From the NCBI RefSeq assembly GCF_014645235.1, contig NZ_BMLM01000001.1:248001-312000 (forward strand): a stretch of 64,000 nucleotides of DNA. The letters run 5' to 3'. The notes under the pieces are model-generated. The model worked only from the letters and a program-made list of their open reading frames with translations. It searched no databases and was not told the DNA's origin. Shown here piece after piece: positions 1 through 64,000 of this stretch. Position numbers and translations under genes: made by a program. The DNA is from Agrococcus terreus (GTDB lineage: Bacteria; Actinomycetota; Actinomycetes; Actinomycetales; Microbacteriaceae). The first letter of the stretch is position 1; each line of letters starts with the position of its first letter.

Positions 1-990
1 TTCGGCGTCGTGCGCCGCCTCGCCGCCGACGGCGTCTCGATCATCTACATCAGCCACCGCCTCGACGAGCTCTTCCGCATCGCCGACGAGGTGACGATCA
101 TGCGCGACGGCGAGACCGTCTCGTCGCAGCCGATCGGCGAGCTCACGGTGCGCGAGATCGCCGAGCGCATGGTCGGCGGCGCCATCTCCGAGGGCCACCA
201 CGAGGACCGCGAGCACGGCGAGCCCGTGCTCGAGCTCGAGTCGCTCTCGCTCGACGGCGCCTTCGAGGACGTCACGCTCACGCTGCGCGCGGGCGAGGTC
301 GTGGGCCTGTACGGGCTCGTCGGCTCCGGCGCCGCCGAGGTGGGGGAGGTCGTCTACGGCATGCGCCGCGCCACCTCCGGCCGGCTCCGCGCCGTCGGCG
401 ACGACCGCCACCCGGCCTCGCCCTCGGCGGCGAAGCGCCGCGGCATCCGCATGGTGCCCGCCAACCGCGCCTCGCAGGGCTCGTTCTCGTTCCAGCCCAT
501 CGCGTTCAACATCACCGTCGGCTCGCTCGGGCTGCTCGGCAAGGCGCCCGGATGGGTCTCGCCCCGCGCCGAGCGCCGCATCAGCGACGACCTCATCCGC
601 CGCCTCGCCGTGAAGACCCCCTCGGGCCGCCAGCCGATCGGCGCGATGTCAGGCGGCAACGCGCAGAAGGTCGTGCTCGCCCGGCAGATCGTCGAGCAGC
701 CGAAGCTGCTCGTGCTCGCCGAGCCCACGCAGGGCGTCGACGTCGGCGCCAAGGAGGAGATCCACCGGATCGTCGCCGACCTCGCCGAGCGCGGCACCGC
801 CGTGCTCGTCATCACCACCGACCTCGCCGAGGTGCAGCGCATCGCCGACCGCATCCTCGTCTTCCGCGCCGGCCGCGTCGCCCGCGAGCTGCCGCCCACC
901 GCGAGCCAGGCGTCGCTGCTCGCCGCCGCGGCGGGCGCGATCGACGACGAGCCGACGCCCATGCCCGGCACCACCGAGGAGGCAGCATGA
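1..990 (+). CDS. Sugar ABC transporter ATP-binding protein (RbsA-like), 5' end cut off
   Basis: The reading frame is open from base 1, so the true start lies upstream. The visible part holds the end of the first nucleotide-binding domain (switch motif YISHRLDEL) and all of the second. The second domain has a degenerate P-loop (GLVGSGAAEV), an ABC signature (MSGGNAQKV) and a Walker B with LVLAEPTQGVD, where Ala stands in the usual Asp position. Two fused ATPase domains are typical of carbohydrate uptake transporter family 2 (RbsA, XylG, AraG), which energises monosaccharide import at the inner face of the membrane. The stop overlaps the next start (ATGA), so it is translationally coupled to two permeases. 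The sugar is unknown; the downstream aldolase and 3-epimerase suggest a small ketose, polyol or pentose. Confidence 0.95.
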   Translation, partial: FGVVRRLAADGVSIIYISHRLDELFRIADEVTIMRDGETVSSQPIGELTVREIAERMVGGAISEGHHEDREHGEPVLELESLSLDGAFEDVTLTLRAGEVVGLYGLVGSGAAEVGEVVYGMRRATSGRLRAVGDDRHPASPSAAKRRGIRMVPANRASQGSFSFQPIAFNITVGSLGLLGKAPGWVSPRAERRISDDLIRRLAVKTPSGRQPIGAMSGGNAQKVVLARQIVEQPKLLVLAEPTQGVDVGAKEEIHRIVADLAERGTAVLVITTDLAEVQRIADRILVFRAGRVARELPPTASQASLLAAAAGAIDDEPTPMPGTTEEAA

Positions 991-2009
991 CCGCCACCGC
1001 ACCGGCGCCCGCGCCGGCATCCGCGTCCGGCCAGGTGAGCCTGCGCCGCATCCTCCCGCCCGTCGTCACCGGACAGGAGCTCGTGCTCCTCGGCGTGCTC
1101 GTCGTGCTGTGGGTGCTGCTCGGCATCTTCACGCCCGCGTTCCTCACGCCCGGCTCCATCGGGCCGCTGCTCGTGCAGGTCGCGCCGATCGCGCTCATCG
1201 GCGTCGGCATGACGTTCGTCATCATCACCGCCGGCATCGACGTCTCGGTCGCCGCGACGATCATGGTCTCGGCCGTCGTCACGGCCCGGGTGCTCGTCGC
1301 CGCCGACGTGCCGGCGGTGCTCGCCGTGCTGCTCGCGATCGCGATCGGCGCCCTGCTCGGCACCGTGAACGGCGTGCTCATCGCGTACGGCCGCGTGCAC
1401 CCGATCATCATCACGTTCGGCACGGCCAACCTCTTCCAGTGGCTCGGCCTGCGGGTCTTCGACTCGTCGACCGTCAACGGCATCCCCGGCACGCTCGACT
1501 TCTTCGGCCGCGGCGCCGCGGGCTCCACGCTCGGCGTGCCGCACTCGTTCGCGATCGCCGTCGTCGCGGTCGCGGTCGCCTGGTGGTTCCTGCGCTACGC
1601 GAAGGCCGGGCGCAACCTCTACGCGATCGGCGGCAACCAGAACGCCGCGCGCCTCGCGGGCATCAAGGTGCAGCCGCGGCTCGTGTGGGTCTACGGCATC
1701 ACGGGCGCCCTCGCCGGCCTCGCCGCCTGCATGATCATCGCCACCGGCACCTCGAGCCTCGACCAGTCGGTCGGCTCGGGCAAGGAGCTGCAGGTGATCG
1801 CGGCCGTCGTCATCGGCGGCACCTCCATCCTCGGCGGCCGCGGCAGCGTCGTCGGCACCATGCTCGGGGCGCTGCTCGTGCAGACGGTCGTCTCGGGCGT
1901 CACGCAGCTCGGCTGGCCCACCCAGCTCGGCTTCCTGTTCGTCGGCATCTGCATCCTCATCGCCGTCGGCACCGATCTCATCCGCGAGCGAGCGAGGAGG
2001 CGCGCATGA
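987..2009 (+). CDS. Sugar ABC transporter permease (RbsC family), first of two
   Basis: A 340-residue integral membrane protein of the BPD_transp_2/RbsC family. It has a short Ala/Pro-rich cytoplasmic N-terminus and then about eight to ten hydrophobic segments. The family signatures are the GVGMTFVIITAGIDVSV region near residue 72 and a late GGTSILGGRGS loop. The ATG overlaps the stop of the ATPase gene by 4 bases and the stop overlaps the next permease, so the three subunits are made together. Two non-identical permeases suggest a heterodimeric channel, as in the YtfT/YjfF or RhaP/RhaQ transporters (family knowledge). No periplasmic binding protein lies in the visible part; it is probably upstream of the window. 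Confidence 0.93.
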   Translation: MTATAPAPAPASASGQVSLRRILPPVVTGQELVLLGVLVVLWVLLGIFTPAFLTPGSIGPLLVQVAPIALIGVGMTFVIITAGIDVSVAATIMVSAVVTARVLVAADVPAVLAVLLAIAIGALLGTVNGVLIAYGRVHPIIITFGTANLFQWLGLRVFDSSTVNGIPGTLDFFGRGAAGSTLGVPHSFAIAVVAVAVAWWFLRYAKAGRNLYAIGGNQNAARLAGIKVQPRLVWVYGITGALAGLAACMIIATGTSSLDQSVGSGKELQVIAAVVIGGTSILGGRGSVVGTMLGALLVQTVVSGVTQLGWPTQLGFLFVGICILIAVGTDLIRERARRRA

Positions 2010-3160
2010 CCGCCGTCGACACCGCCACCCAGGGCGGCCGGCACGGGCGCGACCCCGAGCCCCGCCCCTCCGCCCTCGACCGCGCCCGCGTGTGGGTCGC
2101 CAGCGGCGGCCTCAAGGAGCGCGCGACGCTGCTGCTCGGCCTCATCGTCGTGCTGCTCGTCGTCATGTCGATCCTCGACGGCGTGGGCCTCACGAGCGGC
2201 CGCTTCAACAGCGACTACCTCGCCTCGACGCTCATCGCCTACGTGCCGCTCGCGCTGCTCGCGCTCGCCGAGCTGTTCGTCATCACCTCCGGCCGCGGCG
2301 GCATCGACCTCTCGGTCGGCTCGATGGTCTCGCTCACGGGCGTCGTCTTCGCGATGCTGTACCAGCAGGCGATGCTGCCGCTCGCGGCCGCGATCGTGCT
2401 CGCGGTGCTGTTCGGCGCGCTGCTCGGCGCCGTGAACGGCTTCCTCACCGCCTACCTCGGCTACCCCGCGCTCATCACGACGCTCGCGACGTTCTACGCC
2501 TACCGCTCCATCGCGCTCGTCGTGAGCGAGCAGCGGCCCATCTCGGGCCCCGAGATCTCGTCGTTCTACAGCGCGGCGAAGGCCGTCGAGCTGCCCGTCA
2601 TCGGCGCCTCGCTGCCGCTCGTGCCGCTCGGCGTCTTCACGTTCCTGCTGCCCGTCGCGATCGTCGCCTGGTTCGTGCTCAACCGCACCACCTACGGCCG
2701 CAAGCTCTACGCCATCGGCACGAACGACACCGCCGCGCAGTGGGCGGGCATCGACACGCGCCGCACGCGCATGATGGCGTACGTCACCGCGGGCGCCATC
2801 TCGGGCCTCGTCGGCGTCTACACGGTCGCGCAGTTCGCCTCCGCCCGGCCCGATGCGGGCACGAGCGGCAGCGGCATGGCGCTGCCGGCCATCACGATCG
2901 CCGTGCTCGGCGGCGTCGCCATCACCGGCGGCATCGGCCGGCTCTCGGGCATCCTGCTCGCCGCGCTGCTCATCGTCTGGCTCAACGCCTCGATCCTGCT
3001 CGTCGTGCCCGGCAACGAGGGCGCCCAGGCGCAGCTGCTCGCGCTCGGCGTGGTGCTGCTCGGCGCCTCGCTGCTCTCGAACGCGTCCATCCGGCGGCGA
3101 TCGACGGGGCTCACGAAGCCCGTCGGGGTGCCGGGCACGGCCGCGGGGACCTCGCGGTGA
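2006..3160 (+). CDS. Sugar ABC transporter permease (RbsC family), second of two
   Basis: A 384-residue membrane protein homologous to, but clearly different from, the permease just upstream. An extended hydrophilic N-terminus of about 45 residues precedes the first membrane segment. Family motifs include FVITSGRGGIDLSVGSM near residue 95 and the late AVLGGVAITGGIGRLSG loop. The start ATG overlaps the stop of the previous gene by 4 bases, and its own stop overlaps the GTG start of the aldolase gene. It should form the membrane channel with the first permease. Substrate specificity cannot be inferred from the permease sequence. Confidence 0.92.
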   Translation: MTAVDTATQGGRHGRDPEPRPSALDRARVWVASGGLKERATLLLGLIVVLLVVMSILDGVGLTSGRFNSDYLASTLIAYVPLALLALAELFVITSGRGGIDLSVGSMVSLTGVVFAMLYQQAMLPLAAAIVLAVLFGALLGAVNGFLTAYLGYPALITTLATFYAYRSIALVVSEQRPISGPEISSFYSAAKAVELPVIGASLPLVPLGVFTFLLPVAIVAWFVLNRTTYGRKLYAIGTNDTAAQWAGIDTRRTRMMAYVTAGAISGLVGVYTVAQFASARPDAGTSGSGMALPAITIAVLGGVAITGGIGRLSGILLAALLIVWLNASILLVVPGNEGAQAQLLALGVVLLGASLLSNASIRRRSTGLTKPVGVPGTAAGTSR

Positions 3161-3918
3161 TCGCCGACGAGCTGCTCGCCCTCGCCCACGCGGTGGGCGA
3201 GCCGCGGCGCGAGCTCGTCATCCTCGCCGAGGGCAACGTCTCGGCCCGCCTGGACGACGAGCGTATGCTCGTGAAGGCGACCGGCTCGTCGATGGTGGCC
3301 GCGACGCGCGACGACCTCGTCGAGTGCCGCTTCGCGCCCATCCTCGAGCTGCTCGACGACCCGCGCGCGTTCGAGGGCGGCGAGGGGGATGCGCGCGTCG
3401 CCGAGGCGCTGCTCGCCTCCCGCGTCGACCAGGCGGCGAAGCGGCCGAGCGTCGAGGCGCTGCTGCACGCGGTGGTGCTCACCTCGGGCGCGGCCGCCGC
3501 GTGCCACACGCACCCCGTGTCGGCCAACGGCATCCTCTGCTCCGACCGCGCGCCGCTGCTCACGGCCGGCGCGCTCTTCCCCGACCAGATCGTCGTGCTC
3601 GGCACCCGCACGCTGCTCGTGCCCTACGTCGACCCGGGCCTCGGCCTCGGCCGCCTCATGCGGCACGAGCTGCGCGTCTTCGCCGACCGGCACGGCGCGC
3701 TGCCGAAGCTCGTCTGGCTGCAGAACCACGGCATGTTCGCCATCGGCGCCGACCCGGCCGAGTGCCTGCGCATCACCGAGATGGCCGACAAGGTCGCCCG
3801 CATCCTCGCCGGCGCGCTCGCCGCGGGCGCGCCCACGTTCCTGCCCGACTCGGTCGTCGACCGCATCGACGGGCGCGAGGACGAGGACGTGCGCCGCGCG
3901 GCCCTCGCCGCGCGCTGA
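3157..3918 (+). CDS. Class II aldolase/adducin family protein
   Basis: A 253-residue soluble enzyme. It carries the class II aldolase/adducin metal site: an HTHP motif near residue 111 and a later LQNHGMFAIG segment holding the third histidine. An early EGNVSARL segment matches the family's substrate-phosphate loop (AxGNxSxR). GTG at 3157 is chosen because it overlaps the permease stop (GTGA), the same coupling used throughout this operon. Relatives include fuculose-phosphate aldolase, ribulose-phosphate 4-epimerase and 3-oxo-tetronate-4-phosphate decarboxylase (OtnC), so the reaction may be aldol cleavage, epimerisation or decarboxylation of a sugar phosphate. Position between a sugar importer and a ketose 3-epimerase supports a catabolic role. 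No kinase is visible; it could be upstream of the window. Confidence 0.88.
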   Translation: MIADELLALAHAVGEPRRELVILAEGNVSARLDDERMLVKATGSSMVAATRDDLVECRFAPILELLDDPRAFEGGEGDARVAEALLASRVDQAAKRPSVEALLHAVVLTSGAAAACHTHPVSANGILCSDRAPLLTAGALFPDQIVVLGTRTLLVPYVDPGLGLGRLMRHELRVFADRHGALPKLVWLQNHGMFAIGADPAECLRITEMADKVARILAGALAAGAPTFLPDSVVDRIDGREDEDVRRAALAAR

Positions 3919-3997
3919 CCGGCGCCCGTCCTCCACCGCCTCCCGACCACCGTCCCGACCCACCGCCTCCGAACCACCCTGAGCGAAGGAGCTCCCC

Positions 3998-4867
3998 ATG
4001 CAGATCGGCGTCCACGGCCTCGTCTTCACCGGCACGTTCGACGAGGCGGGCATCCGCACCGCCATCGAGGGCACGCAGCGGGCGGGCTTCGACCTGCTCG
4101 AGCTGCCGCTCATGGACCCGTACGCGATCGACGGCGCGCTCGTCGGCCGCATCCTCGGCGACCACGGCGTCGCCATGACCTCGTCGCTCGGGCTCGACGC
4201 CGCGCACGACCTCTCGAGCGAGGACGCGGCGGTGAGCCGGAAGGGCGAGGCCCTGCTCGAGCGCGCGATCGACGTGGTGGCCGAGGCGGGCGGCGCGCAC
4301 CTGTGCGGCGTCATCTACTCGGCGATGCAGAAGTACACGGCGCCCGCGACGCCCGCGGGCCGGGCGGCCTCGGCCGCGGCGCTCGCACGGCTCGGCGAGC
4401 GCGCGCAGCAGGCGGGCATCACGCTGTCGCTCGAGGTGGTGAACCGGTACGAGACGAACGTGATGAACACGGCTCGCGGCGGGCTGCGGTTCCTCGAGGA
4501 GATCGGCCACGGCAACGTGCACCTGCACCTCGACACGTACCACATGAACATCGAGGAGTCGGGGATGCTCGAGCCCGTCCTCGACGCCGGCGAGCGCCTC
4601 AAGTACGTGCACATCGGCGAGAGCCACCGCGGCTACCTCGGCACCGGATCGGTCGACTTCGGATCGTTCTTCCGCGGCCTCTCGCGGCTCGGCTACGACG
4701 GGCCGGTGGTCTTCGAGTCGTTCTCGAGCGCCGTCGTCTCCGAGTCGCTGTCGAACACGCTCGGCATCTGGCGCAACCTGTGGGACGACTCCGACGACCT
4801 CGCCGCGCACGCCAACCGCTTCATCCGCGACCAGCTGCGCGCGGTGGAGACGATCGCCCTCCACTAG
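3998..4867 (+). CDS. Ketose 3-epimerase of the D-tagatose/D-psicose (allulose) 3-epimerase family
   Basis: A 289-residue TIM-barrel protein. The four metal ligands of the D-tagatose 3-epimerase family are recognisable and spaced as expected: Glu146 in LEVVNRYE, Asp179 in LDTYHMN, His205 in HIGESHRG and Glu240 in VVFESF, with Arg211 following the HIGESH motif. Length matches the family (about 290). These enzymes swap the configuration at C3 of free ketoses through a cis-enediolate intermediate bound to Mn or Mg. A good ribosome site (GAAGGAG) lies about 8 bases before the ATG. It sits 79 bases after the aldolase gene and closes the operon, so it probably feeds the imported sugar toward the aldolase substrate. 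The exact ketose is unknown. Confidence 0.88.
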   Translation: MQIGVHGLVFTGTFDEAGIRTAIEGTQRAGFDLLELPLMDPYAIDGALVGRILGDHGVAMTSSLGLDAAHDLSSEDAAVSRKGEALLERAIDVVAEAGGAHLCGVIYSAMQKYTAPATPAGRAASAAALARLGERAQQAGITLSLEVVNRYETNVMNTARGGLRFLEEIGHGNVHLHLDTYHMNIEESGMLEPVLDAGERLKYVHIGESHRGYLGTGSVDFGSFFRGLSRLGYDGPVVFESFSSAVVSESLSNTLGIWRNLWDDSDDLAAHANRFIRDQLRAVETIALH

Positions 4868-4938
4868 GCCGCGCCCGAGCCCTTCCCGGCCCGCCCCGGT
4901 CGACCCCGACCGGTCGCTCCCGCGCGGATCGTGCGTCG

Positions 4939-4989
4939 AGCGGTCGCGTGCGGCGGCTCCGAGCCCCCGGGCCGCCGCACGTGACCGCT
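4939..4989. terminator. Bidirectional terminator hairpin
   Basis: Arms 4939-4958 (begins AGCGGTCGCGTG) and 4970-4989 pair over 20 bases with two mismatches around an 11-base loop. It lies between the converging epimerase (+) and S9 peptidase (-) genes. There is no long U tract, as usual in high-G+C actinobacteria. Confidence 0.75.
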
Positions 4990-5026
4990 CAGCGGCGCGT
5001 GGCGGCCGCGGCGTGCGACAGCCGGG

Positions 5027-7066
5027 CTACAGCGGCAGCGCGTCGGGCAGCGGCTCGCCGCCCAGCACGTGCTGCTCGCAGAAGCCGAGCACCGCGCGGT
5101 TCCACGTCACCGCGTTCGACGGCCGCAGCACCCAGTGGTTCTCGTCGGTGAGCTGCAGGAAGCGGTGCGGCATCGACGCAGGGCTCCCCTGCCAGCCCGA
5201 GACGAGGTCCCACCACAGCCGCAGCGCCTCGCTGACGGGCACCCGGTAGTCGCGGTTGCCGTGCGTGACGAGCATCGGCGTGGTGATGGCGGATGCGTGG
5301 TGGTGCGGCGAGTAGGCGCGGAACCACTCGGGCAGCTGGTCCGGCAGCCCGTGCACGCGCACCTTGTGGGATGCCGCATCCGTCGTCGTGTGCTGCTGGT
5401 CGAGCGCCCACAGCCCCGCGTGCGTCACGATCGCGCCGAAGCGGTCGCTGTGCCCGGCGATCCAGTTGGTCATGTAGCCGCCGAACGAGGCGCCGAGCAG
5501 GGCCGTGCGGTCGCCGTCGAGGGTGCGGCGCTCGAGCACGCGGTCGAGCAGCGCCTCGCACTCGCGCCAGACGACGTCGGCGAGGCGCGGCCAGCCGCGG
5601 TTGAGCCCCTCGTGGCCGTAGCCGGTCGACATGGCCGGGTCGGGCAGCAGCACCGCCCAGCCGCGCGCGACCGCGAGCCACGGGTTCCAGCGCCAGCTCC
5701 ACGCGTTGTACGAGCCGTGCGGGCCGCCGTGGATCCAGAGCATGACGGGGGCGGGGGATGCGGTGCTCGCGCCCTTCGGGGTGCAGAGCCAGCCGCCGAC
5801 GGCCGTGCCGTCGACCTCCGTCTCGACCCACTCGAGGCGGCCGGGGAGCGCACCGACGCGGCCGGGCGCGGGGATGGTCGTCGCCTCGACCGCGCCGCGG
5901 CCGCGCAGCGGGATGCGCACGGGGGCGGGCGGCGTCGCCATGTCGGTGCGGAGCGCGAACAGCGCGGAGCCGTCGGCCGCGGGGGCGAGGGAGCCGTGGG
6001 GCGCGTCGTCGACCAGCGTGCGCACCGCGCCGGTCGCGGTGTCGACGAGCAGGACGGCGCCGCGCGAGTGCAGGTCGCCCGAGACGACGAGCCGCGCGTC
6101 GTCGACCCACGCGTAGGCGCCGACGGTGAGGTCGCCGACCTCGACCGACACGGGCTCGCCGCCGCCGAGCGAGTGGATCTCGAGGAACGAGTACGCCGTG
6201 TCCGTCGGCGTCGAGGCGGTCACCCGCCGCACGGCGACGCGCGTCCCGTCGGGCGAGAGCCGCGGCCCCGACCAGCCCTGCGCGGCGGTCGCGCGCAGCA
6301 GCACGCGCCGCCGACGGGGCTGCACGTCGACGACGGCGATCGAGGTGCGGGTCTCGCCGCCCGCGACCCGCGTCGTCCAGGTGGTGACGGCCCGGCGGCC
6401 GTCGCGCGAGAGGTCGGCGGAGGCGTCGAGCAGGCTCGTCGTGTCGGCGCCCGGCGTGAGCTCGCGCATCCCGCCGTCCGGGTCGACGTGCACGAGGCGC
6501 GTGCTCGTCTCGCCGACCTCGTGGTCCCAGTGGCGGATGGGCATGCCGGTGTGCCAGATGGCGGTGCGCTTGGCGGCCTTCCGCGCCTGCCGGGCCTCGG
6601 CGTCGTCCTCGAGCGAGCCGCCCGCGAGCACCTCGGTGGTGGCGAGCATCGAGCCGTCGTCGGCGACGCCGACCAGCGTCAGCCCGCCCGGCGCGGATGC
6701 GACGACGTGCGCCTCGCCGCGCTCCGGCAGCCGCCAGATCGCGGGCACGTCCTCGTCGGCGCTGCCTGTCGGATCGGGCCGGGCCGAGGTGAACAGCAGC
6801 GAGCCGTCGGCGGCGAAGCGGGGCGCGCTCTCGCCCTTCGCCGACCACGTGAGGCGGCGCGCCTCCCGCTCGCCCGACGGGTCGAGCTCCCAGAGCGACG
6901 AGACCATGCGCGAGCCGTGCTCGTCGGCCTGCTGGATGGCGGCGACGAGCCGGCCGTCCGGCCCCGCGGCCAGCGAGGCGAGGCGCGGGATGCGCAGCAG
7001 GCCCTCGATGTCGGTGAAGTCGTCGAACGGGGTCTCGGGCGTCGTCGCCGGTGTCGTCCTTGGCAT
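5027..7066 (-). CDS. S9 family peptidase (prolyl oligopeptidase / acylaminoacyl-peptidase-like)
   Basis: A 679-residue enzyme with an N-terminal WD40-like beta-propeller (about residues 20-400) and a C-terminal alpha/beta hydrolase domain. The catalytic triad can be placed at Ser527 (GASFGGYM), Asp606 (GNRDYRVP) and His644 (DENHWVL), in the order and spacing of the S9C group. No signal peptide is seen, so a cytoplasmic role in trimming short peptides or acylated peptides is likely. It is the last of three minus-strand genes (RidA, apt, peptidase), 54 bases after apt. The gene faces the sugar operon and shares its terminator. The substrate residue preference cannot be read from the sequence. 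Confidence 0.92.
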   Translation of the reverse strand: MPRTTPATTPETPFDDFTDIEGLLRIPRLASLAAGPDGRLVAAIQQADEHGSRMVSSLWELDPSGEREARRLTWSAKGESAPRFAADGSLLFTSARPDPTGSADEDVPAIWRLPERGEAHVVASAPGGLTLVGVADDGSMLATTEVLAGGSLEDDAEARQARKAAKRTAIWHTGMPIRHWDHEVGETSTRLVHVDPDGGMRELTPGADTTSLLDASADLSRDGRRAVTTWTTRVAGGETRTSIAVVDVQPRRRRVLLRATAAQGWSGPRLSPDGTRVAVRRVTASTPTDTAYSFLEIHSLGGGEPVSVEVGDLTVGAYAWVDDARLVVSGDLHSRGAVLLVDTATGAVRTLVDDAPHGSLAPAADGSALFALRTDMATPPAPVRIPLRGRGAVEATTIPAPGRVGALPGRLEWVETEVDGTAVGGWLCTPKGASTASPAPVMLWIHGGPHGSYNAWSWRWNPWLAVARGWAVLLPDPAMSTGYGHEGLNRGWPRLADVVWRECEALLDRVLERRTLDGDRTALLGASFGGYMTNWIAGHSDRFGAIVTHAGLWALDQQHTTTDAASHKVRVHGLPDQLPEWFRAYSPHHHASAITTPMLVTHGNRDYRVPVSEALRLWWDLVSGWQGSPASMPHRFLQLTDENHWVLRPSNAVTWNRAVLGFCEQHVLGGEPLPDALPL

Positions 7067-7120
7067 GGATCGACGCTATCGGCACCGATCCGGGAGTCCG
7101 GATGGGTGCGGCCGGCGCCG

Positions 7121-7645
7121 TCAGGCGGTGAAGACCGCGTGCGCCTGGGGCACGCGCTCGCGCCCGCGGAGCTCGGTGAGCTCGAGCACGACCGCGATGC
7201 CCGCGACCTCGCCGCCGAGCTGCTCGACGAGCGAGACCGCCGCGGCGAGCGTGCCGCCGGTGGCGAGCACGTCGTCGACCACGAGCACGCGCCGGCCGGT
7301 CAGGTCGCCCGCCGCCTCGATGGTGGCGACGCCGTACTCGAGCGCGAAGTCGACCGAGGCGGTCGGGTTCGGCGTCTTGCCTGCCTTCCGGATGGGCAGC
7401 AGGCCCGTGCTGGTGGCGGCGGCGAGCGCGCCGGCGAGCAGGAAGCCGCGCGCCTCGACGCCGGCGACGAGGTCGTAGCGGCCCTCGAAGGGCGCGGCGA
7501 GCGCGGCGGTCACGGTCGCGAGCGACCCGGCGTCGGCGAGCACGGGCCCGATGTCGCGGAACAGCACGCCCGGCGTCGGGAAGTCGGGCGTGAGCGCGAT
7601 GCGCGACTCGGCGCGCGCGAGGTCGTCGGGGCTGGGGGTCGGCAC
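7121..7645 (-). CDS. apt: Adenine phosphoribosyltransferase
   Basis: A 174-residue type I phosphoribosyltransferase. The PRPP-binding motif VLVVDDVLATGGTL lies around residues 119-132. The family's early segment (TPDFPTPGVLFRDIGPVL, residues 19-36) and the VAGVEARGF segment near 60 identify apt rather than xpt or hpt. Length matches bacterial Apt (about 170-180). It salvages adenine to AMP with PRPP in the cytoplasm. It lies 43 bases downstream of the RidA-like gene on the same strand, a loose but plausible operon. Actinobacterial apt is often near relA; that neighbour is not here. Confidence 0.95.
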   Translation of the reverse strand: MPTPSPDDLARAESRIALTPDFPTPGVLFRDIGPVLADAGSLATVTAALAAPFEGRYDLVAGVEARGFLLAGALAAATSTGLLPIRKAGKTPNPTASVDFALEYGVATIEAAGDLTGRRVLVVDDVLATGGTLAAAVSLVEQLGGEVAGIAVVLELTELRGRERVPQAHAVFTA

Positions 7646-7688
7646 CCGTCGACCCTAGTCCCGGCCCGCATCCGGCGCCGTCTCGCGC

Positions 7689-8090
7689 TCACCGCACGAC
7701 GGCCGCGACGGCGCTCACCTCCACGAGCGCGCCGGGCACGCCGAGCGCCGAGACGATCGCGGCCGTGACGAGCGGTGGCTCGCCGTCGGTCGCGAGCTTC
7801 GCGGCGACGGCGCCGTAGGCGGCCCGGAGGTCGGCGCCCTCGGCGAGGAGCACCGTCCAGTGCACGACGTCGGCGAGGGTCGCTCCGGCGGCGGCGAGCG
7901 CGGCGGCCGCGTTGTCGACGGCGCGCGCCGACTGCTCGCCGGCGTCGTCCGAGACGATGGCGCCGGTCTCGTCGACGCCGTCCTGGCCGCCGACGTAGAT
8001 GGTGGTGGCGCCCGGGGGCACGACGGCCACGTGCGAGAAGGCGGGCGAGCGGACGAGCCCCTCGGGGCGCAGGCGGGTGATCGCATCCAT
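7689..8090 (-). CDS. RidA/YER057c/UK114 family protein
   Basis: A 133-residue protein with the RidA fold pattern: PEGLVRSPAFSHVAVVPPG near the start, YVGGQDGVDETG in the middle and the closing VEVSAVAAV strand. RidA proteins hydrolyse reactive enamine/imine intermediates made by PLP enzymes; other subfamilies have uncharacterised roles. The catalytic Arg of true RidA, expected just before the last strand, is not obvious here (the segment reads GALVEVSAV), so this is probably a Rid1-7 subfamily member rather than archetypal RidA. ATG at 8090 is preferred over an upstream start at 8255 because the longer N-terminus is low-complexity and unlike the family. Confidence 0.85.
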   Translation of the reverse strand: MDAITRLRPEGLVRSPAFSHVAVVPPGATTIYVGGQDGVDETGAIVSDDAGEQSARAVDNAAAALAAAGATLADVVHWTVLLAEGADLRAAYGAVAAKLATDGEPPLVTAAIVSALGVPGALVEVSAVAAVVR

Positions 8091-8347
8091 GGCCCGAGCA
8101 TCCTCCGCACCGCCCACGCCCGCGACCCCGCATCCATGCTCCATCCCCGCCTCCGCTGCCCGTGCCCGCCGCCTCGCACGCCCTCCGGTCAGCGAGCTTC
8201 CCCAGATCCCGCCTTTCGGCCAGGAAGTACGGATTCGGGGAAGTTCGATGAGCATGGACGGGCCCGAGGTGCGGGGCGCCGGGAGGGCCGAACGGGCGGC
8301 TCGGCGCCGTCACAGGCCCGAAACAGGCGTCCGGCTAGGCTCGCCGC

Positions 8348-9979
8348 ATGGGCGACCTCTTCGACGACTACGACAAGCCCTTCGCGAACCCGCGCAAGCG
8401 CACCGGCGTCGCGTGGGACGAGATGTTCGCCGAGACCGGCGTCGCCCGGAAGCCCTACGAGCGCATCCACGACGCCCTCTCGGAGCTCACGAAGGACGAC
8501 CTCCGCGCCCGCGCCGACGCGCTCGCCACCTCGTACCTCGCGCAGGGCGTCACCTTCGACTTCGCGGGCGAGGAGCGGCCCTTCCCGCTCGACGCCGTGC
8601 CCCGCATCATCACCGCCGAGGACTGGCGCCACGTCGAGTCGGGCGTCCAGCAGCGGGTGCGCGCGCTGGAGGCGTTCCTCGCCGACATGTACGGCCCGCA
8701 GCGCGCCGTCGAGGACGGCATCATCCCGGCGAAGCTCATCTCGTCGTCCACCCACTTCCATCGCCAGGCCGCGGGCGTCGTCGGGGCCAACGGCGTGCGC
8801 ATCCACGTCTCGGGCATCGACCTCATCCGCGACCAGGAGGGGGAGTGGCGGGTGCTCGAGGACAACGTGCGCGTGCCCTCGGGCGTCTCGTACGTGATCT
8901 CGAACCGCCGCGTCATCGCCCAGACGCTGCCCGAGATGTTCGCCTCGATGCGGGTGCGCCCCGTCGGCGACTACTGCGACAAGCTGCTCCACGCCCTCCG
9001 CGCGGCCGCGCCCGCCGGCGTCGACGACCCGCGCGTCGTCGTGCTCACGCCCGGCGTCTACAACTCCGCCTACTTCGAGCACACGCTGCTCGCGCGCCTC
9101 ATGGGCGTCGAGCTCGTCGAGGGCCGCGACCTCTTCACCTCCGGCGGCCGCGTCTACATGCGCACCACCGAGGGCCCCGCGCGCGTCGACGTCATCTACC
9201 GCCGCGTCGACGACGACTACCTCGACCCGCTGCAGTTCCGCGCCGACTCGATGCTCGGCAGCCCCGGCCTCATGCTCGCGGCGCGCCTCGGCAACGTCAC
9301 GATCGCGAACGCGGTCGGCAACGGCATCGCCGACGACAAGCTCGTCTACACGTACGTGCCCGACCTCATCCGCTACTACCTGTCGGAGGAGCCGATCCTC
9401 AAGAACGTCGACACCTGGCGGCTCGAGGAGCCCGGCCAGCTCGACGAGGTCATCGACCGCCTGCACGAGCTCGTCGTGAAGCCGGTCGACGGATCCGGCG
9501 GCAAGGGCCTCGTCGTGGGCCCGGATGCGACGCAGGAGGAGCTCGACGCGCTCAAGGAGCGGCTGCTCGCCGACCCGCGCGGCTGGATCGCGCAGCCGGT
9601 CGTGCAGCTCTCGACCATCCCGACGCTCGTCGAGGACGGCATGCGGCCCCGCCACGTCGACCTGCGGCCCTTCGCCGTGAACGACGGCAAGGAGGTGTGG
9701 GTGCTGCCGGGCGGCCTCACCCGCGTCGCGCTCCCGGAGGGCCAGCTCGTCGTGAACTCGTCGCAGGGCGGCGGCTCGAAGGACACCTGGGTGCTCGCCG
9801 ACCCGCGCGAGCAGCTGCCGGTCATCGACCACGACGCCGAGTTCGGCGCGTCGGGCGAGCCGATGACCAGGCCGATGGCGATCATCTCGGGCCACGAGCA
9901 CCCGCAGGACCAGTCGCCGCAGGACGCCCCGCGCGGGCAGTCCGAGCAGCAGCAGCAGACGGGAGGGACCCCGCGATGA
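8348..9979 (+). CDS. Circularly permuted type 2 ATP-grasp protein
   Basis: A 543-residue protein of the circularly permuted ATP-grasp type 2 family (CP_ATPgrasp_2). It opens with a family-typical YDKPF...RTGVAWDEMF region, contains LEDNVRVPSGVSYV near 176, a long NAVGNGIADDKLVYTYVPDLI segment near 320 and a Gly-rich VKPVDGSGGKGLVVGP loop near 380. A Gln-rich tail follows residue 520. ATP-grasp enzymes form carbon-nitrogen bonds through acyl phosphates; this family is predicted to ligate or extend peptides. Its stop overlaps the ATG of the alpha-E gene, and a transglutaminase-like gene follows. That trio is conserved in many bacteria and is thought to make or process a peptide whose identity is unknown. 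Confidence 0.93.
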   Translation: MGDLFDDYDKPFANPRKRTGVAWDEMFAETGVARKPYERIHDALSELTKDDLRARADALATSYLAQGVTFDFAGEERPFPLDAVPRIITAEDWRHVESGVQQRVRALEAFLADMYGPQRAVEDGIIPAKLISSSTHFHRQAAGVVGANGVRIHVSGIDLIRDQEGEWRVLEDNVRVPSGVSYVISNRRVIAQTLPEMFASMRVRPVGDYCDKLLHALRAAAPAGVDDPRVVVLTPGVYNSAYFEHTLLARLMGVELVEGRDLFTSGGRVYMRTTEGPARVDVIYRRVDDDYLDPLQFRADSMLGSPGLMLAARLGNVTIANAVGNGIADDKLVYTYVPDLIRYYLSEEPILKNVDTWRLEEPGQLDEVIDRLHELVVKPVDGSGGKGLVVGPDATQEELDALKERLLADPRGWIAQPVVQLSTIPTLVEDGMRPRHVDLRPFAVNDGKEVWVLPGGLTRVALPEGQLVVNSSQGGGSKDTWVLADPREQLPVIDHDAEFGASGEPMTRPMAIISGHEHPQDQSPQDAPRGQSEQQQQTGGTPR

Positions 9980-10908
9980 TGCTCTCCCGCATCGCCGAGA
10001 GCCTGTTCTGGATCGGCCGCTACATCGAGCGGGCCGACGGCACCGCCCGCATCCTCGACGTCTACCTGCAGCTCCTGCTCGAGGACGTCGCGGTCGACGA
10101 GGACACCGCCTGCCGCGCCCTGCTCGGCGTCATGGGCCACGACGCACCCCCGGAGCGCAGGCTCACCCGCGTCGACGTCGTCAACGCCCTCGCGACCGAC
10201 CGCACGCAGCCCGCCTCGATCGCCTACTCGGTGAACGCCGCGCGCGAGAACGCCCGCCGCGCCCGCGAGATCATCTCGACCGAGCTGTGGGAGGTGCTCA
10301 ACGGCACCTACGCCAACATGCCGCGGCGCGTGAACACCGAGCAGGTGCACGCCATGTTCGGCTGGGTGCGCGAGCGGTCGGCGCTCGCGACCGGCATCTC
10401 CGACTCCACCGCGAGCCGCGACGACGCGTGGAGCTTCTTCACGCTCGGCTGCTCCATCGAGCGCGCCGACATGGTCGCGCGCCTGCTCGCCACCCGCGCC
10501 CTCACCGAGGCGTCCGGCCCGTCGTGGACGACGATCCTCCGCTCCGTCGGCGCCTACGAGGCGTACCTGCGCACCTACCGCGGCGTGCCCTCGTCGACGA
10601 ACGCGGCCGAGTTCCTGCTGCTCGACCGCCTCTTCCCGCGCTCGATCCTGTTCTCGGTGCTCTCGGCCGAGCAGTGCCTGCGCGACATCGAGCCGCGGCA
10701 GGAGCGCGTCGGCTACGTCGACTCGGCGCAGCGGATGCTCGGCCAGATCCGCGCGGAGCTCGAGTTCCGCCCCATCCAGGAGATCATCGAGGACCTCCCG
10801 GGCGTCATGGACAAGGTGCAGACCACCACGACCGCCGTCTCGAACGCGGTGCGCGAGCGCTACTTCCCCACCCACAACATGCCCGCCTGGACGAGGGAGG
10901 CATCGTGA
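9976..10908 (+). CDS. Alpha-E domain-containing protein
   Basis: A 310-residue, mostly alpha-helical protein of the alpha-E (DUF403) family. The opening MLSRIAESLFWIGRYIERAD is diagnostic, followed by repeated helical segments with acidic and Arg-rich faces (NARRAREIISTELWEVLN, ERADMVARLL). A second in-frame ATG follows immediately at 9979, so the start may be one codon later. The function is unproven. Because it always travels with a permuted ATP-grasp protein and a transglutaminase-like protease, it is thought to be part of a peptide-synthesis or peptide-modification module. Overlapping start and stop codons on both sides (ATGA, GTGA) imply fixed stoichiometry. Confidence 0.93.
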   Translation: MMLSRIAESLFWIGRYIERADGTARILDVYLQLLLEDVAVDEDTACRALLGVMGHDAPPERRLTRVDVVNALATDRTQPASIAYSVNAARENARRAREIISTELWEVLNGTYANMPRRVNTEQVHAMFGWVRERSALATGISDSTASRDDAWSFFTLGCSIERADMVARLLATRALTEASGPSWTTILRSVGAYEAYLRTYRGVPSSTNAAEFLLLDRLFPRSILFSVLSAEQCLRDIEPRQERVGYVDSAQRMLGQIRAELEFRPIQEIIEDLPGVMDKVQTTTTAVSNAVRERYFPTHNMPAWTREAS

Positions 10909-11750
10909 GCCGCATCCGCATCCGCCACACCACCGGCTACCGCTACGAGCAGCCGGCCATGGCGTCGTACAACGAGTCGCGGATGCTGCCGTCGACCTCG
11001 GACGGCCAGTTCGTCATCTACTCGAACCTCGACATCCGCCCCAACACCTCGATCAACACGTACGAGGACTACTGGGGCACGAAGGTCGTCTCGTTCGACG
11101 TGCTGCAGCCGCACACCGAGCTGCAGCTGACCGCGACGAGCCTGGTGGAGGTGCGGCCGCGCCTCACCGGGGGGCACGACCTCACGTGGGAGCAGCTCGG
11201 CAAGGTGGCGCAGCGCGCGACGCAGCACGTGGAGCAGCTGGCGCAGACGCCGCGCACCCGCCCGACCGACGACCTCGTCGCGGCGGCGCGCGAGATCGCG
11301 GATGCGTCGTCGACGCCCGGCGCGGCCGCGTCGGCGATCGCGCGGATGGTGGGCGACGAGATGGAGTACATGTCGGGCGTCACGCACGTCCACACGCTCG
11401 CCTCGGAGTCGTGGGCGAGCCGCAAGGGCGTCTGCCAGGACATCGCGCACATCACGCTCGGCGCACTGCGCGCCGTCGGCATCCCCGCCCGCTACGTCTC
11501 GGGCTACCTGCACCCTCGGCCGAACGCGCAGATCGGCGAGACGATCCGCGGCGAGTCGCACGCGTGGGTGGAGTGGTTCACGGGCGAGTGGAACGCATGG
11601 GACCCGACGAACCTCATCGACATCGGCGAGCGGCACGTGAAGGTCGGCCTCGGCCGCGACTACAACGACGTGCCGCCGCTGCGCGGCGTGTACGCGGGCG
11701 CCGGCAAGAGCCAGCTCTTCGTCTCCGTGGAGATCACGAAGGAGAGTTGA
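10905..11750 (+). CDS. Transglutaminase-like cysteine protease family protein
   Basis: A 281-residue protein with an N-terminal beta domain beginning with the typical IRHTTGYRYEQPA motif and a transglutaminase core. The papain-like triad is visible: Cys in RKGVCQDIAH (about residue 182), His in ESHAWVEWF (about 222) and Asp in WDPTN (about 237). GTG at 10905 is used because it overlaps the alpha-E stop and gives the conserved SRIRIRHTTGY start. No signal peptide is seen. In this gene trio it would cleave or transfer the product of the ATP-grasp ligase. It is the last gene of the operon. Confidence 0.93.
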   Translation: MSRIRIRHTTGYRYEQPAMASYNESRMLPSTSDGQFVIYSNLDIRPNTSINTYEDYWGTKVVSFDVLQPHTELQLTATSLVEVRPRLTGGHDLTWEQLGKVAQRATQHVEQLAQTPRTRPTDDLVAAAREIADASSTPGAAASAIARMVGDEMEYMSGVTHVHTLASESWASRKGVCQDIAHITLGALRAVGIPARYVSGYLHPRPNAQIGETIRGESHAWVEWFTGEWNAWDPTNLIDIGERHVKVGLGRDYNDVPPLRGVYAGAGKSQLFVSVEITKES

Positions 11751-11797
11751 GGCTCCGGCCGCCCGAGTCGAGACCACCCTGACGCGGCGGCCCCCTC

Positions 11798-11843
11798 CCG
11801 CTGGTCGAGGAGGCCGCGCCGCAGGCGCTGCCGTCTCGAGACC
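11798..11843. repeat. Interspersed palindrome-ended repeat (CTGGTCGAGGAG ... GTCTCGAGACC)
   Basis: This 46-base element starts CGCTGGTCGAGGAGG and ends GTCTCGAGACC. Related copies occur near 33384-33429 and in a cluster at 39052-39287. A partial GTCGAGACC also lies just before it at about 11767. It sits in the 200-base gap between the transglutaminase and DUF2277 genes. It looks like a REP-like element; whether it acts as a terminator is unknown. Confidence 0.7.
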
Positions 11844-11951
11844 GCACGCGCGACAGGTGCCTTCCCGGACGACCGGTGCCCGGGCACCAGCACCCCTCAT
11901 CCACGCCAGCACCCCTGGCGGGCCTCCCCGCTCCGGCCTACCGTGGACGCC

Positions 11952-12233
11952 ATGTGCAGGAACATCACCGAGCTGCGCGGCCTGGAGCCGGCCGCGACCG
12001 ACGACGAGGTGGAGGCGGCGGCCCGCCAGTACGTGCGCAAGGTCTCGGGCATCACGCATCCGTCCGAGCGCACCCGCGAGGCGTTCGAGCGCGCTGTCGC
12101 GGAGGTCGCGCACATCACCGAGCACCTGCTCGCCGACCTGCCCGACCGCCGTCAGCCGCCCAAGAAGCTGCCACCGCTGCGCCGCCCCGAGGTGCGGGCG
12201 CGCATCGCCGCGCGCGAGGCCGCCGCGAGCTGA
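11952..12233 (+). CDS. DUF2277 domain-containing protein
   Basis: A 93-residue protein matching DUF2277: starts MCRNITELRGLEP, then ATDDEVEAAARQYVRKVSG, ITHPSE and a helical segment ending in a basic, Pro-rich tail. The ATG at 11952 gives the diagnostic MCRNI start; an in-frame GTG nine bases upstream is less likely. No function is known for the family. The small size, conserved Cys at position 2 and basic helix are the only clues. It is followed closely by a convergent oxidoreductase gene (stops 12 bases apart), so it seems to be a single-gene unit. Confidence 0.88.
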   Translation: MCRNITELRGLEPAATDDEVEAAARQYVRKVSGITHPSERTREAFERAVAEVAHITEHLLADLPDRRQPPKKLPPLRRPEVRARIAAREAAAS

Positions 12234-12244
12234 GCCGCGCGCCG

Positions 12245-13222
12245 TCAGCCGGCCAGCAGCGCCGCGCGCACGTCGTCCATGAGTCGCATGATCGCGACGC
12301 TCTCGTCGAGCGGCATGGTCGGGCTCTCAGTCTCGCCGGCGGCGACGGCCCGCTCCACCTCGCGCGCCTGGAACTGCATCCCGCGCCCCTCGAGCTCCGG
12401 CTCGTAGCGCTCCGCGATCGCGTCGCGGTCGGCGACGCTGCGGCGCGTGAACGAGGTCCACGTGTAGAACGCAGGGTCGAGGTGGATGACGCCGTCGGTG
12501 CCGATGATGCTCGCGCGGTTCGAGCCGAGCGTCGTCATCGAGAAGGTGCTCGTCGAGGTGCGGCCGGGGCCGTGGTCCAGGATGACGGAGGCGCGGTGGT
12601 CGACGCCGGCGTGGTCGACGACCCCGCTCGCCTGGATGCGCGTCGCCGGCCCGAGCAGGTGGTGTGCGAGCGAGAGGTCGTAGACGCCGAGGTCGAGCAG
12701 CGCGCCGCCGCCGAGCGCGGCCTCGATGAGGCGGCTGCCGGGGGAGAGGTCGAGCACCTGCGAGTGGTCGGAGACGAGGCCCACGACCTCGCCGAGGTCG
12801 CCCGCCGCGATCCGCTCGCGCACGGCGACCATCGTCGGCAGGAACCGCGTCCACATCGCCTCCATCGCGAACACGCCGCGCGCCCGGGCGGCGTCGACGA
12901 GCGCCTGCGCGTCGTCGCCGGTCGTCGTGAAGGCCTTCTCGACGAGCACGTGCTTGCCGGCCTCGATCGCGAGGAGGGCGTGCTCGAGGTGGTGGGAGTG
13001 GGGCGTGGCGACGTAGACGACGTCGACGGCCGGATCCGCGACGAGCGCCTCGTAGCAGCCGTGCGCGGTGGGGATGCCGGTGCGGTCGGCGAAGGCTCGG
13101 GCCCGCTCCGCGTCGCGGCTGCCGACCGCGGCGAGCCGCCTGCCGTCGAGCGCGAGGTCGCGCGCGAAGGCGCCGGCGATGCCGCCGGCGCCGAGGATGC
13201 CCCAGCCGATCGAGTCGCTCAT
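12245..13222 (-). CDS. Gfo/Idh/MocA family oxidoreductase
   Basis: A 325-residue NAD(P)-dependent dehydrogenase. The Rossmann loop GILGAGGIAGAF lies at residues 8-19, and the family motif with the catalytic Lys is in GKHVLVEKAF (about residues 88-97). Related enzymes oxidise sugars, inositols or trans-dihydrodiols (dihydrodiol dehydrogenase/xylose dehydrogenase branch). Length is typical. There are no metabolic neighbours; the flanking genes are a DUF2277 protein and a secreted hypothetical, so the substrate is unknown. It lies downstream of the inverted repeat that probably ends the preceding transcript. Confidence 0.9.
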   Translation of the reverse strand: MSDSIGWGILGAGGIAGAFARDLALDGRRLAAVGSRDAERARAFADRTGIPTAHGCYEALVADPAVDVVYVATPHSHHLEHALLAIEAGKHVLVEKAFTTTGDDAQALVDAARARGVFAMEAMWTRFLPTMVAVRERIAAGDLGEVVGLVSDHSQVLDLSPGSRLIEAALGGGALLDLGVYDLSLAHHLLGPATRIQASGVVDHAGVDHRASVILDHGPGRTSTSTFSMTTLGSNRASIIGTDGVIHLDPAFYTWTSFTRRSVADRDAIAERYEPELEGRGMQFQAREVERAVAAGETESPTMPLDESVAIMRLMDDVRAALLAG

Positions 13223-13265
13223 GCGGCGAGCCTACGCAGGCCGGCCCGCGAGCCGGCCGCGCGCG

Positions 13266-13333
13266 ATCCTGGACCCCATCCTGCGTCGTGGATCCGATCG
13301 TTCGGGTCCCGGATGCAGGATTGGGTCCGGGAT
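13266..13333 (-). terminator. Long-arm hairpin after the PKD-like secreted protein gene
   Basis: Arms 13266-13284 (starts ATCCTGGACC) and 13315-13333 pair at 17 of 19 positions, with a 30-base loop that itself contains GGATCCGATCG. It begins 5 bases after the stop of the minus-strand gene at 13338, where a terminator would be expected. Confidence 0.65.
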
Positions 13334-13337
13334 CGGG

Positions 13338-14126
13338 TCAGCCGCAGCCGGGCGCAGTGGGCGCGGCGGCGCAGTCGCCGGCCGTGAGCACCGTGTCGAC
13401 CTCGAACACCTTCACCGGCACGGCCGGTGCCTCGACTGGCAGGCTGCCCGGCACCTGGAACCAGCCGCCGCCCGCGTCGACCTCGGCCGTGAAGGTGACG
13501 GTGAGGGATGCGGTGACGTCGTCGCGAGAGGAGTACGCGTGGCTCGTCGATGTCTCGGTCCACTGCTCGCCGGTGCCGCTCCACGCGGCGCCCGAGCCCT
13601 CGGTGGTCTGGGTCGTGCCGTCGCCGTAGTCGAACGCGTAGGTCGTCGGAGTCCAGCGGACCGTCACGGCAGACCCGAGGAGGTCGCCCTGCATCGTGTG
13701 CGACTCGGCGGTGGCGTAGAAGTTCGTCGGCGTGCCCACGACGCCCCACCCGTCGGGCTCGACCACGAGCTCGCCCACGATGGGGCGGAAGGCGGCGAGG
13801 TCCTCGATCGTGATGGGATCGACCGAGTCGGAAGGAAGCGAGCCGCGATTGTCGATGGCCGTCACCTGGCAACGCCCCGCCGCGATCTCGCTCACCGCGT
13901 CGGCCTCGCACGCCGCGAACCGAGCGTCGAGGAACGCGTCCCAACGCGCCTTCAGTTCTGCCGCGGACAGGTTCGAGACGTTGGCTGGAGCCGCTCCGTC
14001 GAAGGCATCGTTCGCGATCACGTTCAAGCGGTCGTCGTCGAAGAATGAGTCGCTCTCCCCAGAGCGGTTCGACCCGGAGGTGGCCAAGAGGGTTGCGGCC
14101 AAGATCAAAGTCACGATGCGGAGCAA
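13338..14126 (-). CDS. Secreted protein with a PKD-like domain, function unknown
   Basis: A 262-residue protein with a short N-terminal hydrophobic stretch (MLRIVTLILAATLLATS), probably a signal peptide. The middle (about residues 130-225) resembles PKD/beta-sandwich domains: a GDGTTQTTEGSG turn and an HAYSS motif. The sequence ends in a Cys-containing tail (GDCAAAPTAPGCG); other Cys residues (near 73 and 86) could pair. The start overlaps the end of the upstream lipoprotein gene by 16 bases, so the two are an operon. Codon use is visibly less G+C-biased than in neighbours in the first half. I do not recognise a specific function; a role at the cell surface is inferred. Confidence 0.75.
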   Translation of the reverse strand: MLRIVTLILAATLLATSGSNRSGESDSFFDDDRLNVIANDAFDGAAPANVSNLSAAELKARWDAFLDARFAACEADAVSEIAAGRCQVTAIDNRGSLPSDSVDPITIEDLAAFRPIVGELVVEPDGWGVVGTPTNFYATAESHTMQGDLLGSAVTVRWTPTTYAFDYGDGTTQTTEGSGAAWSGTGEQWTETSTSHAYSSRDDVTASLTVTFTAEVDAGGGWFQVPGSLPVEAPAVPVKVFEVDTVLTAGDCAAAPTAPGCG

Positions 14127-14641
14127 GGATCACTCCCGTCTGAAGATTCATGACTGCGATCTGCGCTGACGAGCAGGCGCGAATCTTCGGACGCGAAGCT
14201 CACGACGCGACTGAGCTGGCCGGCTTGATCCGACGGCGTGATGTCCTCGCCAGAGGCGTTGATGAGCCGTTCTGAGGAGATGTCCACGCACACAGCGGCC
14301 TCGAGTGCTCCGGCCTGAAACCGGAAGTTCTGAGTCGAGCGCTCGCCTTCCACGCGCGCGCCGAGGGCAGCGGCCTGTTCAAAGGATTCGAACTGTTGCC
14401 GCGCCAATTCAGATGAGGCGACCGCTTCCAGTTGATCGAGCGACGCGCCTTCGGGTTCGGCCCCAGCGTCGGAGAGGGCCGCTTGGTATGCCTCCCAGGC
14501 AGCCCGAGCCTCCTCCTCACTCACCGTCGGCGCCGCCGACGTCGGCGGGGTCGTCTCGACCGGAGCCTCGGGCGTGCAGCCCGCGAGCATCGCGCCCGAG
14601 AGCGCGGCGAGGGCGAGCACGGTTCCGGTCCTGCGACGCAT
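14111..14641 (-). CDS. Putative lipoprotein, function unknown
   Basis: A 176-residue protein with a clear lipoprotein signal peptide: basic start, hydrophobic core and lipobox LAGC with Cys22. A Thr/Pro-rich linker follows, then a helical region with AARAAWEAYQAAL and a C-terminal domain. Two Cys residues (CVDIS and DPCSAS) may form a disulfide. It would be anchored on the outer face of the membrane. It is the promoter-proximal gene of a two-gene operon with the PKD-like protein. Its 3' half is less G+C-rich than the surroundings. No family was recognised. Confidence 0.75.
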   Translation of the reverse strand: MRRRTGTVLALAALSGAMLAGCTPEAPVETTPPTSAAPTVSEEEARAAWEAYQAALSDAGAEPEGASLDQLEAVASSELARQQFESFEQAAALGARVEGERSTQNFRFQAGALEAAVCVDISSERLINASGEDITPSDQAGQLSRVVSFASEDSRLLVSADRSHESSDGSDPCSAS

Positions 14642-14721
14642 GCGGGCAGGCTAATCGACGCGGCTCCGGCGCCTCAGGCGCATTCCACAGGCCGCGGGCG
14701 CGGGAGAATGGGGGCCGCACC

Positions 14722-15771
14722 ATGACCGACGCCCACGACCAGCATCCCGAGCCCCGACGCCACCGCGTCGGCGCCGTCCTCGGCGACGCCGGCCGCGAGC
14801 TCGTCCGCTTCCACCCGTCGGTAGGCGACTGGCGCGTCGCCACGCGCGCGGGCCTCGCGACGCTGCTCGTGCTCGGCGGGCTCGTGCTCGCCGGCCGCCT
14901 CGACCTCGGCCTCTACGCGAGCTTCGGCATCTTCGCCTCGCTGTACGGCGGGCGTCTGCCGACGCCGGGCCGCTGGCGCATCCAGGTGCGCCACGGGCTG
15001 CTGCTCACCGCGGTCATCGCTCTCGGCGCGGCCGTCGCGACGAGCGATGCGCGGGCATGGCTCGCGATCCCGGTCGTCGCGGCCGTCGCGGCGGTCGCAT
15101 CCTGGCTCTCCGATCGCCAGGGGTGGTCGCCGCCGGGCGCGCTCTTCCCGGTCTTCGCCGCCGGCGCGAGCGCCACGATCCCGGTCGACTGGGCCGGCGT
15201 GGGCATCGCGGCGCTCGTCGCCGCCGGCGCCGCGACGCTCTCGATCCTGCTCGGCGCGCTCGAGCAGGCGCTGCTGCCCGTGCCGCACGCGCCGCGCACG
15301 CGGCCCCGCCCCGACGGCATCGGCCGCCATGCCATCCTCACCGCCGCGTCCGTGCTCGTCGCCGGCCTCATCGCGACGGGCGCGCAGATCGGCCACCCGT
15401 ACTGGGCGATGCTCGCCGCCGTCGTGCCCTTCGCGGGCCGCGGCGCCGCCGTGCAGCTCGCGCGCGGCGCGCACCGGCTGCTCGGCACGTGCCTCGGCAT
15501 CGCGCTCGCCGCGCTGCTCCTGCTGCTCGAGCTGCCGCCCATCGGCGTCGTGCTCGCGGTGGTGGTGCTGCAGGCGGCCGTCGAGCTCGTGGTGGTGCGC
15601 AACTACGGCCTCGCGCTCGTGGCGATCACGCCGCTCGCGCTCGTGCTCGTGCACGCATCCCGCCCCGAGCCCGTCGGCGAGCTGCTGCTCGAGCGGGTGC
15701 TCGAGACCGCGATCGGCGTGGGCGTGGCGCTCGCGGCCGTCGCGCTCGACCGCGCGATCCGCCGCCGCTGA
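14722..15771 (+). CDS. FUSC family membrane protein (aromatic acid exporter-like)
   Basis: A 349-residue protein with about eight to ten membrane segments in two halves separated by a hydrophilic loop (PHAPRTRPRPDG, near 190). A conserved FASLYGGRLPTPGRWRIQ motif sits near residue 75. The pattern fits the FUSC/aromatic-acid-exporter superfamily. No soluble C-terminal domain is present, unlike the FUSC-like gene at 34288. ATG at 14722 is the first start that excludes a low-quality basic extension. The likely role is export of an organic acid or xenobiotic; the substrate is unknown. It is divergent from the lipoprotein gene. Confidence 0.75.
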   Translation: MTDAHDQHPEPRRHRVGAVLGDAGRELVRFHPSVGDWRVATRAGLATLLVLGGLVLAGRLDLGLYASFGIFASLYGGRLPTPGRWRIQVRHGLLLTAVIALGAAVATSDARAWLAIPVVAAVAAVASWLSDRQGWSPPGALFPVFAAGASATIPVDWAGVGIAALVAAGAATLSILLGALEQALLPVPHAPRTRPRPDGIGRHAILTAASVLVAGLIATGAQIGHPYWAMLAAVVPFAGRGAAVQLARGAHRLLGTCLGIALAALLLLLELPPIGVVLAVVVLQAAVELVVVRNYGLALVAITPLALVLVHASRPEPVGELLLERVLETAIGVGVALAAVALDRAIRRR

Positions 15772-15820
15772 CGCCGGCGCATCCGGCCCCCATGGAACCC
15801 GTCCCGCGCTCCCGGGTCGC

Positions 15821-15966
15821 GCTGAGTGGCGACTTCGTGCGGTGACTGGCGACTCCGTGCGCTGAGTGGCGGCGTCGGGTCGCGATACGCCGCGACGGTC
15901 GACCGTTCCCCGCCACTCGAGGGCGAACGCCGCCACTCAGCTGCCGAACGCCGCCACTCGACCGCC
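15821..15966. repeat. Cluster of 20-bp repeats, three direct then three inverted
   Basis: Three copies of GCTGAGTGGCGAC(T/G)-like units begin at 15821, 15841 and 15861, exactly 20 bases apart. Inverted copies (CGCCACTCG/AG...) begin near 15911, 15931 and 15952. The two sets can pair into one long hairpin of about 145 bases with GTCGGGTCGCGATACGC near the apex. The cluster lies in the 326-base gene-free gap between the FUSC gene and the first DRL gene; the rest of the gap holds the operator at 16043 and no gene. Confidence 0.8.
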
Positions 15967-16042
15967 ACGGCGGTCGCCGCTGGGGGCGGGCTCCACACTC
16001 CTCCTCGCACCCAGACGCTTGACGCGGCCCGAACGACGTTCT

Positions 16043-16054
16043 ACTGTCAACAGT
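16043..16054. promoter_or_regulatory. GntR-type operator, copy 1 (ACTGT-CA-ACAGT)
   Basis: A perfect inverted repeat ACTGTCAACAGT lies 44 bases before the ATG of the first DRL gene. The same palindrome occurs at 17483, 23728 and 26037. The GT..AC core fits FCD-type GntR regulators, and the adjacent GntR gene at 23004 is the obvious candidate protein. Confidence 0.8.
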
Positions 16055-16097
16055 TAGACACGGCGCACGACGCGCACCGCCTGCAAAGGAGCAGATC

Positions 16098-17459
16098 TTG
16101 AACCTGTACACGCTGCTGCGACGACGGAACGCGGAGTCCGGCCCGATCCGGGTGGGCGTCATCGGCGCCGGCAAGTTCGCCTCGATGTTCCTGACGCAGG
16201 CGTCGGTCACCCCCGAGCTGCACGTCGTCGGCGTCGCCGACATCGACGTCCCGAAGGCGAGGGCGGCGCTCGAGCGCACCGGCTGGGCGCCCGAGCGGTT
16301 CGCCGCGACGAGCCTCGACGAGGCGGCCCGCACGGGACTCACGGCCGTCGTCGACGACTCCATGTCGCTCATCCGCCACGGCTCGGTCGAGGTCGTCCTC
16401 GAGGTCACGGGCAACCCGATCGTCGGCACCGACCACGCTGTCGCCGCGATCGACAACGGCAAGCACGTCGTGATGGTCAACGTCGAGGCCGACTGCATGG
16501 TCGGCCCGCTGCTGCAGCGCCGCGCCGAGGCCGCGGGCGTCGTCTACTCGATGGCGTACGGCGACCAGCCGGCCCTCATCTCGGAGCTCGTCGACTGGTG
16601 CCGCACCGTCGGCTTCGACGTCGTCGCGGCGGGCAAGGGCACGAAGTACCTGCCGGAGTACCACTACTCCACGCCCGACACCGTGTGGGACCACTACGGC
16701 TTCACCGACGAGCAGCTCTCGAGCGGCGACTTCAACCCCAAGATGTTCAACTCGTTCCTCGACGGCACGAAGTCGGCGATCGAGATGGCCGCGGTCGCCA
16801 ACGGCACGGGCCTGGAGCCGCAGCTCGACGGCCTCGCCTTCCCCGCCGCCGGCATCGGCGACCTCCCGCACGTGTTCCGCGAGCGCTCGGTGGGTGGCTC
16901 GCTCGACCGGCGCGGCACGGTCGAGATCGCATCGAGCCTGCACCGCGACGGCAGCGACGTGGAGCGGGACCTCCGCTGGGGCGTCTACGTCACGTTCGAG
17001 GCGAAGACCGACTACGCGGTGCAGTGCTTCGCGGAGTACGGGGTGAAGACCGACGAGACGGGCCGCTACGGCTCCCTCTTCCGGCCGTACCACATGATCG
17101 GCCTCGAGCTCGGGGTCTCGATCGCGAGCGCGGTGCTGCGCGGCGAGGCCACGGGCGCCCCGACGGGCTTCCGCGGCGACGTCGTCACCACCGCCAAGCG
17201 CGACCTGCGCGCGGGCGAGACGCTCGACGGCGAGGGCGGCTTCACCGTCTTCGGCAAGCTCCGCCCCGCCTCCTACTCGCTCGAGCAGGGCGTGCTGCCG
17301 CTCGGCCTCGCGCATGGCGCGAAGCTCATCCGCGACGTGCCGAAGGACCGCTCGGTGACCTGGGCGGACGTGGACGCCGACGAGACGCTGGCGGCCGTGC
17401 AGGTGCGCCGCGAGCTCGAGGCGGAGTTCCGCGCCGAGCACGGCATCACGATTCCGTAA
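16098..17459 (+). CDS. DXR-like (DRL) / SAF-domain NAD(P)H-dependent oxidoreductase, paralogue 1
   Basis: A 453-residue protein. The N-terminal Rossmann domain has GVIGAGKFASMF (about residues 20-31). The catalytic region contains NGKHVVMVNVEAD (near 122), VVYSMAYGDQPALI (near 151), VAAGKGTKYLPEYH (near 175) and DGTKSAIEMAAVAN (near 223). A C-terminal SAF-like segment (TAKRDLRAGETLDGEGGF) follows residue 360. This layout matches the DRL family, founded by a Brucella enzyme with deoxyxylulose-phosphate reductoisomerase activity (established family knowledge, compared from memory). Here a catabolic isomeroreductase or dehydrogenase acting on a small sugar acid is more likely, because the gene is adjacent to a TRAP transporter and preceded by a GntR operator. 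A strong ribosome site (AAAGGAG) precedes the ATG. The substrate is unknown. Confidence 0.82.
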   Translation: MNLYTLLRRRNAESGPIRVGVIGAGKFASMFLTQASVTPELHVVGVADIDVPKARAALERTGWAPERFAATSLDEAARTGLTAVVDDSMSLIRHGSVEVVLEVTGNPIVGTDHAVAAIDNGKHVVMVNVEADCMVGPLLQRRAEAAGVVYSMAYGDQPALISELVDWCRTVGFDVVAAGKGTKYLPEYHYSTPDTVWDHYGFTDEQLSSGDFNPKMFNSFLDGTKSAIEMAAVANGTGLEPQLDGLAFPAAGIGDLPHVFRERSVGGSLDRRGTVEIASSLHRDGSDVERDLRWGVYVTFEAKTDYAVQCFAEYGVKTDETGRYGSLFRPYHMIGLELGVSIASAVLRGEATGAPTGFRGDVVTTAKRDLRAGETLDGEGGFTVFGKLRPASYSLEQGVLPLGLAHGAKLIRDVPKDRSVTWADVDADETLAAVQVRRELEAEFRAEHGITIP

Positions 17460-17480
17460 CCTCTGCGACCCCTGCCGGTT

Positions 17481-17496
17481 CGACTGTTGACAGTCG
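17481..17496. promoter_or_regulatory. GntR-type operator, copy 2
   Basis: CGACTGTTGACAGTCG is a 16-base palindrome with a 2-base centre, the most extended copy in the window. It lies 65 bases before the dctQ start and 21 bases after the DRL1 stop, so the TRAP genes have their own regulated promoter. Confidence 0.82.
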
Positions 17497-17560
17497 ACTG
17501 CCGACCCTGATTCACTCGCGGAACGCGCGCCACGCAGGCGCATCGCAAAGGAGCGATTCC

Positions 17561-18112
17561 ATGAAGAGAGCTGTCAGCCGGGTGCTCTCCGGCCTCGACC
17601 TCGTGCTGCAGTGGGTGTGCATCGCCCTGCTCGCGCTGGTCATCGCGGGCGTCGTGTGGCAGGTGCTCGCGCGCTACGTCACGCGCGACTCCACCGCGTG
17701 GACGGCCGAGCTCGCCTCGTACTCGTTCGTCTGGCTCGCCATGCTCGCGATCGCCCTCGGCGTGCGCCGCGGCCGGCACATGGTGCTCGACATCTGGGAG
17801 TACGTGCCCTACCGCAAGTGGCTCTCGCGCCTCATCGACACCGTCGCGTTCGCGGTCGTCGGCGGCACGCTCGTGCTGCTGCTCTGGTTCGGGATCGTCG
17901 GGCTGGACGCGTCCTGGAGCCGCACCGCGCCGGGCCTCGGCATCTCGACCGGCTGGGTCTCGCTCGCCGTGCCCGTCGGCGCCGCCATCGCGCTCGTCTT
18001 CGCGGTCGAGGCGTGGTGGCTCAACTTCCAGGCCGAGGAGGGCGAGGACCCGCTCAGCGCCCCCCTCATCCACCAGCCGAAGGACCTCATCATCGTGAAG
18101 GGAGAGGTGTGA
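17561..18112 (+). CDS. TRAP transporter small permease subunit (DctQ family)
   Basis: A 183-residue protein with four membrane segments. The family-typical early stretch GVVWQVLARYVTRDSTAWTAELASYSFVWLAML spans about residues 28-60 (written here in order, not contiguous with a signal peptide). It pairs with DctM to form the membrane part of a sodium-driven tripartite ATP-independent periplasmic (TRAP) importer. The stop overlaps the start of dctM (GTGATG). A ribosome site AAAGGAG precedes the ATG. The start coincides with a GntR-controlled promoter. TRAP systems mainly import carboxylates and sugar acids, so an acid substrate is favoured over a neutral sugar. Confidence 0.92.
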   Translation: MKRAVSRVLSGLDLVLQWVCIALLALVIAGVVWQVLARYVTRDSTAWTAELASYSFVWLAMLAIALGVRRGRHMVLDIWEYVPYRKWLSRLIDTVAFAVVGGTLVLLLWFGIVGLDASWSRTAPGLGISTGWVSLAVPVGAAIALVFAVEAWWLNFQAEEGEDPLSAPLIHQPKDLIIVKGEV

Positions 18113-19437
18113 TGGGCCCCACCATCCTGTCCAGCTTCGGCGCAGCCATGCTGCTGCGCGTGCCCGTCGGCTTCGCGCTCGCGGCGGCATCGTTCATCGC
18201 CATCTGGTTCACGACCGACGCCCCGCTGTCGGTCGGCGCCCAGCGCCTCGTGGCCGGCATGACCCCGTTCCCGCTCCTCGCGATCCCGCTGTTCGTGCTC
18301 GCCGGCGCGATCATGAACGAGGGCGGCATGACGAAGCGGATGCTCGACCTGGCCGACTCGATCGTCGGCGGCATGCGGGCCGGCATCGCGCAGACCACCG
18401 TGCTCTCGTCGCTCTTCTTCGGCGGCATCTCGGGCTCGGCCGTCGCGTCGATCTCCAGCCTCGGCCGCATCCTCATCCCCGCGATGAAGGAGCGCAAGTA
18501 CAAGCCGGCCTACGCGTCGGCGGTCATGGCGGCCGCGCCCGTCGTCGACCCGATCATGCCGCCGTCGATCACGATGATCGTCTACGGCGTCGTGAGCGGC
18601 ACCTCGATCGGCGCGCTCTTCTTCGCCGGCATCGTGCCGGCGATCCTCTACGTCGCCATCCTGATGCTCGTCGTGCACTTCACCTCCAAGTGGCTCGGCT
18701 TCACCGACGAGGCCATCCAGGAGGCGCGGATGCTGAACCGCCCGATCGGCACCATCGCCAAGGAGGACCGCCCCGCGTTCCTGCCGTCGCTCTGGAAGGC
18801 GACGCCGGCGCTGCTGCTGCCGCTCGTCATCCTCGGCGGCATCCGCTTCGGCTGGTTCACCCCGACGGAGGCGGCCGCGGTCGCCGTGGTCTACGCGCTG
18901 CTCGTCGGCATCTTCGTCTACCGCGAGCTGAGCTGGAAGAAGTTCCTGTTCGGCATGGCCGACTCGGCGCTCATCGTGGGCCTCATCATGCTCGTGCTCG
19001 CCGCGGCGCAGATCTACTCGTGGGCGCTCACCCTCGGCCTCGTGCCGCAGACGGCCGCGGAGGCGATCTTCTCGATCACCGAGAACCCGGTGATCCTGCT
19101 GCTGCTCATCAACGCGGTGCTGCTCGTCGTGGGCATGTTCGTCGAGGCCAACGCCGCGCTCATCATCCTCACGCCGATCCTCTACCCGGTGGCGATCGAG
19201 GCCGGCATCGACCCCGTCCACCTCGGCATCATCATCGTCGTCAACCTGAGCATCGGCCTGCTCACGCCGCCCGTCGGCATCGGCCTCATGCTCGCCGCCG
19301 AGATCGGCAAGGTGTCGATGCTCCGGGCCGTCAAGGCGGTCCTGCCCTTCCTCATCGCGGGCCTCCTCTACCTGCTCCTCATCACGTTCGTGCCCGAGAT
19401 CTCGCTCTGGCTGCCGAACCTGATGATGCAGCAGTGA
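18112..19437 (+). CDS. TRAP transporter large permease subunit (DctM family)
   Basis: A 441-residue membrane protein with about 12 hydrophobic segments. Family motifs include LLAIPLFVLAGAIMN (near 55), FFGGISGSAVASISSLG (near 100), AAAPVVDPIMPPS (near 140) and TPPVGIGLMLAA (near 385). These match the DctM/SiaM transport subunit that carries substrate and sodium. It overlaps dctQ and is followed 44 bases later by the binding-protein gene. Length and motifs look intact. Transport is powered by sodium or proton gradients rather than ATP. Confidence 0.95.
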   Translation: MGPTILSSFGAAMLLRVPVGFALAAASFIAIWFTTDAPLSVGAQRLVAGMTPFPLLAIPLFVLAGAIMNEGGMTKRMLDLADSIVGGMRAGIAQTTVLSSLFFGGISGSAVASISSLGRILIPAMKERKYKPAYASAVMAAAPVVDPIMPPSITMIVYGVVSGTSIGALFFAGIVPAILYVAILMLVVHFTSKWLGFTDEAIQEARMLNRPIGTIAKEDRPAFLPSLWKATPALLLPLVILGGIRFGWFTPTEAAAVAVVYALLVGIFVYRELSWKKFLFGMADSALIVGLIMLVLAAAQIYSWALTLGLVPQTAAEAIFSITENPVILLLLINAVLLVVGMFVEANAALIILTPILYPVAIEAGIDPVHLGIIIVVNLSIGLLTPPVGIGLMLAAEIGKVSMLRAVKAVLPFLIAGLLYLLLITFVPEISLWLPNLMMQQ

Positions 19438-19481
19438 CCCCTCCCCACCCCACTCACCCCATCCATCCAGCAAGGAGCACC

Positions 19482-20498
19482 ATGCACCAGCGCACCATCC
19501 TCCGCAGCGTCGCGGTCGGAGCCATCGCCCTCGTCGCCCTCACCGGCTGCCGCCCCAGCGACGCCGCCCCCGCCGACTCCGCCGATGGCGGCAGCGGCAC
19601 CCTCAACCTCGTGCTCGGCCACGCCGGCAGCGACACGGACGCCCGCCAGGTCGCGGCGACCCGCTTCGCGGAGCTCGTCGAGGAGGCCTCGGACGGCGCG
19701 ATCACCGTCGAGGTCCACCCCGCGTCGACGCTCGGCACGTGGGAGGAGATGATCGAGGGCCTGCAGCTCGGCTCGACCGACATCGTCATCGAGAGCCTCC
19801 TCTCGCTCGAGTCGTACACCGACCTCGCCGGCGTCGAGACGGCGCCGTTCCTCTACGAGGACTACGACCAGTTCGAGGCGGTCTGGAGCGGCGAGCTCGG
19901 CACCGAGATCATCGACGCCGTGAGCGAGGCCTCGGGCTACGAGCCCATCGGCAACATGTACCGCGGCCCGCGCGTGCTCACGACGAGCGACCCCGTGGAG
20001 TCGATCGACGACGTGCAGGGCCTCACGATCCGCACGCCCAGCGCGCCGACGATGCTCGCCACCTGGGAGGCGATCGGCGCCCGCGCCGAGGCGCTGCCGT
20101 TCAACGAGGTCTACTCGGCGCTCGAGTCGGGCGTCATCGACGGCCAGGAGAACCCGGTCGACGCCATCCTCTTCAACTCCATCTACGAGGTGAACCCGTA
20201 CATCGCCGAGACGAACCACGTCTACGCGAACTACCACTTCATCCTGTGGGAGGAGGCGCTCGAGGGCCTCACCGAGGAGCAGCAGACCATCATCCGCGAC
20301 GCCGCGAACCAGGTCGGCGAGGAGTACACCGAGACGACCATCGAGGAGTCGGAGGAGTACCGCGCCGAGCTGGAGGAGGGCGGCGCCACCTTCACCGAGA
20401 TCTCCGACCGCCAGGCCTGGATCGACGCTACGCAGCCCGTGGTCGACGGCCTCCCCGACCAGGTGCAGACCTGGGTCGAGCAGATCCGCGCGATGTGA
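19482..20498 (+). CDS. TRAP transporter substrate-binding lipoprotein (DctP family)
   Basis: A 338-residue protein. A lipoprotein signal peptide ends in LTGC (Cys23), so the protein is anchored outside the membrane as usual in Gram-positives. The DctP fold is clear: AATRFAELVEEASDGAITVEVHP (in segments, near 59-81), then GLTIRTPSAPTM (near 183), which carries the conserved Arg that binds the substrate carboxylate, then LESGVIDGQENPV (near 212). The pI appears strongly acidic. It delivers an organic or sugar acid to DctQM. A hairpin follows the stop and may limit read-through into the second DRL gene. Confidence 0.93.
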   Translation: MHQRTILRSVAVGAIALVALTGCRPSDAAPADSADGGSGTLNLVLGHAGSDTDARQVAATRFAELVEEASDGAITVEVHPASTLGTWEEMIEGLQLGSTDIVIESLLSLESYTDLAGVETAPFLYEDYDQFEAVWSGELGTEIIDAVSEASGYEPIGNMYRGPRVLTTSDPVESIDDVQGLTIRTPSAPTMLATWEAIGARAEALPFNEVYSALESGVIDGQENPVDAILFNSIYEVNPYIAETNHVYANYHFILWEEALEGLTEEQQTIIRDAANQVGEEYTETTIEESEEYRAELEEGGATFTEISDRQAWIDATQPVVDGLPDQVQTWVEQIRAM

Positions 20499-20515
20499 TC
20501 CCGATCGCGTGAACC

Positions 20516-20545
20516 GGCGGGGCCCCGTGCTTCCGGGGCCTCGCC
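20516..20545 (+). terminator. Terminator or attenuator hairpin after dctP
   Basis: Arms 20516-20527 (GGCGGGGCCCCG) and 20534-20545 pair with one mismatch around a 6-base loop. It lies 18 bases after the dctP stop. No poly-U tract follows, so partial read-through into the second DRL gene is possible. Confidence 0.6.
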
Positions 20546-20654
20546 ACCCCCTCCAATCCATCCCGCCGCACCGAGCACCCAGGCGGTGCGGCCGCCCCGT
20601 CGCGCCCGCGACCGGCACCGACCGACCCCACGAACCCAGGAAGAAGAAGGATCC

Positions 20655-22010
20655 ATGAACCTCCACGAGCTGCTCCAGGAGCGCGAGGCGGCCGGTCGGC
20701 CCATCAGGGTCGGCCTGATCGGCTCGGGCCGCTTCGGCACCATGTACCTCTCGCAGGCGCGCAACATCCCCGGTGTGCGCGTCGCGGCGATCGCCGACAT
20801 CAACACCGCCCGCGCCCGCGAGTCGCTCGCCCGCGTCGGCTGGCCCGAGGACGCGATCGTCGACTCGGTCGACGACCTCGCGGAGGGCCGCACCGCCGTC
20901 ATCGCGGATGCGATGGACCTGTTCCGCACCGACATCGACGTGATCGTCGAGGCGACGGGCAATCCGATCGTCGGCATCACGCACGCGCTCGCCGCGATCG
21001 AGACCGGCAAGCACGTCATGATGGTGACCGTCGAGGCCGACGCCCTCGCCGGCCCTGCGCTCGCCAAGCGCGCCAAGGAGGCGGGCGTCGTCTACTCGAT
21101 GGCGTTCGGCGACCAGCCGGCCCTCATCTGGGAGCTCATCGACTGGGCCCGCACCTCCGGCTTCGACGTCGTCTGCGCCGGCAAGGGCGCCAAGTACCTG
21201 CCCGGCTACCACCAGATGAACCCCGACAACGTCTGGGACCACTGGGAGTTCTCGGACGAGCTGAAGCAGTCGGGGCAGCTGAACCCCTACATGCACACCT
21301 CGTTCCGCGACGGCACGAAGGCCGCGATCGAGATGGCGGCCGTGGCGAACGCGGCGGGCCTCGTGCCCGGCGACGCCGGCCTCACCTTCACGCCCGGCAA
21401 CCTCGAGGAGATCGCCACGGTCTGCCGGCCGGAGTCGGTCGGCGGCGTGCTGCCGCACGAGGGCACCGTCGACGTCATGTCGTCGTACACGCGCGAGGGC
21501 GACTGGATCCCCCACAACACGCAGGAGGGCGTCTTCGTCGTGGTGAAGGCCACGAACGAGTACGTCTCGAGCTGCTTCCAGGAGTACCCGTGGCACCCGG
21601 ACCCCACGGGCCAGTACGCGGCGCTCTACCGCCCGTACCACTACGTGGGCCTCGAGCTGAACGTCTCGATCGCCAACGCGGTGCTGCGCGGCGTCGCGAC
21701 CGGCACGGCCGTCGGCTTCACCGCCGACGTCGTCGCGACGGCGAAGACCGACCTGCAGGCGGGCGCGACGCTCGACGGCGAGGGCGGCTTCGCGGTCTAC
21801 GGCAAGCTCGTCTCGGCCCGCACCTCCGTGGCCGAGGGCTACCTGCCGGTCGCGCTCGCGCACCACGTGCCGCTCAAGCGCGACATCGCCCAGGGCGAGA
21901 GCGTCCGGTGGGACGACGTCGAGGTCGACGACTCGCTCGCGCAGGCGATCGAGCTGCGCCGCGAGACCGAGGCGCTCGCCGCGGCTGCGGCTGCGGCCGC
22001 AGCTCGGTGA
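20655..22010 (+). CDS. DXR-like (DRL) / SAF-domain NAD(P)H-dependent oxidoreductase, paralogue 2
   Basis: A 451-residue protein, a clear paralogue of the one at 16098. They share the Rossmann loop (GLIGSGRFGTMY here), EATGNPIVG, GKHVMMVTVEAD, VVYSMAFGDQPALI, CAGKGAKYLPGYH, DGTKAAIEMAAVAN and the SAF segment LQAGATLDGEGGF. The last 12 residues are nearly all Ala. The Rossmann loop and the region near 240-270 differ most, hinting at a different substrate or cofactor. It has a ribosome site (GAAGAAGG) and lies 156 bases after dctP. Its stop overlaps the GTG of a beta-hydroxyacid dehydrogenase. Family members include the Brucella DXR-like enzyme; the reaction here is not known. Confidence 0.82.
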   Translation: MNLHELLQEREAAGRPIRVGLIGSGRFGTMYLSQARNIPGVRVAAIADINTARARESLARVGWPEDAIVDSVDDLAEGRTAVIADAMDLFRTDIDVIVEATGNPIVGITHALAAIETGKHVMMVTVEADALAGPALAKRAKEAGVVYSMAFGDQPALIWELIDWARTSGFDVVCAGKGAKYLPGYHQMNPDNVWDHWEFSDELKQSGQLNPYMHTSFRDGTKAAIEMAAVANAAGLVPGDAGLTFTPGNLEEIATVCRPESVGGVLPHEGTVDVMSSYTREGDWIPHNTQEGVFVVVKATNEYVSSCFQEYPWHPDPTGQYAALYRPYHYVGLELNVSIANAVLRGVATGTAVGFTADVVATAKTDLQAGATLDGEGGFAVYGKLVSARTSVAEGYLPVALAHHVPLKRDIAQGESVRWDDVEVDDSLAQAIELRRETEALAAAAAAAAAR

Positions 22011-22912
22011 GCCAGGCCGCCAGCCAGGCCGATCGGCGGCCCGTCGCGCTGAGCCTCCTGGGGCTCGGCGCGATGGGCCTGCCGATGGCCCGTCGCCTCG
22101 CGGCCGCCGGCACGCTGACGGTGTGGAGCCGCTCGGCCGCCAAGCCCGAGGCGCTGCGGGCGGAGGTCGGGGTGCAGGTCGCCCCGACCCCCGCCGCCGC
22201 GGCGGGCGACGTCGTCGTCACCGTGCTGCCCGACCTCGCCGAGGTGCGCGAGGTGCTCGAGGGCGCGGACGGCCTGCTCGCCGGCTGGGCGGCGCGGCCT
22301 CCGGAGGCCGCGCGGCCGACGCTCGTCGTGTGCGGCACGGTGTCGCCCGTCGCGCTGCGGGCGCTCGCCGACGAGCTCGCGCCGACGGTCGACGTCGTCG
22401 ACGCGCCGCTCTCGGGCGGCGTGCTGGGCGCCGCCGAGGGCCGTCTCTCGGTGATGGTGGGCGGCAGCGAGGCGCAGGCGGCGCTCCTCGCCGAGGTGCT
22501 CGCGCCGTGCGCGAGCCGCGTGACCCGGATGGGTCCCACGGGCGCGGGCGCGACGGCGAAGCTCTGCAACCAGCTCGTCGTGGCCGAGACGATCACGGCG
22601 CTCTCGGAGGCGTTCGCGCTCGCGCGGGCGAGCGGCATCGACCCCGACGCGCTCGCCGACGCGCTCGGCGCCGGCCTCGCCGCGAGCGAGGTGCTGCGGC
22701 AGAAGCGGCACCACTGGATCGACGAGTCGTTCCAGCCGGGCGGCACGATCGACTACCAGGTGAAGGACCTCCGCTACGCGCGGGAGGCGGCTGCCGCATC
22801 CGGTGCGAGGCTGCCGGCGGGCGAGGCGGCGCTCGCCCTGTTCGAGGCGGCGTCGGCCGCGGGCGACGGCGGGCTCGACCACACGGGCGTCTACCGCACG
22901 ATCGCGGGCTGA
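22007..22912 (+). CDS. NAD(P)-dependent beta-hydroxyacid dehydrogenase (HIBADH family), paralogue 1
   Basis: A 301-residue protein. Features are GLGAMG (19-24) for NAD(P), the substrate loop LSGGV (SGG at 136-138) and catalytic Lys185 in GAGATAKLCNQ. The family covers 3-hydroxyisobutyrate, tartronate semialdehyde and 6-phosphogluconate-type reactions. GTG at 22007 overlaps the stop of the DRL2 gene, so the two enzymes are co-translated and probably catalyse neighbouring steps. Four members of this family are in the window, each in a different catabolic cluster. Confidence 0.9.
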   Translation: MSQAASQADRRPVALSLLGLGAMGLPMARRLAAAGTLTVWSRSAAKPEALRAEVGVQVAPTPAAAAGDVVVTVLPDLAEVREVLEGADGLLAGWAARPPEAARPTLVVCGTVSPVALRALADELAPTVDVVDAPLSGGVLGAAEGRLSVMVGGSEAQAALLAEVLAPCASRVTRMGPTGAGATAKLCNQLVVAETITALSEAFALARASGIDPDALADALGAGLAASEVLRQKRHHWIDESFQPGGTIDYQVKDLRYAREAAAASGARLPAGEAALALFEAASAAGDGGLDHTGVYRTIAG

Positions 22913-22914
22913 GG

Positions 22915-22973
22915 GCGCGAGACGGAGCGAGCGGGGCCGGAGGGCGCCGCCCGCCCGCCGCGTCGTCTCGCGT
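22915..22973. terminator. Possible long-loop hairpin between convergent genes
   Basis: Arms 22915-22924 and 22964-22973 (CGTCTCGCGT) pair at 9 of 10 positions over a 39-base G+C-rich loop. It lies between the converging dehydrogenase (+) and GntR (-) genes. Weaker than the other hairpins listed. Confidence 0.4.
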
Positions 22974-23003
22974 CGTGCCGCAGCATCCGGCCGCCGGCGC
23001 GAC

Positions 23004-23684
23004 TCAGGCGTTCGAGAGCCGCGCCTCGATGAGGTCGCGCGCCGTCGCGCTGTGCTCGCGCAGCACGGTGCGCGCTCGCTCGGCGTCGCCCGACGCGATG
23101 GCGTCGAAGATCGGCTCGTGGCGGCTGGCCGACATGTTGAGCACCGCGGTCTCGCGGCCTGCGGCCATGATGGCGGCGCGCGCGAGGCCCGAGACGCGGC
23201 GCCACGATGCGACGAGGACCTCGTTGCCGCTCGCGGCGCAGATCGCCTCGTGGAAGGCGAGGTCGGCGTCCACCTGCTCGGGGATCGGCCCGTGCTCGCT
23301 CGCCTCGAGGCGGTCGAGGGCGGCGCGGAGGGCCGGCAGCGCGCTCTCGAGGTCGGGGCGGGCGCAGATCACCTCGGCCGCGTGCGACTCGAGGGCGAAG
23401 CGCACGTCGAAGATGTCGCGCACCTCCTCGAGCGTCACGACCCGCACCGAGAGCCTGCCGCGGGAGTCCTTGCTGAGCAGCCCCTCCTCCTCGAGGGCGC
23501 GGAGCGCCTCGCGGAGCGTGCCGCGCGAGACGCCGAGGGATGCGCTCAGCTCGGTCTCGGCGAGGTGCGTGCCGGGCGGCAGCTCGCCGCCGGCGACGGC
23601 GGCGCGCAGGCGGTCGAGGATCAGCTCCCGGCGGGTCACCCGCTCGATGGATCCGAGCGCCTGGAACTGGGCATCGGGTGACAT
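23004..23684 (-). CDS. GntR family regulator with FCD ligand domain; likely repressor of the 16-27 kb regulon
   Basis: A 226-residue protein. The N-terminal winged helix includes SLGVSRGTLREALRALEEEGLL (split over residues about 51-73). The C-terminal FCD domain has the Asp/His metal-ligand pattern: DADLAFHEAICAASGN near 132 and RHEPIFDAIASGD near 190. The ATG at 23684 is chosen because the longer ORF start at 23738 would place the operator copy at 23728 inside the gene. With this start the operator is 44 bases upstream, which fits autoregulation. FCD regulators bind small carboxylates and release DNA. The four shared palindromes make this the best candidate for their cognate protein. Confidence 0.88.
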   Translation of the reverse strand: MSPDAQFQALGSIERVTRRELILDRLRAAVAGGELPPGTHLAETELSASLGVSRGTLREALRALEEEGLLSKDSRGRLSVRVVTLEEVRDIFDVRFALESHAAEVICARPDLESALPALRAALDRLEASEHGPIPEQVDADLAFHEAICAASGNEVLVASWRRVSGLARAAIMAAGRETAVLNMSASRHEPIFDAIASGDAERARTVLREHSATARDLIEARLSNA

Positions 23685-23727
23685 GTCGCTCACGCTACCG
23701 GAGGGAACCTCGGGTGTACAGCGTCGA

Positions 23728-23739
23728 ACTGTTGACACT
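23728..23739. promoter_or_regulatory. GntR-type operator, copy 3 (in front of the regulator gene)
   Basis: ACTGTTGACACT matches the palindrome with one change in the right arm. It lies upstream of the minus-strand GntR gene, suggesting autoregulation. Confidence 0.7.
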
Positions 23740-23762
23740 TGCCGTTCGTCGAGCGATGCGAA

Positions 23763-23788
23763 GAGGGGCCGCCCGTAGGCGGCCCCTC
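23763..23788 (-). terminator. Perfect hairpin terminator after the ABM-domain gene
   Basis: Arms GAGGGGCCGCC (23763-23773) and GGCGGCCCCTC (23778-23788) pair perfectly with a 4-base CGTA loop. It lies 10 bases after the stop of the minus-strand gene ending at 23799. Confidence 0.85.
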
Positions 23789-23798
23789 GCTCGTGCGC

Positions 23799-24125
23799 TC
23801 AGCCGACGACGACGCCCTTGCGCGCATCCCCGACCGGGATCGGGTCGAGGCGGATGACCTCCACCGGGGAGGCCAGCAGCCCCTCGAGCTCGGCGTTGAG
23901 GTCGGCGACGGGCGCGCCGGCGCCGTGCTCGTCGAGCAGGGCGGCCGAGTCCCAGTGCTCGATCATCCAGATGACGCCGTCGGCGGCCTCCTGGATCGAG
24001 TACAGGTTGCAGCCCGCCTCCTCGTGCACGCGCGGGATCGCGCGCTCGAGCGCCGCGAGCACCTGCTCGCGGGCGCCCTCGGCGGGGCGGAAGACGGCGA
24101 TGACGACCAGCGGCGCGTCGGACAT
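23799..24125 (-). CDS. Antibiotic biosynthesis monooxygenase (ABM) domain protein, quinol monooxygenase-like
   Basis: A 108-residue single-domain protein of the dimeric alpha/beta-barrel (ferredoxin-like) superfamily. Its pattern is VVIAVFRPAEGAREQVLAAL, EAGCNLYSIQEA and IWMIEHWDSAALLDEHG, which matches putative quinol monooxygenases such as YgiN. Many members have no proven oxygenase activity and serve as isomerases or stress proteins. It is the last gene of a three-gene operon with an SDR and a TIM-barrel isomerase, and ends at a perfect terminator. A catabolic accessory role is inferred from that context. Confidence 0.82.
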   Translation of the reverse strand: MSDAPLVVIAVFRPAEGAREQVLAALERAIPRVHEEAGCNLYSIQEAADGVIWMIEHWDSAALLDEHGAGAPVADLNAELEGLLASPVEVIRLDPIPVGDARKGVVVG

Positions 24126-24287
24126 GGGGCTCCTCCTCGAGCGGGGTGCGGGCGGGCGCCCGCGGTGGTGCGGATGGGGTGCGACCTCCCGATGCTCTCA
24201 GGCGTCGGATGCACACGATGCCCCGGCGCTGTCGCGGGGCCGGGGCATCGGGTCTGGGGCGGTCCGGCCGGGGCCGGCCGGGCGCGA

Positions 24288-25070
24288 TCAGTGCAGGTGG
24301 CTCGCGCCGTTGATGTCGATGTTCGTGCCCTGCAGGTAGGCGGCGTCCTCGCTCGAGAGGAACGAGAACACGGCGGCGATCTCCTCGGTCGAGGCGACGC
24401 GGCCGAGGGGGATGTCGGCGGCGAGCTTCGCCTCCGACTCGGCGGTCGCGCCGACCCGGATGTTCGTGTCGACGGCGCCCGGCGTGACCGAGTTGACCGT
24501 GACGCCCGACGAGGCGATCTCGCGCGCGAGGGCCTTCGTGAAGCCGAGGATGGCGGCCTTGGCGGCCGAGTAGGGCACCTTGCCGAAGACGCCGCCGCCG
24601 CGCTGCGCGGACACCGACGACATGTTGACGATGCGGCCCCAGCCGGCCTCGAGCATCGCGGGCAGGAACGCCTTGGTGACGAGGTAGGTGCCGGTGGCGT
24701 TGACGGCCATGACCTTGTTCCAGAGGGCGAGGTCGGTCTCGAGGAACGGCACGGGCGAGGTGATGCCGGCGATGTTCGCGAGGCCGCCGACGACGGGCAG
24801 GCGGCCCGCCTCGACCTCGGCCTGCACGGCGGCCTGCGCGGCGGCGACGGCGTCCTCGTCGGCGACGTTCGCGGCGAAGCCGAAGTGCGGCACGCCGTGG
24901 CGCTCGCCGATCTCGGCGGCGACCTGCGCGGCGCGCTCGCCGTCGAGGTCGAGGATGACGACGGCCCAGCCGTCGCGTGCGTAGCGGTCGGCGACGGTCA
25001 TGCCGATGCCGCGCTCCGAGGTGGCGCCGGTGATGACGGCCGTCCGAATGGGCGCAGTGCGCTGGGTCAT
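24288..25070 (-). CDS. Short-chain dehydrogenase/reductase (SDR), catabolic cluster
   Basis: A 260-residue classical SDR. The cofactor loop is VITGATSERGIG (residues 12-23), slightly unusual in having SERGIG. An NIAGI motif is near 95; the catalytic Ser is in NMSSVSAQ and Tyr-Lys in VPYSAAKAA (about 159-167). The end carries the typical YLQGTNIDINGASHLH. It lies 26 bases after the TIM-barrel gene and upstream of the ABM gene. It probably oxidises a hydroxyl of the sugar or sugar acid handled by this regulon, but the substrate is not readable. Confidence 0.9.
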   Translation of the reverse strand: MTQRTAPIRTAVITGATSERGIGMTVADRYARDGWAVVILDLDGERAAQVAAEIGERHGVPHFGFAANVADEDAVAAAQAAVQAEVEAGRLPVVGGLANIAGITSPVPFLETDLALWNKVMAVNATGTYLVTKAFLPAMLEAGWGRIVNMSSVSAQRGGGVFGKVPYSAAKAAILGFTKALAREIASSGVTVNSVTPGAVDTNIRVGATAESEAKLAADIPLGRVASTEEIAAVFSFLSSEDAAYLQGTNIDINGASHLH

Positions 25071-25096
25071 GGGGGTTCTCCTGGGTGTGAGGTGGG

Positions 25097-25975
25097 TCAG
25101 CGGGCTGCGGAGGCAGCGAGCTCGGGGGCGATGCGGGCCGCGGCGTCGCGGATCGCGTCGATGCGGGCGGCGCGGGCGTCGTCGGACATCCCGCTCGTGG
25201 CGTCGTCGACGTAGGCGCGCGAGGGCAGCTCGAGCGCGTAGCCGCCGGAGAAGCCGACGGCCTCGAGGGCGGCGATCGCGGCGGCGAAGTCGACGTCGCC
25301 GCCGCCGATGGGCCGGCTGAAGTCGCCGAGCACGGCGTCGCGCAGGTGCACGTGGGCGATGCGGTCGCCCCAGCTGCGGATGACGTCCTGCAGGTCGTCG
25401 CCGGCGGCGGTGACGTGGGCGACGTCGAGGATGGGCCGCACGGGGCTGCCGGTGAGCAGGCGGTGGAGCGCCTCGGCGCGGGCGCGGTTCCAGCCGAAGC
25501 GCAGGAAGTGGAGCGACTCGACCCACAGCGCCACGCCGTGGTCGGCGGCGGCGTGGCCGGCCTCCCGCAGCCAGTCGCCGACGAGGCCGAGGTCCTCGGC
25601 CTCGGTGCGAATGGGCTCGTGCGCGAGCGCGCCGCAGGGGAGCACGAGCGCCTCGGCGCCGACCGCGGCGGTGAGGCGCAGGAGGCGCTCGAGGTGCGCG
25701 CGGCGCGCGAACGCGTCGGCGGTCGGGTCGTTGAGGTCGCCGATGTCGCCGTTCACGCTGCGCACGCGCAGGCCGCTCGCGCGGACGTCGGCCGCGACGG
25801 CCTGGATGGCCGCCTCGTCGAGGTCGAACGGGACGTGGTCGCAGACGCCGGGGAGGGCGCCGAGGTCGATCTCGGTGAAGCCGAGCGAGGCGATGGCCTC
25901 CAGCGCGGGCGCGAGCTCGAGGTGCTGGAACGAGATCGTGGAGCATCCGAGACGCTCGGGGAGCTGCTGCACCAT
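25097..25975 (-). CDS. TIM-barrel sugar isomerase/epimerase (AP endonuclease 2 / xylose isomerase-like superfamily)
   Basis: A 292-residue protein. The barrel strands and acidic ligands can be followed: IDLGALPG (strand 2), WVESLHFLR (Glu near 149), ILDVAHVT (Asp near 182), AHVHLRDA (His near 210) and YALELPS (Glu near 244). The pattern matches the sugar-phosphate isomerase/epimerase group that includes hydroxypyruvate isomerase, inosose dehydratase and D-apiose isomerase. It is the first gene of a minus-strand operon. The divergent MFS gene shares its control region, which holds operator copy 4. Isomerisation of the imported substrate is the likely job. Confidence 0.86.
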   Translation of the reverse strand: MVQQLPERLGCSTISFQHLELAPALEAIASLGFTEIDLGALPGVCDHVPFDLDEAAIQAVAADVRASGLRVRSVNGDIGDLNDPTADAFARRAHLERLLRLTAAVGAEALVLPCGALAHEPIRTEAEDLGLVGDWLREAGHAAADHGVALWVESLHFLRFGWNRARAEALHRLLTGSPVRPILDVAHVTAAGDDLQDVIRSWGDRIAHVHLRDAVLGDFSRPIGGGDVDFAAAIAALEAVGFSGGYALELPSRAYVDDATSGMSDDARAARIDAIRDAAARIAPELAASAAR

Positions 25976-26036
25976 CGTCGGTTCCTTCCGCCGCCCTCGA
26001 CCGTCGGAGGCGACGTCTCGGAGGCTAGCAAGGTCG

Positions 26037-26048
26037 ACGGTTGACAGT
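26037..26048. promoter_or_regulatory. GntR-type operator, copy 4 (between divergent isomerase and MFS genes)
   Basis: ACGGTTGACAGT matches ACTGT-N2-ACAGT with one change, and GTTGACAGTCAAC forms an overlapping palindrome. It lies 62 bases before the isomerase start and 109 bases before the MFS start, so it could control both directions. Confidence 0.72.
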
Positions 26049-26156
26049 CAACCAAGAACGTCGCAGAATGATCCCGCTGACGAAGGAGTCTCCCTTCGCC
26101 GGCATGGGATGCACAGCGGCGCGAAGCAGCGGCCGCCGGCAGAGAAGGGACACCCC

Positions 26157-27500
26157 ATGAGCAACGTCGCTCTCGCGACCCGAGGGCCGGTCAACGGCAC
26201 CCCGGAGGCGAAGAAGGTCGCGGTCGGATCCGGCGTCGGCGCCGTCATCGAGACCTACGACTTCATCGGCTACGGCACGGCCGCCGCGCTGTACTTCGGC
26301 ACCGTCTTCTACCCGAGCGAGGATCCGCTGGTCGGCACCCTGCTCTCGTTCGCCACCCTCGGCGTCGGCTTCCTCGCCCGCCCCCTCGGCGGCGTCATCG
26401 GCGGCCACCTCGGCGACAAGGTGGGCCGCAAGCCCGTGCTCGTCGCCTCGCTCATCGCGATGGGCCTCGCGACCTTCGTCATCGGCCTCCTGCCGACCTA
26501 CGCGCAGGTGGGCATCCTCGCCCCGATCCTGCTCGTCACCGTCCGCATCATCCAGGGCATCGCCTTCGGCGCGGAGTGGGGCGGCGCGATCCTCATGAGC
26601 TACGAGCACGCCCCGTGGCGGCGCAAGGGCGCCTTCACCGGCATCGTGCAGGCCGGCTTCCCCGTGGGCCTGCTGCTCGCCAACCTCACGTTCCTCGTCT
26701 CGGTGCACCTGCCCGGCGACTGGGCGTGGCGCGTGCCGTTCCTCGCGAGCATCGTGCTCGTCGTCGTCGGCCTCATCATCCGCGCCAAGGTGCCGGAGTC
26801 GCCCGTCTTCGAGGACGTCAAGGCCAAGGACGAGGTCATCAAGTCGCCCGTCGTCGAGGTCATCAAGAAGGACTGGCGCAACATCCTGCGCGGCATCGGC
26901 CTGCGCATCGCGGAGACCGCCGGCTACGCCGTCTCGGTCACGTACATGATCAGCTACATCAACACGAACGGCCTCGCGGAGCCCTCGCAGACCCTCACGG
27001 CCCTCTGCATCGGCGCGGGCGTCGGCGTCTTCGCCACCTGGGGCTGGGCGGCGCTCACCGACAAGGTCGGCCGCAAGCCGCTCTACGTCTGGGTCACCGC
27101 CTTCGCCGTGCTGTTCGCCATCCCGATGTTCCTGCTCGTGAACACCGGCTCGCTGCTGCTCATCATCGCCACGATCGTCATCGCCTACGCCGTCTGCCAG
27201 AACGCCCTCGCCGGCGCGCAGGGCGCCTGGTTCCCCGAGCTCTTCAACGCCAACACGCGATCCTCGGGCGCCTCGCTGGCCTACCAGTTCTCGGCGATCG
27301 TCTCGGGCTTCACGCCCTTCCTCACCACGCTGCTCTTCATCAGCTTCGGCTGGGTCGGCCCGGCGCTGCTCTTCGCCCTCTACGCGGCCATCGGCCTCGT
27401 GTCGGCGCTCCTCACCCGCGAGACGTGGGGGCCGGCCGAGCGCGCGCAGACCGAGATCGAGGCGGAGCGCCAGCTGGCCCGCGACGCCGAGCGCGTCTGA
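26157..27500 (+). CDS. MFS transporter, metabolite:proton symporter (MHS) family, 1
   Basis: A 447-residue protein with 12 predicted membrane segments. The MHS/ShiA-like hallmarks are present: ETYDFIGYGTAAALYFG near the first helix, the loop 2-3 motif GHLGDKVGRKPVL (about 83-95) and AFGAEWGGAILM near 140. Relatives import organic acids such as shikimate, alpha-ketoglutarate or benzoate. A ribosome site (AGAAGGGA) precedes the ATG. The operator at 26037 ties it to the regulon, giving this pathway a second uptake system beside the TRAP transporter. Confidence 0.92.
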   Translation: MSNVALATRGPVNGTPEAKKVAVGSGVGAVIETYDFIGYGTAAALYFGTVFYPSEDPLVGTLLSFATLGVGFLARPLGGVIGGHLGDKVGRKPVLVASLIAMGLATFVIGLLPTYAQVGILAPILLVTVRIIQGIAFGAEWGGAILMSYEHAPWRRKGAFTGIVQAGFPVGLLLANLTFLVSVHLPGDWAWRVPFLASIVLVVVGLIIRAKVPESPVFEDVKAKDEVIKSPVVEVIKKDWRNILRGIGLRIAETAGYAVSVTYMISYINTNGLAEPSQTLTALCIGAGVGVFATWGWAALTDKVGRKPLYVWVTAFAVLFAIPMFLLVNTGSLLLIIATIVIAYAVCQNALAGAQGAWFPELFNANTRSSGASLAYQFSAIVSGFTPFLTTLLFISFGWVGPALLFALYAAIGLVSALLTRETWGPAERAQTEIEAERQLARDAERV

Positions 27501-27512
27501 GGCATCCCGGCC

Positions 27513-27548
27513 AGGAGGCGGGCGCGGCACGACGCGCGCCCGCCTCCT
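27513..27548 (+). terminator. Hairpin terminator after MFS gene 1
   Basis: Arms AGGAGGCGGGCGCG (27513-27526) and its exact complement (27535-27548) surround an 8-base loop, 12 bases after the MFS stop. Confidence 0.85.
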
Positions 27549-27611
27549 CGCTTCGTCCCCCACCGACCGACGCCCCGTAGGATCGGGGCACCACGACCAC
27601 GAGGAGCGCAG

Positions 27612-28262
27612 ATGCTGCCGCCGCTTGCCGAGCTGGGCAGGCTGAGCCTGCGCGAGCAGGCGCTCGCCGCCCTCCGCCGCGCGATCTCGTCCGGCTCGAT
27701 CCAGCCGGGCACCCGGATGGTCGAGGCCGACCTCTCGACGCAGCTCGGCATCAGCCGCGGCACGCTCCGCGAGGCCATGCGCCAGCTGCAGCAGGACGGC
27801 CTGCTCGAGGCGGATGCGCGGGGCCGCCTCAGCGTGCGGCAGATCGGGCACGCCGAGATCGTCGACATCTTCCTCGTGCGCGGCGCGCTCGAGGCGCTCG
27901 CGGTGCGCACCATCTGCGGCTTCGGCGACCGCGAGCCCGCGCTCGCGGCGGTGCGCACGGCGCTCGAGGGCATGTCGGCGCCCACGCAGGAGCAGATCGC
28001 CGAGCGCATCGAGGCCGACCTCGACTTCCATCGCACGCTCGTGCGCGCCTCCGGCAACGGCACGCTGCTGCACCAGTGGACGCAGCTCGAGGGCTCGATC
28101 CGCATGTCGATCATGTTCGCGGGCGCCGAGCGGGCGCTGCGCAACATGGACGTCGACCGCCACCGCGAGATCGTCGACGCCATCGAGGCCGGCGACGGCG
28201 ACGAGGCGGCCCGGGTGCTGCGCGAGCACATGCACGAGGCGGCGACCACGCTCATCGGCTGA
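27612..28262 (+). CDS. GntR family regulator with FCD domain, second
   Basis: A 216-residue protein. The winged-helix recognition region is LGISRGTLREAMRQL; the FCD domain follows with EADLDFHRTLVRASGNG (about 133-149) and a late DRHREIVDAIEAGDGD, the metal/ligand-binding pattern. A short leader contains CCCCGTAGGATCGGGG, which may be a hairpin. Its terminator is shared with the transketolase operon that converges on it. Which genes it controls is not clear: neither the ACTGT nor the ATTGGTC palindrome lies in front of it. It may be a second sensor for the flanking MFS or transketolase genes. Confidence 0.85.
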   Translation: MLPPLAELGRLSLREQALAALRRAISSGSIQPGTRMVEADLSTQLGISRGTLREAMRQLQQDGLLEADARGRLSVRQIGHAEIVDIFLVRGALEALAVRTICGFGDREPALAAVRTALEGMSAPTQEQIAERIEADLDFHRTLVRASGNGTLLHQWTQLEGSIRMSIMFAGAERALRNMDVDRHREIVDAIEAGDGDEAARVLREHMHEAATTLIG

Positions 28263-28297
28263 GGCCGCGGCCGCAGGCGCAGCGCCGCGGACGACGA

Positions 28298-28330
28298 GAG
28301 GGGCGGAGCGCATCGCGCGCTCCGCCCCTC
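28298..28330. terminator. Bidirectional hairpin terminator
   Basis: Arms GAGGGGCGGAGCGC (28298-28311) and its complement (28317-28330) pair perfectly around a 5-base loop. It lies between converging GntR (+) and transketolase (-) genes. Confidence 0.85.
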
Positions 28331-28343
28331 CGTGCGTGGTGGC

Positions 28344-29339
28344 TCAGCCGAGCTCGGCGAGCACCGTCTGGACGATCCGGTCCTTCGAGATGCCGTAGCG
28401 CTCGTGGAGCGTCGGCAGGGCGCCGGCGTCGAGGAACTCGTCCGGCAGGCCGATCGGCACGATGCGCTTCGCGACGCCCTTCCGGGCCGCCGCCTCCGCC
28501 ACCGCCGAGAACAGGCCGCCGACGACGGTGTGGTTCTCGAGCGTGACCGCGAGGCGCGGGGTGTCGAGCTCGCGCAGCACCGTCTCGCTGTCGAACGGCT
28601 TGATGGTGGGGGAGTGCACGACCGCCACGTCGACCTTGTGGGCCGCGAGGGCCTCCGCCGCCTGCAGCGCCCGCATCGTCATGAGGCCCGACGAGATGAG
28701 CACGACGTCGGCGCCGCCGCGCAGCACCTTCGCCTTGCCGAGCTCGAACGAGTAGTCGTACTCGTCGAGCACGAGCGGCACCTTGCCGCGGAGGAGCCGC
28801 AGGTAGGTGGGGCCCTCGTGGGCGGCGAGCTGCGGCACCGACTGCTCGATGTCGAGCGCGTCGCACGGGTCGACGATCGTGAGGTTCGGCATGCCGCGGA
28901 AGATCGCCATGTCCTCCGTCGCCTGGTGGCTCGGCCCGTAGCCGGTCGTGAGGCCCGGGAGGCCGCCGACGACGTTGACGTTGAGGTTCGGCTCGGCGAT
29001 GTCGAGGCAGATGAAGTCGTACGCGCGGCGCGCGGCGAAGACCGAGTAGGTCGACGCGAACGGCACGAGGCCCGTCTCTGCCATGCCTGCGGAGGCGCCG
29101 AAGAGCAGCTGCTCGCTCATGCCCATCTGGAAGAAGCGCTCGGGGTGCTGCTTCGCGAAGATGTGCATGTCGGTGTACTTGCCGAGGTCGGCGGTGAGGC
29201 CGACGACGCGCTGGTCGGTCTCGGCGAGCGCCGCGAGGGCGGTGCCGAAGGGCGCCGTCTGCGTGCGCTGGTCGGCGTCGGCGATCGACGCGATCATCGC
29301 GCTCGTGCTGGCGCGCTTCGCGGGTGCTGCGGTGCTCAT
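28344..29339 (-). CDS. Transketolase, C-terminal half (pyrimidine and C domains) as a separate subunit
   Basis: A 331-residue protein equivalent to the pyrimidine-binding and C-terminal domains of transketolase. The conserved Glu that activates thiamine diphosphate is Glu76 in MGMSEQLL. FASTYSVFAARRAYDFI and GPSHQATEDM (about 136-143) are family motifs. The ATG overlaps the stop of the N-terminal-half gene, so an alpha2beta2 enzyme is expected. Split transketolases often serve side pathways rather than central metabolism; one precedent is the apulose-4-phosphate transketolase AptA/AptB of D-apiose catabolism (established knowledge). The assignment to that reaction is only a hypothesis, since no apulose kinase is visible. 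Confidence 0.92.
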   Translation of the reverse strand: MSTAAPAKRASTSAMIASIADADQRTQTAPFGTALAALAETDQRVVGLTADLGKYTDMHIFAKQHPERFFQMGMSEQLLFGASAGMAETGLVPFASTYSVFAARRAYDFICLDIAEPNLNVNVVGGLPGLTTGYGPSHQATEDMAIFRGMPNLTIVDPCDALDIEQSVPQLAAHEGPTYLRLLRGKVPLVLDEYDYSFELGKAKVLRGGADVVLISSGLMTMRALQAAEALAAHKVDVAVVHSPTIKPFDSETVLRELDTPRLAVTLENHTVVGGLFSAVAEAAARKGVAKRIVPIGLPDEFLDAGALPTLHERYGISKDRIVQTVLAELG

Positions 29340-30235
29340 CGTGCGTCCTCCTTGCCTGCGGTGAGCTGGTCGCGGCAGATCTGCCACTCCTGCTCCTCGA
29401 TGCGCATGAAGTGCGCCTTCTCGCGGTCCTCGAGCAGCGGCACGCCGCGGCCCACCTTCGTATCGCAGATGATCACCTGCGGCTGTCCGTCGGCCGCCCG
29501 GCCGGCCTCCAGCTCGTCGAACGCGTCCAGCAGGGCGCCCGCGTCGTTGCCGTCGACGCGGATGGCCTTCCAGCCGAACGCGCGCCACTTCTCCTCGACC
29601 GGCTCGATCCGCAGCACGTCGGCCGTGGGGCCGTCGGCCTGCAGCGCGTTCATGTCGACGAGCGCCGTCAGGTTGCCGAGCCGGTGGTGGGCGGCGCCCA
29701 TGGCGGCCTCCCACGTCGAGCCCTCGTCGAGCTCGCCGTCCGACAGGAAGTTGATGACGCGCTGCTCGCCGCGGCCCTGCAGGCGCAGGCCCAGCGCCAT
29801 GCCCACCGCGACCGTGAGGCCGTGGCCGAGCGAGCCTCCGGAGATCTCCATGCCGGGCGTGTACGAGGCCATGCCGGACATCGGCAGGCGCGAGTCGTCG
29901 CCGGCGTAGGTCAGCAGCTCCTCGACGGGCACGATGCCCGCCTCGGCGATCGCCGCGTAGAAGCCGATGGCGTAGTGGCCGGTCGAGAGCAGGAAGCGGT
30001 CGCGGTCGTCCCAGTGCGGGTCGGCGGCGTCGTAGCGCAGCTGGTCGGTGTACACGGCCGAGAGCATGTCGGCGGCGCCGAGCGCCTGGCCGACGTAGCC
30101 CTGGCCCTGCACCTCGCCCATGTCGAGCGCGTGGTGGCGCGCCCGGTAGGCGGCCTCCTCGACGGCGCGGATGCGCTCGTCGCGGCTGCGGCCGTCCTTG
30201 CCCGCCACGCGGGCGCCGGTCTGGGTGATCGTCAT
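29336..30235 (-). CDS. Transketolase, N-terminal half (thiamine diphosphate/Mg-binding domain) as a separate subunit
   Basis: A 299-residue protein equivalent to the first domain of transketolase. The thiamine diphosphate motif reads SDGELDEGSTWEAA (165-178) with the closing Asn196, so Ser replaces the first Gly of GDG. STGH at 84-87 and GSLGHGL near 134 supply phosphate contacts. It is coupled by 4-base overlaps both to the upstream MFS gene and to the downstream C-terminal-half gene. The two subunits transfer a two-carbon ketol group between sugar phosphates in the cytoplasm. Substrates depend on the pathway, which is not known. Confidence 0.92.
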   Translation of the reverse strand: MTITQTGARVAGKDGRSRDERIRAVEEAAYRARHHALDMGEVQGQGYVGQALGAADMLSAVYTDQLRYDAADPHWDDRDRFLLSTGHYAIGFYAAIAEAGIVPVEELLTYAGDDSRLPMSGMASYTPGMEISGGSLGHGLTVAVGMALGLRLQGRGEQRVINFLSDGELDEGSTWEAAMGAAHHRLGNLTALVDMNALQADGPTADVLRIEPVEEKWRAFGWKAIRVDGNDAGALLDAFDELEAGRAADGQPQVIICDTKVGRGVPLLEDREKAHFMRIEEQEWQICRDQLTAGKEDAR

Positions 30236-31560
30236 GCGTGGACCTCCTCTGCGATGGCGGCGCGCTCGTCGGTGCTCGCGCCGGTGACGCGCGGGGCGGT
30301 CTCCCGCGCGGTGATGGCCGTCAGCGTCGAGATGACGCCGAGCAGCATGAACAGCAGGGCCGGGCCCATCCAGCCCATCCACCCGTAGAGGGCGGTGGCG
30401 ATGAAGGGCAGGAAGCCGGCGACGATCGCGGCGCCGTTGTAGCCGAGCGAGATGCCCGAGGTGCGGCGGTTGGCCGGGAACTGCTCCGAGAACCAGCTCG
30501 ACTCGACGGCGAAGATCGGGTCGTGGCTCAGCAGCAGCGACAGCGAGATGGCCACGACGATCATGAGCAGCGAGCCCGTGTTGATCATGAGGAACATCGG
30601 GATGCCGAACAGGATCGTGAAGACCGAGCCGATGAGGAAGACCTTCTTGCGGCCGATCCGGTCGCTCCACGCGCCGTACAGCAGGTGCGAGGCGAGGCCG
30701 AGCGCCGAGCCGACGAGCGTGCCGATGAGCACGTCGCTCTTGTCGGTGATGGTCGCGAGGCCCACGTAGGTGACCGTGAACGCGGTGGTGACGTAGTAGC
30801 CGCCGGTCTCGGCGAGGCGCAGGCCGATGATCTGCAGGATGGCGCGCCAGTCCTGCTTGATGGCCTCGAGCGCGGGCTGCTTGAGCACCTGGCCCTGCTC
30901 CTTGGCGGTCTCGAACTCGGGGCTCTCGGCGACCTTGAGGCGGATGAAGAGGCCGATGACGACCATCACGGAGGCGAGCAGGAACGGCACGCGCCAGGCC
31001 CAGTCGCCGGGGAGGCCGCTCGTGAGCAGGATGGTGCCGTTGGCGACGAGGAGGCCGCCGGGGATGCCGATCTGCGGCAGGGCGCCGAAGAAGCCGCGGC
31101 GGTGCGCCGGGGCGTGCTCGACGGCCATGAGCACCGCGCCGCCCCACTCGGCGCCGTAGGCGATGCCCTGCACGGCGCGCAGCACGATGAGCATGATGGG
31201 CGCGCCGACGCCGATCATCGCGTAGGTGGGCAGCACGCCGATGAGGGTCGTGACGACGCCCATGATGACGAGCGACCAGATGAGGATGCGCTTGCGGCCG
31301 ATGCGGTCGCCGAAGTGGCCGGCGAGGTAGCCGCCGAGCGGGCGGAACAGGAAGCCGATCGCGAGGGTCGCGAACGAGGCGAGCGCGCCGACGATCGGGT
31401 CCTCGGAGTGGAAGAACGCCGTGCCGAAGTAGGTGGCGGCGGCGGTCGCGTAGATGAAGAAGTCATACGACTCGACGACGGTGCCGATCATCGAGGCGAC
31501 GGACACCTTGATCGGGTTGTCCTTCTTGGCCTCGAGGCCGGGGGCGGTGGGGCTGGTCAT
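30232..31560 (-). CDS. MFS transporter, metabolite:proton symporter (MHS) family, 2
   Basis: A 442-residue, 12-segment transporter similar to the one at 26157. Motifs include VVESYDFFIYATAAATYFG near helix 1, GHFGDRIGRKRIL in loop 2-3 and AYGAEWGGAVLM near helix 5. It lies 90 bases after the dehydrogenase gene and overlaps the transketolase gene. It should import the substrate whose breakdown needs the split transketolase. The MHS family carries organic acids and polar sugars with protons. It is likely controlled by the GntR gene that heads the operon. Confidence 0.92.
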   Translation of the reverse strand: MTSPTAPGLEAKKDNPIKVSVASMIGTVVESYDFFIYATAAATYFGTAFFHSEDPIVGALASFATLAIGFLFRPLGGYLAGHFGDRIGRKRILIWSLVIMGVVTTLIGVLPTYAMIGVGAPIMLIVLRAVQGIAYGAEWGGAVLMAVEHAPAHRRGFFGALPQIGIPGGLLVANGTILLTSGLPGDWAWRVPFLLASVMVVIGLFIRLKVAESPEFETAKEQGQVLKQPALEAIKQDWRAILQIIGLRLAETGGYYVTTAFTVTYVGLATITDKSDVLIGTLVGSALGLASHLLYGAWSDRIGRKKVFLIGSVFTILFGIPMFLMINTGSLLMIVVAISLSLLLSHDPIFAVESSWFSEQFPANRRTSGISLGYNGAAIVAGFLPFIATALYGWMGWMGPALLFMLLGVISTLTAITARETAPRVTGASTDERAAIAEEVHA

Positions 31561-31650
31561 GGTTCCTCCTCGAACCTGGGTGATGCTGCGCGCCGCTCGG
31601 CGCGCGGAGGGGGTCTGGGTCGGCGCCGGCGAGGTCGGCGCCGACGCGGG

Positions 31651-32511
31651 TCAGTGCTGGTACGTCTCGATGACGCGGCTGTCGTCGCGGCGCTCGAGGC
31701 CCGCATCGGCGGCCTGCAGGTAGCGGGCGCGGGCGGCGGCGAGCACGGGCACCTCGGCGCCGACGGCGGCGGCGGAGTCGGCCACGAGGCCGGAGTCCTT
31801 CACGAAGATGCCGATCGTGCTCGTGACGGGCGCGTCGGTGCCGAGCAGCATGCGCGGGCCGCGGTCCGAGAGCATCCAGCTGCCGGCCGCGCCGCCGCCG
31901 ACGAGGTCGAGCACGGCAGCCTTGTCGAGGCCGAGCGACTCGCCGAGCGCGAGCGCCTCGGCCGCGGCGACGATGTGCACCGAGCAGAGGTGCTGGTTGA
32001 CGACCTTGATGGCCTGGCCCTGGCCGAGCTCGCCGCCGACGGCGCGCACGGTGCCGAGCGGGGCGAGCACGTCGGCGACCGACGCGAGCTCGGCCTCGAG
32101 GCCCGAGGCGAAGATGATGAGCTCACCGGTGGTGGCGCGCGCGACGCCGCCGGTGACGGGGGCGTCGACGACCGCGGCGCCCTCGGCCCGCAGGCGCTCG
32201 CCCGCGCGGGTCACCGCATCCGGCCCGACCGTCGACATGACGACCCACGTGCGACCGCCGGCGACGCCCGCCGCCTCGGCCTGGTCGACGAGCGCGTCGA
32301 GCTGGTCGGGCGTGGCGACCATGACGACGACGGTGCCGTCGGCGGGCGCCTCGGCGATCGACGTGACCGCGGCGATGCCGCCGGCGGCGGAGCGCTCGCG
32401 GGCGGCCTCGAAGGGGTCGACGCCGGTCACGGCGAAGCCGGCGGCGGCGATGCGCTGCGACATGGGGGTGCCGATGGCGCCCAGGCCGACGAAGACGACG
32501 GGGGTGGTCAT
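31651..32511 (-). CDS. NAD(P)-dependent beta-hydroxyacid dehydrogenase (HIBADH family), paralogue 2
   Basis: A 286-residue enzyme. GLGAIG is at 9-14, the substrate loop reads VTGGV with Thr120 replacing the usual Ser, and catalytic Lys169 is in GQAIKVVNQ. The Thr substitution and QAIKVVNQHL are typical of a side branch of the family that includes 2-keto-L-lyxonate/oxidoisomerase-like and LtnD-type enzymes, but this cannot be fixed from motifs. Its start overlaps the GntR stop by 4 bases. The operon position after the regulator suggests it oxidises the imported polyhydroxy acid. Confidence 0.88.
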   Translation of the reverse strand: MTTPVVFVGLGAIGTPMSQRIAAAGFAVTGVDPFEAARERSAAGGIAAVTSIAEAPADGTVVVMVATPDQLDALVDQAEAAGVAGGRTWVVMSTVGPDAVTRAGERLRAEGAAVVDAPVTGGVARATTGELIIFASGLEAELASVADVLAPLGTVRAVGGELGQGQAIKVVNQHLCSVHIVAAAEALALGESLGLDKAAVLDLVGGGAAGSWMLSDRGPRMLLGTDAPVTSTIGIFVKDSGLVADSAAAVGAEVPVLAAARARYLQAADAGLERRDDSRVIETYQH

Positions 32512-33260
32512 GCGGTGGTCTCCTTGCTGGTGGGGGCCGCGGCCGCGGCGGGCGTCTCGGCGCGCTCCGGATCGTGCGTGATGAGCGAGTGCACCTCGAA
32601 GTGGCGGCGGATGGCGGCGCGCGCGGCGTCGGGGTCGTTCGCCGCGATCGCCTCGACGATCGGGTAGTGGATCGTGTCGGTCTCGACGGGGCCGTCGTGG
32701 TCGGCGCCGACGGCGGCGAGGGCGGCGGCGCGGCGCTCGTGCATCGCGTCCTGCAGCACGTGCGCGAGGCCCGCGTGGATCATCGTGAAGACCGGGTTGT
32801 CGAGGATGCGGAAGAGCTCGGCGTGGAAGGCGAGGTCGGCCTCGCTCGCGGCCTCGTGCTCGCCGGCGGCGGTGCTCGCGACCATCGCGTCGACGTGGGC
32901 GCGGAGGCGCTGGGCGTCGGCGGCGGTGCCGCGGCGCGCGGCCTGCACGGTGACGACGGTCTCGAGCATCTCGCGGGCCTCGGCGACGTGGGCGGCGTCG
33001 AGGAAGCCGAGCGCGCCCATCGTGGTGAAGTACGTGCGGATGAAGTCGGGGCCGGGCGCCTGCAGGTACGTGCCGTGGCCCTGGCGGCGCGAGAGCACGC
33101 CGATCGACTCGAGGCGCGAGAGCCGCTCGCGGAGCGTGGCGCGGCTGACGTCGAGGCGGATGCAGAGCTCGCGCTCGGGGGCGAGGCGGCGGCTGCCGTC
33201 GGGCTCGGGCGTGGAGAGGTCGACCAGCTGCAGGGCGAGGGCCTCGAGCGACTCGTGCAT
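32508..33260 (-). CDS. GntR family regulator with FCD domain, heads the transketolase operon
   Basis: A 250-residue regulator. The recognition helix lies in LDVSRATLRERLSRLESIGVL and is followed by a wing SRRQGHGTYLQ. The FCD domain has EADLAFHAELFRILDNP near 143. The ATG at 33260 is preferred over the longer frame to 33347 because the extension is Arg-rich and would cover the first operator. With this start, palindromes ATTGGTC-N-GACCAAT lie 38 and 89 bases upstream, as expected for autorepression. A TGGTC..GACCA site is typical of FadR-group GntR proteins. It controls its own operon down to the transketolase genes. Confidence 0.88.
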   Translation of the reverse strand: MHESLEALALQLVDLSTPEPDGSRRLAPERELCIRLDVSRATLRERLSRLESIGVLSRRQGHGTYLQAPGPDFIRTYFTTMGALGFLDAAHVAEAREMLETVVTVQAARRGTAADAQRLRAHVDAMVASTAAGEHEAASEADLAFHAELFRILDNPVFTMIHAGLAHVLQDAMHERRAAALAAVGADHDGPVETDTIHYPIVEAIAANDPDAARAAIRRHFEVHSLITHDPERAETPAAAAAPTSKETTA

Positions 33261-33297
33261 GCGGGGCTCCTCTCGCCATCGAGCGCGGCCCGACCGG

Positions 33298-33312
33298 ATT
33301 GGTCTGACCAAT
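33298..33312. promoter_or_regulatory. GntR operator, transketolase operon, site 1 (ATTGGTCTGACCAAT)
   Basis: A perfect 15-base palindrome with a single central base, 38 bases upstream of the GntR start. A second copy differing only at the centre lies at 33349. Confidence 0.88.
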
Positions 33313-33348
33313 CGGCGACGGTACGCCAGGGTGCGGCGGCTTGTCAAG

Positions 33349-33363
33349 ATTGGTCAGACCAAT
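33349..33363. promoter_or_regulatory. GntR operator, transketolase operon, site 2 (ATTGGTCAGACCAAT)
   Basis: Second perfect copy, 51 bases centre to centre from site 1 (about five helical turns), which allows both dimers to sit on the same face of the DNA. TTGTCAAG just before it may be part of the promoter. Confidence 0.88.
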
Positions 33364-33383
33364 CGCCCCTCCGCTGGTCCCTT

Positions 33384-33429
33384 CCGCTGGTCGAGGAGCG
33401 GCCGGCGCAGCCGGCCGAGTCTCGAGACC
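33384..33429. repeat. Interspersed repeat copy (CGCTGGTCGAGGAG ... GTCTCGAGACC)
   Basis: Same element as at 11798: CCGCTGGTCGAGGAGCGG, then an internal GCCGGCGCAGCCGGC palindrome, then GTCTCGAGACC. It lies in the gene-poor stretch 33261-33970, which also holds two operators and one tiny ORF; the part from 33637 to 33971 shows nothing else recognisable. Confidence 0.75.
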
Positions 33430-33497
33430 ACGCCCCAGAGAGTCGCGCCCTCGGAATGCCGATCCGGAAATTCCTCCGAGCAATTCCGCATTTCGGC

Positions 33498-33527
33498 TTG
33501 CGCGGTCTCACAGCCTGCGCATATGCT
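33498..33527 (+). promoter_or_regulatory. Candidate sigma-70-type promoter before a very small ORF
   Basis: TTGCGC (33498-33503) and TATGCT (33522-33527) are spaced by 18 bases in a stretch that is visibly richer in A+T than its surroundings. It lies 44 bases before the ATG at 33571. Confidence 0.5.
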
Positions 33528-33570
33528 CGACCTCGCGACTTCCGCACCGACGAGAAAGGAGGAGCTCGCG

Positions 33571-33636
33571 ATGTTCCACATGACCGGCACCGCCGTCACG
33601 ACCGCTGGAGCCCTCCTCGCCGGTGGGGTCCGCTAG
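33571..33636 (+). CDS. Very small ORF (21 residues), function unknown
   Basis: The ORF encodes a 21-residue peptide, MFHMTGTAVTTAGALLAGGVR, split here as MFHMTGTAVT and TAGALLAGGVR. Its support is not length but context: a near-ideal ribosome site (AAAGGAGGAG) ends about 6 bases before the ATG, and a plausible promoter sits at 33498-33527. The peptide is mostly small and hydrophobic residues, enough for one short membrane helix. It is followed by 335 bases without an obvious gene. It may be a membrane microprotein or a leader peptide; coding status needs ribosome profiling or conservation. Confidence 0.4.
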   Translation: MFHMTGTAVTTAGALLAGGVR

Positions 33637-33971
33637 CGGCGGAGCGCAGGACACGGCCTCGGGCGTCACGCCCCGGCATCACCCGACCCGCATCGATCAG
33701 CGCGCAGCATCCGCGAAGGCACGCACTGCCTGAGCATGACGTCGCCCGCTGACGGCGGCCCATCCGATCGCCATCGGTGGGCGCCCGCGGCACGGTCCCA
33801 CGCGCTCCCCGTCCCCGACGACCGTCGCGCCGCAGCGGCCTGCTGCGCGCACGACGCATTCGCGATCGAATTCGACCTCGCGTCGATTCCATCGCGCTTT
33901 CATCACGCAATTCATCTGCGGTATCCACGCCCATTCGAGGGGCGATATCGCCATGCCCGGAAGAGATCACC

Positions 33972-34175
33972 ATGTCGAACGCCACCATTGCGATGGCAAC
34001 GCCGCGCAGGCTCGCCCTGCAGGCGTCGCGCAGCCTGGAGCGCTGGGCCACCCGGCCCGCCGCCGACGGCCGCCGTGCTGCTCGCGCCGCCGAGCGCGAG
34101 CTCGCGGCGCGCGCGCTCGCCGAGCGCGAGCAGCACGAGCTGCGGGCCATCGCCACGCTGCCGCAGCTGCGATGA
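33972..34175 (+). CDS. Small basic/acidic Ala-Arg-rich protein, hypothetical
   Basis: The frame gives 67 residues. It begins MSNATIAMATPRRLALQ and continues as an amphipathic helix rich in Ala, Arg and Glu (ERELAARALAEREQHELRAI). There is an AAGAGATCACC leader with only a weak ribosome site (GAAGAGA). The preceding 130 bases are A+T-richer than average, suitable for a promoter. A perfect terminator follows 42 bases after the stop, which supports a real transcription unit. No family was recognised. Similar short Ala/Arg helical proteins are common and mostly uncharacterised in actinobacteria. Confidence 0.5.
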   Translation: MSNATIAMATPRRLALQASRSLERWATRPAADGRRAARAAERELAARALAEREQHELRAIATLPQLR

Positions 34176-34216
34176 GCGCTCCCCGCGCGCCCTGAGCCCG
34201 CTGCACCGATCGAGCA

Positions 34217-34253
34217 CAGCGGGGCCGCCCCCATCCTTGGGGCGGCCCCGCTG
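34217..34253 (+). terminator. Perfect hairpin terminator after the small ORF
   Basis: Arms CAGCGGGGCCGCCCC (34217-34231) and its complement (34239-34253) pair perfectly around a 7-base loop CATCCTT. Confidence 0.88.
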
Positions 34254-34287
34254 TCGTGTGTCCCCCACGAGGGGCTACGGTGACCGG

Positions 34288-35430
34288 GTGGGCGACTCGA
34301 ACCCTGACGGAGACCGCTCCTCGAAGGTCGCCGCGTCCGCGGCGGCGACGGGGCGCGCGCTCGAGCGCGCGATGCCGCGGCGCCGGCTCGCGCTGGCCGT
34401 CCGCGCGGCTGTCTCGGCGATGGCCGCCTGGCTCATCGGCAACAGCCTGCCGGGCGGCCTGCACGAGTACGCGTACGCGGCGCCGCTCGGCGCGTTCGTG
34501 GCCGTCGGCTCGACCGTGCTCACGATCGCGCGCGGCGCGCTGCAGCAGGCGGCCGGGCTCGTGCTCGGGGCGCTGCTGGGCATCGGGATGCTGTGGCTCG
34601 AGATCCCGGGCGTCGTGAAGGTCGGCATCATCGGCGCGTTCGCGGTGCTCGCGCAGAGCGTCACCATCCTCGGCGCCGGCAGCAGCTTCGTGCCGGTCGT
34701 CGCGCTGCTCGTCATCATCTTCGGCGGCGTCGACGCCGACGGCTACGCCATCGCCTACGTCGGCCAGTTCACGATCGGCATGGCGGTGGGGGTGCTCGTG
34801 AACATGGTGCTCATGCCGCCGCTCCACGACCGCACGGCGCGCGAGCGCATCCGGCTCGCCGGCCACGACCTCGCCGACCGCGCCGACGTGCTGGCCGAGG
34901 CGCTCCGCGGCGACTGGCCGCCGTCGCGCTCCGACTGGGCCGACTGGGGCGCCGAGCTCGACGAGGCGGCCGACAAGCTCGGCGAGTCGGTGCGCGAGGC
35001 GCGCGAGAGCCGCGTGCTGAACATCCGAACCCTCTGGCGCGATCACGACGTGCAGCTCGACGAGACGCGCCTCGCGGCGGTGCGCAGCCTCGTGCACCGC
35101 ATGTCGGAGCTGCTCGACGCGCTCGCGGCCGCCGCGTGGGGCGAGCCGGTGGTCGTGCAGCTCGACGAGCGCGAGCGCGGCCTCGCCGCCGAAGCGCTCG
35201 ACGCGCTCGGCGAGCACCTTCGGGCCTGGACCGAGGACGACGACGCGGCCGGAGCCTCCCGCCGCTCGGGCGAGCGGATCGACGCGCTCTACCGCGCCTC
35301 CGCCGAGCGCGAGGAGCCGGAGTCGGGCGCGGGCGTCGTCGTCTTCGCGCTGCGGTCGATGCGCAGCCGCATCGACCGAGCGGCCGCCGGCGACGTGACC
35401 GGCCCGCTGCCGACCGTCGACGACGCCTAG
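34288..35430 (+). CDS. FUSC family membrane protein with cytoplasmic C-terminal domain (aromatic acid exporter-like)
   Basis: A 380-residue protein. Residues about 30-185 contain five or six membrane helices, including AAPLGAFVAVGSTVLTIARG with a motif shared by FUSC/ArAE proteins. The rest is a soluble helical domain rich in Asp/Glu/Arg ([40 protein letters not shown]). GTG at 34288 is used because it falls 35 bases after the terminator of the previous unit and gives a hydrophilic start. Half-size FUSC proteins usually work as oligomers. A role in organic-acid or peptide export is inferred from the family only. It converges on the lipoprotein gene with a shared composite hairpin. Confidence 0.75.
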   Translation: MGDSNPDGDRSSKVAASAAATGRALERAMPRRRLALAVRAAVSAMAAWLIGNSLPGGLHEYAYAAPLGAFVAVGSTVLTIARGALQQAAGLVLGALLGIGMLWLEIPGVVKVGIIGAFAVLAQSVTILGAGSSFVPVVALLVIIFGGVDADGYAIAYVGQFTIGMAVGVLVNMVLMPPLHDRTARERIRLAGHDLADRADVLAEALRGDWPPSRSDWADWGAELDEAADKLGESVREARESRVLNIRTLWRDHDVQLDETRLAAVRSLVHRMSELLDALAAAAWGEPVVVQLDERERGLAAEALDALGEHLRAWTEDDDAAGASRRSGERIDALYRASAEREEPESGAGVVVFALRSMRSRIDRAAAGDVTGPLPTVDDA

Positions 35431-35446
35431 CCTCCAGCCTCCGTCC

Positions 35447-35521
35447 CCTGGTCTCAACCGGCCTATTGGTAGGGCATCGATCTCAGCTCGATGCCCTACC
35501 AAGGAGCCGGTTGAGACCAGG
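35447..35521. terminator. Composite bidirectional hairpin, outer arms GTCTCAACCGGC/GCCGGTTGAGAC
   Basis: Outer arms of 16 bases (35447-35462 and 35506-35521) pair perfectly. Inner arms of 15 bases (35466-35480 starts TTGGTAGGGC, 35488-35502) also pair perfectly around a 7-base loop. It ends 3 bases from the stop of the minus-strand lipoprotein gene and 17 bases after the FUSC-like stop. A related hairpin is at 36798. Confidence 0.85.
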
Positions 35522-35524
35522 TCG

Positions 35525-36766
35525 CTACTCGGCGGGGAGGACCGCCGCGATCACGTGCTGCGGGCGGCCCGCGAGCGGCACCTCGCGCACGGCGCCCGTC
35601 GCCGGGTCGACGAGCGTGAGGCCGTCCCACCATCCGTCGCGGGTGAAGCCGCCGCCGAGCACCGCCGTCCACGGGACGTCGGGCTCGGGCTGCCAGATCG
35701 CGACGGTCTCGTGGGGATGCTCGAGCGGCACGACGCGCTCGTCGCCGCTCGCGGGATCGAGGAAGGATGCGTTCGGCATGCCCCTCGCAGTGCCGAACGC
35801 ACCGGTGCCGGCGGTCACGAGCGTGCCGTCGGGCGCGGCCGCGACGCCGTGGGAGTGGCTGTTCGCAGTCATCTCGACCCGATCGGTCGCGCCGGTGGCC
35901 GGGTCGAGCAGCACCGTCACGAGCCCCTGGAACGGCAGCGCGATCCTGCCGTCGGCGGTGACCGCTCCGTAGTGCGGCTTCTCCCAGCCGGCGAAGCCGA
36001 GGTCGCCGAACGGCGCGATCTCGTGGCGCTCGACAGCGAGCGTCGCCCGGCCGACGACCGAGACCGAGTAGGAGTCGTGGTCGACGGTCGCGAACCAGTC
36101 GCCTTCGGGGTCGGCCAGCACGTCGAAGGGTCGGATGCCGACGTCGGCGCTGCCGGTGAAGGCGCCCTCGTCGACGTCGTAGACCTCGAGCCACGCCGGA
36201 TCCGGCCAGCGGTGCACCGCGACCGCCACCTGCTCGCCGTCGGGCGAGACGGCGATGCCGAGCCCGCCGTCGCGGTACTCGCCGAAGCCCTCGGCACCCG
36301 CCTGCGGCGCCGGCTGGTGGAGGTAGGGGACGAGGGCGGTGCGCTCGCGGGCGGCGAGGTCGACGATCGCGAGGCCGTCGGCGGTGGCGACGTAGGCCGT
36401 GCCCTCGTGCGCGGCGACGCCCCACGGCGCGCGGCCCACCTCGACGACGTCGAGCAGCGGCTCGGGCCGGTCCGGGTCGACGATGGCGAGCCCGTCGGAG
36501 GCGGCGAGGGAGGCGAAGAGGACCGGGCGATCCGGCGCCGGATCCGCGCTCGGCTCCGGCGTCGCGCTCGCGCTCGCGCTCGCGCTCGGTCGCGCGGCGC
36601 GGGTCGGGCTCGGCGCCGGCGCGAGCGACCCCGGCGCGCAGGCTGCGAGCGCGAGCACCGCGGTCAGCGCGGCGGCGACCCGAGCCGCGCCGACGGCCCC
36701 AGCCGCACCGAGCGCACCGCGGCGGCCACGCCCGCGTGCGCCGCGCATCCGGCCCGTCCCCAGCAT
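35525..36766 (-). CDS. Beta-propeller lipoprotein, function unknown
   Basis: A 413-residue protein. A lipoprotein signal ends in LALAAC (Cys about 43) after a long basic N-terminus; a start at the second Met (MRGARGRG) would shorten this. A Pro/Ser/Ala-rich linker with an (SA)n run follows. From about residue 80 there are repeating blades of the YVATADGLAIVDLA and LGIAVSPDGEQVAVAVH type (YVTN/WD40-like propeller). Four Trp-rich blades occur near the end. It would be tethered outside the membrane, perhaps binding ligands or sensing. It stands alone between two related hairpins. No enzyme signature was recognised. Confidence 0.78.
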   Translation of the reverse strand: MLGTGRMRGARGRGRRGALGAAGAVGAARVAAALTAVLALAACAPGSLAPAPSPTRAARPSASASASATPEPSADPAPDRPVLFASLAASDGLAIVDPDRPEPLLDVVEVGRAPWGVAAHEGTAYVATADGLAIVDLAARERTALVPYLHQPAPQAGAEGFGEYRDGGLGIAVSPDGEQVAVAVHRWPDPAWLEVYDVDEGAFTGSADVGIRPFDVLADPEGDWFATVDHDSYSVSVVGRATLAVERHEIAPFGDLGFAGWEKPHYGAVTADGRIALPFQGLVTVLLDPATGATDRVEMTANSHSHGVAAAPDGTLVTAGTGAFGTARGMPNASFLDPASGDERVVPLEHPHETVAIWQPEPDVPWTAVLGGGFTRDGWWDGLTLVDPATGAVREVPLAGRPQHVIAAVLPAE

Positions 36767-36797
36767 CCGCCGATCGTCGCACGCGCCCCTATGCCGA

Positions 36798-36862
36798 TCT
36801 CAACCGGTTCAGTGGTCGGCCGACGCGATAGTCGCGCCTGCCGACCACAGGACCGGTTGAGA
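36798..36862 (-). terminator. Composite hairpin, outer arms TCTCAACCGGT/ACCGGTTGAGA
   Basis: Outer arms of 11 bases (36798-36808 and 36852-36862) and inner arms GTGGTCGGC (36812-36820) with GCCGACCAC (36840-36848) pair perfectly; CGACGCGATAGTCGCG lies at the apex. It ends 7 bases before the DUF779 stop. Outer arms are the same as in the hairpin at 35447 but the inner arms differ. Confidence 0.82.
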
Positions 36863-36869
36863 AGGAGGG

Positions 36870-37259
36870 TCAGGGGGCGAGGAGGCCGAAGTGGACGAGC
36901 TCGGGCTCGGTGAGCATGCGGGAGCGGATGAGGAAGCGCATACCGGTCGGGCCCTCCACCGAGAAGCCGGCGCCGCGGCCCGGCACGATGTCGATCGTGA
37001 GGTGCGTGTGCTTCCAGTACTCGAACTGGCTCACCGACATGTACACCTCGACCGGGTCGTCGAGGCCCGCGTCGACGGCGCCCAGCAGCACGTCGCCTGC
37101 GCCGGTCAGGAACATCCCCACCGGGTAGCACATGGGCGACGAGCCGTCGCAGCAGCCGCCCGACTGGTGGAACATCAGCGGCCCGTGCTGCGCGGTGAGC
37201 TGCCGCACCATGGCGGCCGCGTCGTCGGTGATCGCGACCCGCTCGAACTGCTCGGACAT
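36870..37259 (-). CDS. DUF779 domain-containing protein (aldehyde dehydrogenase-associated)
   Basis: A 129-residue protein of DUF779. The diagnostic HQSGGCCDGSSPMCYP motif, with three Cys, lies near residues 34-49. FEYWKHTHLTIDIVPGRGAGFSVEGP (in parts) follows. The ATG at 37259 gives the conserved start; the longer frame is low quality. The family is nearly always next to an NAD aldehyde dehydrogenase of the Adh/ExaC type, as here, and is thought to help that enzyme, perhaps in metal or thiol chemistry. The exact role is unknown. It is the last gene of the aldehyde dehydrogenase operon. Confidence 0.93.
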   Translation of the reverse strand: MSEQFERVAITDDAAAMVRQLTAQHGPLMFHQSGGCCDGSSPMCYPVGMFLTGAGDVLLGAVDAGLDDPVEVYMSVSQFEYWKHTHLTIDIVPGRGAGFSVEGPTGMRFLIRSRMLTEPELVHFGLLAP

Positions 37260-37382
37260 CCGCTCCTCCATCGTCGGTCGGTGGCATCGGTCGGGTGAGG
37301 GTGCGCAGCCGGGGCGGGGTGGGGACATCCGCCCCGGCTGGCGTTCGGGGGATGCGCGGTGCGGCCCCGCGCATCCGGTCGA

Positions 37383-38954
37383 TCAGAAGAAGCCCATCGC
37401 CCCGTCGGCGTACGAGACGAGCAGGTTCTTCGTCTGCTGGTAGTGCTCGAGCATCTTCAGGTGGTTCTCGCGCCCGATGCCCGACTGCTTGTAGCCGCCG
37501 AACGCGGCGTGCGCCGGGTACTGGTGGTACGTGTTCGTCCACACGCGGCCGGCCTCGATCGCCCGGCCGGCGCGGTAGGCGATGTCGCCCGAGCGGCTCC
37601 ACACGCCCGCGCCGAGGCCGTAGAGGGTGTCGTTCGCGATCGAGATGGCGTCGTCGAAGTCGCTGAACGACGTGACCGAGAGGACCGGTCCGAAGATCTC
37701 CTCCTGGAAGATCCGCATGTCGTTCGTGCCCTCGAAGACGGTCGGCTGCACGTAGTAGCCGCCCGAGAGGTCGCCGCCGAGGTCGACGCGCTCGCCGCCC
37801 GTGAGCAGCTTCGCACCGCCCTCCTTGCCGATCTGGATGTAGCTGAGGATCTTCTCGAGCTGGTCGTTCGAGGCCTGCGCGCCGATCATCGTCGACGGGT
37901 CGAGCGGGTTGCCCTGCTTCACCTTGCCGACGCGCTCGAGCCCGTCGCCGAGCAGCTGGTCGTAGATGGAGCGCTGGATGAGCGCGCGGCTCGGGCAGGT
38001 GCACACCTCGCCCTGGTTGAGCGCGAAGAGCGTGAAGCCCTCGAGTGCCTTGTCGTAGTAGCTGTCGCCGGTGTCGCGCGCGACATCTTCGAAGAACACG
38101 TTGGGGCTCTTGCCGCCGAGCTCGAGCGTGACGGGGATGAGGTTCTGCGAGGCGTACTGCATGATGAGGCGGCCCGTGGTGGTCTCGCCCGTGAAGGCGA
38201 CCTTGCGGATGCGCGGGTGCTGCGCGAGGGGCGCGCCGGCCTCGATGCCGAAGCCGTTCACGACGTTGACGACGCCCGGCGGGAGGAGGTCGCCGATGAG
38301 GTCCATGAGCAGCAGGATCGACGCGGGCGTCTGCTCGGCCGGCTTCAGCACGACGCAGTTGCCGGCGGCGAGCGCGGGCGCGAGCTTCCAGGTGGCCATG
38401 AGCAGCGGGAAGTTCCAGGGGATGATCTGGCCGACCACGCCGAGCGGCTCGTGGAAGTGGTACGCGATCGTGTCGCCGTCGAGCTGGCTGAGGCTGCCCT
38501 CCTGCGCGCGGAGCACGCCGGCGAAGTAGCGGAAGTGGTCGACGGCGAGCGGGATGTCGGCCGCGAGCGTCTCGCGCACGGGCTTGCCGTTCTCCCACGT
38601 CTCGGCGACCGCGATCTGCTCGAGGTTCGCCTCGATGCGGTCGGCGATCCTGCCCAGGATGTTCGCGCGCTCGGTGGGGGAGGTGGTCTTCCAGCTCTGG
38701 AACGCCTTCCAGGCGGCGTCGACGGCGCGGTCGATGTCCTCGGCGGTGCCGCGGCCGACCTCGCAGAAGGGCTTGCCGGTGACGGGCGTGATGTCCTCGA
38801 ACCACTGGCCCTTGACCGGCTCGACGAACTCGCCGCCGATGTAGTGGCCGTAGCGGGAGCGGTAGCTGACGATCGAGCCGTCGGCGCCGGGGGCGGCGTA
38901 GGCGCCCGTGCTCGGGGTGGTGTCTGCCTGGACGTCGTCGTCGACGATGGTCAT
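37383..38954 (-). CDS. NAD-dependent aldehyde dehydrogenase (acetaldehyde/ethanol-type)
   Basis: A 523-residue enzyme. Catalytic Cys318 is in [10 protein letters not shown], general base Glu278 in LELGGKSPN and oxyanion Asn181 in PWNFPL. NAD binding is by [10 protein letters not shown] (252-261). The C-terminus has [17 protein letters not shown]. The first 27 residues are a poorly conserved acidic extension. The type fits bacterial acetaldehyde dehydrogenases (ExaC/AldB group) used in ethanol or propanol oxidation. It precedes DUF779 by 123 bases and follows a GAF regulator on the same strand, the usual actinobacterial arrangement. The cytoplasmic reaction is aldehyde to carboxylate. Confidence 0.95.
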
Positions 38955-39051
38955 CGCTGTCTCCCTTGACTCGGCATGCCCTGCGCCGCGGATCGCGACG
39001 CTGCGATTGCGGGGCACGCTACGTCGAGGCACGTTGCATCGCGTTGCGCCC

Positions 39052-39287
39052 TCCGGCGCTGGTCGAGGAGCGCGCGGCGCAGCCGCTCGCGTCACGAGAC
39101 CCTGCCCGCTAACCGGGTCTCGAGACGGCAGCGGCCTTCGGCAGCGGCCTCCTCGACCAGCGAGGCGTTCCGCTGGTTGAGCCGCTCCGCCGCCGGAGGC
39201 GGCTGAGCGTGTCGAAACCACAGCGTGGGGAGCAGTGCTCTGCGCGGGTGGTCTCGAGACGGCAGCGGCCTCCTCGACCAGCGGGGA
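39052..39287. repeat. Cluster of four interspersed repeats in both orientations
   Basis: Four related elements lie back to back in the 344-base gene-free gap upstream of the aldehyde dehydrogenase gene. Unit 1 (39052-39101) has CGCTGGTCGAGGAGCG then CACGAGACC. Unit 2 (about 39116-39162) is inverted: GGGTCTCGAGACGG to CCTCCTCGACCAGC. Unit 3 (about 39171-39220) is a variant, CCGCTGGTTGAGC to GTGTCGAAACC. Unit 4 (39246-39287) is inverted again: GGTCTCGAGACGG to CTCCTCGACCAGC. No coding region is seen here. They resemble the copies at 11798 and 33384. Confidence 0.82.
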
Positions 39288-39298
39288 ACGGGAGGGAG

Positions 39299-40615
39299 CT
39301 ACCCCTCCAGCCGCTCGATGCGCGCCACCAGGCCCGCCCGCCGCGGCGATCGCGCCGGCAGCATCCGCAGGCACAGCCGCAGCACCTCGGCGTCGTCCGC
39401 GCCCGCCGCCGTGTCGGCGTACGCGAGCAGCACCTCCACGCTCGCCTCCGCGAGCAGCGCCTCCCGCAGCGTCGAGCGCGCCGTGTCGCGCAGCTCCTCC
39501 ACGCCCGGCGCGCGCGAGCCGGGCAGCGCATCCCCGGGATACGCGGCGAGGGCCACCCGGTGCGCGCCGCGATCGAGCAGCGACAGCATCTGCTGCAGGT
39601 CGGTCTCGAGCGGCGCCTCGAGCCGGTACGGGCGCGAGGCCGGCACGAGGTGCGGCGCGTGCTCGGCGAGCACCTTCTTGAGCCGCACCATCTCGGGCCG
39701 GAGGGAGTCGGAGCGCGCGTCGTCGTAGACGAGCTCGGCGAGCCGCTCGCCCGAGAGGCCCTGCCGGTGCGTAGCGAGCATGAGGAGCAGCTCGGCGTGC
39801 CGCTCGCTGAGCTCGACCGTGCGCTCGCCATCGGGCCCGTGCACCTCGAGCACGGCGAGGTCGCGCCCCAGCACGCGCAGGATCGAGGCGGGCTTTGGCG
39901 CCCGGGCGGGCGCCTTCGGCAGCGCGCTCCGGTGCCCGGTCGATTCGGCGCGGGCGCGCAGCCGCGCGACGAGCAGCTCCGACTCCACGGCTCGCGCCGT
40001 CGCGTCGACGAGCAGCTGCGCCTGCGCCGTGGCCGCCTCCGACCCGCCCGTCACGTCGAGCACGCCGAGGATGGCGCGCGTCTCGGGATCCCGCACGGGC
40101 GCGGCGGTGCACGACCACGGCTGCACGAGCCGGTTGTAGTGCTCGGGGCCGCGGATCTGCACCGAGCGGTCGAGCGCGAGCGCAGTGCCGGGCGCGGCCG
40201 TGCCGACCGCCGCCTCCGACCAGTTCGCGCCCGCCACGAAGCCCATGTCGCCGGTGAGCGCGCGGATGCTGCGGTCGCCCTCGACCCACAGGAGCCGGCC
40301 CGCCGCATCCCCGACCGCCACGACGACGCCCGACTCGAGCGCGTCGCCGGGCAGCAGCAGCCCGCGGATCATCGCCATCGCGGCGGCGAGCGGATGCGCG
40401 GAGCGGTAGGCGGCGAGCTCCTCGGCGTCGAGGTCGAGCGGCGGGGCGCCCTCGACGCCGACGAGCGCCGTGAGGGAACGGCTCCAGGAGTCGCGCACGA
40501 GGGAGCGGACGGCGGCGAGCCGCGGGTCGTCGGCGTGGCCGGCGAGGAGCTCCTCGTGCGCGCGCTCGACGAGCAGCCGGGGCGCGTCGTCGCGCCGGTC
40601 GGTCCACGTCGTCAT
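39299..40615 (-). CDS. GAF domain-containing regulator, aldehyde dehydrogenase-linked
   Basis: A 438-residue protein. The N-terminal half resembles the sensor part of AcoR-like activators: VRDSWSRSL near 51, [20 protein letters not shown] near 100 and a GAF domain through about 215 ([20 protein letters not shown] region). There is no AAA+ sigma-54 domain. The C-terminal half (about 265-438) carries a winged-helix-like segment ([31 protein letters not shown]) and an Arg/Leu-rich helical end. It sits upstream of the aldehyde dehydrogenase on the same strand and should activate it in response to an alcohol or aldehyde. The ATG at 40615 starts the conserved region. Confidence 0.82.
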
Positions 40616-40783
40616 GGTGCTCCCGATCGTCCGCCGCGGCGCGGCGTGCGGCCAGTGTAGGCGGAGCGGGCCGACGGCGCGCGGGCGGGCTCGGCGCCGG
40701 ATCGGCACGTGAGCGGGGCGCCGGCTGCGCGTCGCACGCGGCCTCCCGCTGACGTGCGGATGCGTGCGGCGGCGCCGTCCGGG

Positions 40784-41323
40784 TCAGGCGCCGCGGAGCC
40801 CCTGCACCGCGATCGAGAGCTGCAGGCGGCGGGCGGCCCCGTCGTCGTGCGCGAGCTCGGCGGCGAAGTCGACGGCGCACACGAGGTGCGCGAGCGCGAC
40901 GCCGGTCACGCCCTGGTGCACGCGGTCGCCGAGGTGCGCGACGAGCTCGTCGAGCGCGGCGACCACGTCGACGACGGCCTCCGGCGCATCCGGCTCTCCC
41001 GCCTGCGCGCGCAGCTGCTCGGCGACGTCGGGGTGCTGGCCGAGGAGCGCGACGGCGCCGACGACGGCGACCTCGAGCGGGTCGTCGGCGTCGACCGCGG
41101 AGCGGACGAGCGCGGCGAGCTGGCGCAGGTGCGGCTCGGCGAGCGCGGCGATGAGGTCGGGGCGCGCGGGGAACGCGCGGTACACCGTGCCCACGCCGAC
41201 CTCGGCCGCCCGCGCGAGGTCCTTGTGGGCCACGCTCTCTCCGGCCTCGATGCGCTCTGCGGCGACCTCGAGGATGCGCGCCCGGTTGCGCTCGGCGTCG
41301 CGGCGCCGTACCTGCTCACTCAC
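40784..41323 (-). CDS. TetR family transcriptional regulator
   Basis: A 179-residue regulator. The N-terminal helix-turn-helix is [14 protein letters not shown], then [25 protein letters not shown] (about 37-60), a textbook TetR pattern. The ligand domain is short and helical. It is divergent from an SDR gene, and ACGTTC-N10-GAACGT lies between them. Control of the SDR and of itself is the simplest reading. The ligand is unknown. Confidence 0.92.
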
Positions 41324-41364
41324 CTTCGGATCGTAACCAAGCGGATGCGCCTTCCGGTTGTGCT

Positions 41365-41386
41365 ACGTTCACACCTGAGCGAACGT
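41365..41386. promoter_or_regulatory. Candidate TetR operator between divergent genes
   Basis: ACGTTC (41365-41370) and GAACGT (41381-41386) form an inverted repeat with a 10-base spacer in the 94-base gap between the TetR and SDR starts. Confidence 0.6.
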
Positions 41387-41417
41387 TGACGCTGCGCTTG
41401 GGGCCGAGGGAGAGCGC

Positions 41418-42248
41418 ATGGGCGAGCCGAAGACCGTCGTGCTGACGGGTGCCAGCTCGGGCATCGGCGCGGCCGCCGCCCGGGCGCTCGTCGCCGCCGG
41501 CCACGAGGTGATCCTCGTCGGCCGCGCTCCGGAGCGCACCACCGCGCTCGCCGACGAGCTCGGCATGCGCTGCATGCTCGCCGACTTCGAGGAGGCGCTC
41601 AGCGTGCGCGACCTCGCCGCGCGGCTGCTCGAGGAGGTGCCGCGCATCGACGTGCTCGCCCTCAACGCCGGCGCCCTCTACGCCGAGCGCCGCCGCACCA
41701 TCGACGGCCACGAGCGCACCTGGCAGGTCAACCTCCTCTCGCCGACGCTCCTGGGCCGGATGCTGCTGCCGCGGCTGCGCGAGTCCCACGGCCGCGTCGT
41801 GGTCACCTCGAGCGCCGTGCACCGCACCGCGCGGCTCGTCGCGGGCGATCTCGAGGGCGACCGCAGCGGCTACTCGATGCTGCGGTCGTACGGCGCGGCG
41901 AAGCTCGCGGGCCTGCTGGTGATCGACGAGATGGTGCGCGGCGGCCGCTATGCCGAGATCGGCTTCGCATCGTTCCACCCGGGCTACGTGCCGAGCGCGA
42001 TCTGGCGCGACTCCCCGATGCTGCAGCGGCTGCTGGCGTCGCAGGTGACCCGCAGCTTCTGGACGCCGCCCGAGCAGGCCGCCCTCCCGCTCCTCTACCT
42101 CGCGACCGAGGCGCCGGCCGAGGAGCTCGACGGCGGCTACTGGCACGGGCTCAAGCCGCGCCGCATCCGCCACCCGCAGTGGGACGACGTGCAGCTGCGC
42201 GCGTCGCTGCGCGAGGCCGTCATGGGCTTCGACACTGCGATCGTCTAG
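41418..42248 (+). CDS. Short-chain dehydrogenase/reductase (SDR), TetR-controlled
   Basis: A 276-residue classical or extended-type SDR. The cofactor loop is LTGASSGIGAAAA (residues 9-21). NAGAL is near 86-90; the catalytic Ser is in VTSSAV and Tyr-Lys in SYGAAKLAG (about 157-165). The pattern resembles WW-domain oxidoreductase/retinol dehydrogenase-like SDRs with a long C-terminal part. A weak ribosome site precedes the ATG. It is divergent from a TetR gene and shares its operator. The substrate is unknown; a detoxifying or lipid-related role is common in this branch. Confidence 0.9.
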   Translation: MGEPKTVVLTGASSGIGAAAARALVAAGHEVILVGRAPERTTALADELGMRCMLADFEEALSVRDLAARLLEEVPRIDVLALNAGALYAERRRTIDGHERTWQVNLLSPTLLGRMLLPRLRESHGRVVVTSSAVHRTARLVAGDLEGDRSGYSMLRSYGAAKLAGLLVIDEMVRGGRYAEIGFASFHPGYVPSAIWRDSPMLQRLLASQVTRSFWTPPEQAALPLLYLATEAPAEELDGGYWHGLKPRRIRHPQWDDVQLRASLREAVMGFDTAIV

Positions 42249-42379
42249 GCGCTCCGCTCGCCCTCGCCCCTCCGGCACCCTCTGCGGAGCATCGGATGCC
42301 GGGCACAGGTGCCGCCCTGGCGCCGCTCCTAGCGTGGGCCGTCCGCGCCCCGACGGGGCAGCCGATCCGAAGGAGCACC

Positions 42380-42829
42380 ATGGGCCCGCACGTCGCCGAC
42401 CTCGCCATCGCCGCCGCCGAGTACGAGGCGGGAGGCGCGATCCCCGAGGGGCTGAGCAAGGACGGCGGCAACGCGGCGCCCACGTTCACCGTGACGGGCG
42501 TGCCCGACGGGGCGGTCGAGCTCGCGCTCGTCGTGCACGATCCCGATGCGCCGATGGCGCGCGGCTTCACGCACTGGGCGGTCTACGGGCTCCCGGCGGT
42601 CGACGGGGCGATCGATCCCGCCGCGGGCTCCGCCGGGCCCAACAGCGCGGGCGAGACCGGATGGTTCGGCCCGCAACCGCCCGAGGGCCATGGCGTGCAC
42701 CACTACTACGCCTGGGTCTATGCGCTCTCGGAGCGGGTGACCGGCACGCCGACCTATGAGGAGTTCCTCGACCGGCACGCCTCGGCGATCCTCGAGCAGG
42801 CGCGCGTCGTCGGCACCTTCGAGCGCTGA
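42380..42829 (+). CDS. YbhB/YbcL family Raf kinase inhibitor-like protein (PEBP)
   Basis: A 149-residue phosphatidylethanolamine-binding protein family member. The anion-site motifs are HDPDAPMARGFTHWAVYGLP (in two parts, near 56-75) and PPEGHGVHHYYAWVYAL (near 102). The ATG at 42380 has a strong ribosome site (GAAGGAG). The fold binds anionic ligands, but the role of bacterial members is mostly unknown. It has no signal peptide. It is a single-gene unit converging on the lipase maturation factor gene. Confidence 0.92.
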   Translation: MGPHVADLAIAAAEYEAGGAIPEGLSKDGGNAAPTFTVTGVPDGAVELALVVHDPDAPMARGFTHWAVYGLPAVDGAIDPAAGSAGPNSAGETGWFGPQPPEGHGVHHYYAWVYALSERVTGTPTYEEFLDRHASAILEQARVVGTFER

Positions 42830-42886
42830 GGTCCGCGGGCGCCCTGATCAGGTGAGCGCCGCCGGCAGGTTCGGTGACGCCGCCGA

Positions 42887-44314
42887 TCAGGTCCGGCGGC
42901 GGATGGGCGCCACGAGCGTGCCGACCTCCTCGCGGATCCAGGTGAGGCCCGTGCGGCGGCGCTCCTCGTGCGTCGCGAAGCGGTAGCGGAAGGTGCGGGC
43001 GCGGATCCAGTGCGGCGGCTGGCCATCGAAGGGATCGTGGGCGAGCAGCCGCAGCGTGGCCGGGTCCGCCTCGAGCAGGCGCTCGAGCAGCACCGGGAAC
43101 CACGGCCCGCGGGCGCCGAGCGCGAGGAACCACAGCTGCCAGCCGAGCCGCTCGTGGTGCGGCGCGAGCCACGGCGGCCGGCGGGCCGGGTCGCCCGGCT
43201 TGCCGCGGAAGCCGTACTCCTGCCAGCCCGCATCCGGCGCCTCCGACTCCGTGCCCTCGACGATCACCTCGTCACGCCGCTTCGTCACGGTGCCGAACGC
43301 GCCGTACGCGTTCGCGATGCGGAAGCGGTTGAAGGAGGCGTTCATCAGCTGGCGGCGCGAGAGCAGGTTGCGGGCGGCCGGGATCGAGAGCGCGACGACG
43401 AGCACGGCGACCGCCAGCACGACGACCTGGAACCAGGCGGGTGTCGGCGCGTAGTCGTGCGACGCATCCCACGCCGGCACGAGCCAGGCGACGACCCGGT
43501 CGTCGACGGCAGCGAACGCGAGCGCGATCGTGAGCCAGTTGAGCCAGGCGAAGTTGCCGGTGAGCACGAGCCAGCCCTGCGTGGCGATGATGACGGCGGC
43601 GCCGATGCTCGCGATCGGCTGCGGCAGGAAGAGCAGCCAGGGTGCGCCGAGCTGTGCGACGTGGTTGCCGAGCACCTCGCCCTTGTGGAACCAGCGCGGG
43701 AGCAGGTGCGCGCGGCGGCTGAGCGGGCCGGGCATCGGCTGCGTCTCGTGGTGGAAGGCGAGCGCGGTGAGGTCGCGCCACTCGCGGCCGCCCCGGATCT
43801 TGATGAGGCCGGCGCCGAGCTCGAGGCGGAAGACGAGCCAGCAGACGAGCAGCAGGATCGGGATGGGCGGGGCCACCTCGTGCGAGCCGAGGAACGCGAC
43901 CGTGAAGCCGGCCTCGACGAGCAGCAGCTCCCACCCGTAGCCCCAGAACGTCTGGCCGATCGGGAGGATCGAGAGGTAGACGGCCCAGAGGATGAGGAAC
44001 GCGAGCATCGGCAGCCACGGCGGGCCGGCCTGCGGCAGGCCCGCGACGAGCGCCAGGGCGATCGCGATGCAGATGAGGCAGAGGGTGCGGAGCAGGCGGT
44101 CGGAGTAGCGGATGCGGAAGAGGCTCGGCAGGCTGTCGAGGCCGCCGGCGGCGATGAAGCGGGGCGCCGGGGAGAGGCCGCGCTCGCCCGCGAGGGCCGG
44201 GAACTGGAGCAGGGTGCTGAGGAACGCGACCGCGAAGATCAGCGCCGTGCCGCGCTGCAGCACCTGCCGGGCGAGCTCGGCGTGCGGGGCGTCGAGCCAG
44301 GTCAGCCATTCCAT
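42887..44314 (-). CDS. Lipase maturation factor family membrane protein
   Basis: A 475-residue protein with about eight to ten membrane helices followed by a soluble C-terminal domain. Recognisable family features are GLSPAPRFIAA (near 46), FWGYGWELLLVEAGF (near 124), LELGAGLIKIRGGREWRDLTAL (in parts, near 165), HHETQPMP and the conserved end EYGFRGKPGDPARRPPW and LGWQLWFLAL. Eukaryotic LMF1 helps fold lipases in the ER; bacterial members are uncharacterised and may assist folding of exported enzymes. It is alone, with a repeat-rich gap upstream. Confidence 0.9.
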   Translation of the reverse strand: MEWLTWLDAPHAELARQVLQRGTALIFAVAFLSTLLQFPALAGERGLSPAPRFIAAGGLDSLPSLFRIRYSDRLLRTLCLICIAIALALVAGLPQAGPPWLPMLAFLILWAVYLSILPIGQTFWGYGWELLLVEAGFTVAFLGSHEVAPPIPILLLVCWLVFRLELGAGLIKIRGGREWRDLTALAFHHETQPMPGPLSRRAHLLPRWFHKGEVLGNHVAQLGAPWLLFLPQPIASIGAAVIIATQGWLVLTGNFAWLNWLTIALAFAAVDDRVVAWLVPAWDASHDYAPTPAWFQVVVLAVAVLVVALSIPAARNLLSRRQLMNASFNRFRIANAYGAFGTVTKRRDEVIVEGTESEAPDAGWQEYGFRGKPGDPARRPPWLAPHHERLGWQLWFLALGARGPWFPVLLERLLEADPATLRLLAHDPFDGQPPHWIRARTFRYRFATHEERRRTGLTWIREEVGTLVAPIRRRT

Positions 44315-44345
44315 GGGGGCTCCCCGGTCTGGCTCGACTGGTGGT

Positions 44346-44514
44346 GTCCGGAGGATTCGGGCCTGAGCGGGAGGCCGAGTGGATTATCCAGCTGGCCCGC
44401 CGCTGAGTGCGGATTCCTCCGGGCTGCCGTGCGTGCTCCGGAGGAATCCGCTCTGAGCGGCCGCATGGATGCACTACGCGCCCATGTGCCCGCTGACGGC
44501 TGATTCCTCCGGAC
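44346..44514. repeat. Two tandem palindromic repeat units (CCGGAGGA ... TCCTCCGG)
   Basis: Unit 1 spans 44346-44424 and unit 2 spans 44435-44514. Each begins with TCCGGAGGA(A)TC and CTGAGCGG and ends with the inverted copies CCGCTGA and GATTCCTCCGG, so each can fold as a hairpin of about 79 bases. They fill most of the 229-base gap between the divergently placed lipase maturation factor start and the FAD enzyme stop. They look like a REP doublet. Confidence 0.8.
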
Positions 44515-44543
44515 CTCCCGCGCCCCGGCCACCGCCGCCCTCC

Positions 44544-45962
44544 TCAGCCCTCGCGCACCCCGAGGTCGCGCAGCGCCGCGTGCGCCGCGTGCCATCCGGA
44601 CATGCCGTGCACGCCGCCGCCGGGCGGCGTGGAGGAGGAGCAGACGTAGAGGCCGGTGCCGGCCCGGTACGGATGCGCCAGCAGCGGCCGCGCGAGCTGC
44701 TGCAGCCCGGCGAGCGAGCCGCCGCCGATGGCGCCGCCGACGAGGTTGGGGTTCCAGGCCTCGAGCGCGGCGGGCGGGGTGGAGACGGCGCGCACGATGC
44801 GGTCGCGGAAGCCCGGCGCGAAGCGCTCGATCTGCGCCTCGATCGCCGAGCGCGCGTCGCCGGGCCAGCCGAAGGGCACGTGCGCGTAGGTCCAGAGGAT
44901 GTGCTGGCCATCGGGCGCGCGGGAGGGGTCGGCGGCGCTCGGCTGGCAGACGAGCACGAACGGCCGCTCGGGCAAGCGTCCGGCGGCGACCGCGGCCTCC
45001 GCCTCCTGGATCTCCTCGATGCGGCCCACCACGTGCACGGTGCCCGCGCCCTCGACGCGCGCGTCGAGCCACGGCACGGGCCCGTCGAGCAGGTAGTCGA
45101 CCTTCGAGACGGCGGGGCCGTAGTCCCAGCCGCGGATGCGCCGCGCGTACGCGCGATCGAGGCGGCCGCCGGCGAGCGCGAGCGTCTGCGTGGGCGTGGT
45201 GTCGAGCAGCACGAGGTCGGCGGGCGGGAGGTCGGCGAGGTCGGTGATCTCGCTGCCGAGCTCGACGCGGCCGCCGTGCGCCTCGACGACGCGCACGAGC
45301 GCATCCGCCACCGCCTGCGAGCCGCCCTTCGCGAACGGCCAGCCGATGGTGTGGCCGACGCCGCCGAAGGCGATGCCGAAGGCGCTCGTCATGAGGTGCG
45401 TGAGCGGCAGCGTCGCATGGGTGGCCTGCCCGCCGAACAGCGCCTGCGCTGCGCCGGAGCGGAAGACGGTGCGCGCGAGCGGCAGCGCGGGCCACGCGCC
45501 GCGCAGGCCGAGCCGGGCGAGCAGCAGCGGATGCTCGGGGATGCGCACGAGCGGCCCCATGACCGCCTCGACCGTGTCGTACGGGCTCTCGGTGGCGGGT
45601 GCGTGGAGGCGCAGCCAGGCGCGCCGGTCGACGCCGAGCTGGCGGGCGGTCGCCTCGGCGTCGCGGTGGAGGAAGGCGGCGCTGCCGTCGGGGAGCGGAT
45701 GCGCGAGCGGGTCGGCGGCGTGGAGCCACTCCACGTGCTGGTCGACGCCGAGCGAGCGGAACGCGGGGCTGCCGGCGCCGAAGGGGTGGGAGGCGGAGCC
45801 GAGGTCGACGATGGTGCCGTCGCCGAGCAGTGGCCCGCTCGAGGCGGCGCCGCCGGGGTAGGGGAGCCGCTCGTGCACCGTGACGTCGAGGCCGGCGCGC
45901 GCGAGCACGGCCGCGGCCGTCAGCCCGTTGGGGCCGGCGCCGACGACGATGGCGGTGGTCAT
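44544..45962 (-). CDS. FAD-dependent NAD(P)/FAD oxidoreductase, phytoene desaturase-like
   Basis: A 472-residue flavoprotein. The FAD-binding GxGxxG is VVGAGPNGLTAAAVLARAG (residues 6-24). The second family motif is LPYPGGAASSG (near 34), and the C-terminal FAD contact is YVCSSSTPPGGGVHGMSGWHAA (in parts, near 440-460). This places it in the phytoene desaturase/CrtI-like group. No other carotenoid genes are nearby, so it may act on another lipid. The upstream gene overlaps its start by one base (TGATG), so the two are co-translated. Confidence 0.88.
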   Translation of the reverse strand: MTTAIVVGAGPNGLTAAAVLARAGLDVTVHERLPYPGGAASSGPLLGDGTIVDLGSASHPFGAGSPAFRSLGVDQHVEWLHAADPLAHPLPDGSAAFLHRDAEATARQLGVDRRAWLRLHAPATESPYDTVEAVMGPLVRIPEHPLLLARLGLRGAWPALPLARTVFRSGAAQALFGGQATHATLPLTHLMTSAFGIAFGGVGHTIGWPFAKGGSQAVADALVRVVEAHGGRVELGSEITDLADLPPADLVLLDTTPTQTLALAGGRLDRAYARRIRGWDYGPAVSKVDYLLDGPVPWLDARVEGAGTVHVVGRIEEIQEAEAAVAAGRLPERPFVLVCQPSAADPSRAPDGQHILWTYAHVPFGWPGDARSAIEAQIERFAPGFRDRIVRAVSTPPAALEAWNPNLVGGAIGGGSLAGLQQLARPLLAHPYRAGTGLYVCSSSTPPGGGVHGMSGWHAAHAALRDLGVREG

Positions 45963-46564
45963 CAGGTCTGCGGGCTCGGCTGGTCGTCGGCGGGGGCGTG
46001 GCCGTGGTGCTCGGTCTCCCGGCCGCCGGCATCCCGCTCGTGTGCCTCGCGCGGGTCGCCGTTGCCGAAGCGCTCGCGCACGGTCGCGAGGGTGATGCGG
46101 GCGAGCTCGTCGAGCTGGTGATCGGCGCGCGCGACGAGGTCGCGCAGCAGGGGCACGTCGTGGCGGGCGTCGTCCTCGGCGAGCTCGAGCAGCGCCTCCC
46201 ACATGAGCCGCTTCGCACGCACGGCGCCGGTGAGGAGGTCGAGCTCGATCTGGGCGGTCGAGGCGCGGCGCCGACGCATCAGGTTGTAAGGGCCGGCCGC
46301 GCCGAACGCGCGGAGGAAGCCTGTGAAGAATCGCTTCCAGCCGGCGGGCTTGTGGCCGAGCCGCATGATGATGCGGGCGAGGTCGCGGCGGTCGCGGTCG
46401 ACCTCGTCGGCCACAGCGTCGAGCGCCGCCTCGTGCGGCGTGCCCTCCCACGTGCGGACGGCGGCGCGGAACGCGCGCACGCCGCCCTCGGCGCCGAGCA
46501 GGTGCTCGTTGAGGTAGGCGCCGAGGCGCTCGTCGGCGTCGGATGCGGTGCGACGGTCAGGCAT
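45962..46564 (-). CDS. Small helical protein coupled to the FAD oxidoreductase, function unknown
   Basis: A 200-residue, mostly alpha-helical protein with no recognised family. AVADEVDRDRRDLARIIMRLG (in parts, near 52) and ARADHQLDELARITLATVRERFGNGD suggest a four-helix bundle. The end is hydrophilic and His-rich (ETEHHGHAPADDQPS). An in-frame ATG 12 bases earlier is possible, but GGAG is well placed for the 46564 start. It overlaps the FAD enzyme start by one base, so the two probably act together, as in lipid or redox complexes. Its C-terminal extension may bind metal. Confidence 0.65.
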   Translation of the reverse strand: MPDRRTASDADERLGAYLNEHLLGAEGGVRAFRAAVRTWEGTPHEAALDAVADEVDRDRRDLARIIMRLGHKPAGWKRFFTGFLRAFGAAGPYNLMRRRRASTAQIELDLLTGAVRAKRLMWEALLELAEDDARHDVPLLRDLVARADHQLDELARITLATVRERFGNGDPREAHERDAGGRETEHHGHAPADDQPSPQT

Positions 46565-46679
46565 CGCGGGCTCCATCTTCGCGGCGGTCGGGGTACGCCT
46601 CCAGGGTGGCGCCGGGCGGCTGGGAGTGGTCGGGGAGTTCGGGTGGCGCTCGTCAGGGCGAGGTCGTGGTGCGACGAGC

Positions 46680-46713
46680 GACGGGCGCCGTGCCGTCAGG
46701 CACGACGCCCGTC
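46680..46713 (-). terminator. Hairpin terminator of the nine-gene operon
   Basis: Arms GACGGGCGCCGTGCC (46680-46694) and GGCACGACGCCCGTC (46699-46713) pair with one mismatch around a 4-base loop, 30 bases after the stop of the tandem CMD gene. Confidence 0.82.
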
Positions 46714-46743
46714 GATCAGCAGCGCTGGTCGGGCACGCTCGTT

Positions 46744-47517
46744 TCAGGGCAGCGGCTGCCCCGCCGCCTCGGCCTCCTCCACGAGGATCGGCACGGCCGT
46801 CGTCGCGGCGTGGATGCCGATGACGCTCGCGATCTCCATGACCTCGAGGATCTCGCCCGGCGTCGCTCCGTAGCCGATCGCGTTCTCGATGTGGAGCTTC
46901 AGGCCCGGCTTGTAGAGGTGGGTCGCGGCGGTGTCGAAGGCGATGTAGACGAACTCCTTGACCTTCGGCTCGAGCGTGCCGGTGCGCCACGGCACGGACG
47001 AGAAGGCGGTGTAGGCCTCGAACATCTCGGGGTCGAGCTCGAGCATCTCGTCCCAGAAGGAGTGCCAATAGCCGCGGGTGCGCGTGAAGTCGGCCTTCAG
47101 GGCCTCCTGATGGGCATCGAGCTCGGCGGGCCCCGTGCGCAGCCCCTGCTCCTCGAGCACCTCCACGAGGATCGGCACGCCGATGTTCATGGCGTGGATG
47201 CCGAGCGTGGAGGCGCACTCGATGACCTCCATGATCTCCTGCACGGTCGCGCCGTGGCGGAAGGCGGCCTGGATGTGCTGGCGCACGCCCGGCAGGTACA
47301 TGTGCGTCGCGTTGGCGTCGACGGCGATGTAGATGAGCTCCTTCGTCTTGGCGTCGAGGTGCGTCTTGCGCCAGGGCACCATCGAGAGCTCGCGGTAGGC
47401 GTCGAGGAACTCGGGGTCGATCTTCGCGATCGACTCCCAGAGCGGGCTCCAGGCGCCTTCGCCGCGCTGCTCGACGAACGCGTCCTTCGACTGCTGCTGA
47501 CGGGGGGTGAGGGTCAC
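46744..47517 (-). CDS. Tandem carboxymuconolactone decarboxylase-like protein
   Basis: A 257-residue protein built from two CMD-fold halves. The first has KELIYIAVDANATHMYLPGVRQHI (in parts, near 59) then EVIECASTLGIHAMNIGVPIL; the second has KEFVYIAFDTAATHLYKPGL then EVMEIASVIGIHAA. Each half keeps a THxY/L motif and a later His but not the CxxC of AhpD peroxidases, so peroxidase activity is unlikely. Members decarboxylate or isomerise small acids or lactones. It is the last gene of the operon, 108 bases after GntR and before a terminator. The reaction here is unknown. Confidence 0.82.
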   Translation of the reverse strand: MTLTPRQQQSKDAFVEQRGEGAWSPLWESIAKIDPEFLDAYRELSMVPWRKTHLDAKTKELIYIAVDANATHMYLPGVRQHIQAAFRHGATVQEIMEVIECASTLGIHAMNIGVPILVEVLEEQGLRTGPAELDAHQEALKADFTRTRGYWHSFWDEMLELDPEMFEAYTAFSSVPWRTGTLEPKVKEFVYIAFDTAATHLYKPGLKLHIENAIGYGATPGEILEVMEIASVIGIHAATTAVPILVEEAEAAGQPLP

Positions 47518-47625
47518 GGTCTGCTCCTTCGCGGTGACGTGGACGGTCGCGGGGACCGGTCTGGTGCGCCGGCGGCCGTGGGCCGTCGACGGAGCGCCGG
47601 CGGACCGGCACGGGTGGGGCGCGGG

Positions 47626-48339
47626 TCAGGCCTGCGCGTGGAGGGCGCGCAGCGCGAGCCGCGACGCCATGTGGATGTGCTCGGCCATGAGGCGGGCCGC
47701 GCGATCGGGGTTGCGGGCCTCGATGGCCTCGACGATCTCGCGCATCTCGCGCACGACGTGCGGGAGGCGGTCGGCGGTCGAGAGCGAGGTGACGCGCAGC
47801 AGGCGCACGCGCGCCTGGATCGAGCCCAGCAGCTGCGTGAGCGACGCCGAGCGGGCGCCGGCGAGGAGGACGTCGTAGAACTCGTCCTTCGCCTTGAGGA
47901 AGTCGATGATCGTCGGCGGCTCGTCGAGGCGCTCGGCCATGCGGTCGACGGTCGCCACGAGGTGGGCGACGTCGACGTCGGTGGCGCGGTCGATGAAGCG
48001 GCGCACCACGAGCGACTCGAGCGAGGCGCGCACCTCGTAGAGGTCCTCGGCGTCCTCGAGCGTGGGGGCGGTGACGTGCGCGCCGCGCTGCGGCACGACC
48101 GTGACGAGGCCCTCGGAGGCGAGGACGCTGATCGCCTCGCGCACCGTGGCGCGCGAGACCTCCATCGACTCGATGATCTCCCGCTCCACCAGGCGGTCGC
48201 CGGGCTTGAGCTTGAAGTCGAGGATCGCGTCGCGGATCGCCGTGACGACCTGCTCCTTGACGGGGGCGGCCACGCGGCCCACGGGGGAGACCCCCCACCG
48301 CTGCGCCGCCGACTCCGTCACACCCGCGATGCTACCCAT
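47626..48339 (-). CDS. GntR family regulator with FCD domain, nine-gene operon
   Basis: A 237-residue regulator. Its winged helix includes ESMEVSRATVREAISVLASEGLV (in parts, near 55-77), then the wing VPQRGAHVTAPT. The FCD region (about 90-225) has YEVRASLESLVVRRFID and HIHMASRLAL at the end. The ATG at 48339 overlaps the dehydrogenase stop by 8 bases. It is the eighth gene of an operon with a lactonase and two CMD proteins, an unusual place for its regulator. TTGTC-C-GACAA in front of the operon's first gene is its probable site. Confidence 0.87.
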   Translation of the reverse strand: MGSIAGVTESAAQRWGVSPVGRVAAPVKEQVVTAIRDAILDFKLKPGDRLVEREIIESMEVSRATVREAISVLASEGLVTVVPQRGAHVTAPTLEDAEDLYEVRASLESLVVRRFIDRATDVDVAHLVATVDRMAERLDEPPTIIDFLKAKDEFYDVLLAGARSASLTQLLGSIQARVRLLRVTSLSTADRLPHVVREMREIVEAIEARNPDRAARLMAEHIHMASRLALRALHAQA

Positions 48340-49240
48340 CGTCGCTCCCGGAGCCGTCCGCCCCGGCGGCCAGCCGCTCGCGGGCGGCGATCCACTCGGC
48401 GACGCGCGTGTGGTCGGCGTCGGGCGCGAGGCCCTCGGCCGCCTCGGCCCACAGCTCGACCGCGTCGGCGCCGAGCCGCGAGGGCGCGCCCACCTGCTCG
48501 GCGAGGCCCGTGGCGATCCGCATGTCCTTGAGCATGAGGCGCAGGCCGAAGCCCGAGTCGAAGGTGCCCGGCACGATGAAGTTCGGCCACTTGTTCTCGG
48601 TGGAGCCCGACTTGCCGCTCGAGCCGTTGAAGACCGAGAGCATGACTTCCGGATCGAGGCCGAAGCGGATGCCGGCCTGCATCGCCTCGCTCGTCGCCCA
48701 CAGGTGCGTGGCCGAGAGGAGGTTGTTGAGGGCCTTGAGCGCGTGGCCGGCGCCGACGCCGCCGCAGTCGACGACGCGGCCGAGCGGCGCGAGCAGCGCG
48801 TGCGCGCGCTCGCGGTCGGCGTCGCGCGCGCCGAGCATGATCGTGAGCGAGCCGCGCTCGGCGCCGCGCACGCCGCCCGAGACGGGGGCGTCGGCGAAGG
48901 CGATGCCCGCCGCCTCGAGGCGCTCGGCGAGCGCCTGCGTGCGGGTGGGCTCGGAGGACGACATGTCGACGACGAGCGTCTGTGGGCCGATCGCGCCGGC
49001 GTCGAGCAGCTCCTCGACGACCGCCTCGACGATGGCGGAGCTGGGGAGCATGAGGATGACGGCGGTCGCGTCGGCCGCGGCCTCCGGCGCCGTCGCCGCG
49101 GGCTCCCCGCCGCCCTCGCGCAGCCGCTCGCGGGCGGCCTCGACGAGGTCGAAGCCGCGCACGCGGTTGCCGGCGTCGACGAGCCTGCGCGACATGGGCG
49201 TGCCCATGTTGCCCAGGCCGATGAGGGCGACGTTGCTCAC
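48332..49240 (-). CDS. NAD(P)-dependent beta-hydroxyacid dehydrogenase (HIBADH family), paralogue 3
   Basis: A 302-residue enzyme. GLGNMG is at 8-13, the substrate loop is APVSGGV (SGG 121-123) and catalytic Lys169 with Asn172/173 is in GHALKALNNLL. All key residues of the 3-hydroxyisobutyrate/tartronate-semialdehyde family are present. It lies between a CMD protein and the GntR gene with 4- and 8-base overlaps. A second family member (50071) is in the same operon and is not a close copy, so two different acids or two steps are handled. Confidence 0.9.
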   Translation of the reverse strand: MSNVALIGLGNMGTPMSRRLVDAGNRVRGFDLVEAARERLREGGGEPAATAPEAAADATAVILMLPSSAIVEAVVEELLDAGAIGPQTLVVDMSSSEPTRTQALAERLEAAGIAFADAPVSGGVRGAERGSLTIMLGARDADRERAHALLAPLGRVVDCGGVGAGHALKALNNLLSATHLWATSEAMQAGIRFGLDPEVMLSVFNGSSGKSGSTENKWPNFIVPGTFDSGFGLRLMLKDMRIATGLAEQVGAPSRLGADAVELWAEAAEGLAPDADHTRVAEWIAARERLAAGADGSGSDDG

Positions 49241-49671
49241 GCCTGGGCCGCCTCGGCCTGGTAGCTGTCGACCGCCTCGTCGCCGAGCTCCTCGCGCAGC
49301 ACGCGCTCGGTGATCCGGAACGCCTCGAGCGCGGCGGGCGCCCCCACGTACATCGCGGTCTGCAGCAGCACCTCCTGGATCTGCTGCATCCTCACGCCGT
49401 TGCGGACGGCGCCGCGCACGTGCACCGCGAGCTCGTGCGAGCGGCCCAGCGCCGTGAGGATGCCGAGGTTCACGAGGCTGCGCTCGGCGCGGTCGAGGCC
49501 GTCGCGCGACCAGATGCCGCCCCAGCAGAACTCGGTGACGTAGTCCTGGATCGGGCGCGAGAACGGGCTGACCTTGGCCATCGAGCGCTCGACGTGCTCG
49601 GCGCCCAGCACCTCCTTGCGGATGGCGAGGCCCTCCTCGTAGGTCTCCAGGTGGCTTCCCTCAGCGAACAT
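49237..49671 (-). CDS. Carboxymuconolactone decarboxylase-like (PcaC/YurZ-type) single-domain protein
   Basis: A 144-residue protein of the single-domain CMD family. Motifs are VTEFCWGGIWSRDGLD (near 48), RSLVNLGILTALGRSHELAVHV (in parts, near 66) and EVLLQTAMYVGAPAALEAFR near 103. The pattern resembles PcaC rather than AhpD; no CxxC. The ATG at 49671 is preferred because GGAGAGG lies 9 bases before it, although an in-frame ATG at 49689 exists. It overlaps the cupin gene by 11 bases. It probably works with the cupin on a lactone or keto-acid step. Confidence 0.85.
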   Translation of the reverse strand: MFAEGSHLETYEEGLAIRKEVLGAEHVERSMAKVSPFSRPIQDYVTEFCWGGIWSRDGLDRAERSLVNLGILTALGRSHELAVHVRGAVRNGVRMQQIQEVLLQTAMYVGAPAALEAFRITERVLREELGDEAVDSYQAEAAQA

Positions 49672-50074
49672 CGGTCGGGTCCTCTCCATCGATCGGCTGC
49701 TGCGCGTACTCCTCGTCGGCGACGGGGTCGGCCCACACGGTCTGCCCGAGGGAGATCGCGGTGTGGACCATGTACGAGTCGGGGGCGGCGCCGTGCCAGT
49801 GGCGCTCGCCGGGCGGGCACCAGACGGTGTCGCCGGCGCGGATGACGTGCACCTCGCCGTTCGCGCAGACGAGGCCGCGGCCCGCGAGCACCTGCAGGAT
49901 CTGCCCGTGCTCGTGGTGGTGCCAGAAGGTGCGGGCGCCGGGCGTGAAGTCGACCGTGTTGATCGTCACGCCGTCGGTCTGCGCCATCGTGACGAAGGGG
50001 AAGACGTCGCCGGTGAACTGCGAGCCGGGCTTGCCGGCGGTGCCGTCGTAGTCGCGGGGGTGCTTGATCTTCAT
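49661..50074 (-). CDS. Cupin domain-containing protein
   Basis: A 137-residue single-domain cupin. Metal ligands are visible: ARTFWHHHEHGQILQVLAG (His cluster 52-56, Glu 55 and Gln 58 nearby) and the late ERHWHGAAP (His about 92-94). Such cupins are small isomerases, lyases or dioxygenases; with CMD proteins they often form two-gene units (catechol/lactone side pathways or sugar-acid routes). The start overlaps the previous dehydrogenase stop by 4 bases. Metal and substrate are unknown. Confidence 0.88.
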   Translation of the reverse strand: MKIKHPRDYDGTAGKPGSQFTGDVFPFVTMAQTDGVTINTVDFTPGARTFWHHHEHGQILQVLAGRGLVCANGEVHVIRAGDTVWCPPGERHWHGAAPDSYMVHTAISLGQTVWADPVADEEYAQQPIDGEDPTDVR

Positions 50075-50994
50075 GCGGTGGGCTCCTCGGTCTGCTGAGG
50101 CGTGTGGAGGTGGACGCCGCCCGACACGTCGCCGATCGCGTCGACGACGGTGTTCGAGATCTCGTCGGCGTAGCCGAGCTGGCGGGCGAGGCCGAACGCC
50201 GCGACGGGGCCGGCCGCGTTGAGGCTCGTGACGCCGAGGCCCGCGAGCAGCTCGAGGTAGAGCGACACGTCCTTCAGCATGAGCGTGTTCGTGAGCCCGC
50301 CCTTGAGGTAGTCGCCCTGGATGATCTTCGGGAAGCGGTTGATGGTCGCGAAGTTCACGCCGGAGGACGCGTTCAGCACGTCGAGCACCGTCGCGAGGTC
50401 GAGGTCGGCCTTCTTCGCCGCCACCATCACCTCCGCCGTCGCCGAGAGGGCGATGGCGTTCAGGAAGTTGTTGAGCAGCTTCACCGTGTGGCCCGCGCCC
50501 GAGCCGCCGCAGAGGAAGACCTCCTTGGAGAAGCGGTCGAGCACCGGCCGCACCCGCGCGAGCGCGTCGGCGTCGCCGCCGACCATGAGCGTGAGCGTGC
50601 CGACCTCGGCGGCGGCCGCGCCGCCCGAGATGCCGGCGTCGAGGTAGTGCGCGCCGCGCGCCGCGAGGTCGGCGGCGATGCGGCGGGTGGAGTCGGGGGA
50701 GGCGGTGGAGAGGTCGACGACCACCTGGCCCTCGCGCACGCTCTCGAGGAACGCAGGGTCGCCGTAGACGACCGCCTCGACGACCTTCGAGTCGGGCAGC
50801 GAGAGCAGCACGACGTCGCTGGCCGCGACGACGGCCGCGGCGCTCGCGGCGGGGGAGGCGCCGGCCTCGCCGATCGCCGCCTCGCGCGGGTCGAAGCCGA
50901 GCAGCGCGTCGCCGGCACCCGTGATGCAGCGGGCCATGCGGCCGCCCATGTTGCCGAGGCCGATGAAGCCGACCCGGTCGGTGGTGGCGGTCAT
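50071..50994 (-). CDS. NAD(P)-dependent beta-hydroxyacid dehydrogenase (HIBADH family), paralogue 4
   Basis: A 307-residue enzyme. GLGNMG is at 12-17, the substrate loop is DAGISGGA (SGG 123-125) and catalytic Lys172 with Asn175/176 is in GHTVKLLNNFL. The C-terminal half has GVNFATINRFPKIIQGDYLKG and a VDAIGDVSGGVHLHTP end. It overlaps the SDR stop and the cupin start by 4 bases each. Paired in one operon with a second member (48332), it suggests sequential oxidation or alternative stereoisomers. Confidence 0.9.
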   Translation of the reverse strand: MTATTDRVGFIGLGNMGGRMARCITGAGDALLGFDPREAAIGEAGASPAASAAAVVAASDVVLLSLPDSKVVEAVVYGDPAFLESVREGQVVVDLSTASPDSTRRIAADLAARGAHYLDAGISGGAAAAEVGTLTLMVGGDADALARVRPVLDRFSKEVFLCGGSGAGHTVKLLNNFLNAIALSATAEVMVAAKKADLDLATVLDVLNASSGVNFATINRFPKIIQGDYLKGGLTNTLMLKDVSLYLELLAGLGVTSLNAAGPVAAFGLARQLGYADEISNTVVDAIGDVSGGVHLHTPQQTEEPTA

Positions 50995-51887
50995 GCCTGG
51001 CCTCCCTGCTGGACGCCCGGCCACCGTGCTCCCGGCCATTCTGCGAAGAGCGCCGCGTCGAGCCCGGAGGCGTCCCACGCGCCCGCGCCGCCGGCGGGGC
51101 GCACGGTGTTCACGATCGAGGCGCCGCCGTCGGCGGCGACGATCTCGCCCGTCGTGTACGAGCTGTCGTCCGAGAGCAGGAACGCCACGGCGCCCGCGAT
51201 CTCGGACGCGGCGCCCGCGCGGCGCAGCGGCGTCGTCGAGGCGCGCTGCACCATGTCGTTGCCGCCGCCCTTCTGGGTGGCCGCGGCCGCGAACAGCTGC
51301 GTCGGCACGATGCCGGGCGCGACGCCGTTCACGCGGATGCCGAGCGGGCCTCCGTAGACGGCGGCGCCGTGCACGAGGCCCACGACCGCGTGCTTGGAGG
51401 TCTGGTACGGCAGCAGGTCGGCCGAGCCGCGGTGGCCGGCGATCGACGCGGTGACGGCGATCGCGCCGCCCGCGAAGGTGCCCGCGGCGGCCTGGTCGCG
51501 GTAGTGGCGGAACGCGGCGCGCAGGCCCAGGAACTGGCCCGTCACGTTCACGCGCATGACCTGCTCGAAGTCGTCGACGCCGAGGTCGGGGATCGACGCG
51601 AAGGAGCCGAAGATGCCCGCGTTGAGGTGGAAGCGGTCGATGCGCCCGAAGGCCTCGATGCCGGCAGCCATGTACGCGTCGACCGAGGCCTCGTCGGCGA
51701 TGTCGGCGACCACGCCGATCGCCTCGCCGGGCAGCTGCGCGGCCGCCTCGACGATCCGCTCGTCGCGGTCGACGGCGACGATGCGCGCGCCCTCCTCGGC
51801 CAGGCGCAGCGCGGAGGCGGCGCCCAGGCCGCCCGCGGCGCCGGTCACGACGGCGACCAGGCCTTCGAACCTCTGTGGGGTGGTCAT
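50991..51887 (-). CDS. Short-chain dehydrogenase/reductase (SDR), nine-gene operon
   Basis: A 298-residue SDR. The cofactor loop is VVTGAAGGLGAASA (13-26), Asp in VDRDER binds NAD, NAGIF is near 90, Ser in TASIAGHRG and Tyr-Lys in LPYQTSKHAV (about 165-169). The end TTGEIVAADGGASIV is followed by a 30-residue extension rich in Gly/Trp (EWPGARWPGVQQGG), longer than a typical SDR. It could oxidise the ring or side-chain alcohol to the lactone that the neighbouring metallo-lactonase opens. Confidence 0.9.
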   Translation of the reverse strand: MTTPQRFEGLVAVVTGAAGGLGAASALRLAEEGARIVAVDRDERIVEAAAQLPGEAIGVVADIADEASVDAYMAAGIEAFGRIDRFHLNAGIFGSFASIPDLGVDDFEQVMRVNVTGQFLGLRAAFRHYRDQAAAGTFAGGAIAVTASIAGHRGSADLLPYQTSKHAVVGLVHGAAVYGGPLGIRVNGVAPGIVPTQLFAAAATQKGGGNDMVQRASTTPLRRAGAASEIAGAVAFLLSDDSSYTTGEIVAADGGASIVNTVRPAGGAGAWDASGLDAALFAEWPGARWPGVQQGGQA

Positions 51888-51941
51888 GCTGCGTGCGCTC
51901 CTTCTCTGCTGCGGGATGGCTGGGGTGGGGTCGGGCCGGCG

Positions 51942-52763
51942 TCAGCCGATGCGCGCCGTGAGGCCCGGCAGGGGGCCGTCGGCGATGCGGCCGAAGCGGT
52001 CGAGCGTCGAGGGGTCGTGCCCCGAGACGAGGTGCTGCACGCGGCCGTCGGTGACCATCGCGTGCAGGAGGTCGAAGCCCGCGTACATCGCGGGGAGGTC
52101 GGCCACGTAGGCGAAGGGCACGTCGTCGTCGTGCTCCTCGTAGTAGTGGATCGCGTCCGAGGCGAGCGCGACGGTGCCCTCGGCCGTGTCGACCAGCACG
52201 ATCGACTGGCCGGGCGTGTGCCCGCCGACGCGCACCATGCGCACGCCGGGGGCGATCTCGAGCTCGTCGTCGAAGGTGCGCAGGCGCCCCTCCGCCTCGA
52301 TGCGCCGCAGCGTCTCGAGCTCGGCATCCTCCACCGAGTGGTGGAACTGCGCCCGACGCTCCATGCCGCTCGACCAGAAGTCGCGCTCGGCGGCCGAGAT
52401 CGTGACCCGGGCGGTGGGGAAGGCGTCGAGGTTGCCGATGTGGTCGTAGTGCGCGTGCGTGACGAGCACCTCTGGCACCGTGGCGGCGTCGACGCCGAGC
52501 GCGGCGAGCGCCTTCACGGGGTGGGCGAGGAAGGTGCGCGAGCGGTTGGCGCCGCCCTCGCGGCTGAACCCGGTGTCGACCAGGATCGTCCCGGTCGGCG
52601 TCTCCACCAGCCAGACGAAGTAGTCCATGCCGATCGGCTCGTCGGGCCGGCCGTAAATGCCCCAGTTCAGGTACACCTCCGACTTGTGGCCCTGACGGGT
52701 GCCGTACTGCACGATCGTGACGGTGTTCGTGGGAACGCCGCTGGTCGACACCGGGTTGCGCAT
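51942..52763 (-). CDS. Metallo-beta-lactamase fold lactonase (N-acyl homoserine lactonase-like)
   Basis: A 273-residue MBL-fold hydrolase. The zinc motif THAHYDHIGN (HxHxDH, about 103-112) is complete, with later His in GGHTPGQ (near 182), Asp in LASDAIHYY (near 206) and His in VSGHDPS (near 247). These are the seven ligands of AHL-lactonase-type enzymes. The operon context (SDR, cupin, CMD, dehydrogenases) makes a catabolic lactonase more likely than quorum quenching; 4-pyridoxolactonase is a known example of that switch. It lies 10 bases after the MFS gene. Confidence 0.9.
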   Translation of the reverse strand: MRNPVSTSGVPTNTVTIVQYGTRQGHKSEVYLNWGIYGRPDEPIGMDYFVWLVETPTGTILVDTGFSREGGANRSRTFLAHPVKALAALGVDAATVPEVLVTHAHYDHIGNLDAFPTARVTISAAERDFWSSGMERRAQFHHSVEDAELETLRRIEAEGRLRTFDDELEIAPGVRMVRVGGHTPGQSIVLVDTAEGTVALASDAIHYYEEHDDDVPFAYVADLPAMYAGFDLLHAMVTDGRVQHLVSGHDPSTLDRFGRIADGPLPGLTARIG

Positions 52764-52773
52764 CCGCTGCGTC

Positions 52774-54168
52774 CTATCGCTGCTCGGTCGAAGTGGGCGC
52801 CGCCACGTGGTCCTCGAGGTGGCCGAGGTCGAGGCCGATGGCGTCGCCGCGCTCCGCCTGGTGGTCGGCCGTGATGTCGCGGCCCGCGGTCTCCGGCAGC
52901 CACCTCCAGATGAAGGGCAGCGCGATGAGCGCTAGCACGACGAGGTACCAGGCCGGCGAGACCGGGTTGCCCGTGGCGCCCGCGAGCCAGGTGCCGATGT
53001 ACGACGCCGGGCCGGCGATGAATGCGAGGGCGAAGTTGAAGCCGATCGCGCTGGCGCTCGAGCGGTTCGAGGCGGGGAAGAGCTCCACGAGCATCACGAC
53101 GGTGGTGACCGACACGAGCGCCTGCGTCATCGTGAGCAGGATCATGCCGAGCACGACCGGGGCGAAGCCGCCGCCGGCGCCCGACATCAGCATGAACACC
53201 GGGATCGGCAGCACGATGTAGCCGATCGTGCCGATGATGTTGAGCTTCCGGCGGCCGAAGCGGTCGGAGAGCGCACCGGCGACGGGGCACAGGATCATGT
53301 AGACCGTGAGGCCGGTGGCGCTCATCGCGAGGGCCTCGGGACGCTCGATGCCGACCGTCGTCATGAGGTAGTTCACGATGAACGTGGCCAGGTAGTAGAA
53401 GCCGGTGCCCTGCACGGCCGCGATCGCGACGGTGAGGAGGATCGGGCGCCAGTTCTCCTTGAAGGCGCGCATGATCGGCGCCTTCTCCTTGCTGTCGCTC
53501 GCCTCCACCGACTTGTACACCGGCGTCTCGCCGAGGCGCATGCGGATGTAGAGGCCGATGAGCGCGAGCGGCGCGGCCATCAGGAACGGCACGCGCCAGC
53601 CCCAGCTGAGGAGGTCCTCGGGGCTCAGGATGTTGTTGAGGAGCAGCGCGAAGAGGCTGCCCGCGATCGTCGCGAGCGCGGCCGTCGCGGAGATGACCGA
53701 GCCGAACTTGCCGCGGTGGGCGGTCGGCGTCGACTCGATGAGGTACGCGGCCGAGCCGGTCCACTCGCCGCCGGCCGAGAGGCCCTGGATGCAGCGGCAG
53801 AGCACGAGCAGGATCGGCGCCAGGATGCCGACCGTCGCGTAGACGGGGAGCAGGCCGATGATCGTCGTCGCGATGCCCATGGCGAGGATGGAGACGGCGA
53901 GCGCCGTGCGGCGGCCGTACTTGTCGCCGATCGGGCCGAGGATGAAGCCGCCGAGCGGCCGCATGAAGAAGCCGACCGCGAAGACCGCCAGCGACGAGAG
54001 GATCGCGACGAACTCCGACGTGTCGGCGGGGAAGAAGAGCTGGCCGATGATCACGGCGAAGAAGCCGTAGACCGCGAAGTCGAACCACTCCATGAAGTTG
54101 CCGACGGCGACCGCGACGGCCACCTTCGCCTTGGACGGCGCTGCCGTCGTCGTAGAGCTCGTGCTCAC
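52774..54168 (-). CDS. MFS transporter, metabolite:proton symporter family, 3; first gene of the nine-gene operon
   Basis: A 464-residue, 12-segment symporter. Motifs are NFMEWFDFAVYGFFAVII near helix 1, GPIGDKYGRRTAL in loop 2-3 and GLSAGGEWTGSAAYLIE near helix 5. The type is ProP/KgtP-like. GTG at 54168 is used because it has GGAGG 7 bases before it. It imports the substrate that the downstream lactonase, SDR and dehydrogenases break down. A palindrome (54228) lies 60 bases upstream. It is divergent from another MFS gene. Confidence 0.92.
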   Translation of the reverse strand: MSTSSTTTAAPSKAKVAVAVAVGNFMEWFDFAVYGFFAVIIGQLFFPADTSEFVAILSSLAVFAVGFFMRPLGGFILGPIGDKYGRRTALAVSILAMGIATTIIGLLPVYATVGILAPILLVLCRCIQGLSAGGEWTGSAAYLIESTPTAHRGKFGSVISATAALATIAGSLFALLLNNILSPEDLLSWGWRVPFLMAAPLALIGLYIRMRLGETPVYKSVEASDSKEKAPIMRAFKENWRPILLTVAIAAVQGTGFYYLATFIVNYLMTTVGIERPEALAMSATGLTVYMILCPVAGALSDRFGRRKLNIIGTIGYIVLPIPVFMLMSGAGGGFAPVVLGMILLTMTQALVSVTTVVMLVELFPASNRSSASAIGFNFALAFIAGPASYIGTWLAGATGNPVSPAWYLVVLALIALPFIWRWLPETAGRDITADHQAERGDAIGLDLGHLEDHVAAPTSTEQR

Positions 54169-54227
54169 GAGTACCTCCTTGTACTGGTGCGCGCAGGGAC
54201 GGCGCGCGCGGGAGTCACAATGCCTGA

Positions 54228-54238
54228 TTGTCCGACAA
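54228..54238. promoter_or_regulatory. Candidate GntR operator (TTGTC-C-GACAA) between divergent MFS genes
   Basis: A perfect 11-base inverted repeat, with the half-site TGATTGTC extending to the left. Further half-sites CTGACAATC occur at 54336-54344 and at 54445-54453 (inside the MFS gene). They lie near the starts of both divergent genes and fit the GntR protein encoded in the left-hand operon. Confidence 0.65.
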
Positions 54239-54413
54239 AGTGCAAGTGGCACGCTGGGCGCGTTGATTCGCTGCCTGGATTCTACGCTTGGCCGTCGCGG
54301 TACTTGTCGGGTCGCTGTGCGATCCGTATGATCGCCTGACAATCGGGCAATGTCGCGTCGATCCGTCGCGTCCGGCCCGTGCCAGGAGATTCGCAACGAC
54401 GCGGAGGACGACC

Positions 54414-55736
54414 ATGAGCACCACGACCGACCCCAGCACGATGTCTGACAATCCATCCAGCAGAGGCCTGTCGCCGCGCGGGGTGATGGTGGCGAGCGTC
54501 GTCGGCAACACGCTCGAGTTCTACGACTTCCTCGTCTACGGCACCATCGCCGCGCTCGTCTTCCCGGTGCTGTTCTTCCCCGAGACGGGCGACCCCGCCA
54601 TCGGCGTCCTCCTGTCGCTCTCGACCTTCGCGGTCGGCTTCTTCGCCCGGCCCGTCGGCGCCGCCGTGTTCGGCCACCTCGGCGACCGCATCGGCCGCCG
54701 CCGCGCGCTCATGGCGACCCTCGTGATCATGGGCGTCGCCACGATCCTCATCGGCTGCCTGCCGGTCTACGGCACCATCGGCATCGTCGCGCCCGTGCTG
54801 CTCGTGCTGCTGCGGCTCGTGCAGGGCTTCGCCGTCGGCGGCGAGTGGGGCGGCGCCGTGCTGATGGTCTCCGAGAACGGCGACCCGAAGCACGCCGGCC
54901 GAGGCACCTCGTTCGTGCAGCTGGGCTCGCCCTTCGGCCTGCTGCTCGCGAACGGCGCCGTGCTGCTCACGGTCACCGCCACCACCGACGAGCAGTTCGC
55001 CGCCTGGGGCTGGCGCCTGCCGTTCATCGCCTCCGCGATCCTGCTGATCGTGGGCATCTACATCCGCCTGCGCCTCGAGGAGACGCCCGCGTTCAAGCAG
55101 CTCGAGGCAGCCGGAGCCGTCGCGAAGGTGCCCGTGGCCGACGTCTTCCGCCAGCAGTGGCGCGCGCTGCTGCTCGGCATGGGCGCGACCGCGGTCGTCT
55201 TCTCCGGCTACTACGTCTTCACGATCGTGTCGGTCACGTACCTGCGGCAGATCAGCGCCGACTCCTCCGTCGTGCTCATCGGCCTCGTCGTCGGCTCGGC
55301 GCTGTCGATCCCGGTGATCCTGTTGACCGGGCGGCTGTCCGATCGCATCGGCCGTCGCCCCATCTACTTCGTGGGCGCCGCCGCGACCGCCGTGTGGGGC
55401 TTCGTGTTCTTCCCGCTGCTCGACACCGGCTCGCCGTTCGTGATCGTCGCGGCGGTCTCGGTCGGCATCCTCACCTGGGCGATCATGTACGGCGCGCAGG
55501 GCGCGTTCCTGCCGGAGCTCTTCCCGCAGCAGCTGCGCTACACGGGCTCGTCGCTCGCCTTCCAGCTCACCTCCGCGCTCGGCGGCCTCGTGCCCGTCGT
55601 GTGCGTGGCGCTGCTCGCGGCCTTCGACACGACGCTCGCGATCGGCGTCTTCGTGCTCCTCACCGCCGTGCTGTCGTTCGTCGCGGCGTGGCTGTCGCCG
55701 GAGACGGCGCCGGGGAAGGCGGCTGCGCGCGATTGA
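54414..55736 (+). CDS. MFS transporter, metabolite:proton symporter (MHS) family, 4
   Basis: A 440-residue, 12-segment transporter. NTLEFYDFLVYGTIAALVFP near helix 1, GHLGDRIGRRRAL in loop 2-3 and AVGGEWGGAVLM near helix 5 are MHS-family motifs. The ATG at 54414 has a GGAGG-containing leader. It is divergent from the nine-gene operon and shares a control region with candidate GntR sites, so it may bring in the same or a related compound. The gene is followed by 231 bases of lower-G+C DNA with an ACGGTGAC...GTCACCGT inverted repeat and no gene. Confidence 0.9.
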   Translation: MSTTTDPSTMSDNPSSRGLSPRGVMVASVVGNTLEFYDFLVYGTIAALVFPVLFFPETGDPAIGVLLSLSTFAVGFFARPVGAAVFGHLGDRIGRRRALMATLVIMGVATILIGCLPVYGTIGIVAPVLLVLLRLVQGFAVGGEWGGAVLMVSENGDPKHAGRGTSFVQLGSPFGLLLANGAVLLTVTATTDEQFAAWGWRLPFIASAILLIVGIYIRLRLEETPAFKQLEAAGAVAKVPVADVFRQQWRALLLGMGATAVVFSGYYVFTIVSVTYLRQISADSSVVLIGLVVGSALSIPVILLTGRLSDRIGRRPIYFVGAAATAVWGFVFFPLLDTGSPFVIVAAVSVGILTWAIMYGAQGAFLPELFPQQLRYTGSSLAFQLTSALGGLVPVVCVALLAAFDTTLAIGVFVLLTAVLSFVAAWLSPETAPGKAAARD

Positions 55737-55967
55737 CACGACGGGTGAACTAGAGGCCTAGCCGGGAGCGCGAGGTCTCTCGAAAGCATCGGTCAACCGA
55801 ACTGCGCCAACCGGCGATGGCGTCGGGAGCTAGACGAACTGCGATCTGCGTGACAATTGGCCAGATGGCGTCGGGCCTACGGTGACGGTGCTCGAATGGC
55901 GACAGTCACCGTGACCATCCTCTTCAAAGCACGGTCACGGGCTCTCGATCCTCGGCGCTCAGTGGGC

Positions 55968-58964
55968 TTAGGGCGCGACGGTCAAGATCCATCGATTCGA
56001 CGTCGACTCGGAAACGTCCACAGTAACTACCAATGGGGCGTCGACGAACCTCAACCGTGGTGGTTCGGATGCTGAGCCGTAGTCGTATCCAGACGTCAAC
56101 GGGTCGTAGATGGCGTCGAATTCGAGCCGAGAGTTGCCTACCTCAGTGCTGAGCGTCGCCCAGCTGTCAGCCCCGGACCACAACCCCACGGTATCGCCGC
56201 TACCCGCTTGGGTCAGCGGCGGCACATGCCGCATGTCCCGAAGCGTGATGGTCCAATCACCCGTGGCCTCGACGTGCAAGAAGGGATTGAACACGAAGCG
56301 GTTGTCGTGCACGACCGAGCCATGGTAGGCGGCGGTCGAGTTCGCGATGAGCCCGCCACGATTGGTCAGCGTTGAAGAGACCTGCGAAACCACGAATCGT
56401 CCGCCGGACGAACTTGCCGTGAGTAATGCGTGCCTCGCTGCGGGCGGCAGGACGACGTAAGCACTGCCCGAGCCTCGAACTTGCCACGAACCAAAGACGC
56501 CATACCGCGAGCCGGCCTCCGCCTGAAGGGGCGAGAACGAGGCCGAGTCCGCGATGCGAGTTGGGGACAGCGCACCAGGAGGCGCAGCGGGAGCGACATG
56601 GGGTTGGATCGCGACAGAGCCAGTTCCCGTCGCTCCGCCGATCTGCACTGCCACCGATGCGGTGCCGCCGGACTGCGAACCAGTCGCTCGTCCAGTGACC
56701 TGGATGTGAGCGAAGCCAGCCGCTGGCACGGTGATGCCGATTTCCCCTCGGTATGGGGCAGATGAGCCGTTTGCGTAGACTTCCAGCTCGAACAACTCCG
56801 CCGGGCTAGCGATTGTCAATTGCTGCGTGGTGGCGACGCCTCCATGGTTGGCGATGGTGAAGCTGAGGCGGAACTGGCCGCCGTACTCGACTGAGGTGGC
56901 GGTGGCTGTTCTGACTGATAGCTGGGCTGGTGCAGGTAGGACCGCAGTCGTTGCCGCTGTGCCGATGCCGTCCAAGAACGCTTCGCTTCGAAGGGTGCCA
57001 CCGAGGACCGAGCCGCCGGCGACGCCTCCCACGACGATGCGGAGTTCTTCGCCTGCCGCGACGGAGACCGACTGCCACCACTGTCCGTGCAGGATGCGCC
57101 CCGGAAGCGAGACCGTCTGCTCCTGGATGTCAAAATCGATCTCGATGCGAAGGCTGGCCGACGCTGCTTCGCCTCCCGTGTTCCGGACGATGAAGACTTG
57201 CTCGACTTGCGCGCCATACGGCACTGAGGCGGTTGCCGGTGCCGTGACGCTCAAGTTCGCAGGCGCGGCTAACACGGTGACTGCTGCCGCCGCGGCGCGG
57301 CCGCCAGCGGCTGCCCTGACCTGGTAGGTGCCTCCCGTTGCCGGGCCGCCCGCATCGAACTCGACGACGACCAACTTCGCGGCGCCTGCGGGGACGGTCA
57401 GGTTTAAGGCTGCGGAAGCCGCCTGGGGCACGCTGCCGTCGATGCGGACGGTCGCAGCGCTCAGAGCGGGAGGCACGGTCACCGCGAGCGACGTCGACCC
57501 GTCGATCCCTCCGCGGTTTTCCAGGGTGAAGCTCACCGAACTCCGCTCCCCAGGGGACACGGTGGTCGCGGGTGACGCCGAGATCTGCCAAGTGGCGGGT
57601 GCAGGGCGCACCGTGAGATCGGTTCGAAACGCCTGCCCGTCGACGGTGAGCGTCACAGGAAACGTTCCGCCGCCAACGGGTCCGGCCGCGGAGCCTCGAA
57701 CTCGAACCGAGGTCGAGGCTCCCGCGGCAATGGCGGCGGCCGAACTCGTCGAGGCCTGCTGCCAAGCGCCTCCGCCGATTGAGAACGATCCGCCAGCGAG
57801 CGCCGGTTGCGCATCAAAGCGAATAGTTGCTGTGACGCCGAAGTTGCTCGGGTTGCGTAGGGAGAACGTGAGCTCTACGAGACCACCATAATTCGCGGAG
57901 GTCGGAGCGGGCGCGACAGTGTCGATCGGGGAAGGCGGGCTCGAGTTGCACTGTCGGAGTCGCAGCGCATCCTGCGTGATCCAGAACTTCGTGCCGATGC
58001 CCGTGACGGCGCCCACGCCCAGTCGATCGAACTGCGCAGGGACGAGGCCGTGGTCGTGGCAGTAGCGGCCCGACAGCATCATCACCGAGCCGAGCTCTGC
58101 CGCGAACACCGAGGCGCCGATCGTGTCGCCATGGCCGTTGCCGGCGACGAGGAACGCGCGGTCGCCGGTGATCGAGGGCACGAAGCGCTGCACGACCTGC
58201 GCGTTCGTGGCATAGCGGTCGGGGCCGGCGATGCGGCTCATCGTCGCGTTCGTGCGGGCGTCGAGCGCTCGGTAGTAGTCGTCGGAGAGCACCGAGCTCG
58301 CGCCGATGAAGTGCACGCGCTGCACTCCGCTGAGCTGCGGCGCGATCTTGCGCGCCCATACCGCGGGGTCGCCCATCGCGGGGAAGACGGCAGCGCCCAT
58401 CCGTGCGGCGACGTTGCCCGTGGCGAGGCCGTCGGAGTAGCCGTTGCGTCCGATGATGAAGACGTCGCGGATCGACCCCTTCGCCTGTCGCAGCTGCGAG
58501 GCCAGCGCGATGGCCGAGTCGACGCGATCGCCGCTGTTCGTGCCCGCGCGGTACATCGTCGCGCTCGGGAGGATCCGGCGAACGTTCGACCAGAGCCGGT
58601 CGGACAGCACCGAACGACTGCCCACGATGTGCACCCAACGGGGGTTGAGGCGCCGCAGCTCGGCCTCGATGACGCTCGGCACCGAGTCTCGACGCACCAT
58701 GAGCACATGCGCTCCCTGCGCGCGTGCGGCGGGCGGCACCGACAAGGAGTCGCCACCGGACTCGCCCGACGTCAGGTAGACGACCCGCGCGCTGCCCATC
58801 TGCTGCGACATCAGCGCGCTCGTGGCGTAGAGGTCCTTGCCGCCGATCCACGACACGTTCGTGACCACCGCGTTGGCTGCGGGCACCTGGATGAAGGCAG
58901 CGAGCAGCGCGAGCAGGATCGCGGCGATCATGGCGGGTACGAAGGCAGGTCGGCGCAGCAGCAT
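55968..58964 (-). CDS. Large secreted cell-surface protein: CWB2 repeats, CARDB/Ig-like domains and a C-terminal surface domain
   Basis: A 998-residue protein. A signal peptide (about 1-30, ending in PAANA) is followed by three cell-wall-binding repeat 2 units (about 36-335): WIGGKDLYATSALM, then VAARMGAAVFPAMGDPA, then GPDRYATNAQVV and SGRYCHDHG. From about 345 to 800 there are four CARDB/Ig-like beta-sandwich repeats, each with VPYGAQVEQVFIVRNTGGEA-like turns (in parts). The last 190 residues form a domain also found at the end of the protein at 60775. CWB2 modules attach to wall polymers, so it is a wall-held adhesin or S-layer-like protein. G+C drops sharply 3' of the CWB2 part. Confidence 0.88.
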   Translation of the reverse strand: MLLRRPAFVPAMIAAILLALLAAFIQVPAANAVVTNVSWIGGKDLYATSALMSQQMGSARVVYLTSGESGGDSLSVPPAARAQGAHVLMVRRDSVPSVIEAELRRLNPRWVHIVGSRSVLSDRLWSNVRRILPSATMYRAGTNSGDRVDSAIALASQLRQAKGSIRDVFIIGRNGYSDGLATGNVAARMGAAVFPAMGDPAVWARKIAPQLSGVQRVHFIGASSVLSDDYYRALDARTNATMSRIAGPDRYATNAQVVQRFVPSITGDRAFLVAGNGHGDTIGASVFAAELGSVMMLSGRYCHDHGLVPAQFDRLGVGAVTGIGTKFWITQDALRLRQCNSSPPSPIDTVAPAPTSANYGGLVELTFSLRNPSNFGVTATIRFDAQPALAGGSFSIGGGAWQQASTSSAAAIAAGASTSVRVRGSAAGPVGGGTFPVTLTVDGQAFRTDLTVRPAPATWQISASPATTVSPGERSSVSFTLENRGGIDGSTSLAVTVPPALSAATVRIDGSVPQAASAALNLTVPAGAAKLVVVEFDAGGPATGGTYQVRAAAGGRAAAAAVTVLAAPANLSVTAPATASVPYGAQVEQVFIVRNTGGEAASASLRIEIDFDIQEQTVSLPGRILHGQWWQSVSVAAGEELRIVVGGVAGGSVLGGTLRSEAFLDGIGTAATTAVLPAPAQLSVRTATATSVEYGGQFRLSFTIANHGGVATTQQLTIASPAELFELEVYANGSSAPYRGEIGITVPAAGFAHIQVTGRATGSQSGGTASVAVQIGGATGTGSVAIQPHVAPAAPPGALSPTRIADSASFSPLQAEAGSRYGVFGSWQVRGSGSAYVVLPPAARHALLTASSSGGRFVVSQVSSTLTNRGGLIANSTAAYHGSVVHDNRFVFNPFLHVEATGDWTITLRDMRHVPPLTQAGSGDTVGLWSGADSWATLSTEVGNSRLEFDAIYDPLTSGYDYGSASEPPRLRFVDAPLVVTVDVSESTSNRWILTVAP

Positions 58965-59127
58965 GGCGCGGGCTCCCAGGTGCGTGACGGTGTTCCGATG
59001 CGCTGGGAGGGTGCCTCTGTCGCGCGAGAGGCGGACCGCTGGTCCGCTTGCATCGAACGCTAGCAAGCACCTACGACACACGCCATCGGAGTCCTGAGCG
59101 CCTGAGGTGACGCTGAGGAATCCCCGG

Positions 59128-59586
59128 TCAGCGGCGGCTCGTGATGAGCGCCGCGAACCAGCTCGCGCCCGCGACGAGGTGCATGATCGCGAGCGAGACG
59201 CCGGTGCCGGTGTCAAGCGCGCCCGTGAGCGGCGCGGCGGTCGAGGCAGCCGCGACCGCGAGGCCCGCCCAGGCGAGGATCGGCGTGGTGCGAGGCCAGC
59301 GCTTGGCGAGCGGCCAGGCGACGACGACGGCGAGCGCGAGCGGCACGAGCGTCGCGACGGCGACCGGCAGGAACCCGACCGCGATCTCGGCGCCGCCCTG
59401 TGCGACGACCATCGAGGCGCCCGCGGCGGATGCGACCGCGAGGATCGCGAGGTTGACGAGCGCGGCGATGCCGGCGGCGGCGAGGCCGCGCACGAGCAGG
59501 CCCGGGCGGGTGCGCGCGGCGGGCGGGTCGAGGGCCGTAGTAGCGGGGTCAAGGGGTGTGGTGACGGGCTCGGATGCGGTGGTCAT
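59128..59586 (-). CDS. DUF6069 family membrane protein
   Basis: A 152-residue protein with four membrane helices after a Thr/Pro-rich N-terminus. The family pattern VRGLAAAGIAALVNLAIL then LVPLALAVVVAWPLAKRW and IMHLVAGASWFAALI fits DUF6069. No function is known. It is divergent from a MarR gene with a CTTGAC-N3-GTCAAG palindrome in the gap, so it is probably MarR-repressed. The ATG at 59586 starts a hydrophilic leader. Confidence 0.8.
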   Translation of the reverse strand: MTTASEPVTTPLDPATTALDPPAARTRPGLLVRGLAAAGIAALVNLAILAVASAAGASMVVAQGGAEIAVGFLPVAVATLVPLALAVVVAWPLAKRWPRTTPILAWAGLAVAAASTAAPLTGALDTGTGVSLAIMHLVAGASWFAALITSRR

Positions 59587-59650
59587 GGCTCCTCCGTGGG
59601 TTCGGCCGGGCCGGGGCCCGGGCTCCGATGCGCCCATGATCCGCCCGATG

Positions 59651-59665
59651 CTTGACTCGGTCAAG
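59651..59665. promoter_or_regulatory. Candidate MarR operator (CTTGAC-TCG-GTCAAG)
   Basis: A perfect 15-base inverted repeat in the 108-base gap between the divergent DUF6069 and MarR genes. MarR proteins typically bind TTGA-type palindromes. Confidence 0.75.
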
Positions 59666-59694
59666 TATCTATTCGTCGGGAGTAGCCTGAGCGC

Positions 59695-60123
59695 GTGACG
59701 AGCGTGGACGCGATCAACGAGGCCAGGGGGCTGGCCGTGCTGCTGCACCGGGCGGCGGCGCTCGCGCGCGAGGACTTCGCCCGCGCCGCGGAGCGCTTCG
59801 GCATCGCGCCGCCGGCTGCTCGCGTGCTGCTGCTGCTCGACGACCCGATGCCGATGCGCAAGATCGCCGACCGCCTGCTCGTCGACGCCTCCTACGTCAC
59901 CGGCGTCGCCGACCAGCTCGAGGAGGCCGGCCTCGCCACCCGCGGCGTCGGCGAGGACCGCCGGGTGAAGCTGCTCTCGGCCACCGAGTCCGGCGCGGAT
60001 GTGCGCGAGCGTCTGGCCGTCGCGATCAGCGCCGACTTCACGGCGCTCCACGCCCTCGACGATGCCGAGCGGGCGCAGCTCGCGACGCTGCTGGAGCGGC
60101 TCGTCGAGAGCGGCGCGCGGTAG
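59695..60123 (+). CDS. MarR family transcriptional regulator
   Basis: A 142-residue winged-helix regulator. Helix-turn-helix MRKIADRLLVDASYVTGVADQLEEAGL (in parts, near 52-78) and the wing TRGVGEDRRVKLLSAT are clear. The start is GTG at 59695, 29 bases from the operator palindrome. Likely autoregulated and controlling the divergent DUF6069 gene. The signal is unknown; the family often senses phenolics or oxidants. Confidence 0.93.
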   Translation: MTSVDAINEARGLAVLLHRAAALAREDFARAAERFGIAPPAARVLLLLDDPMPMRKIADRLLVDASYVTGVADQLEEAGLATRGVGEDRRVKLLSATESGADVRERLAVAISADFTALHALDDAERAQLATLLERLVESGAR

Positions 60124-60158
60124 GGCGCGCTCCCACCTGCCTGCGGCATGCTCGCCGC

Positions 60159-60713
60159 ATGAGCGCCGCCGCCTCCGGGCCAACTGCCGCCGCACCTGCT
60201 GTCGCCACCCCCGACCGCGCGCTGCGCGTCGCGGGCTGGATCGCGATCGCGGCGCCGCTGCTGGCGCTCGCCGTGAAGCTGCCGTCGTTCGGCTGGCTCA
60301 TGGTCGGCGCGATCTGGATGTCGCCTCTGCTCCTCGGCGGCTACGCGCTGCTCGTGCTGGCCGCGGCTCGCGGGATGCTGCGGCGGGGCGCGACCTTGCG
60401 TGCGCCGCGGTGGGCGCGCATCCGCGCGATCGCGTGGGCGTGGCTGACCTCGGGCGGCGTCGTCCTGGTCGGGCTGGCGATCGTCGACGGCGGCGACACG
60501 ATGGCGTCGGTGCAGTCGACGCTCACGATCCTGCTCGGCTCTTCGGGCGGCGACTCCCCGCTGCACGACGCATCGATGGTGCTCGCGCTCGTCGGCGCGA
60601 TCGCCTGGGGCGTTGGCTGGCTCGGGCTCATCGCCGAGTGGCTCTCGTCGATCGCGGGGCGGCGATGGGAGGCGGCGCAGGTCGCGCCGCCGGTGCTGCC
60701 GCCCGCGCCGTAG
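60159..60713 (+). CDS. Hypothetical membrane protein
   Basis: A 184-residue protein with four membrane helices (about 25-45, 50-72, 90-110, 140-165). Between them is a hydrophilic loop with GDTMASVQSTLT and SSGGDSPLHDAS. A Pro-rich C-terminus ends AQVAPPVLPPAP. It starts 36 bases after the MarR stop, so it may be co-transcribed with it. No family was recognised. Its stop lies 60 bases from the converging CWB2 gene's stop. Confidence 0.7.
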   Translation: MSAAASGPTAAAPAVATPDRALRVAGWIAIAAPLLALAVKLPSFGWLMVGAIWMSPLLLGGYALLVLAAARGMLRRGATLRAPRWARIRAIAWAWLTSGGVVLVGLAIVDGGDTMASVQSTLTILLGSSGGDSPLHDASMVLALVGAIAWGVGWLGLIAEWLSSIAGRRWEAAQVAPPVLPPAP

Positions 60714-60774
60714 ACGAAGGGCCGGTCCTCGGCGCCCTGCTCGTCGCCTACCGTCCCCCTCAGCGCGTCGCCGC

Positions 60775-62508
60775 CTACTTCGCTCGGAGCGAGATCTGCC
60801 AGCGGTCGGAACCGCTGTCGAACGAAGTCGATTCGATGACGACGATCGACGGCCCCTGCTGCAGCGTGCCGCTTACCGTCTGGCCGCGGTCGACCGAGAG
60901 CCAGAGATCCGAGTAGTTGAGGAAGTGCTCCTCGCGGATGAACGTCGAGTCACTGAGCCCCGCGGCGGTGATCCATGCCTCGGACCCTCCGTAGAGTCCG
61001 ATCGCGGAGTCGGATCCCGAGAAGGCCAGCATCGGCGCGTGGCGCATGTCGCGCACGGTCAGCGACCAGGCGTCATCCGCCTCGACGCGGACGTAGCGAG
61101 GAGGGTCCAAGCGGTCGGTCGTCCGAAGCAGACCGGTGCCGTTGAACGAGTCGCCGGAGTCGTAGATCGGCATGTCCTGCAGCTCGAGCCGCGCGTCGAG
61201 CACGTTGACCGAGAACGAGCTCCACTCGTCGTTCGGCGCGTGGGTCGCCTGCAGCACTCCCCACCGCGCTCCGGGGGGCAGTGCAACGGTGTGCGTGCCC
61301 GCGCCGCCACTGATCGTGCCGCCCTGGAAGGTGCCGTATCGGCGGCCGGCGAGGCGCTGTTCCTTGGTGAACCAGTTCGCCTCCGAGACATCCACGAGCT
61401 GACGGGTGCCAGGTGCGTACTGCGGAGTGGTGCCGCCGTAGTAGCCCGTCCCGCAGATGCGGAACTTCAAGGCGTCCGCAGTGATCCAATGCCGCGTACC
61501 GACGCCGATGATCTTCGTCACGGCCAGCTTGTCGATCTGCGAGGGCACCGCGGTGTGATCGTGGCAGTAGCGGCCGGAGAGCATCATGACCGAGTTCTGG
61601 GAGGCGGCCAGCACGGACGCCCCGATCGTGTCGCCGTGACCGTTGCCCGCGACCAGGTAGACGTGGTTCGCGCTGATGCCGAAGACGAAGCGGTCGATCA
61701 CCGCTGCGTTCGTGCGGTATCGATCACGACCTGAGATCCGCTCGACGTCGCCAGGGATGCGCCAGTAGAGCGCATCCATGTACGCCTCCGGCAGCACCGA
61801 GCCGCTGCCGATGAAGAAGACCTGACCGACGTCCTGCAGCCGTGGCGCCACGCGATTCGCCCAGGCGACGGGGTCGCCGACCGCCGGGACGATCGCCGCG
61901 CCCATGCGGGCGGCGACGGTGCCGGTGACGAGCCCGTCGGAGTATCCCCGGCTGCCGATGACGAAGGCGGTCGTCAGGTAGCCGTTGCTGCGGGTGACGT
62001 GGTCGAGCAGCTGCAGCGCGGAATCGACGCGGTCGCGGCCGCCGACACGGTAGATGCTCGCGCGAGGCAGGATCGAGCGCACGTCGGCCCAGAGGGCATT
62101 GCTGAGCACGCTCGCGTTGCCGACGACGTTGACGTAGCGAGGATTGAGCCTGCGCAGCTCCTGCTCCACCACTGCCGGTACCGAGTCGCGGCGCACCATG
62201 AGCACATGGGCGCCGGTGGCCGACGCGGCCGGAGGCACGGCCAACGCATCCGCGCCCGACTCTCCTGAGGTCAGGTAGACGGTGGTGGTGGGCGCCATCT
62301 TCTGCGACATCAGCACGCTGGTCGCGTAGAGATCCTTGCCGCCGATCCACTCCTGACCGGTCGGCAGGGTGGCCTCAGCCGGAGCTGCTGGCGCGACGAT
62401 CAGCGAGACCGCGGTCGCCGCGAGGGCGGCGGCCGCGACGGCGACGCGCACTCGACGCATCGCCGAGCCGAGCGTCGCGCGCCGAGCGTTCGAATCGTGC
62501 TGTCGCAT
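60775..62508 (-). CDS. Secreted CWB2 cell-wall-binding protein with the shared C-terminal domain
   Basis: A 577-residue protein. An N-terminal signal peptide (basic start, hydrophobic core, cleavage after APAEA) precedes three CWB2 units (about 55-345) very like those at 55968: WIGGKDLYATSVLM, GSRGYSDGLVTGTVAARMG, GRDRYRTNAAVI and SGRYCHDHT. The C-terminal domain (about 380-577) shares LPPGARWGVL, WSLTVRDMRHAP and SDRWQISLR with the larger protein. It lacks the Ig-like middle. An upstream frameshifted fragment ends 2 bases before this ATG. A wall-associated structural or adhesive role is inferred. Confidence 0.85.
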   Translation of the reverse strand: MRQHDSNARRATLGSAMRRVRVAVAAAALAATAVSLIVAPAAPAEATLPTGQEWIGGKDLYATSVLMSQKMAPTTTVYLTSGESGADALAVPPAASATGAHVLMVRRDSVPAVVEQELRRLNPRYVNVVGNASVLSNALWADVRSILPRASIYRVGGRDRVDSALQLLDHVTRSNGYLTTAFVIGSRGYSDGLVTGTVAARMGAAIVPAVGDPVAWANRVAPRLQDVGQVFFIGSGSVLPEAYMDALYWRIPGDVERISGRDRYRTNAAVIDRFVFGISANHVYLVAGNGHGDTIGASVLAASQNSVMMLSGRYCHDHTAVPSQIDKLAVTKIIGVGTRHWITADALKFRICGTGYYGGTTPQYAPGTRQLVDVSEANWFTKEQRLAGRRYGTFQGGTISGGAGTHTVALPPGARWGVLQATHAPNDEWSSFSVNVLDARLELQDMPIYDSGDSFNGTGLLRTTDRLDPPRYVRVEADDAWSLTVRDMRHAPMLAFSGSDSAIGLYGGSEAWITAAGLSDSTFIREEHFLNYSDLWLSVDRGQTVSGTLQQGPSIVVIESTSFDSGSDRWQISLRAK

Positions 62509-62509
62509 G

Positions 62510-62664
62510 TCACTGCCCCGCGATCGTCGTGAAGTGGGTGACGAAGTTCGGATCCCACGCGCCGGGCCGGTCGGAGGCGGAGCGTACGGGGGCGGCGCAA
62601 CGGCGGCGCCGTTCGGCTGCTGCCAGGCGGCGGGCTGGTTGGGGGGCGAGGAGGGGTCGGTCAT
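62510..62664 (-). pseudogene. Frameshifted small ORF just upstream of the CWB2 gene
   Basis: From an ATG at 62664 with a GAAGG ribosome site, the frame reads MTDPSSPPNQPAAWQQPNG then Pro-rich sequence. A one-base shift near 62575 would continue into DRPGAWDPNFVTHFTTIAGQ and a stop at 62510, 2 bases before the CWB2 start. Both halves look protein-like, which neither frame does alone. It may be a small gene broken by one base, or a sequencing error. In the unshifted frame the ORF would run into the CWB2 protein, which is less likely. Function unknown. Confidence 0.4.
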
Positions 62665-62925
62665 CGGCGTGCCTTCGAGGTGATGAGGGAGACGGCCCAT
62701 GGGTGCTGGAGGCCGAGACGCGGACACGGATACCCTTTCCGGTCTCCCGTCTGGGATGAGCGTACGGCTCGCGCGACCGCGCGCCTCGCCCGGGCGAATC
62801 CTTGAGCATCACTTGAGCGTCGGCGGATCCTGACGGGTCGTTCAGTCTCGACTCGCTCGGCCCCCTCGGCTCGAGGTGCGCCGCGCTTCGCGTAGCGTGG
62901 AAGGTCGGACCATCGGAGGAGCCCC

Positions 62926-63525
62926 ATGCCCGACCTCGCCAACGGCAAGTACGTCTCGCAGTCCGACGCGATCCGCCAGTGGTGGCCCGCGGCGCGGGAG
63001 GTGCTGCTCGAGACCGCGCGCGAGTACGGCGCCTGGATCACCGAGGAGGATCTCGGCGCCCGCATCCAGGCTGCCACCGGCATCTCGACCAAGCAGCCCG
63101 CGGAGGAGTGGGTCGGCAGCGTGCTCACGCGGGTCGCGACCGATGCGGCGGGCCGCGGCGAGCCCCGGATCGCCTCGCTGTGCGTGCGCGCCGACCTGTC
63201 GGTGGGCGACCACGCGGGCGCCGTGCCCGGCACCACGGTGCAGTCGCGCGAGCAGCGCGCAGCCGAGGACCGCTTCGACTGCTACCGGCTGTACGGCGCC
63301 GAGCTGCCGGAGAACGGCGGGCGTCCCCAGCTGACGCCGCGCACCTCGGCACGCCCCGTGACGAGGGCGCCCCGCTCGACGACCCCTCGAGCCCCGCGCA
63401 CGCCGAAGTCGACGAAGCCCGCGCCCGCGGCGATGCGCGAGGTCACCTGCACCAGCTGCTTCATGGTGGTGCCGGAGGCGGCGGAGTGCCGCGAGTGCGG
63501 GGCGAGCCTGGCGAGCGCCGTCTAG
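62926..63525 (+). CDS. Hypothetical protein with C-terminal zinc ribbon
   Basis: A 199-residue protein. The N-terminal half (about 1-120) is a predicted alpha/beta domain with an early SQSDAIRQWWPAAREVLLETARE helix (in parts). A Pro/Thr/Arg-rich linker follows (about 135-170), then a zinc ribbon with CTSCF and CRECG (about 176-192). The type resembles uncharacterised actinobacterial proteins that bind nucleic acid. Its ATG has a GGAGG-like site (ATCGGAGGAGCCCC). It converges on the aldolase; both stops share the same CTAG. Confidence 0.7.
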   Translation: MPDLANGKYVSQSDAIRQWWPAAREVLLETAREYGAWITEEDLGARIQAATGISTKQPAEEWVGSVLTRVATDAAGRGEPRIASLCVRADLSVGDHAGAVPGTTVQSREQRAAEDRFDCYRLYGAELPENGGRPQLTPRTSARPVTRAPRSTTPRAPRTPKSTKPAPAAMREVTCTSCFMVVPEAAECRECGASLASAV

Positions 63526-64000
63526 CGCAGCGGGTCCTGCTCCGCCGCGCTCAGCGGCGTGAACGCGTGGCCCGCGAGCGTGAAGTGGAGGCGCGCGGCG
63601 AGCTCGAGCTCCTCGGCGATCGCTGCCGCGTCGCCCACCGAGCGGCCGACGGCGACGAGGCCGTGCCGGTCGAGCAGCACGGCGTTCGCGCGGGCATCCG
63701 CCGCGAACCCAGCTGCGCATGCCGCGGCGAGGCCTGCATCGCCCGGGGGCACGTAGGCGACCCGCGGCAGCAGCCCGACGCGCATCGTGTAGTACGGCGT
63801 GTAGTGCGGCAGCGCGTCCTCCCGAGGCAGGTCGTCGAGGCACGAGAGCGCCAGCGCCCACGGGGAGTGCGTGTGCACGATGCCGCGCGCCTCCGGCCGC
63901 TCCTGATAGACCGCGGCGTGCAGCACCGACTCCTTGGTGGGCCGCGGGCCGTCGAGGTGCTCGCCGGCGAGCGAGATGCGCGAGAGCGCGTCGGGGTCGA
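63522..64000 (-). CDS. Class II aldolase/adducin family protein, 5' end cut by window edge
   Basis: The frame stays open to the end of the window, so only the C-terminal part (about 158 residues) is seen. The zinc motif HTHSPWALAL (H-x-H) near the middle and the late DRHGLVAVGRS segment match class II aldolase/adducin. It is shorter downstream of the metal site than the one at 3157 and belongs to a different branch. Its real start lies beyond base 64000. The likely reaction is aldol cleavage or epimerisation of a sugar phosphate. Confidence 0.85.
   Translation of the reverse strand, partial: DPDALSRISLAGEHLDGPRPTKESVLHAAVYQERPEARGIVHTHSPWALALSCLDDLPREDALPHYTPYYTMRVGLLPRVAYVPPGDAGLAAACAAGFAADARANAVLLDRHGLVAVGRSVGDAAAIAEELELAARLHFTLAGHAFTPLSAAEQDPLR

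Follow-up and report, generated by a model that had tools for sequence, protein, structure and literature searches.

The paralogous oxidoreductases DRL1 and DRL2, which flank a TRAP transporter in a 64-kb stretch of the Agrococcus terreus genome (the whole stretch is hereinafter called the window), are probably NAD-dependent aldonate-type enzymes of the DLO2 kind that belong to a GntR-linked, TRAP-fed catabolic regulon (Table 1). Judging from sequence comparisons, the gene context points to sugar-acid catabolism, and the pair most likely helps the host to consume an imported sugar acid.

Table 1. Genes and operator-like sites of the DRL cluster and its surroundings in the window.
Feature	Position	Strand	Basis or remark
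Operator-like site 5' of DRL1	16042..16054		ACTGTTGAC on minus strand, 16046-16054
DRL1	16098..17459	+	DLO2-type oxidoreductase, Rossmann + DRL_cat + SAF; TTG start
Palindromic operator-like site 5' of DctQ	17480..17497
DctQ, TRAP small permease	17561..18112 (start approximate)	+	Position and similarity to annotated small permeases
DctM, TRAP large permease	18109..19437	+	Pfam/NCBIfam
DctP, TRAP solute-binding protein	19482..20498	+	Pfam/NCBIfam, PDB sequence match
DRL2	20655..22010	+	DLO2-type oxidoreductase; profiles, residue column, AlphaFold model
Beta-hydroxyacid dehydrogenase (bHAD)	22007..22912	+	Profile match
GntR/FCD-type regulator	23004..23693	-	Profile match
Operator-like site 5' of GntR gene	23727..23736
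ABM-domain small protein	23799..24125	-	Profile match
SDR dehydrogenase	24288..25070	-	Profile match
AP_endonuc_2 TIM-barrel protein	25097..25975	-	Profile match
Palindrome GGTTGACAGTCAACC, operator-like variant	26039..26053		Between TIM-barrel and MFS genes
MFS metabolite/H+ symporter	26157..27500	+	Profile match below subfamily cut-off
Second GntR/FCD regulator	27612..28262	+	Profile match

Two paralogous DRL/SAF proteins around a carboxylate-type importer had been noticed in the earlier note, and this arrangement is borne out by the profile matches, by the 54% identity of DRL1 and DRL2 across 442 aligned columns and by the presence of all three TRAP genes between them, with DctQ assigned solely by homology and position (the NCBIfam profile search gave no match for this protein). 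Related genomes show the same arrangement, DRL1-DctQ-DctM-DctP-DRL2-bHAD, so the pair is not an ORF artefact; the TTG start of DRL1 falls on the same residue where its homologues begin, and the DRL2 frame opens at 20586, upstream of the start shared with homologues (20655). The start of the bHAD gene overlaps the stop of DRL2 by 4 bases, and the top model for the product is tartronate semialdehyde reductase (195.5 bits, under the cut-off of 340.75). The DRL cluster of the window contains no DUF1537 kinase, gluconokinase, lactonase or ABC importer, nor OtnK and OtnC; the single gluconokinase match in the whole genome lies approximately 630 kb away, and the three genome matches to PF07005 are located at the locus of a distant paralogue, DRL3, just past the right end of the window and at C1:130526.

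The Rossmann and SAF domains were matched in both proteins, together with Pfam DRL_cat (E-values of 6.2e-57 for DRL1 and 8.5e-54 for DRL2), and the AlphaFold model of DRL2 (mean pLDDT 93.0) superimposes on the Brucella abortus DXR-II/DRL structure (3upy; see also 3upl) over 422 residues with an rmsd of 1.8 A and a Z-score of 48, at about 30% identity. The window pair therefore shows the domain set and the fold by which DXR-II is recognized, along with K191, D225, K228, E232 and Gly121 of the B. abortus enzyme, but differs from it at Thr229, His250 and the end of Rossmann strand 2. According to the paper in which DXR-II-like oxidoreductases were named without a function (Carretero-Paulet, 2013; PMC3847144), position 229, which takes part in fosmidomycin binding by DXR-II, is Thr in DXR-II and Pro, Ser or Ala in DLO2, Gly121 is highly conserved in DXR-II, and a dxr mutant was complemented by none of four DLO1/DLO2 members. 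With Ser (DRL1) and Ala (DRL2) at position 229, both window proteins are DLO2-type by the residue at this position. Among the Microbacteriaceae, this column holds Ser in 34/34 DRL1-type rows and Ala in 28/28 DRL2-type rows, counts that include the window proteins and one genome twice (L046 duplicates L165); the DXR-II-like rows have Thr (7/7). Position 250 is Ala in DRL1 and Thr in DRL2 rather than the His of DXR-II (His appears in 3 of the 34 DRL1-type rows), and Gly121 does not discriminate here: 82 of 94 other DLO rows share it, and the three DXR-II-like rows of the genus have Ala instead.

In both proteins, Rossmann strand 2 ends with an Asp, usually a sign of NAD use; in the phmmer alignment, DRL Asp48 is opposite an Ala of the B. 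abortus protein, followed by Arg-Arg. This Asp is common to the DXR-II-like rows, so it cannot tell oxidation from rearrangement. A canonical dxr ORF, for which the earlier note had proposed to look, was found elsewhere in the genome. Because of this gene and of Ser/Ala at position 229, the DRL pair is unlikely to be an isoprenoid enzyme, as the earlier note had supposed in favoring a catabolic role. That one of the two serves as the genome's MEP-pathway enzyme (DXR-II) would fit the fold, the identity to the B. abortus DRL and the retained Gly121, but is highly improbable given the canonical dxr, the loss of both Thr229 and His250, and the linkage of the cluster to TRAP genes.

The membership of the cluster in one regulon, also proposed previously, would be consistent with the operator-like sites common to its genes. 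Allowing one mismatch, RTTGACAGTC has 6 matches against a shuffle mean of 2.78, a weak excess given that 3 of 100 shuffles reach 6; ACTGTTGAC was found 3 times against 0.06 expected, a post hoc figure since the motif was chosen after the shared 10-mers had been viewed. A related site is missing in 2 of 13 loci (L166 and L179), and the shuffled control pertains to the window only. With respect to the ligand, the top PDB match of DctP is 4pc9/4pcd, which presumably bind D-mannonate and L-galactonate; this match is only a lead, the two entries are not named in the papers found by our literature search, and a proteobacterial DctP of the module has better matches to other entries. The window DctP is 48% identical to the DctP that adjoins OtnK and OtnC at the right edge of the window.

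The treatment of DRL1 and DRL2 as a single gene set in the earlier note finds no support in that form: in the tree they fall into separate clades, each with its own usual neighbors. The tree was built by a quick method with SH-aLRT support only, several deep forks are at 85-89 and some are open, a long-branch warning applies, and L006 and L123 were added to the DLO rows by hand. A recent tandem duplication was set aside on account of this separation. The two types co-occur in some Microbacteriaceae only, within 20 kb of each other in 12 of the 14 genomes that hold both. DRL2-type genes (27 rows) are accompanied by bHAD (26) and ABM (25), usually with TRAP (14), or alternatively by a sugar ABC importer resembling ribose/allose systems (12), a NAD-epimerase-family protein (12) and an Amidohydro_2 lactonase-like protein (12); LacI is found in 14 rows, gluconokinase in 8 and the DUF1537 kinase in 1. 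The neighbors of DRL1-type genes (33 rows) are GntR (21), DUF1537 kinase (18) and MFS (17).

These families were named from single representatives, and the counts, which leave out L046 and to which L047 and L201 yielded no DLO row, may include other duplicates between genomes; they were made without Louvain and the first connected-component clustering, which split or missed families. Context was covered for 24/24 of the Microbacteriaceae genomes with a DRL2-type copy and for 12/21 of the others (45 with a match altogether), and the 80 named loci, the best 80 of at least 492 relatives, are skewed to DRL1. One family (M22), considered as an FBP aldolase, was rejected as such, its representative being a GlpX fructose-1,6-bisphosphatase; in L043, the gene directly 3' of the kinase resembles a class II FBP-aldolase, the only such gene scanned among the kinase-bearing loci.

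Under the proposed mechanism, the imported aldonate would undergo NAD-linked oxidation, with DRL1 and DRL2 each acting on one of the secondary hydroxyl groups of a sugar acid, possibly that on C3, a specificity borrowed by analogy from DRL3. DRL2 and bHAD would form an oxidize-then-reduce pair, in which DRL2 passes a keto acid to the adjacent bHAD for reduction to the epimeric aldonate. In loci with gluconokinase, this product may be gluconate, to be converted to 6-phosphogluconate by analogy with the L-idonate route of Escherichia coli (IdnD/IdnO/IdnK), which follows the same proposed logic but employs different enzyme families. In DRL1 relatives, the oxo acid would go to the DUF1537-type kinase; since the window cluster has neither kinase, the enzymes for these steps would be encoded at other loci of the genome, or the steps would be different in this host.

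The closest parallel for dehydrogenation ahead of a DUF1537 kinase, in DRL1- and DRL3-type loci alike, is the LtnD/OtnI/OtnK/OtnC pathway. DRL3 is found with OtnK, OtnC and DeoR in 15/15 stretches, none of which (0/15) has a bHAD (LtnD-like) or TIM-barrel (OtnI-like) reference match, and the adjacent OtnK scores above the 3-oxo-tetronate kinase cut-off in 3/3 tested cases; DRL3 thus seems to take the place of LtnD and OtnI before OtnK. It is only distantly related (29% identity), with a different active site (Ser192, Glu193, Ala228, Asp229). The reverse order, in which the DUF1537 kinase acts first and DRL1 then oxidizes a phospho-acid with loss of CO2, has a precedent in the D-threonate kinase/PdxA2 route (phosphorylation, oxidation, then CO2 loss). 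The representative DRL1-type kinase matches D-threonate kinase best, if at 93.6 bits against a cut-off of 450, and the DXR-II substrate is phosphorylated; nevertheless, since a kinase of this kind is absent from the window cluster and DRL2-type genes are accompanied by gluconokinase far more often than by the DUF1537 kinase, we consider this order quite improbable.

The earlier note had left the choice between a skeleton-rearranging and an oxidizing step; of the two, oxidation looks better supported and rearrangement less so, because DRL3 appears to stand in for two enzymes before OtnK and because DRL2 pairs with bHAD and, in some loci, gluconokinase. Counting against oxidation, the only characterized member of the fold, the B. 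abortus enzyme, rearranges the carbon skeleton. DRL1 and DRL2 could accordingly be oxidoisomerases that oxidize a branched sugar acid and rearrange it to a linear keto acid, DRL2 converting hamamelonate (2-carboxyarabinitol, a plant-leaf acid) to 2-keto-gluconate for reduction to gluconate by bHAD. Similar chemistry, opposite in sense to that of DXR, is known for the D-apionate oxidoisomerase ApnO, which oxidizes and rearranges a branched acid; no ApnO was named among the PDB sequence matches (solved structures only) or the VIA-align rows, the latter absence carrying no weight. The conserved residues and the ABC-type DRL2 module, with its epimerase-family, lactonase-like and partly gluconokinase genes, are compatible with this possibility. 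However, the fosmidomycin-binding residue 229 is altered, simple dehydrogenation would account for these gene sets by a less elaborate reaction, and hamamelonate catabolism was not found in the literature search, the substrate being putative; we regard such a reaction as unlikely. Its extension to DLO2 as a whole, as oxidative catabolic counterparts of DXR with DRL2 and bHAD feeding gluconokinase with gluconate for 6-phosphogluconate and with DXR-II catabolic at its root, seems slightly less probable still. If true, the basic task of DXR-II would be the catabolic conversion of methylerythritol phosphate to DXP, and some bacteria would have borrowed the enzyme to make isoprenoids. DXR-II-like genes were found near genes for a PTS of the glucitol type and for E1/E2 dehydrogenases, a neighborhood that suggests methylerythritol catabolism; the literature search listings contained nothing on point for methylerythritol or hamamelose catabolism.

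Among the matches listed, relatives of the DRLs come from Actinomycetes, Proteobacteria, Chloroflexi, Planctomycetes and haloarchaea. Two Rhizobiales plasmids combine DLO, ABM, an oxidoreductase, TRAP and gluconokinase. The tree does not place the DRL2 clade as sister to the proteobacterial TRAP/gluconokinase clade, a point against the proposed mechanism. A plasmid DLO copy of Cupriavidus necator N-1, an organism that PMC3847144 lists under DLO2 (the gene-level match is assumed by organism), belongs to the same 96-row tree group. Other relatives have quite unlike neighbors, including, for proteobacterial ones, PhyH-type dioxygenases (17/98 sources), which would make DLO substrates diverse. The window enzymes might then act on some other carboxylate, such as a hydroxy acid that is branched or derived from aromatics, and owe their sugar-acid appearance to their neighbors; this is improbable given the kinases, lactonase-like proteins, gluconokinase and sugar importers near both types in Microbacteriaceae.

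Oxidation of a sugar acid by DRL1 and DRL2 would add a function and a gene context, with TRAP, bHAD and ABM, to the DLO2 group, for which the available part of PMC3847144, describing the same Rossmann, DRL_cat and SAF domains with Ser/Ala229 and no His250, gives neither. In agreement with the earlier note, our literature search found no pathway with the gene set of the window and no assigned role for such DRLs. With two clades tied to defined sugar-acid gene sets and a distant third to 3-oxo-tetronate, the activity is directly testable, and would reveal how the reductoisomerase fold shifts between catabolism and isoprenoid synthesis. The DLO group is widespread, and work on DRL1 and DRL2 could open new bacterial sugar-acid metabolism.

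DRL1 and DRL2, two DRL-family oxidoreductases that are 54% identical to each other, are encoded in a 2.83 Mb genome on either side of a TRAP transporter, as the earlier note had described, with the genes for DctQ, DctM and DctP lying between them. An AlphaFold model of DRL2 (mean pLDDT 93.0) superimposes on the Brucella abortus DRL structure (3upy) with a Z score of 48 over 422 residues (rmsd 1.8), followed by canonical DXR and homoserine dehydrogenase structures (Z 17-19). The check for a canonical dxr elsewhere in the genome proposed in that note gave a positive answer (two PF02670 matches in one frame, inside a 361-residue ORF), and DRL1 and DRL2 are probably not the isoprenoid enzymes of this genome.

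Positions of the DRL genes, their relatives and other clusters
Feature	Location	Remarks
DRL1	16098-17459	DRL_cat, Rossmann and SAF domains
DRL2	20655-22010	DRL_cat, Rossmann and SAF domains
DRL3 stretches	L006:7537-13209; L217-L230	
OtnC, OtnK, second TRAP system, 3-hydroxyacyl-CoA-dehydrogenase-family protein	window 63522-64000; L235:8023-14918	right edge of the window
DXR-II-like gene with PTS/GutM/E1/E2 set	L231, L232, L233, L253, L126	
DXR-II-like gene with part of this set	L244, L246, L247, L252, L122	
PhyH-DLO loci	L060, L064, L066, L073, L080, L082, L087, L089, L092, L095, L097, L099, L102, L105, L108, L117, L120	
Deinococcus DRL-type gene	L123:5980-7287	
DRL2 orthologue in two pieces	G019:C1:762804-764151	
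Split-transketolase cluster	window 28344-33260	
Palindromes	window 33298, 33349	upstream of the GntR gene of this cluster
Second GntR-linked cluster	window 46744-52763	

According to PMC3847144 (Carretero-Paulet et al. 2013), the family splits into DXR-II, DLO1 and DLO2; Thr229 (B. abortus numbering) is conserved in DXR-II and replaced by Pro, Ser or Ala in DLO2, and a dxr mutant was not rescued by any of four DLO members. In our alignment, column 229 is Ser in 34/34 DRL1-type and Ala in 28/28 DRL2-type Microbacteriaceae rows, so that by sequence DRL1 and DRL2 fit the published DLO2 residue. K191, D225, K228 and E232 are retained, and His250 is missing in both proteins (it is found in 3 of the 34 DRL1-type rows); K193, the position of which hangs on gap placement, was left out of the comparison. 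Gly121, a DXR-II trait in the same source, is present in DRL1 and DRL2 and counts against the DLO2 label; it also occurs in 82 of 94 other DLO rows. Rossmann strand 2 ends in Asp in both proteins; at this position phmmer alignments show Ala, then Arg-Arg, for B. abortus. The Asp suggests NAD as the cofactor, although DXR-II-like rows likewise carry Asp or Glu at this place.

The DXR-II-like genes themselves, found in 17 stretches (residues were inspected in 7), are accompanied by PTS subunits in 10 and by E1 alpha and beta in 7. Those of the same genus (L231-L233) have Thr229 and His250, yet Ala121, and adjoin genes for GutM, glucitol-type PTS subunits, pyruvate-dehydrogenase-type E1 alpha, E1 beta and E2, and a SorC/LsrR-type regulator. 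Such loci may serve 2-C-methylerythritol catabolism: methylerythritol brought in by the PTS would yield MEP, a DXR step run in reverse would oxidise MEP to DXP, and an acyloin cleavage like that of acetoin would split DXP into acetyl-CoA and glyceraldehyde 3-phosphate. Against this reading, 7 of the 17 (L245-L251) have an ispD-like stretch (28-34% identity) close to the gene, as would suit biosynthesis or salvage, and 5 of these 7 have no PTS match.

In a 103-row tree, DRL1 groups with copies from Leucobacter, Schumannella, Glaciibacter and Saccharopolyspora, and DRL2 falls in a separate clade of four rows; by this phylogeny, the pair represents two clades brought together at one locus. Relatives were detected in 12 of 24 genomes of the genus (E 1e-30) and in 45 of 398 of the family (E 1e-80), 24 of these 45 with a DRL2-type copy. 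The two types lie no more than 20 kb apart in 12 of the 14 genomes holding both, but independent cases of co-occurrence are few because 7 of the 12 are Agrococcus with a single arrangement; the other 5 have other gene orders. The DRL2 orthologue of one congeneric genome, whose match is split into two overlapping fragments that differ in reading frame, is broken or misassembled.

DRL2-type rows (n=27) are accompanied by the beta-hydroxyacid dehydrogenase bHAD (26), the small ABM-domain protein (25), TRAP (14), LacI (14), an ABC importer, a NAD-epimerase-family protein and an Amidohydro_2 lactonase-like protein (12 each) and gluconokinase (8). Family identities here come from single representatives, of which the gluconokinase scores above its subfamily cut-off, and the ABC binding protein (top model D-allose binding protein, 180 bits against a cut-off of 335), the LacI protein (RbsR) and the lactonase (L-fuconolactonase) score below theirs. 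With the bHAD of an ABC-type DRL2 locus, that of the window shares 53% identity. Typical neighbours in DRL1-type rows (n=33) are GntR (21), DUF1537 kinase (18) and MFS (17). The SDR and TIM-barrel (AP_endonuc_2) genes track loci with both DRL types, being present in 11/13 and 9/13 DRL1 rows there versus 3/20 and 0/20 DRL1-only rows. On two Rhizobiales plasmids, DLO, ABM, oxidoreductase, TRAP and gluconokinase genes occur together, although this DLO is not sister to DRL2. Elsewhere, a PhyH-family dioxygenase gene precedes the DLO gene in 17 of 98 sources, and some relatives adjoin IlvD and SMP30 or have no informative neighbours; because neighbours differ so much, a single substrate for the whole DLO group is unlikely. 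A Deinococcus DRL-type gene lies amid nucleotide-sugar genes (rfbF, rfbC, SDR) and glycosyltransferases, and is possibly involved in branched-sugar synthesis.

Against an expectation of 0.06, the motif ACTGTTGAC, chosen post hoc, has three copies in the window, which precede DRL1, DctQ and the GntR gene. By raw counts, uncorrected for chance, similar short sites occur in 11/13 related loci, and 21 of 33 matches there precede DctQ, DRL1 or the TIM-barrel gene. Another cluster of the window encodes a split transketolase (two genes), MFS, an L-threonate-dehydrogenase-like bHAD (below cut-off) and GntR, with two perfect ATTGGTC-N-GACCAAT palindromes; a further GntR-linked one contains two bHAD genes, one SDR and several small proteins.

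DRL3, a distant paralogue in the same genome (29% identical to DRL1), is encoded with a permease, the 3-oxo-tetronate kinase OtnK, OtnC and a YgbI-like regulator. Across 15 DRL3 stretches (own genome, two from the genus and twelve further ones), OtnK, OtnC and a DeoR-type regulator are present in all, and LtnD- or OtnI-like matches in none (bHAD and TIM-barrel reference queries, E 1e-12). In the three cassettes scanned, OtnK scored above the 3-oxo-tetronate kinase cut-off and OtnC below its own; among those checked, L006, L217, L229 and L230 (DASS-like) and L226 (GntP-like) contain a recognisable permease gene. PMC12540250 describes a four-step tetronate route (LtnD, OtnI, OtnK, OtnC) and a three-step alternative with an F_bP_aldolase-domain decarboxylase. 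Since the decarboxylase in the DRL3 cassettes is of the Aldolase_II-like kind that the four-step route uses, DRL3 probably supplies 3-oxo-tetronate directly. The TRAP/OtnK/OtnC set at the right edge of the window, whose DctP is 48% identical to that of the DRL cluster, is a possible parallel.

NAD-linked oxidation of sugar acids, perhaps at C3, is the simplest fit to all three paralogues. DRL1- and DRL3-type enzymes would deliver an oxo acid to the DUF1537 kinase, and DRL2 a keto-aldonate that bHAD would reduce to the epimer, to be passed to gluconokinase at loci that have it. Alternatively, a branched acid, for example hamamelonate, would undergo a DXR-type rearrangement to 2-keto-gluconate, which suits the DRL2 neighbours equally well. 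The present data accommodate either option of the earlier suggestion, a rearranging or oxidising step on a sugar acid or branched sugar; plain oxidation is favoured because DRL3 is expected to yield 3-oxo-tetronate and residue 229 is altered in DRL1 and DRL2. No role for the DLO group was found in the literature searched, most subscription journals being outside its scope. This set of genes is better seen as a variant form of sugar-acid catabolism than as a separate kind of system.
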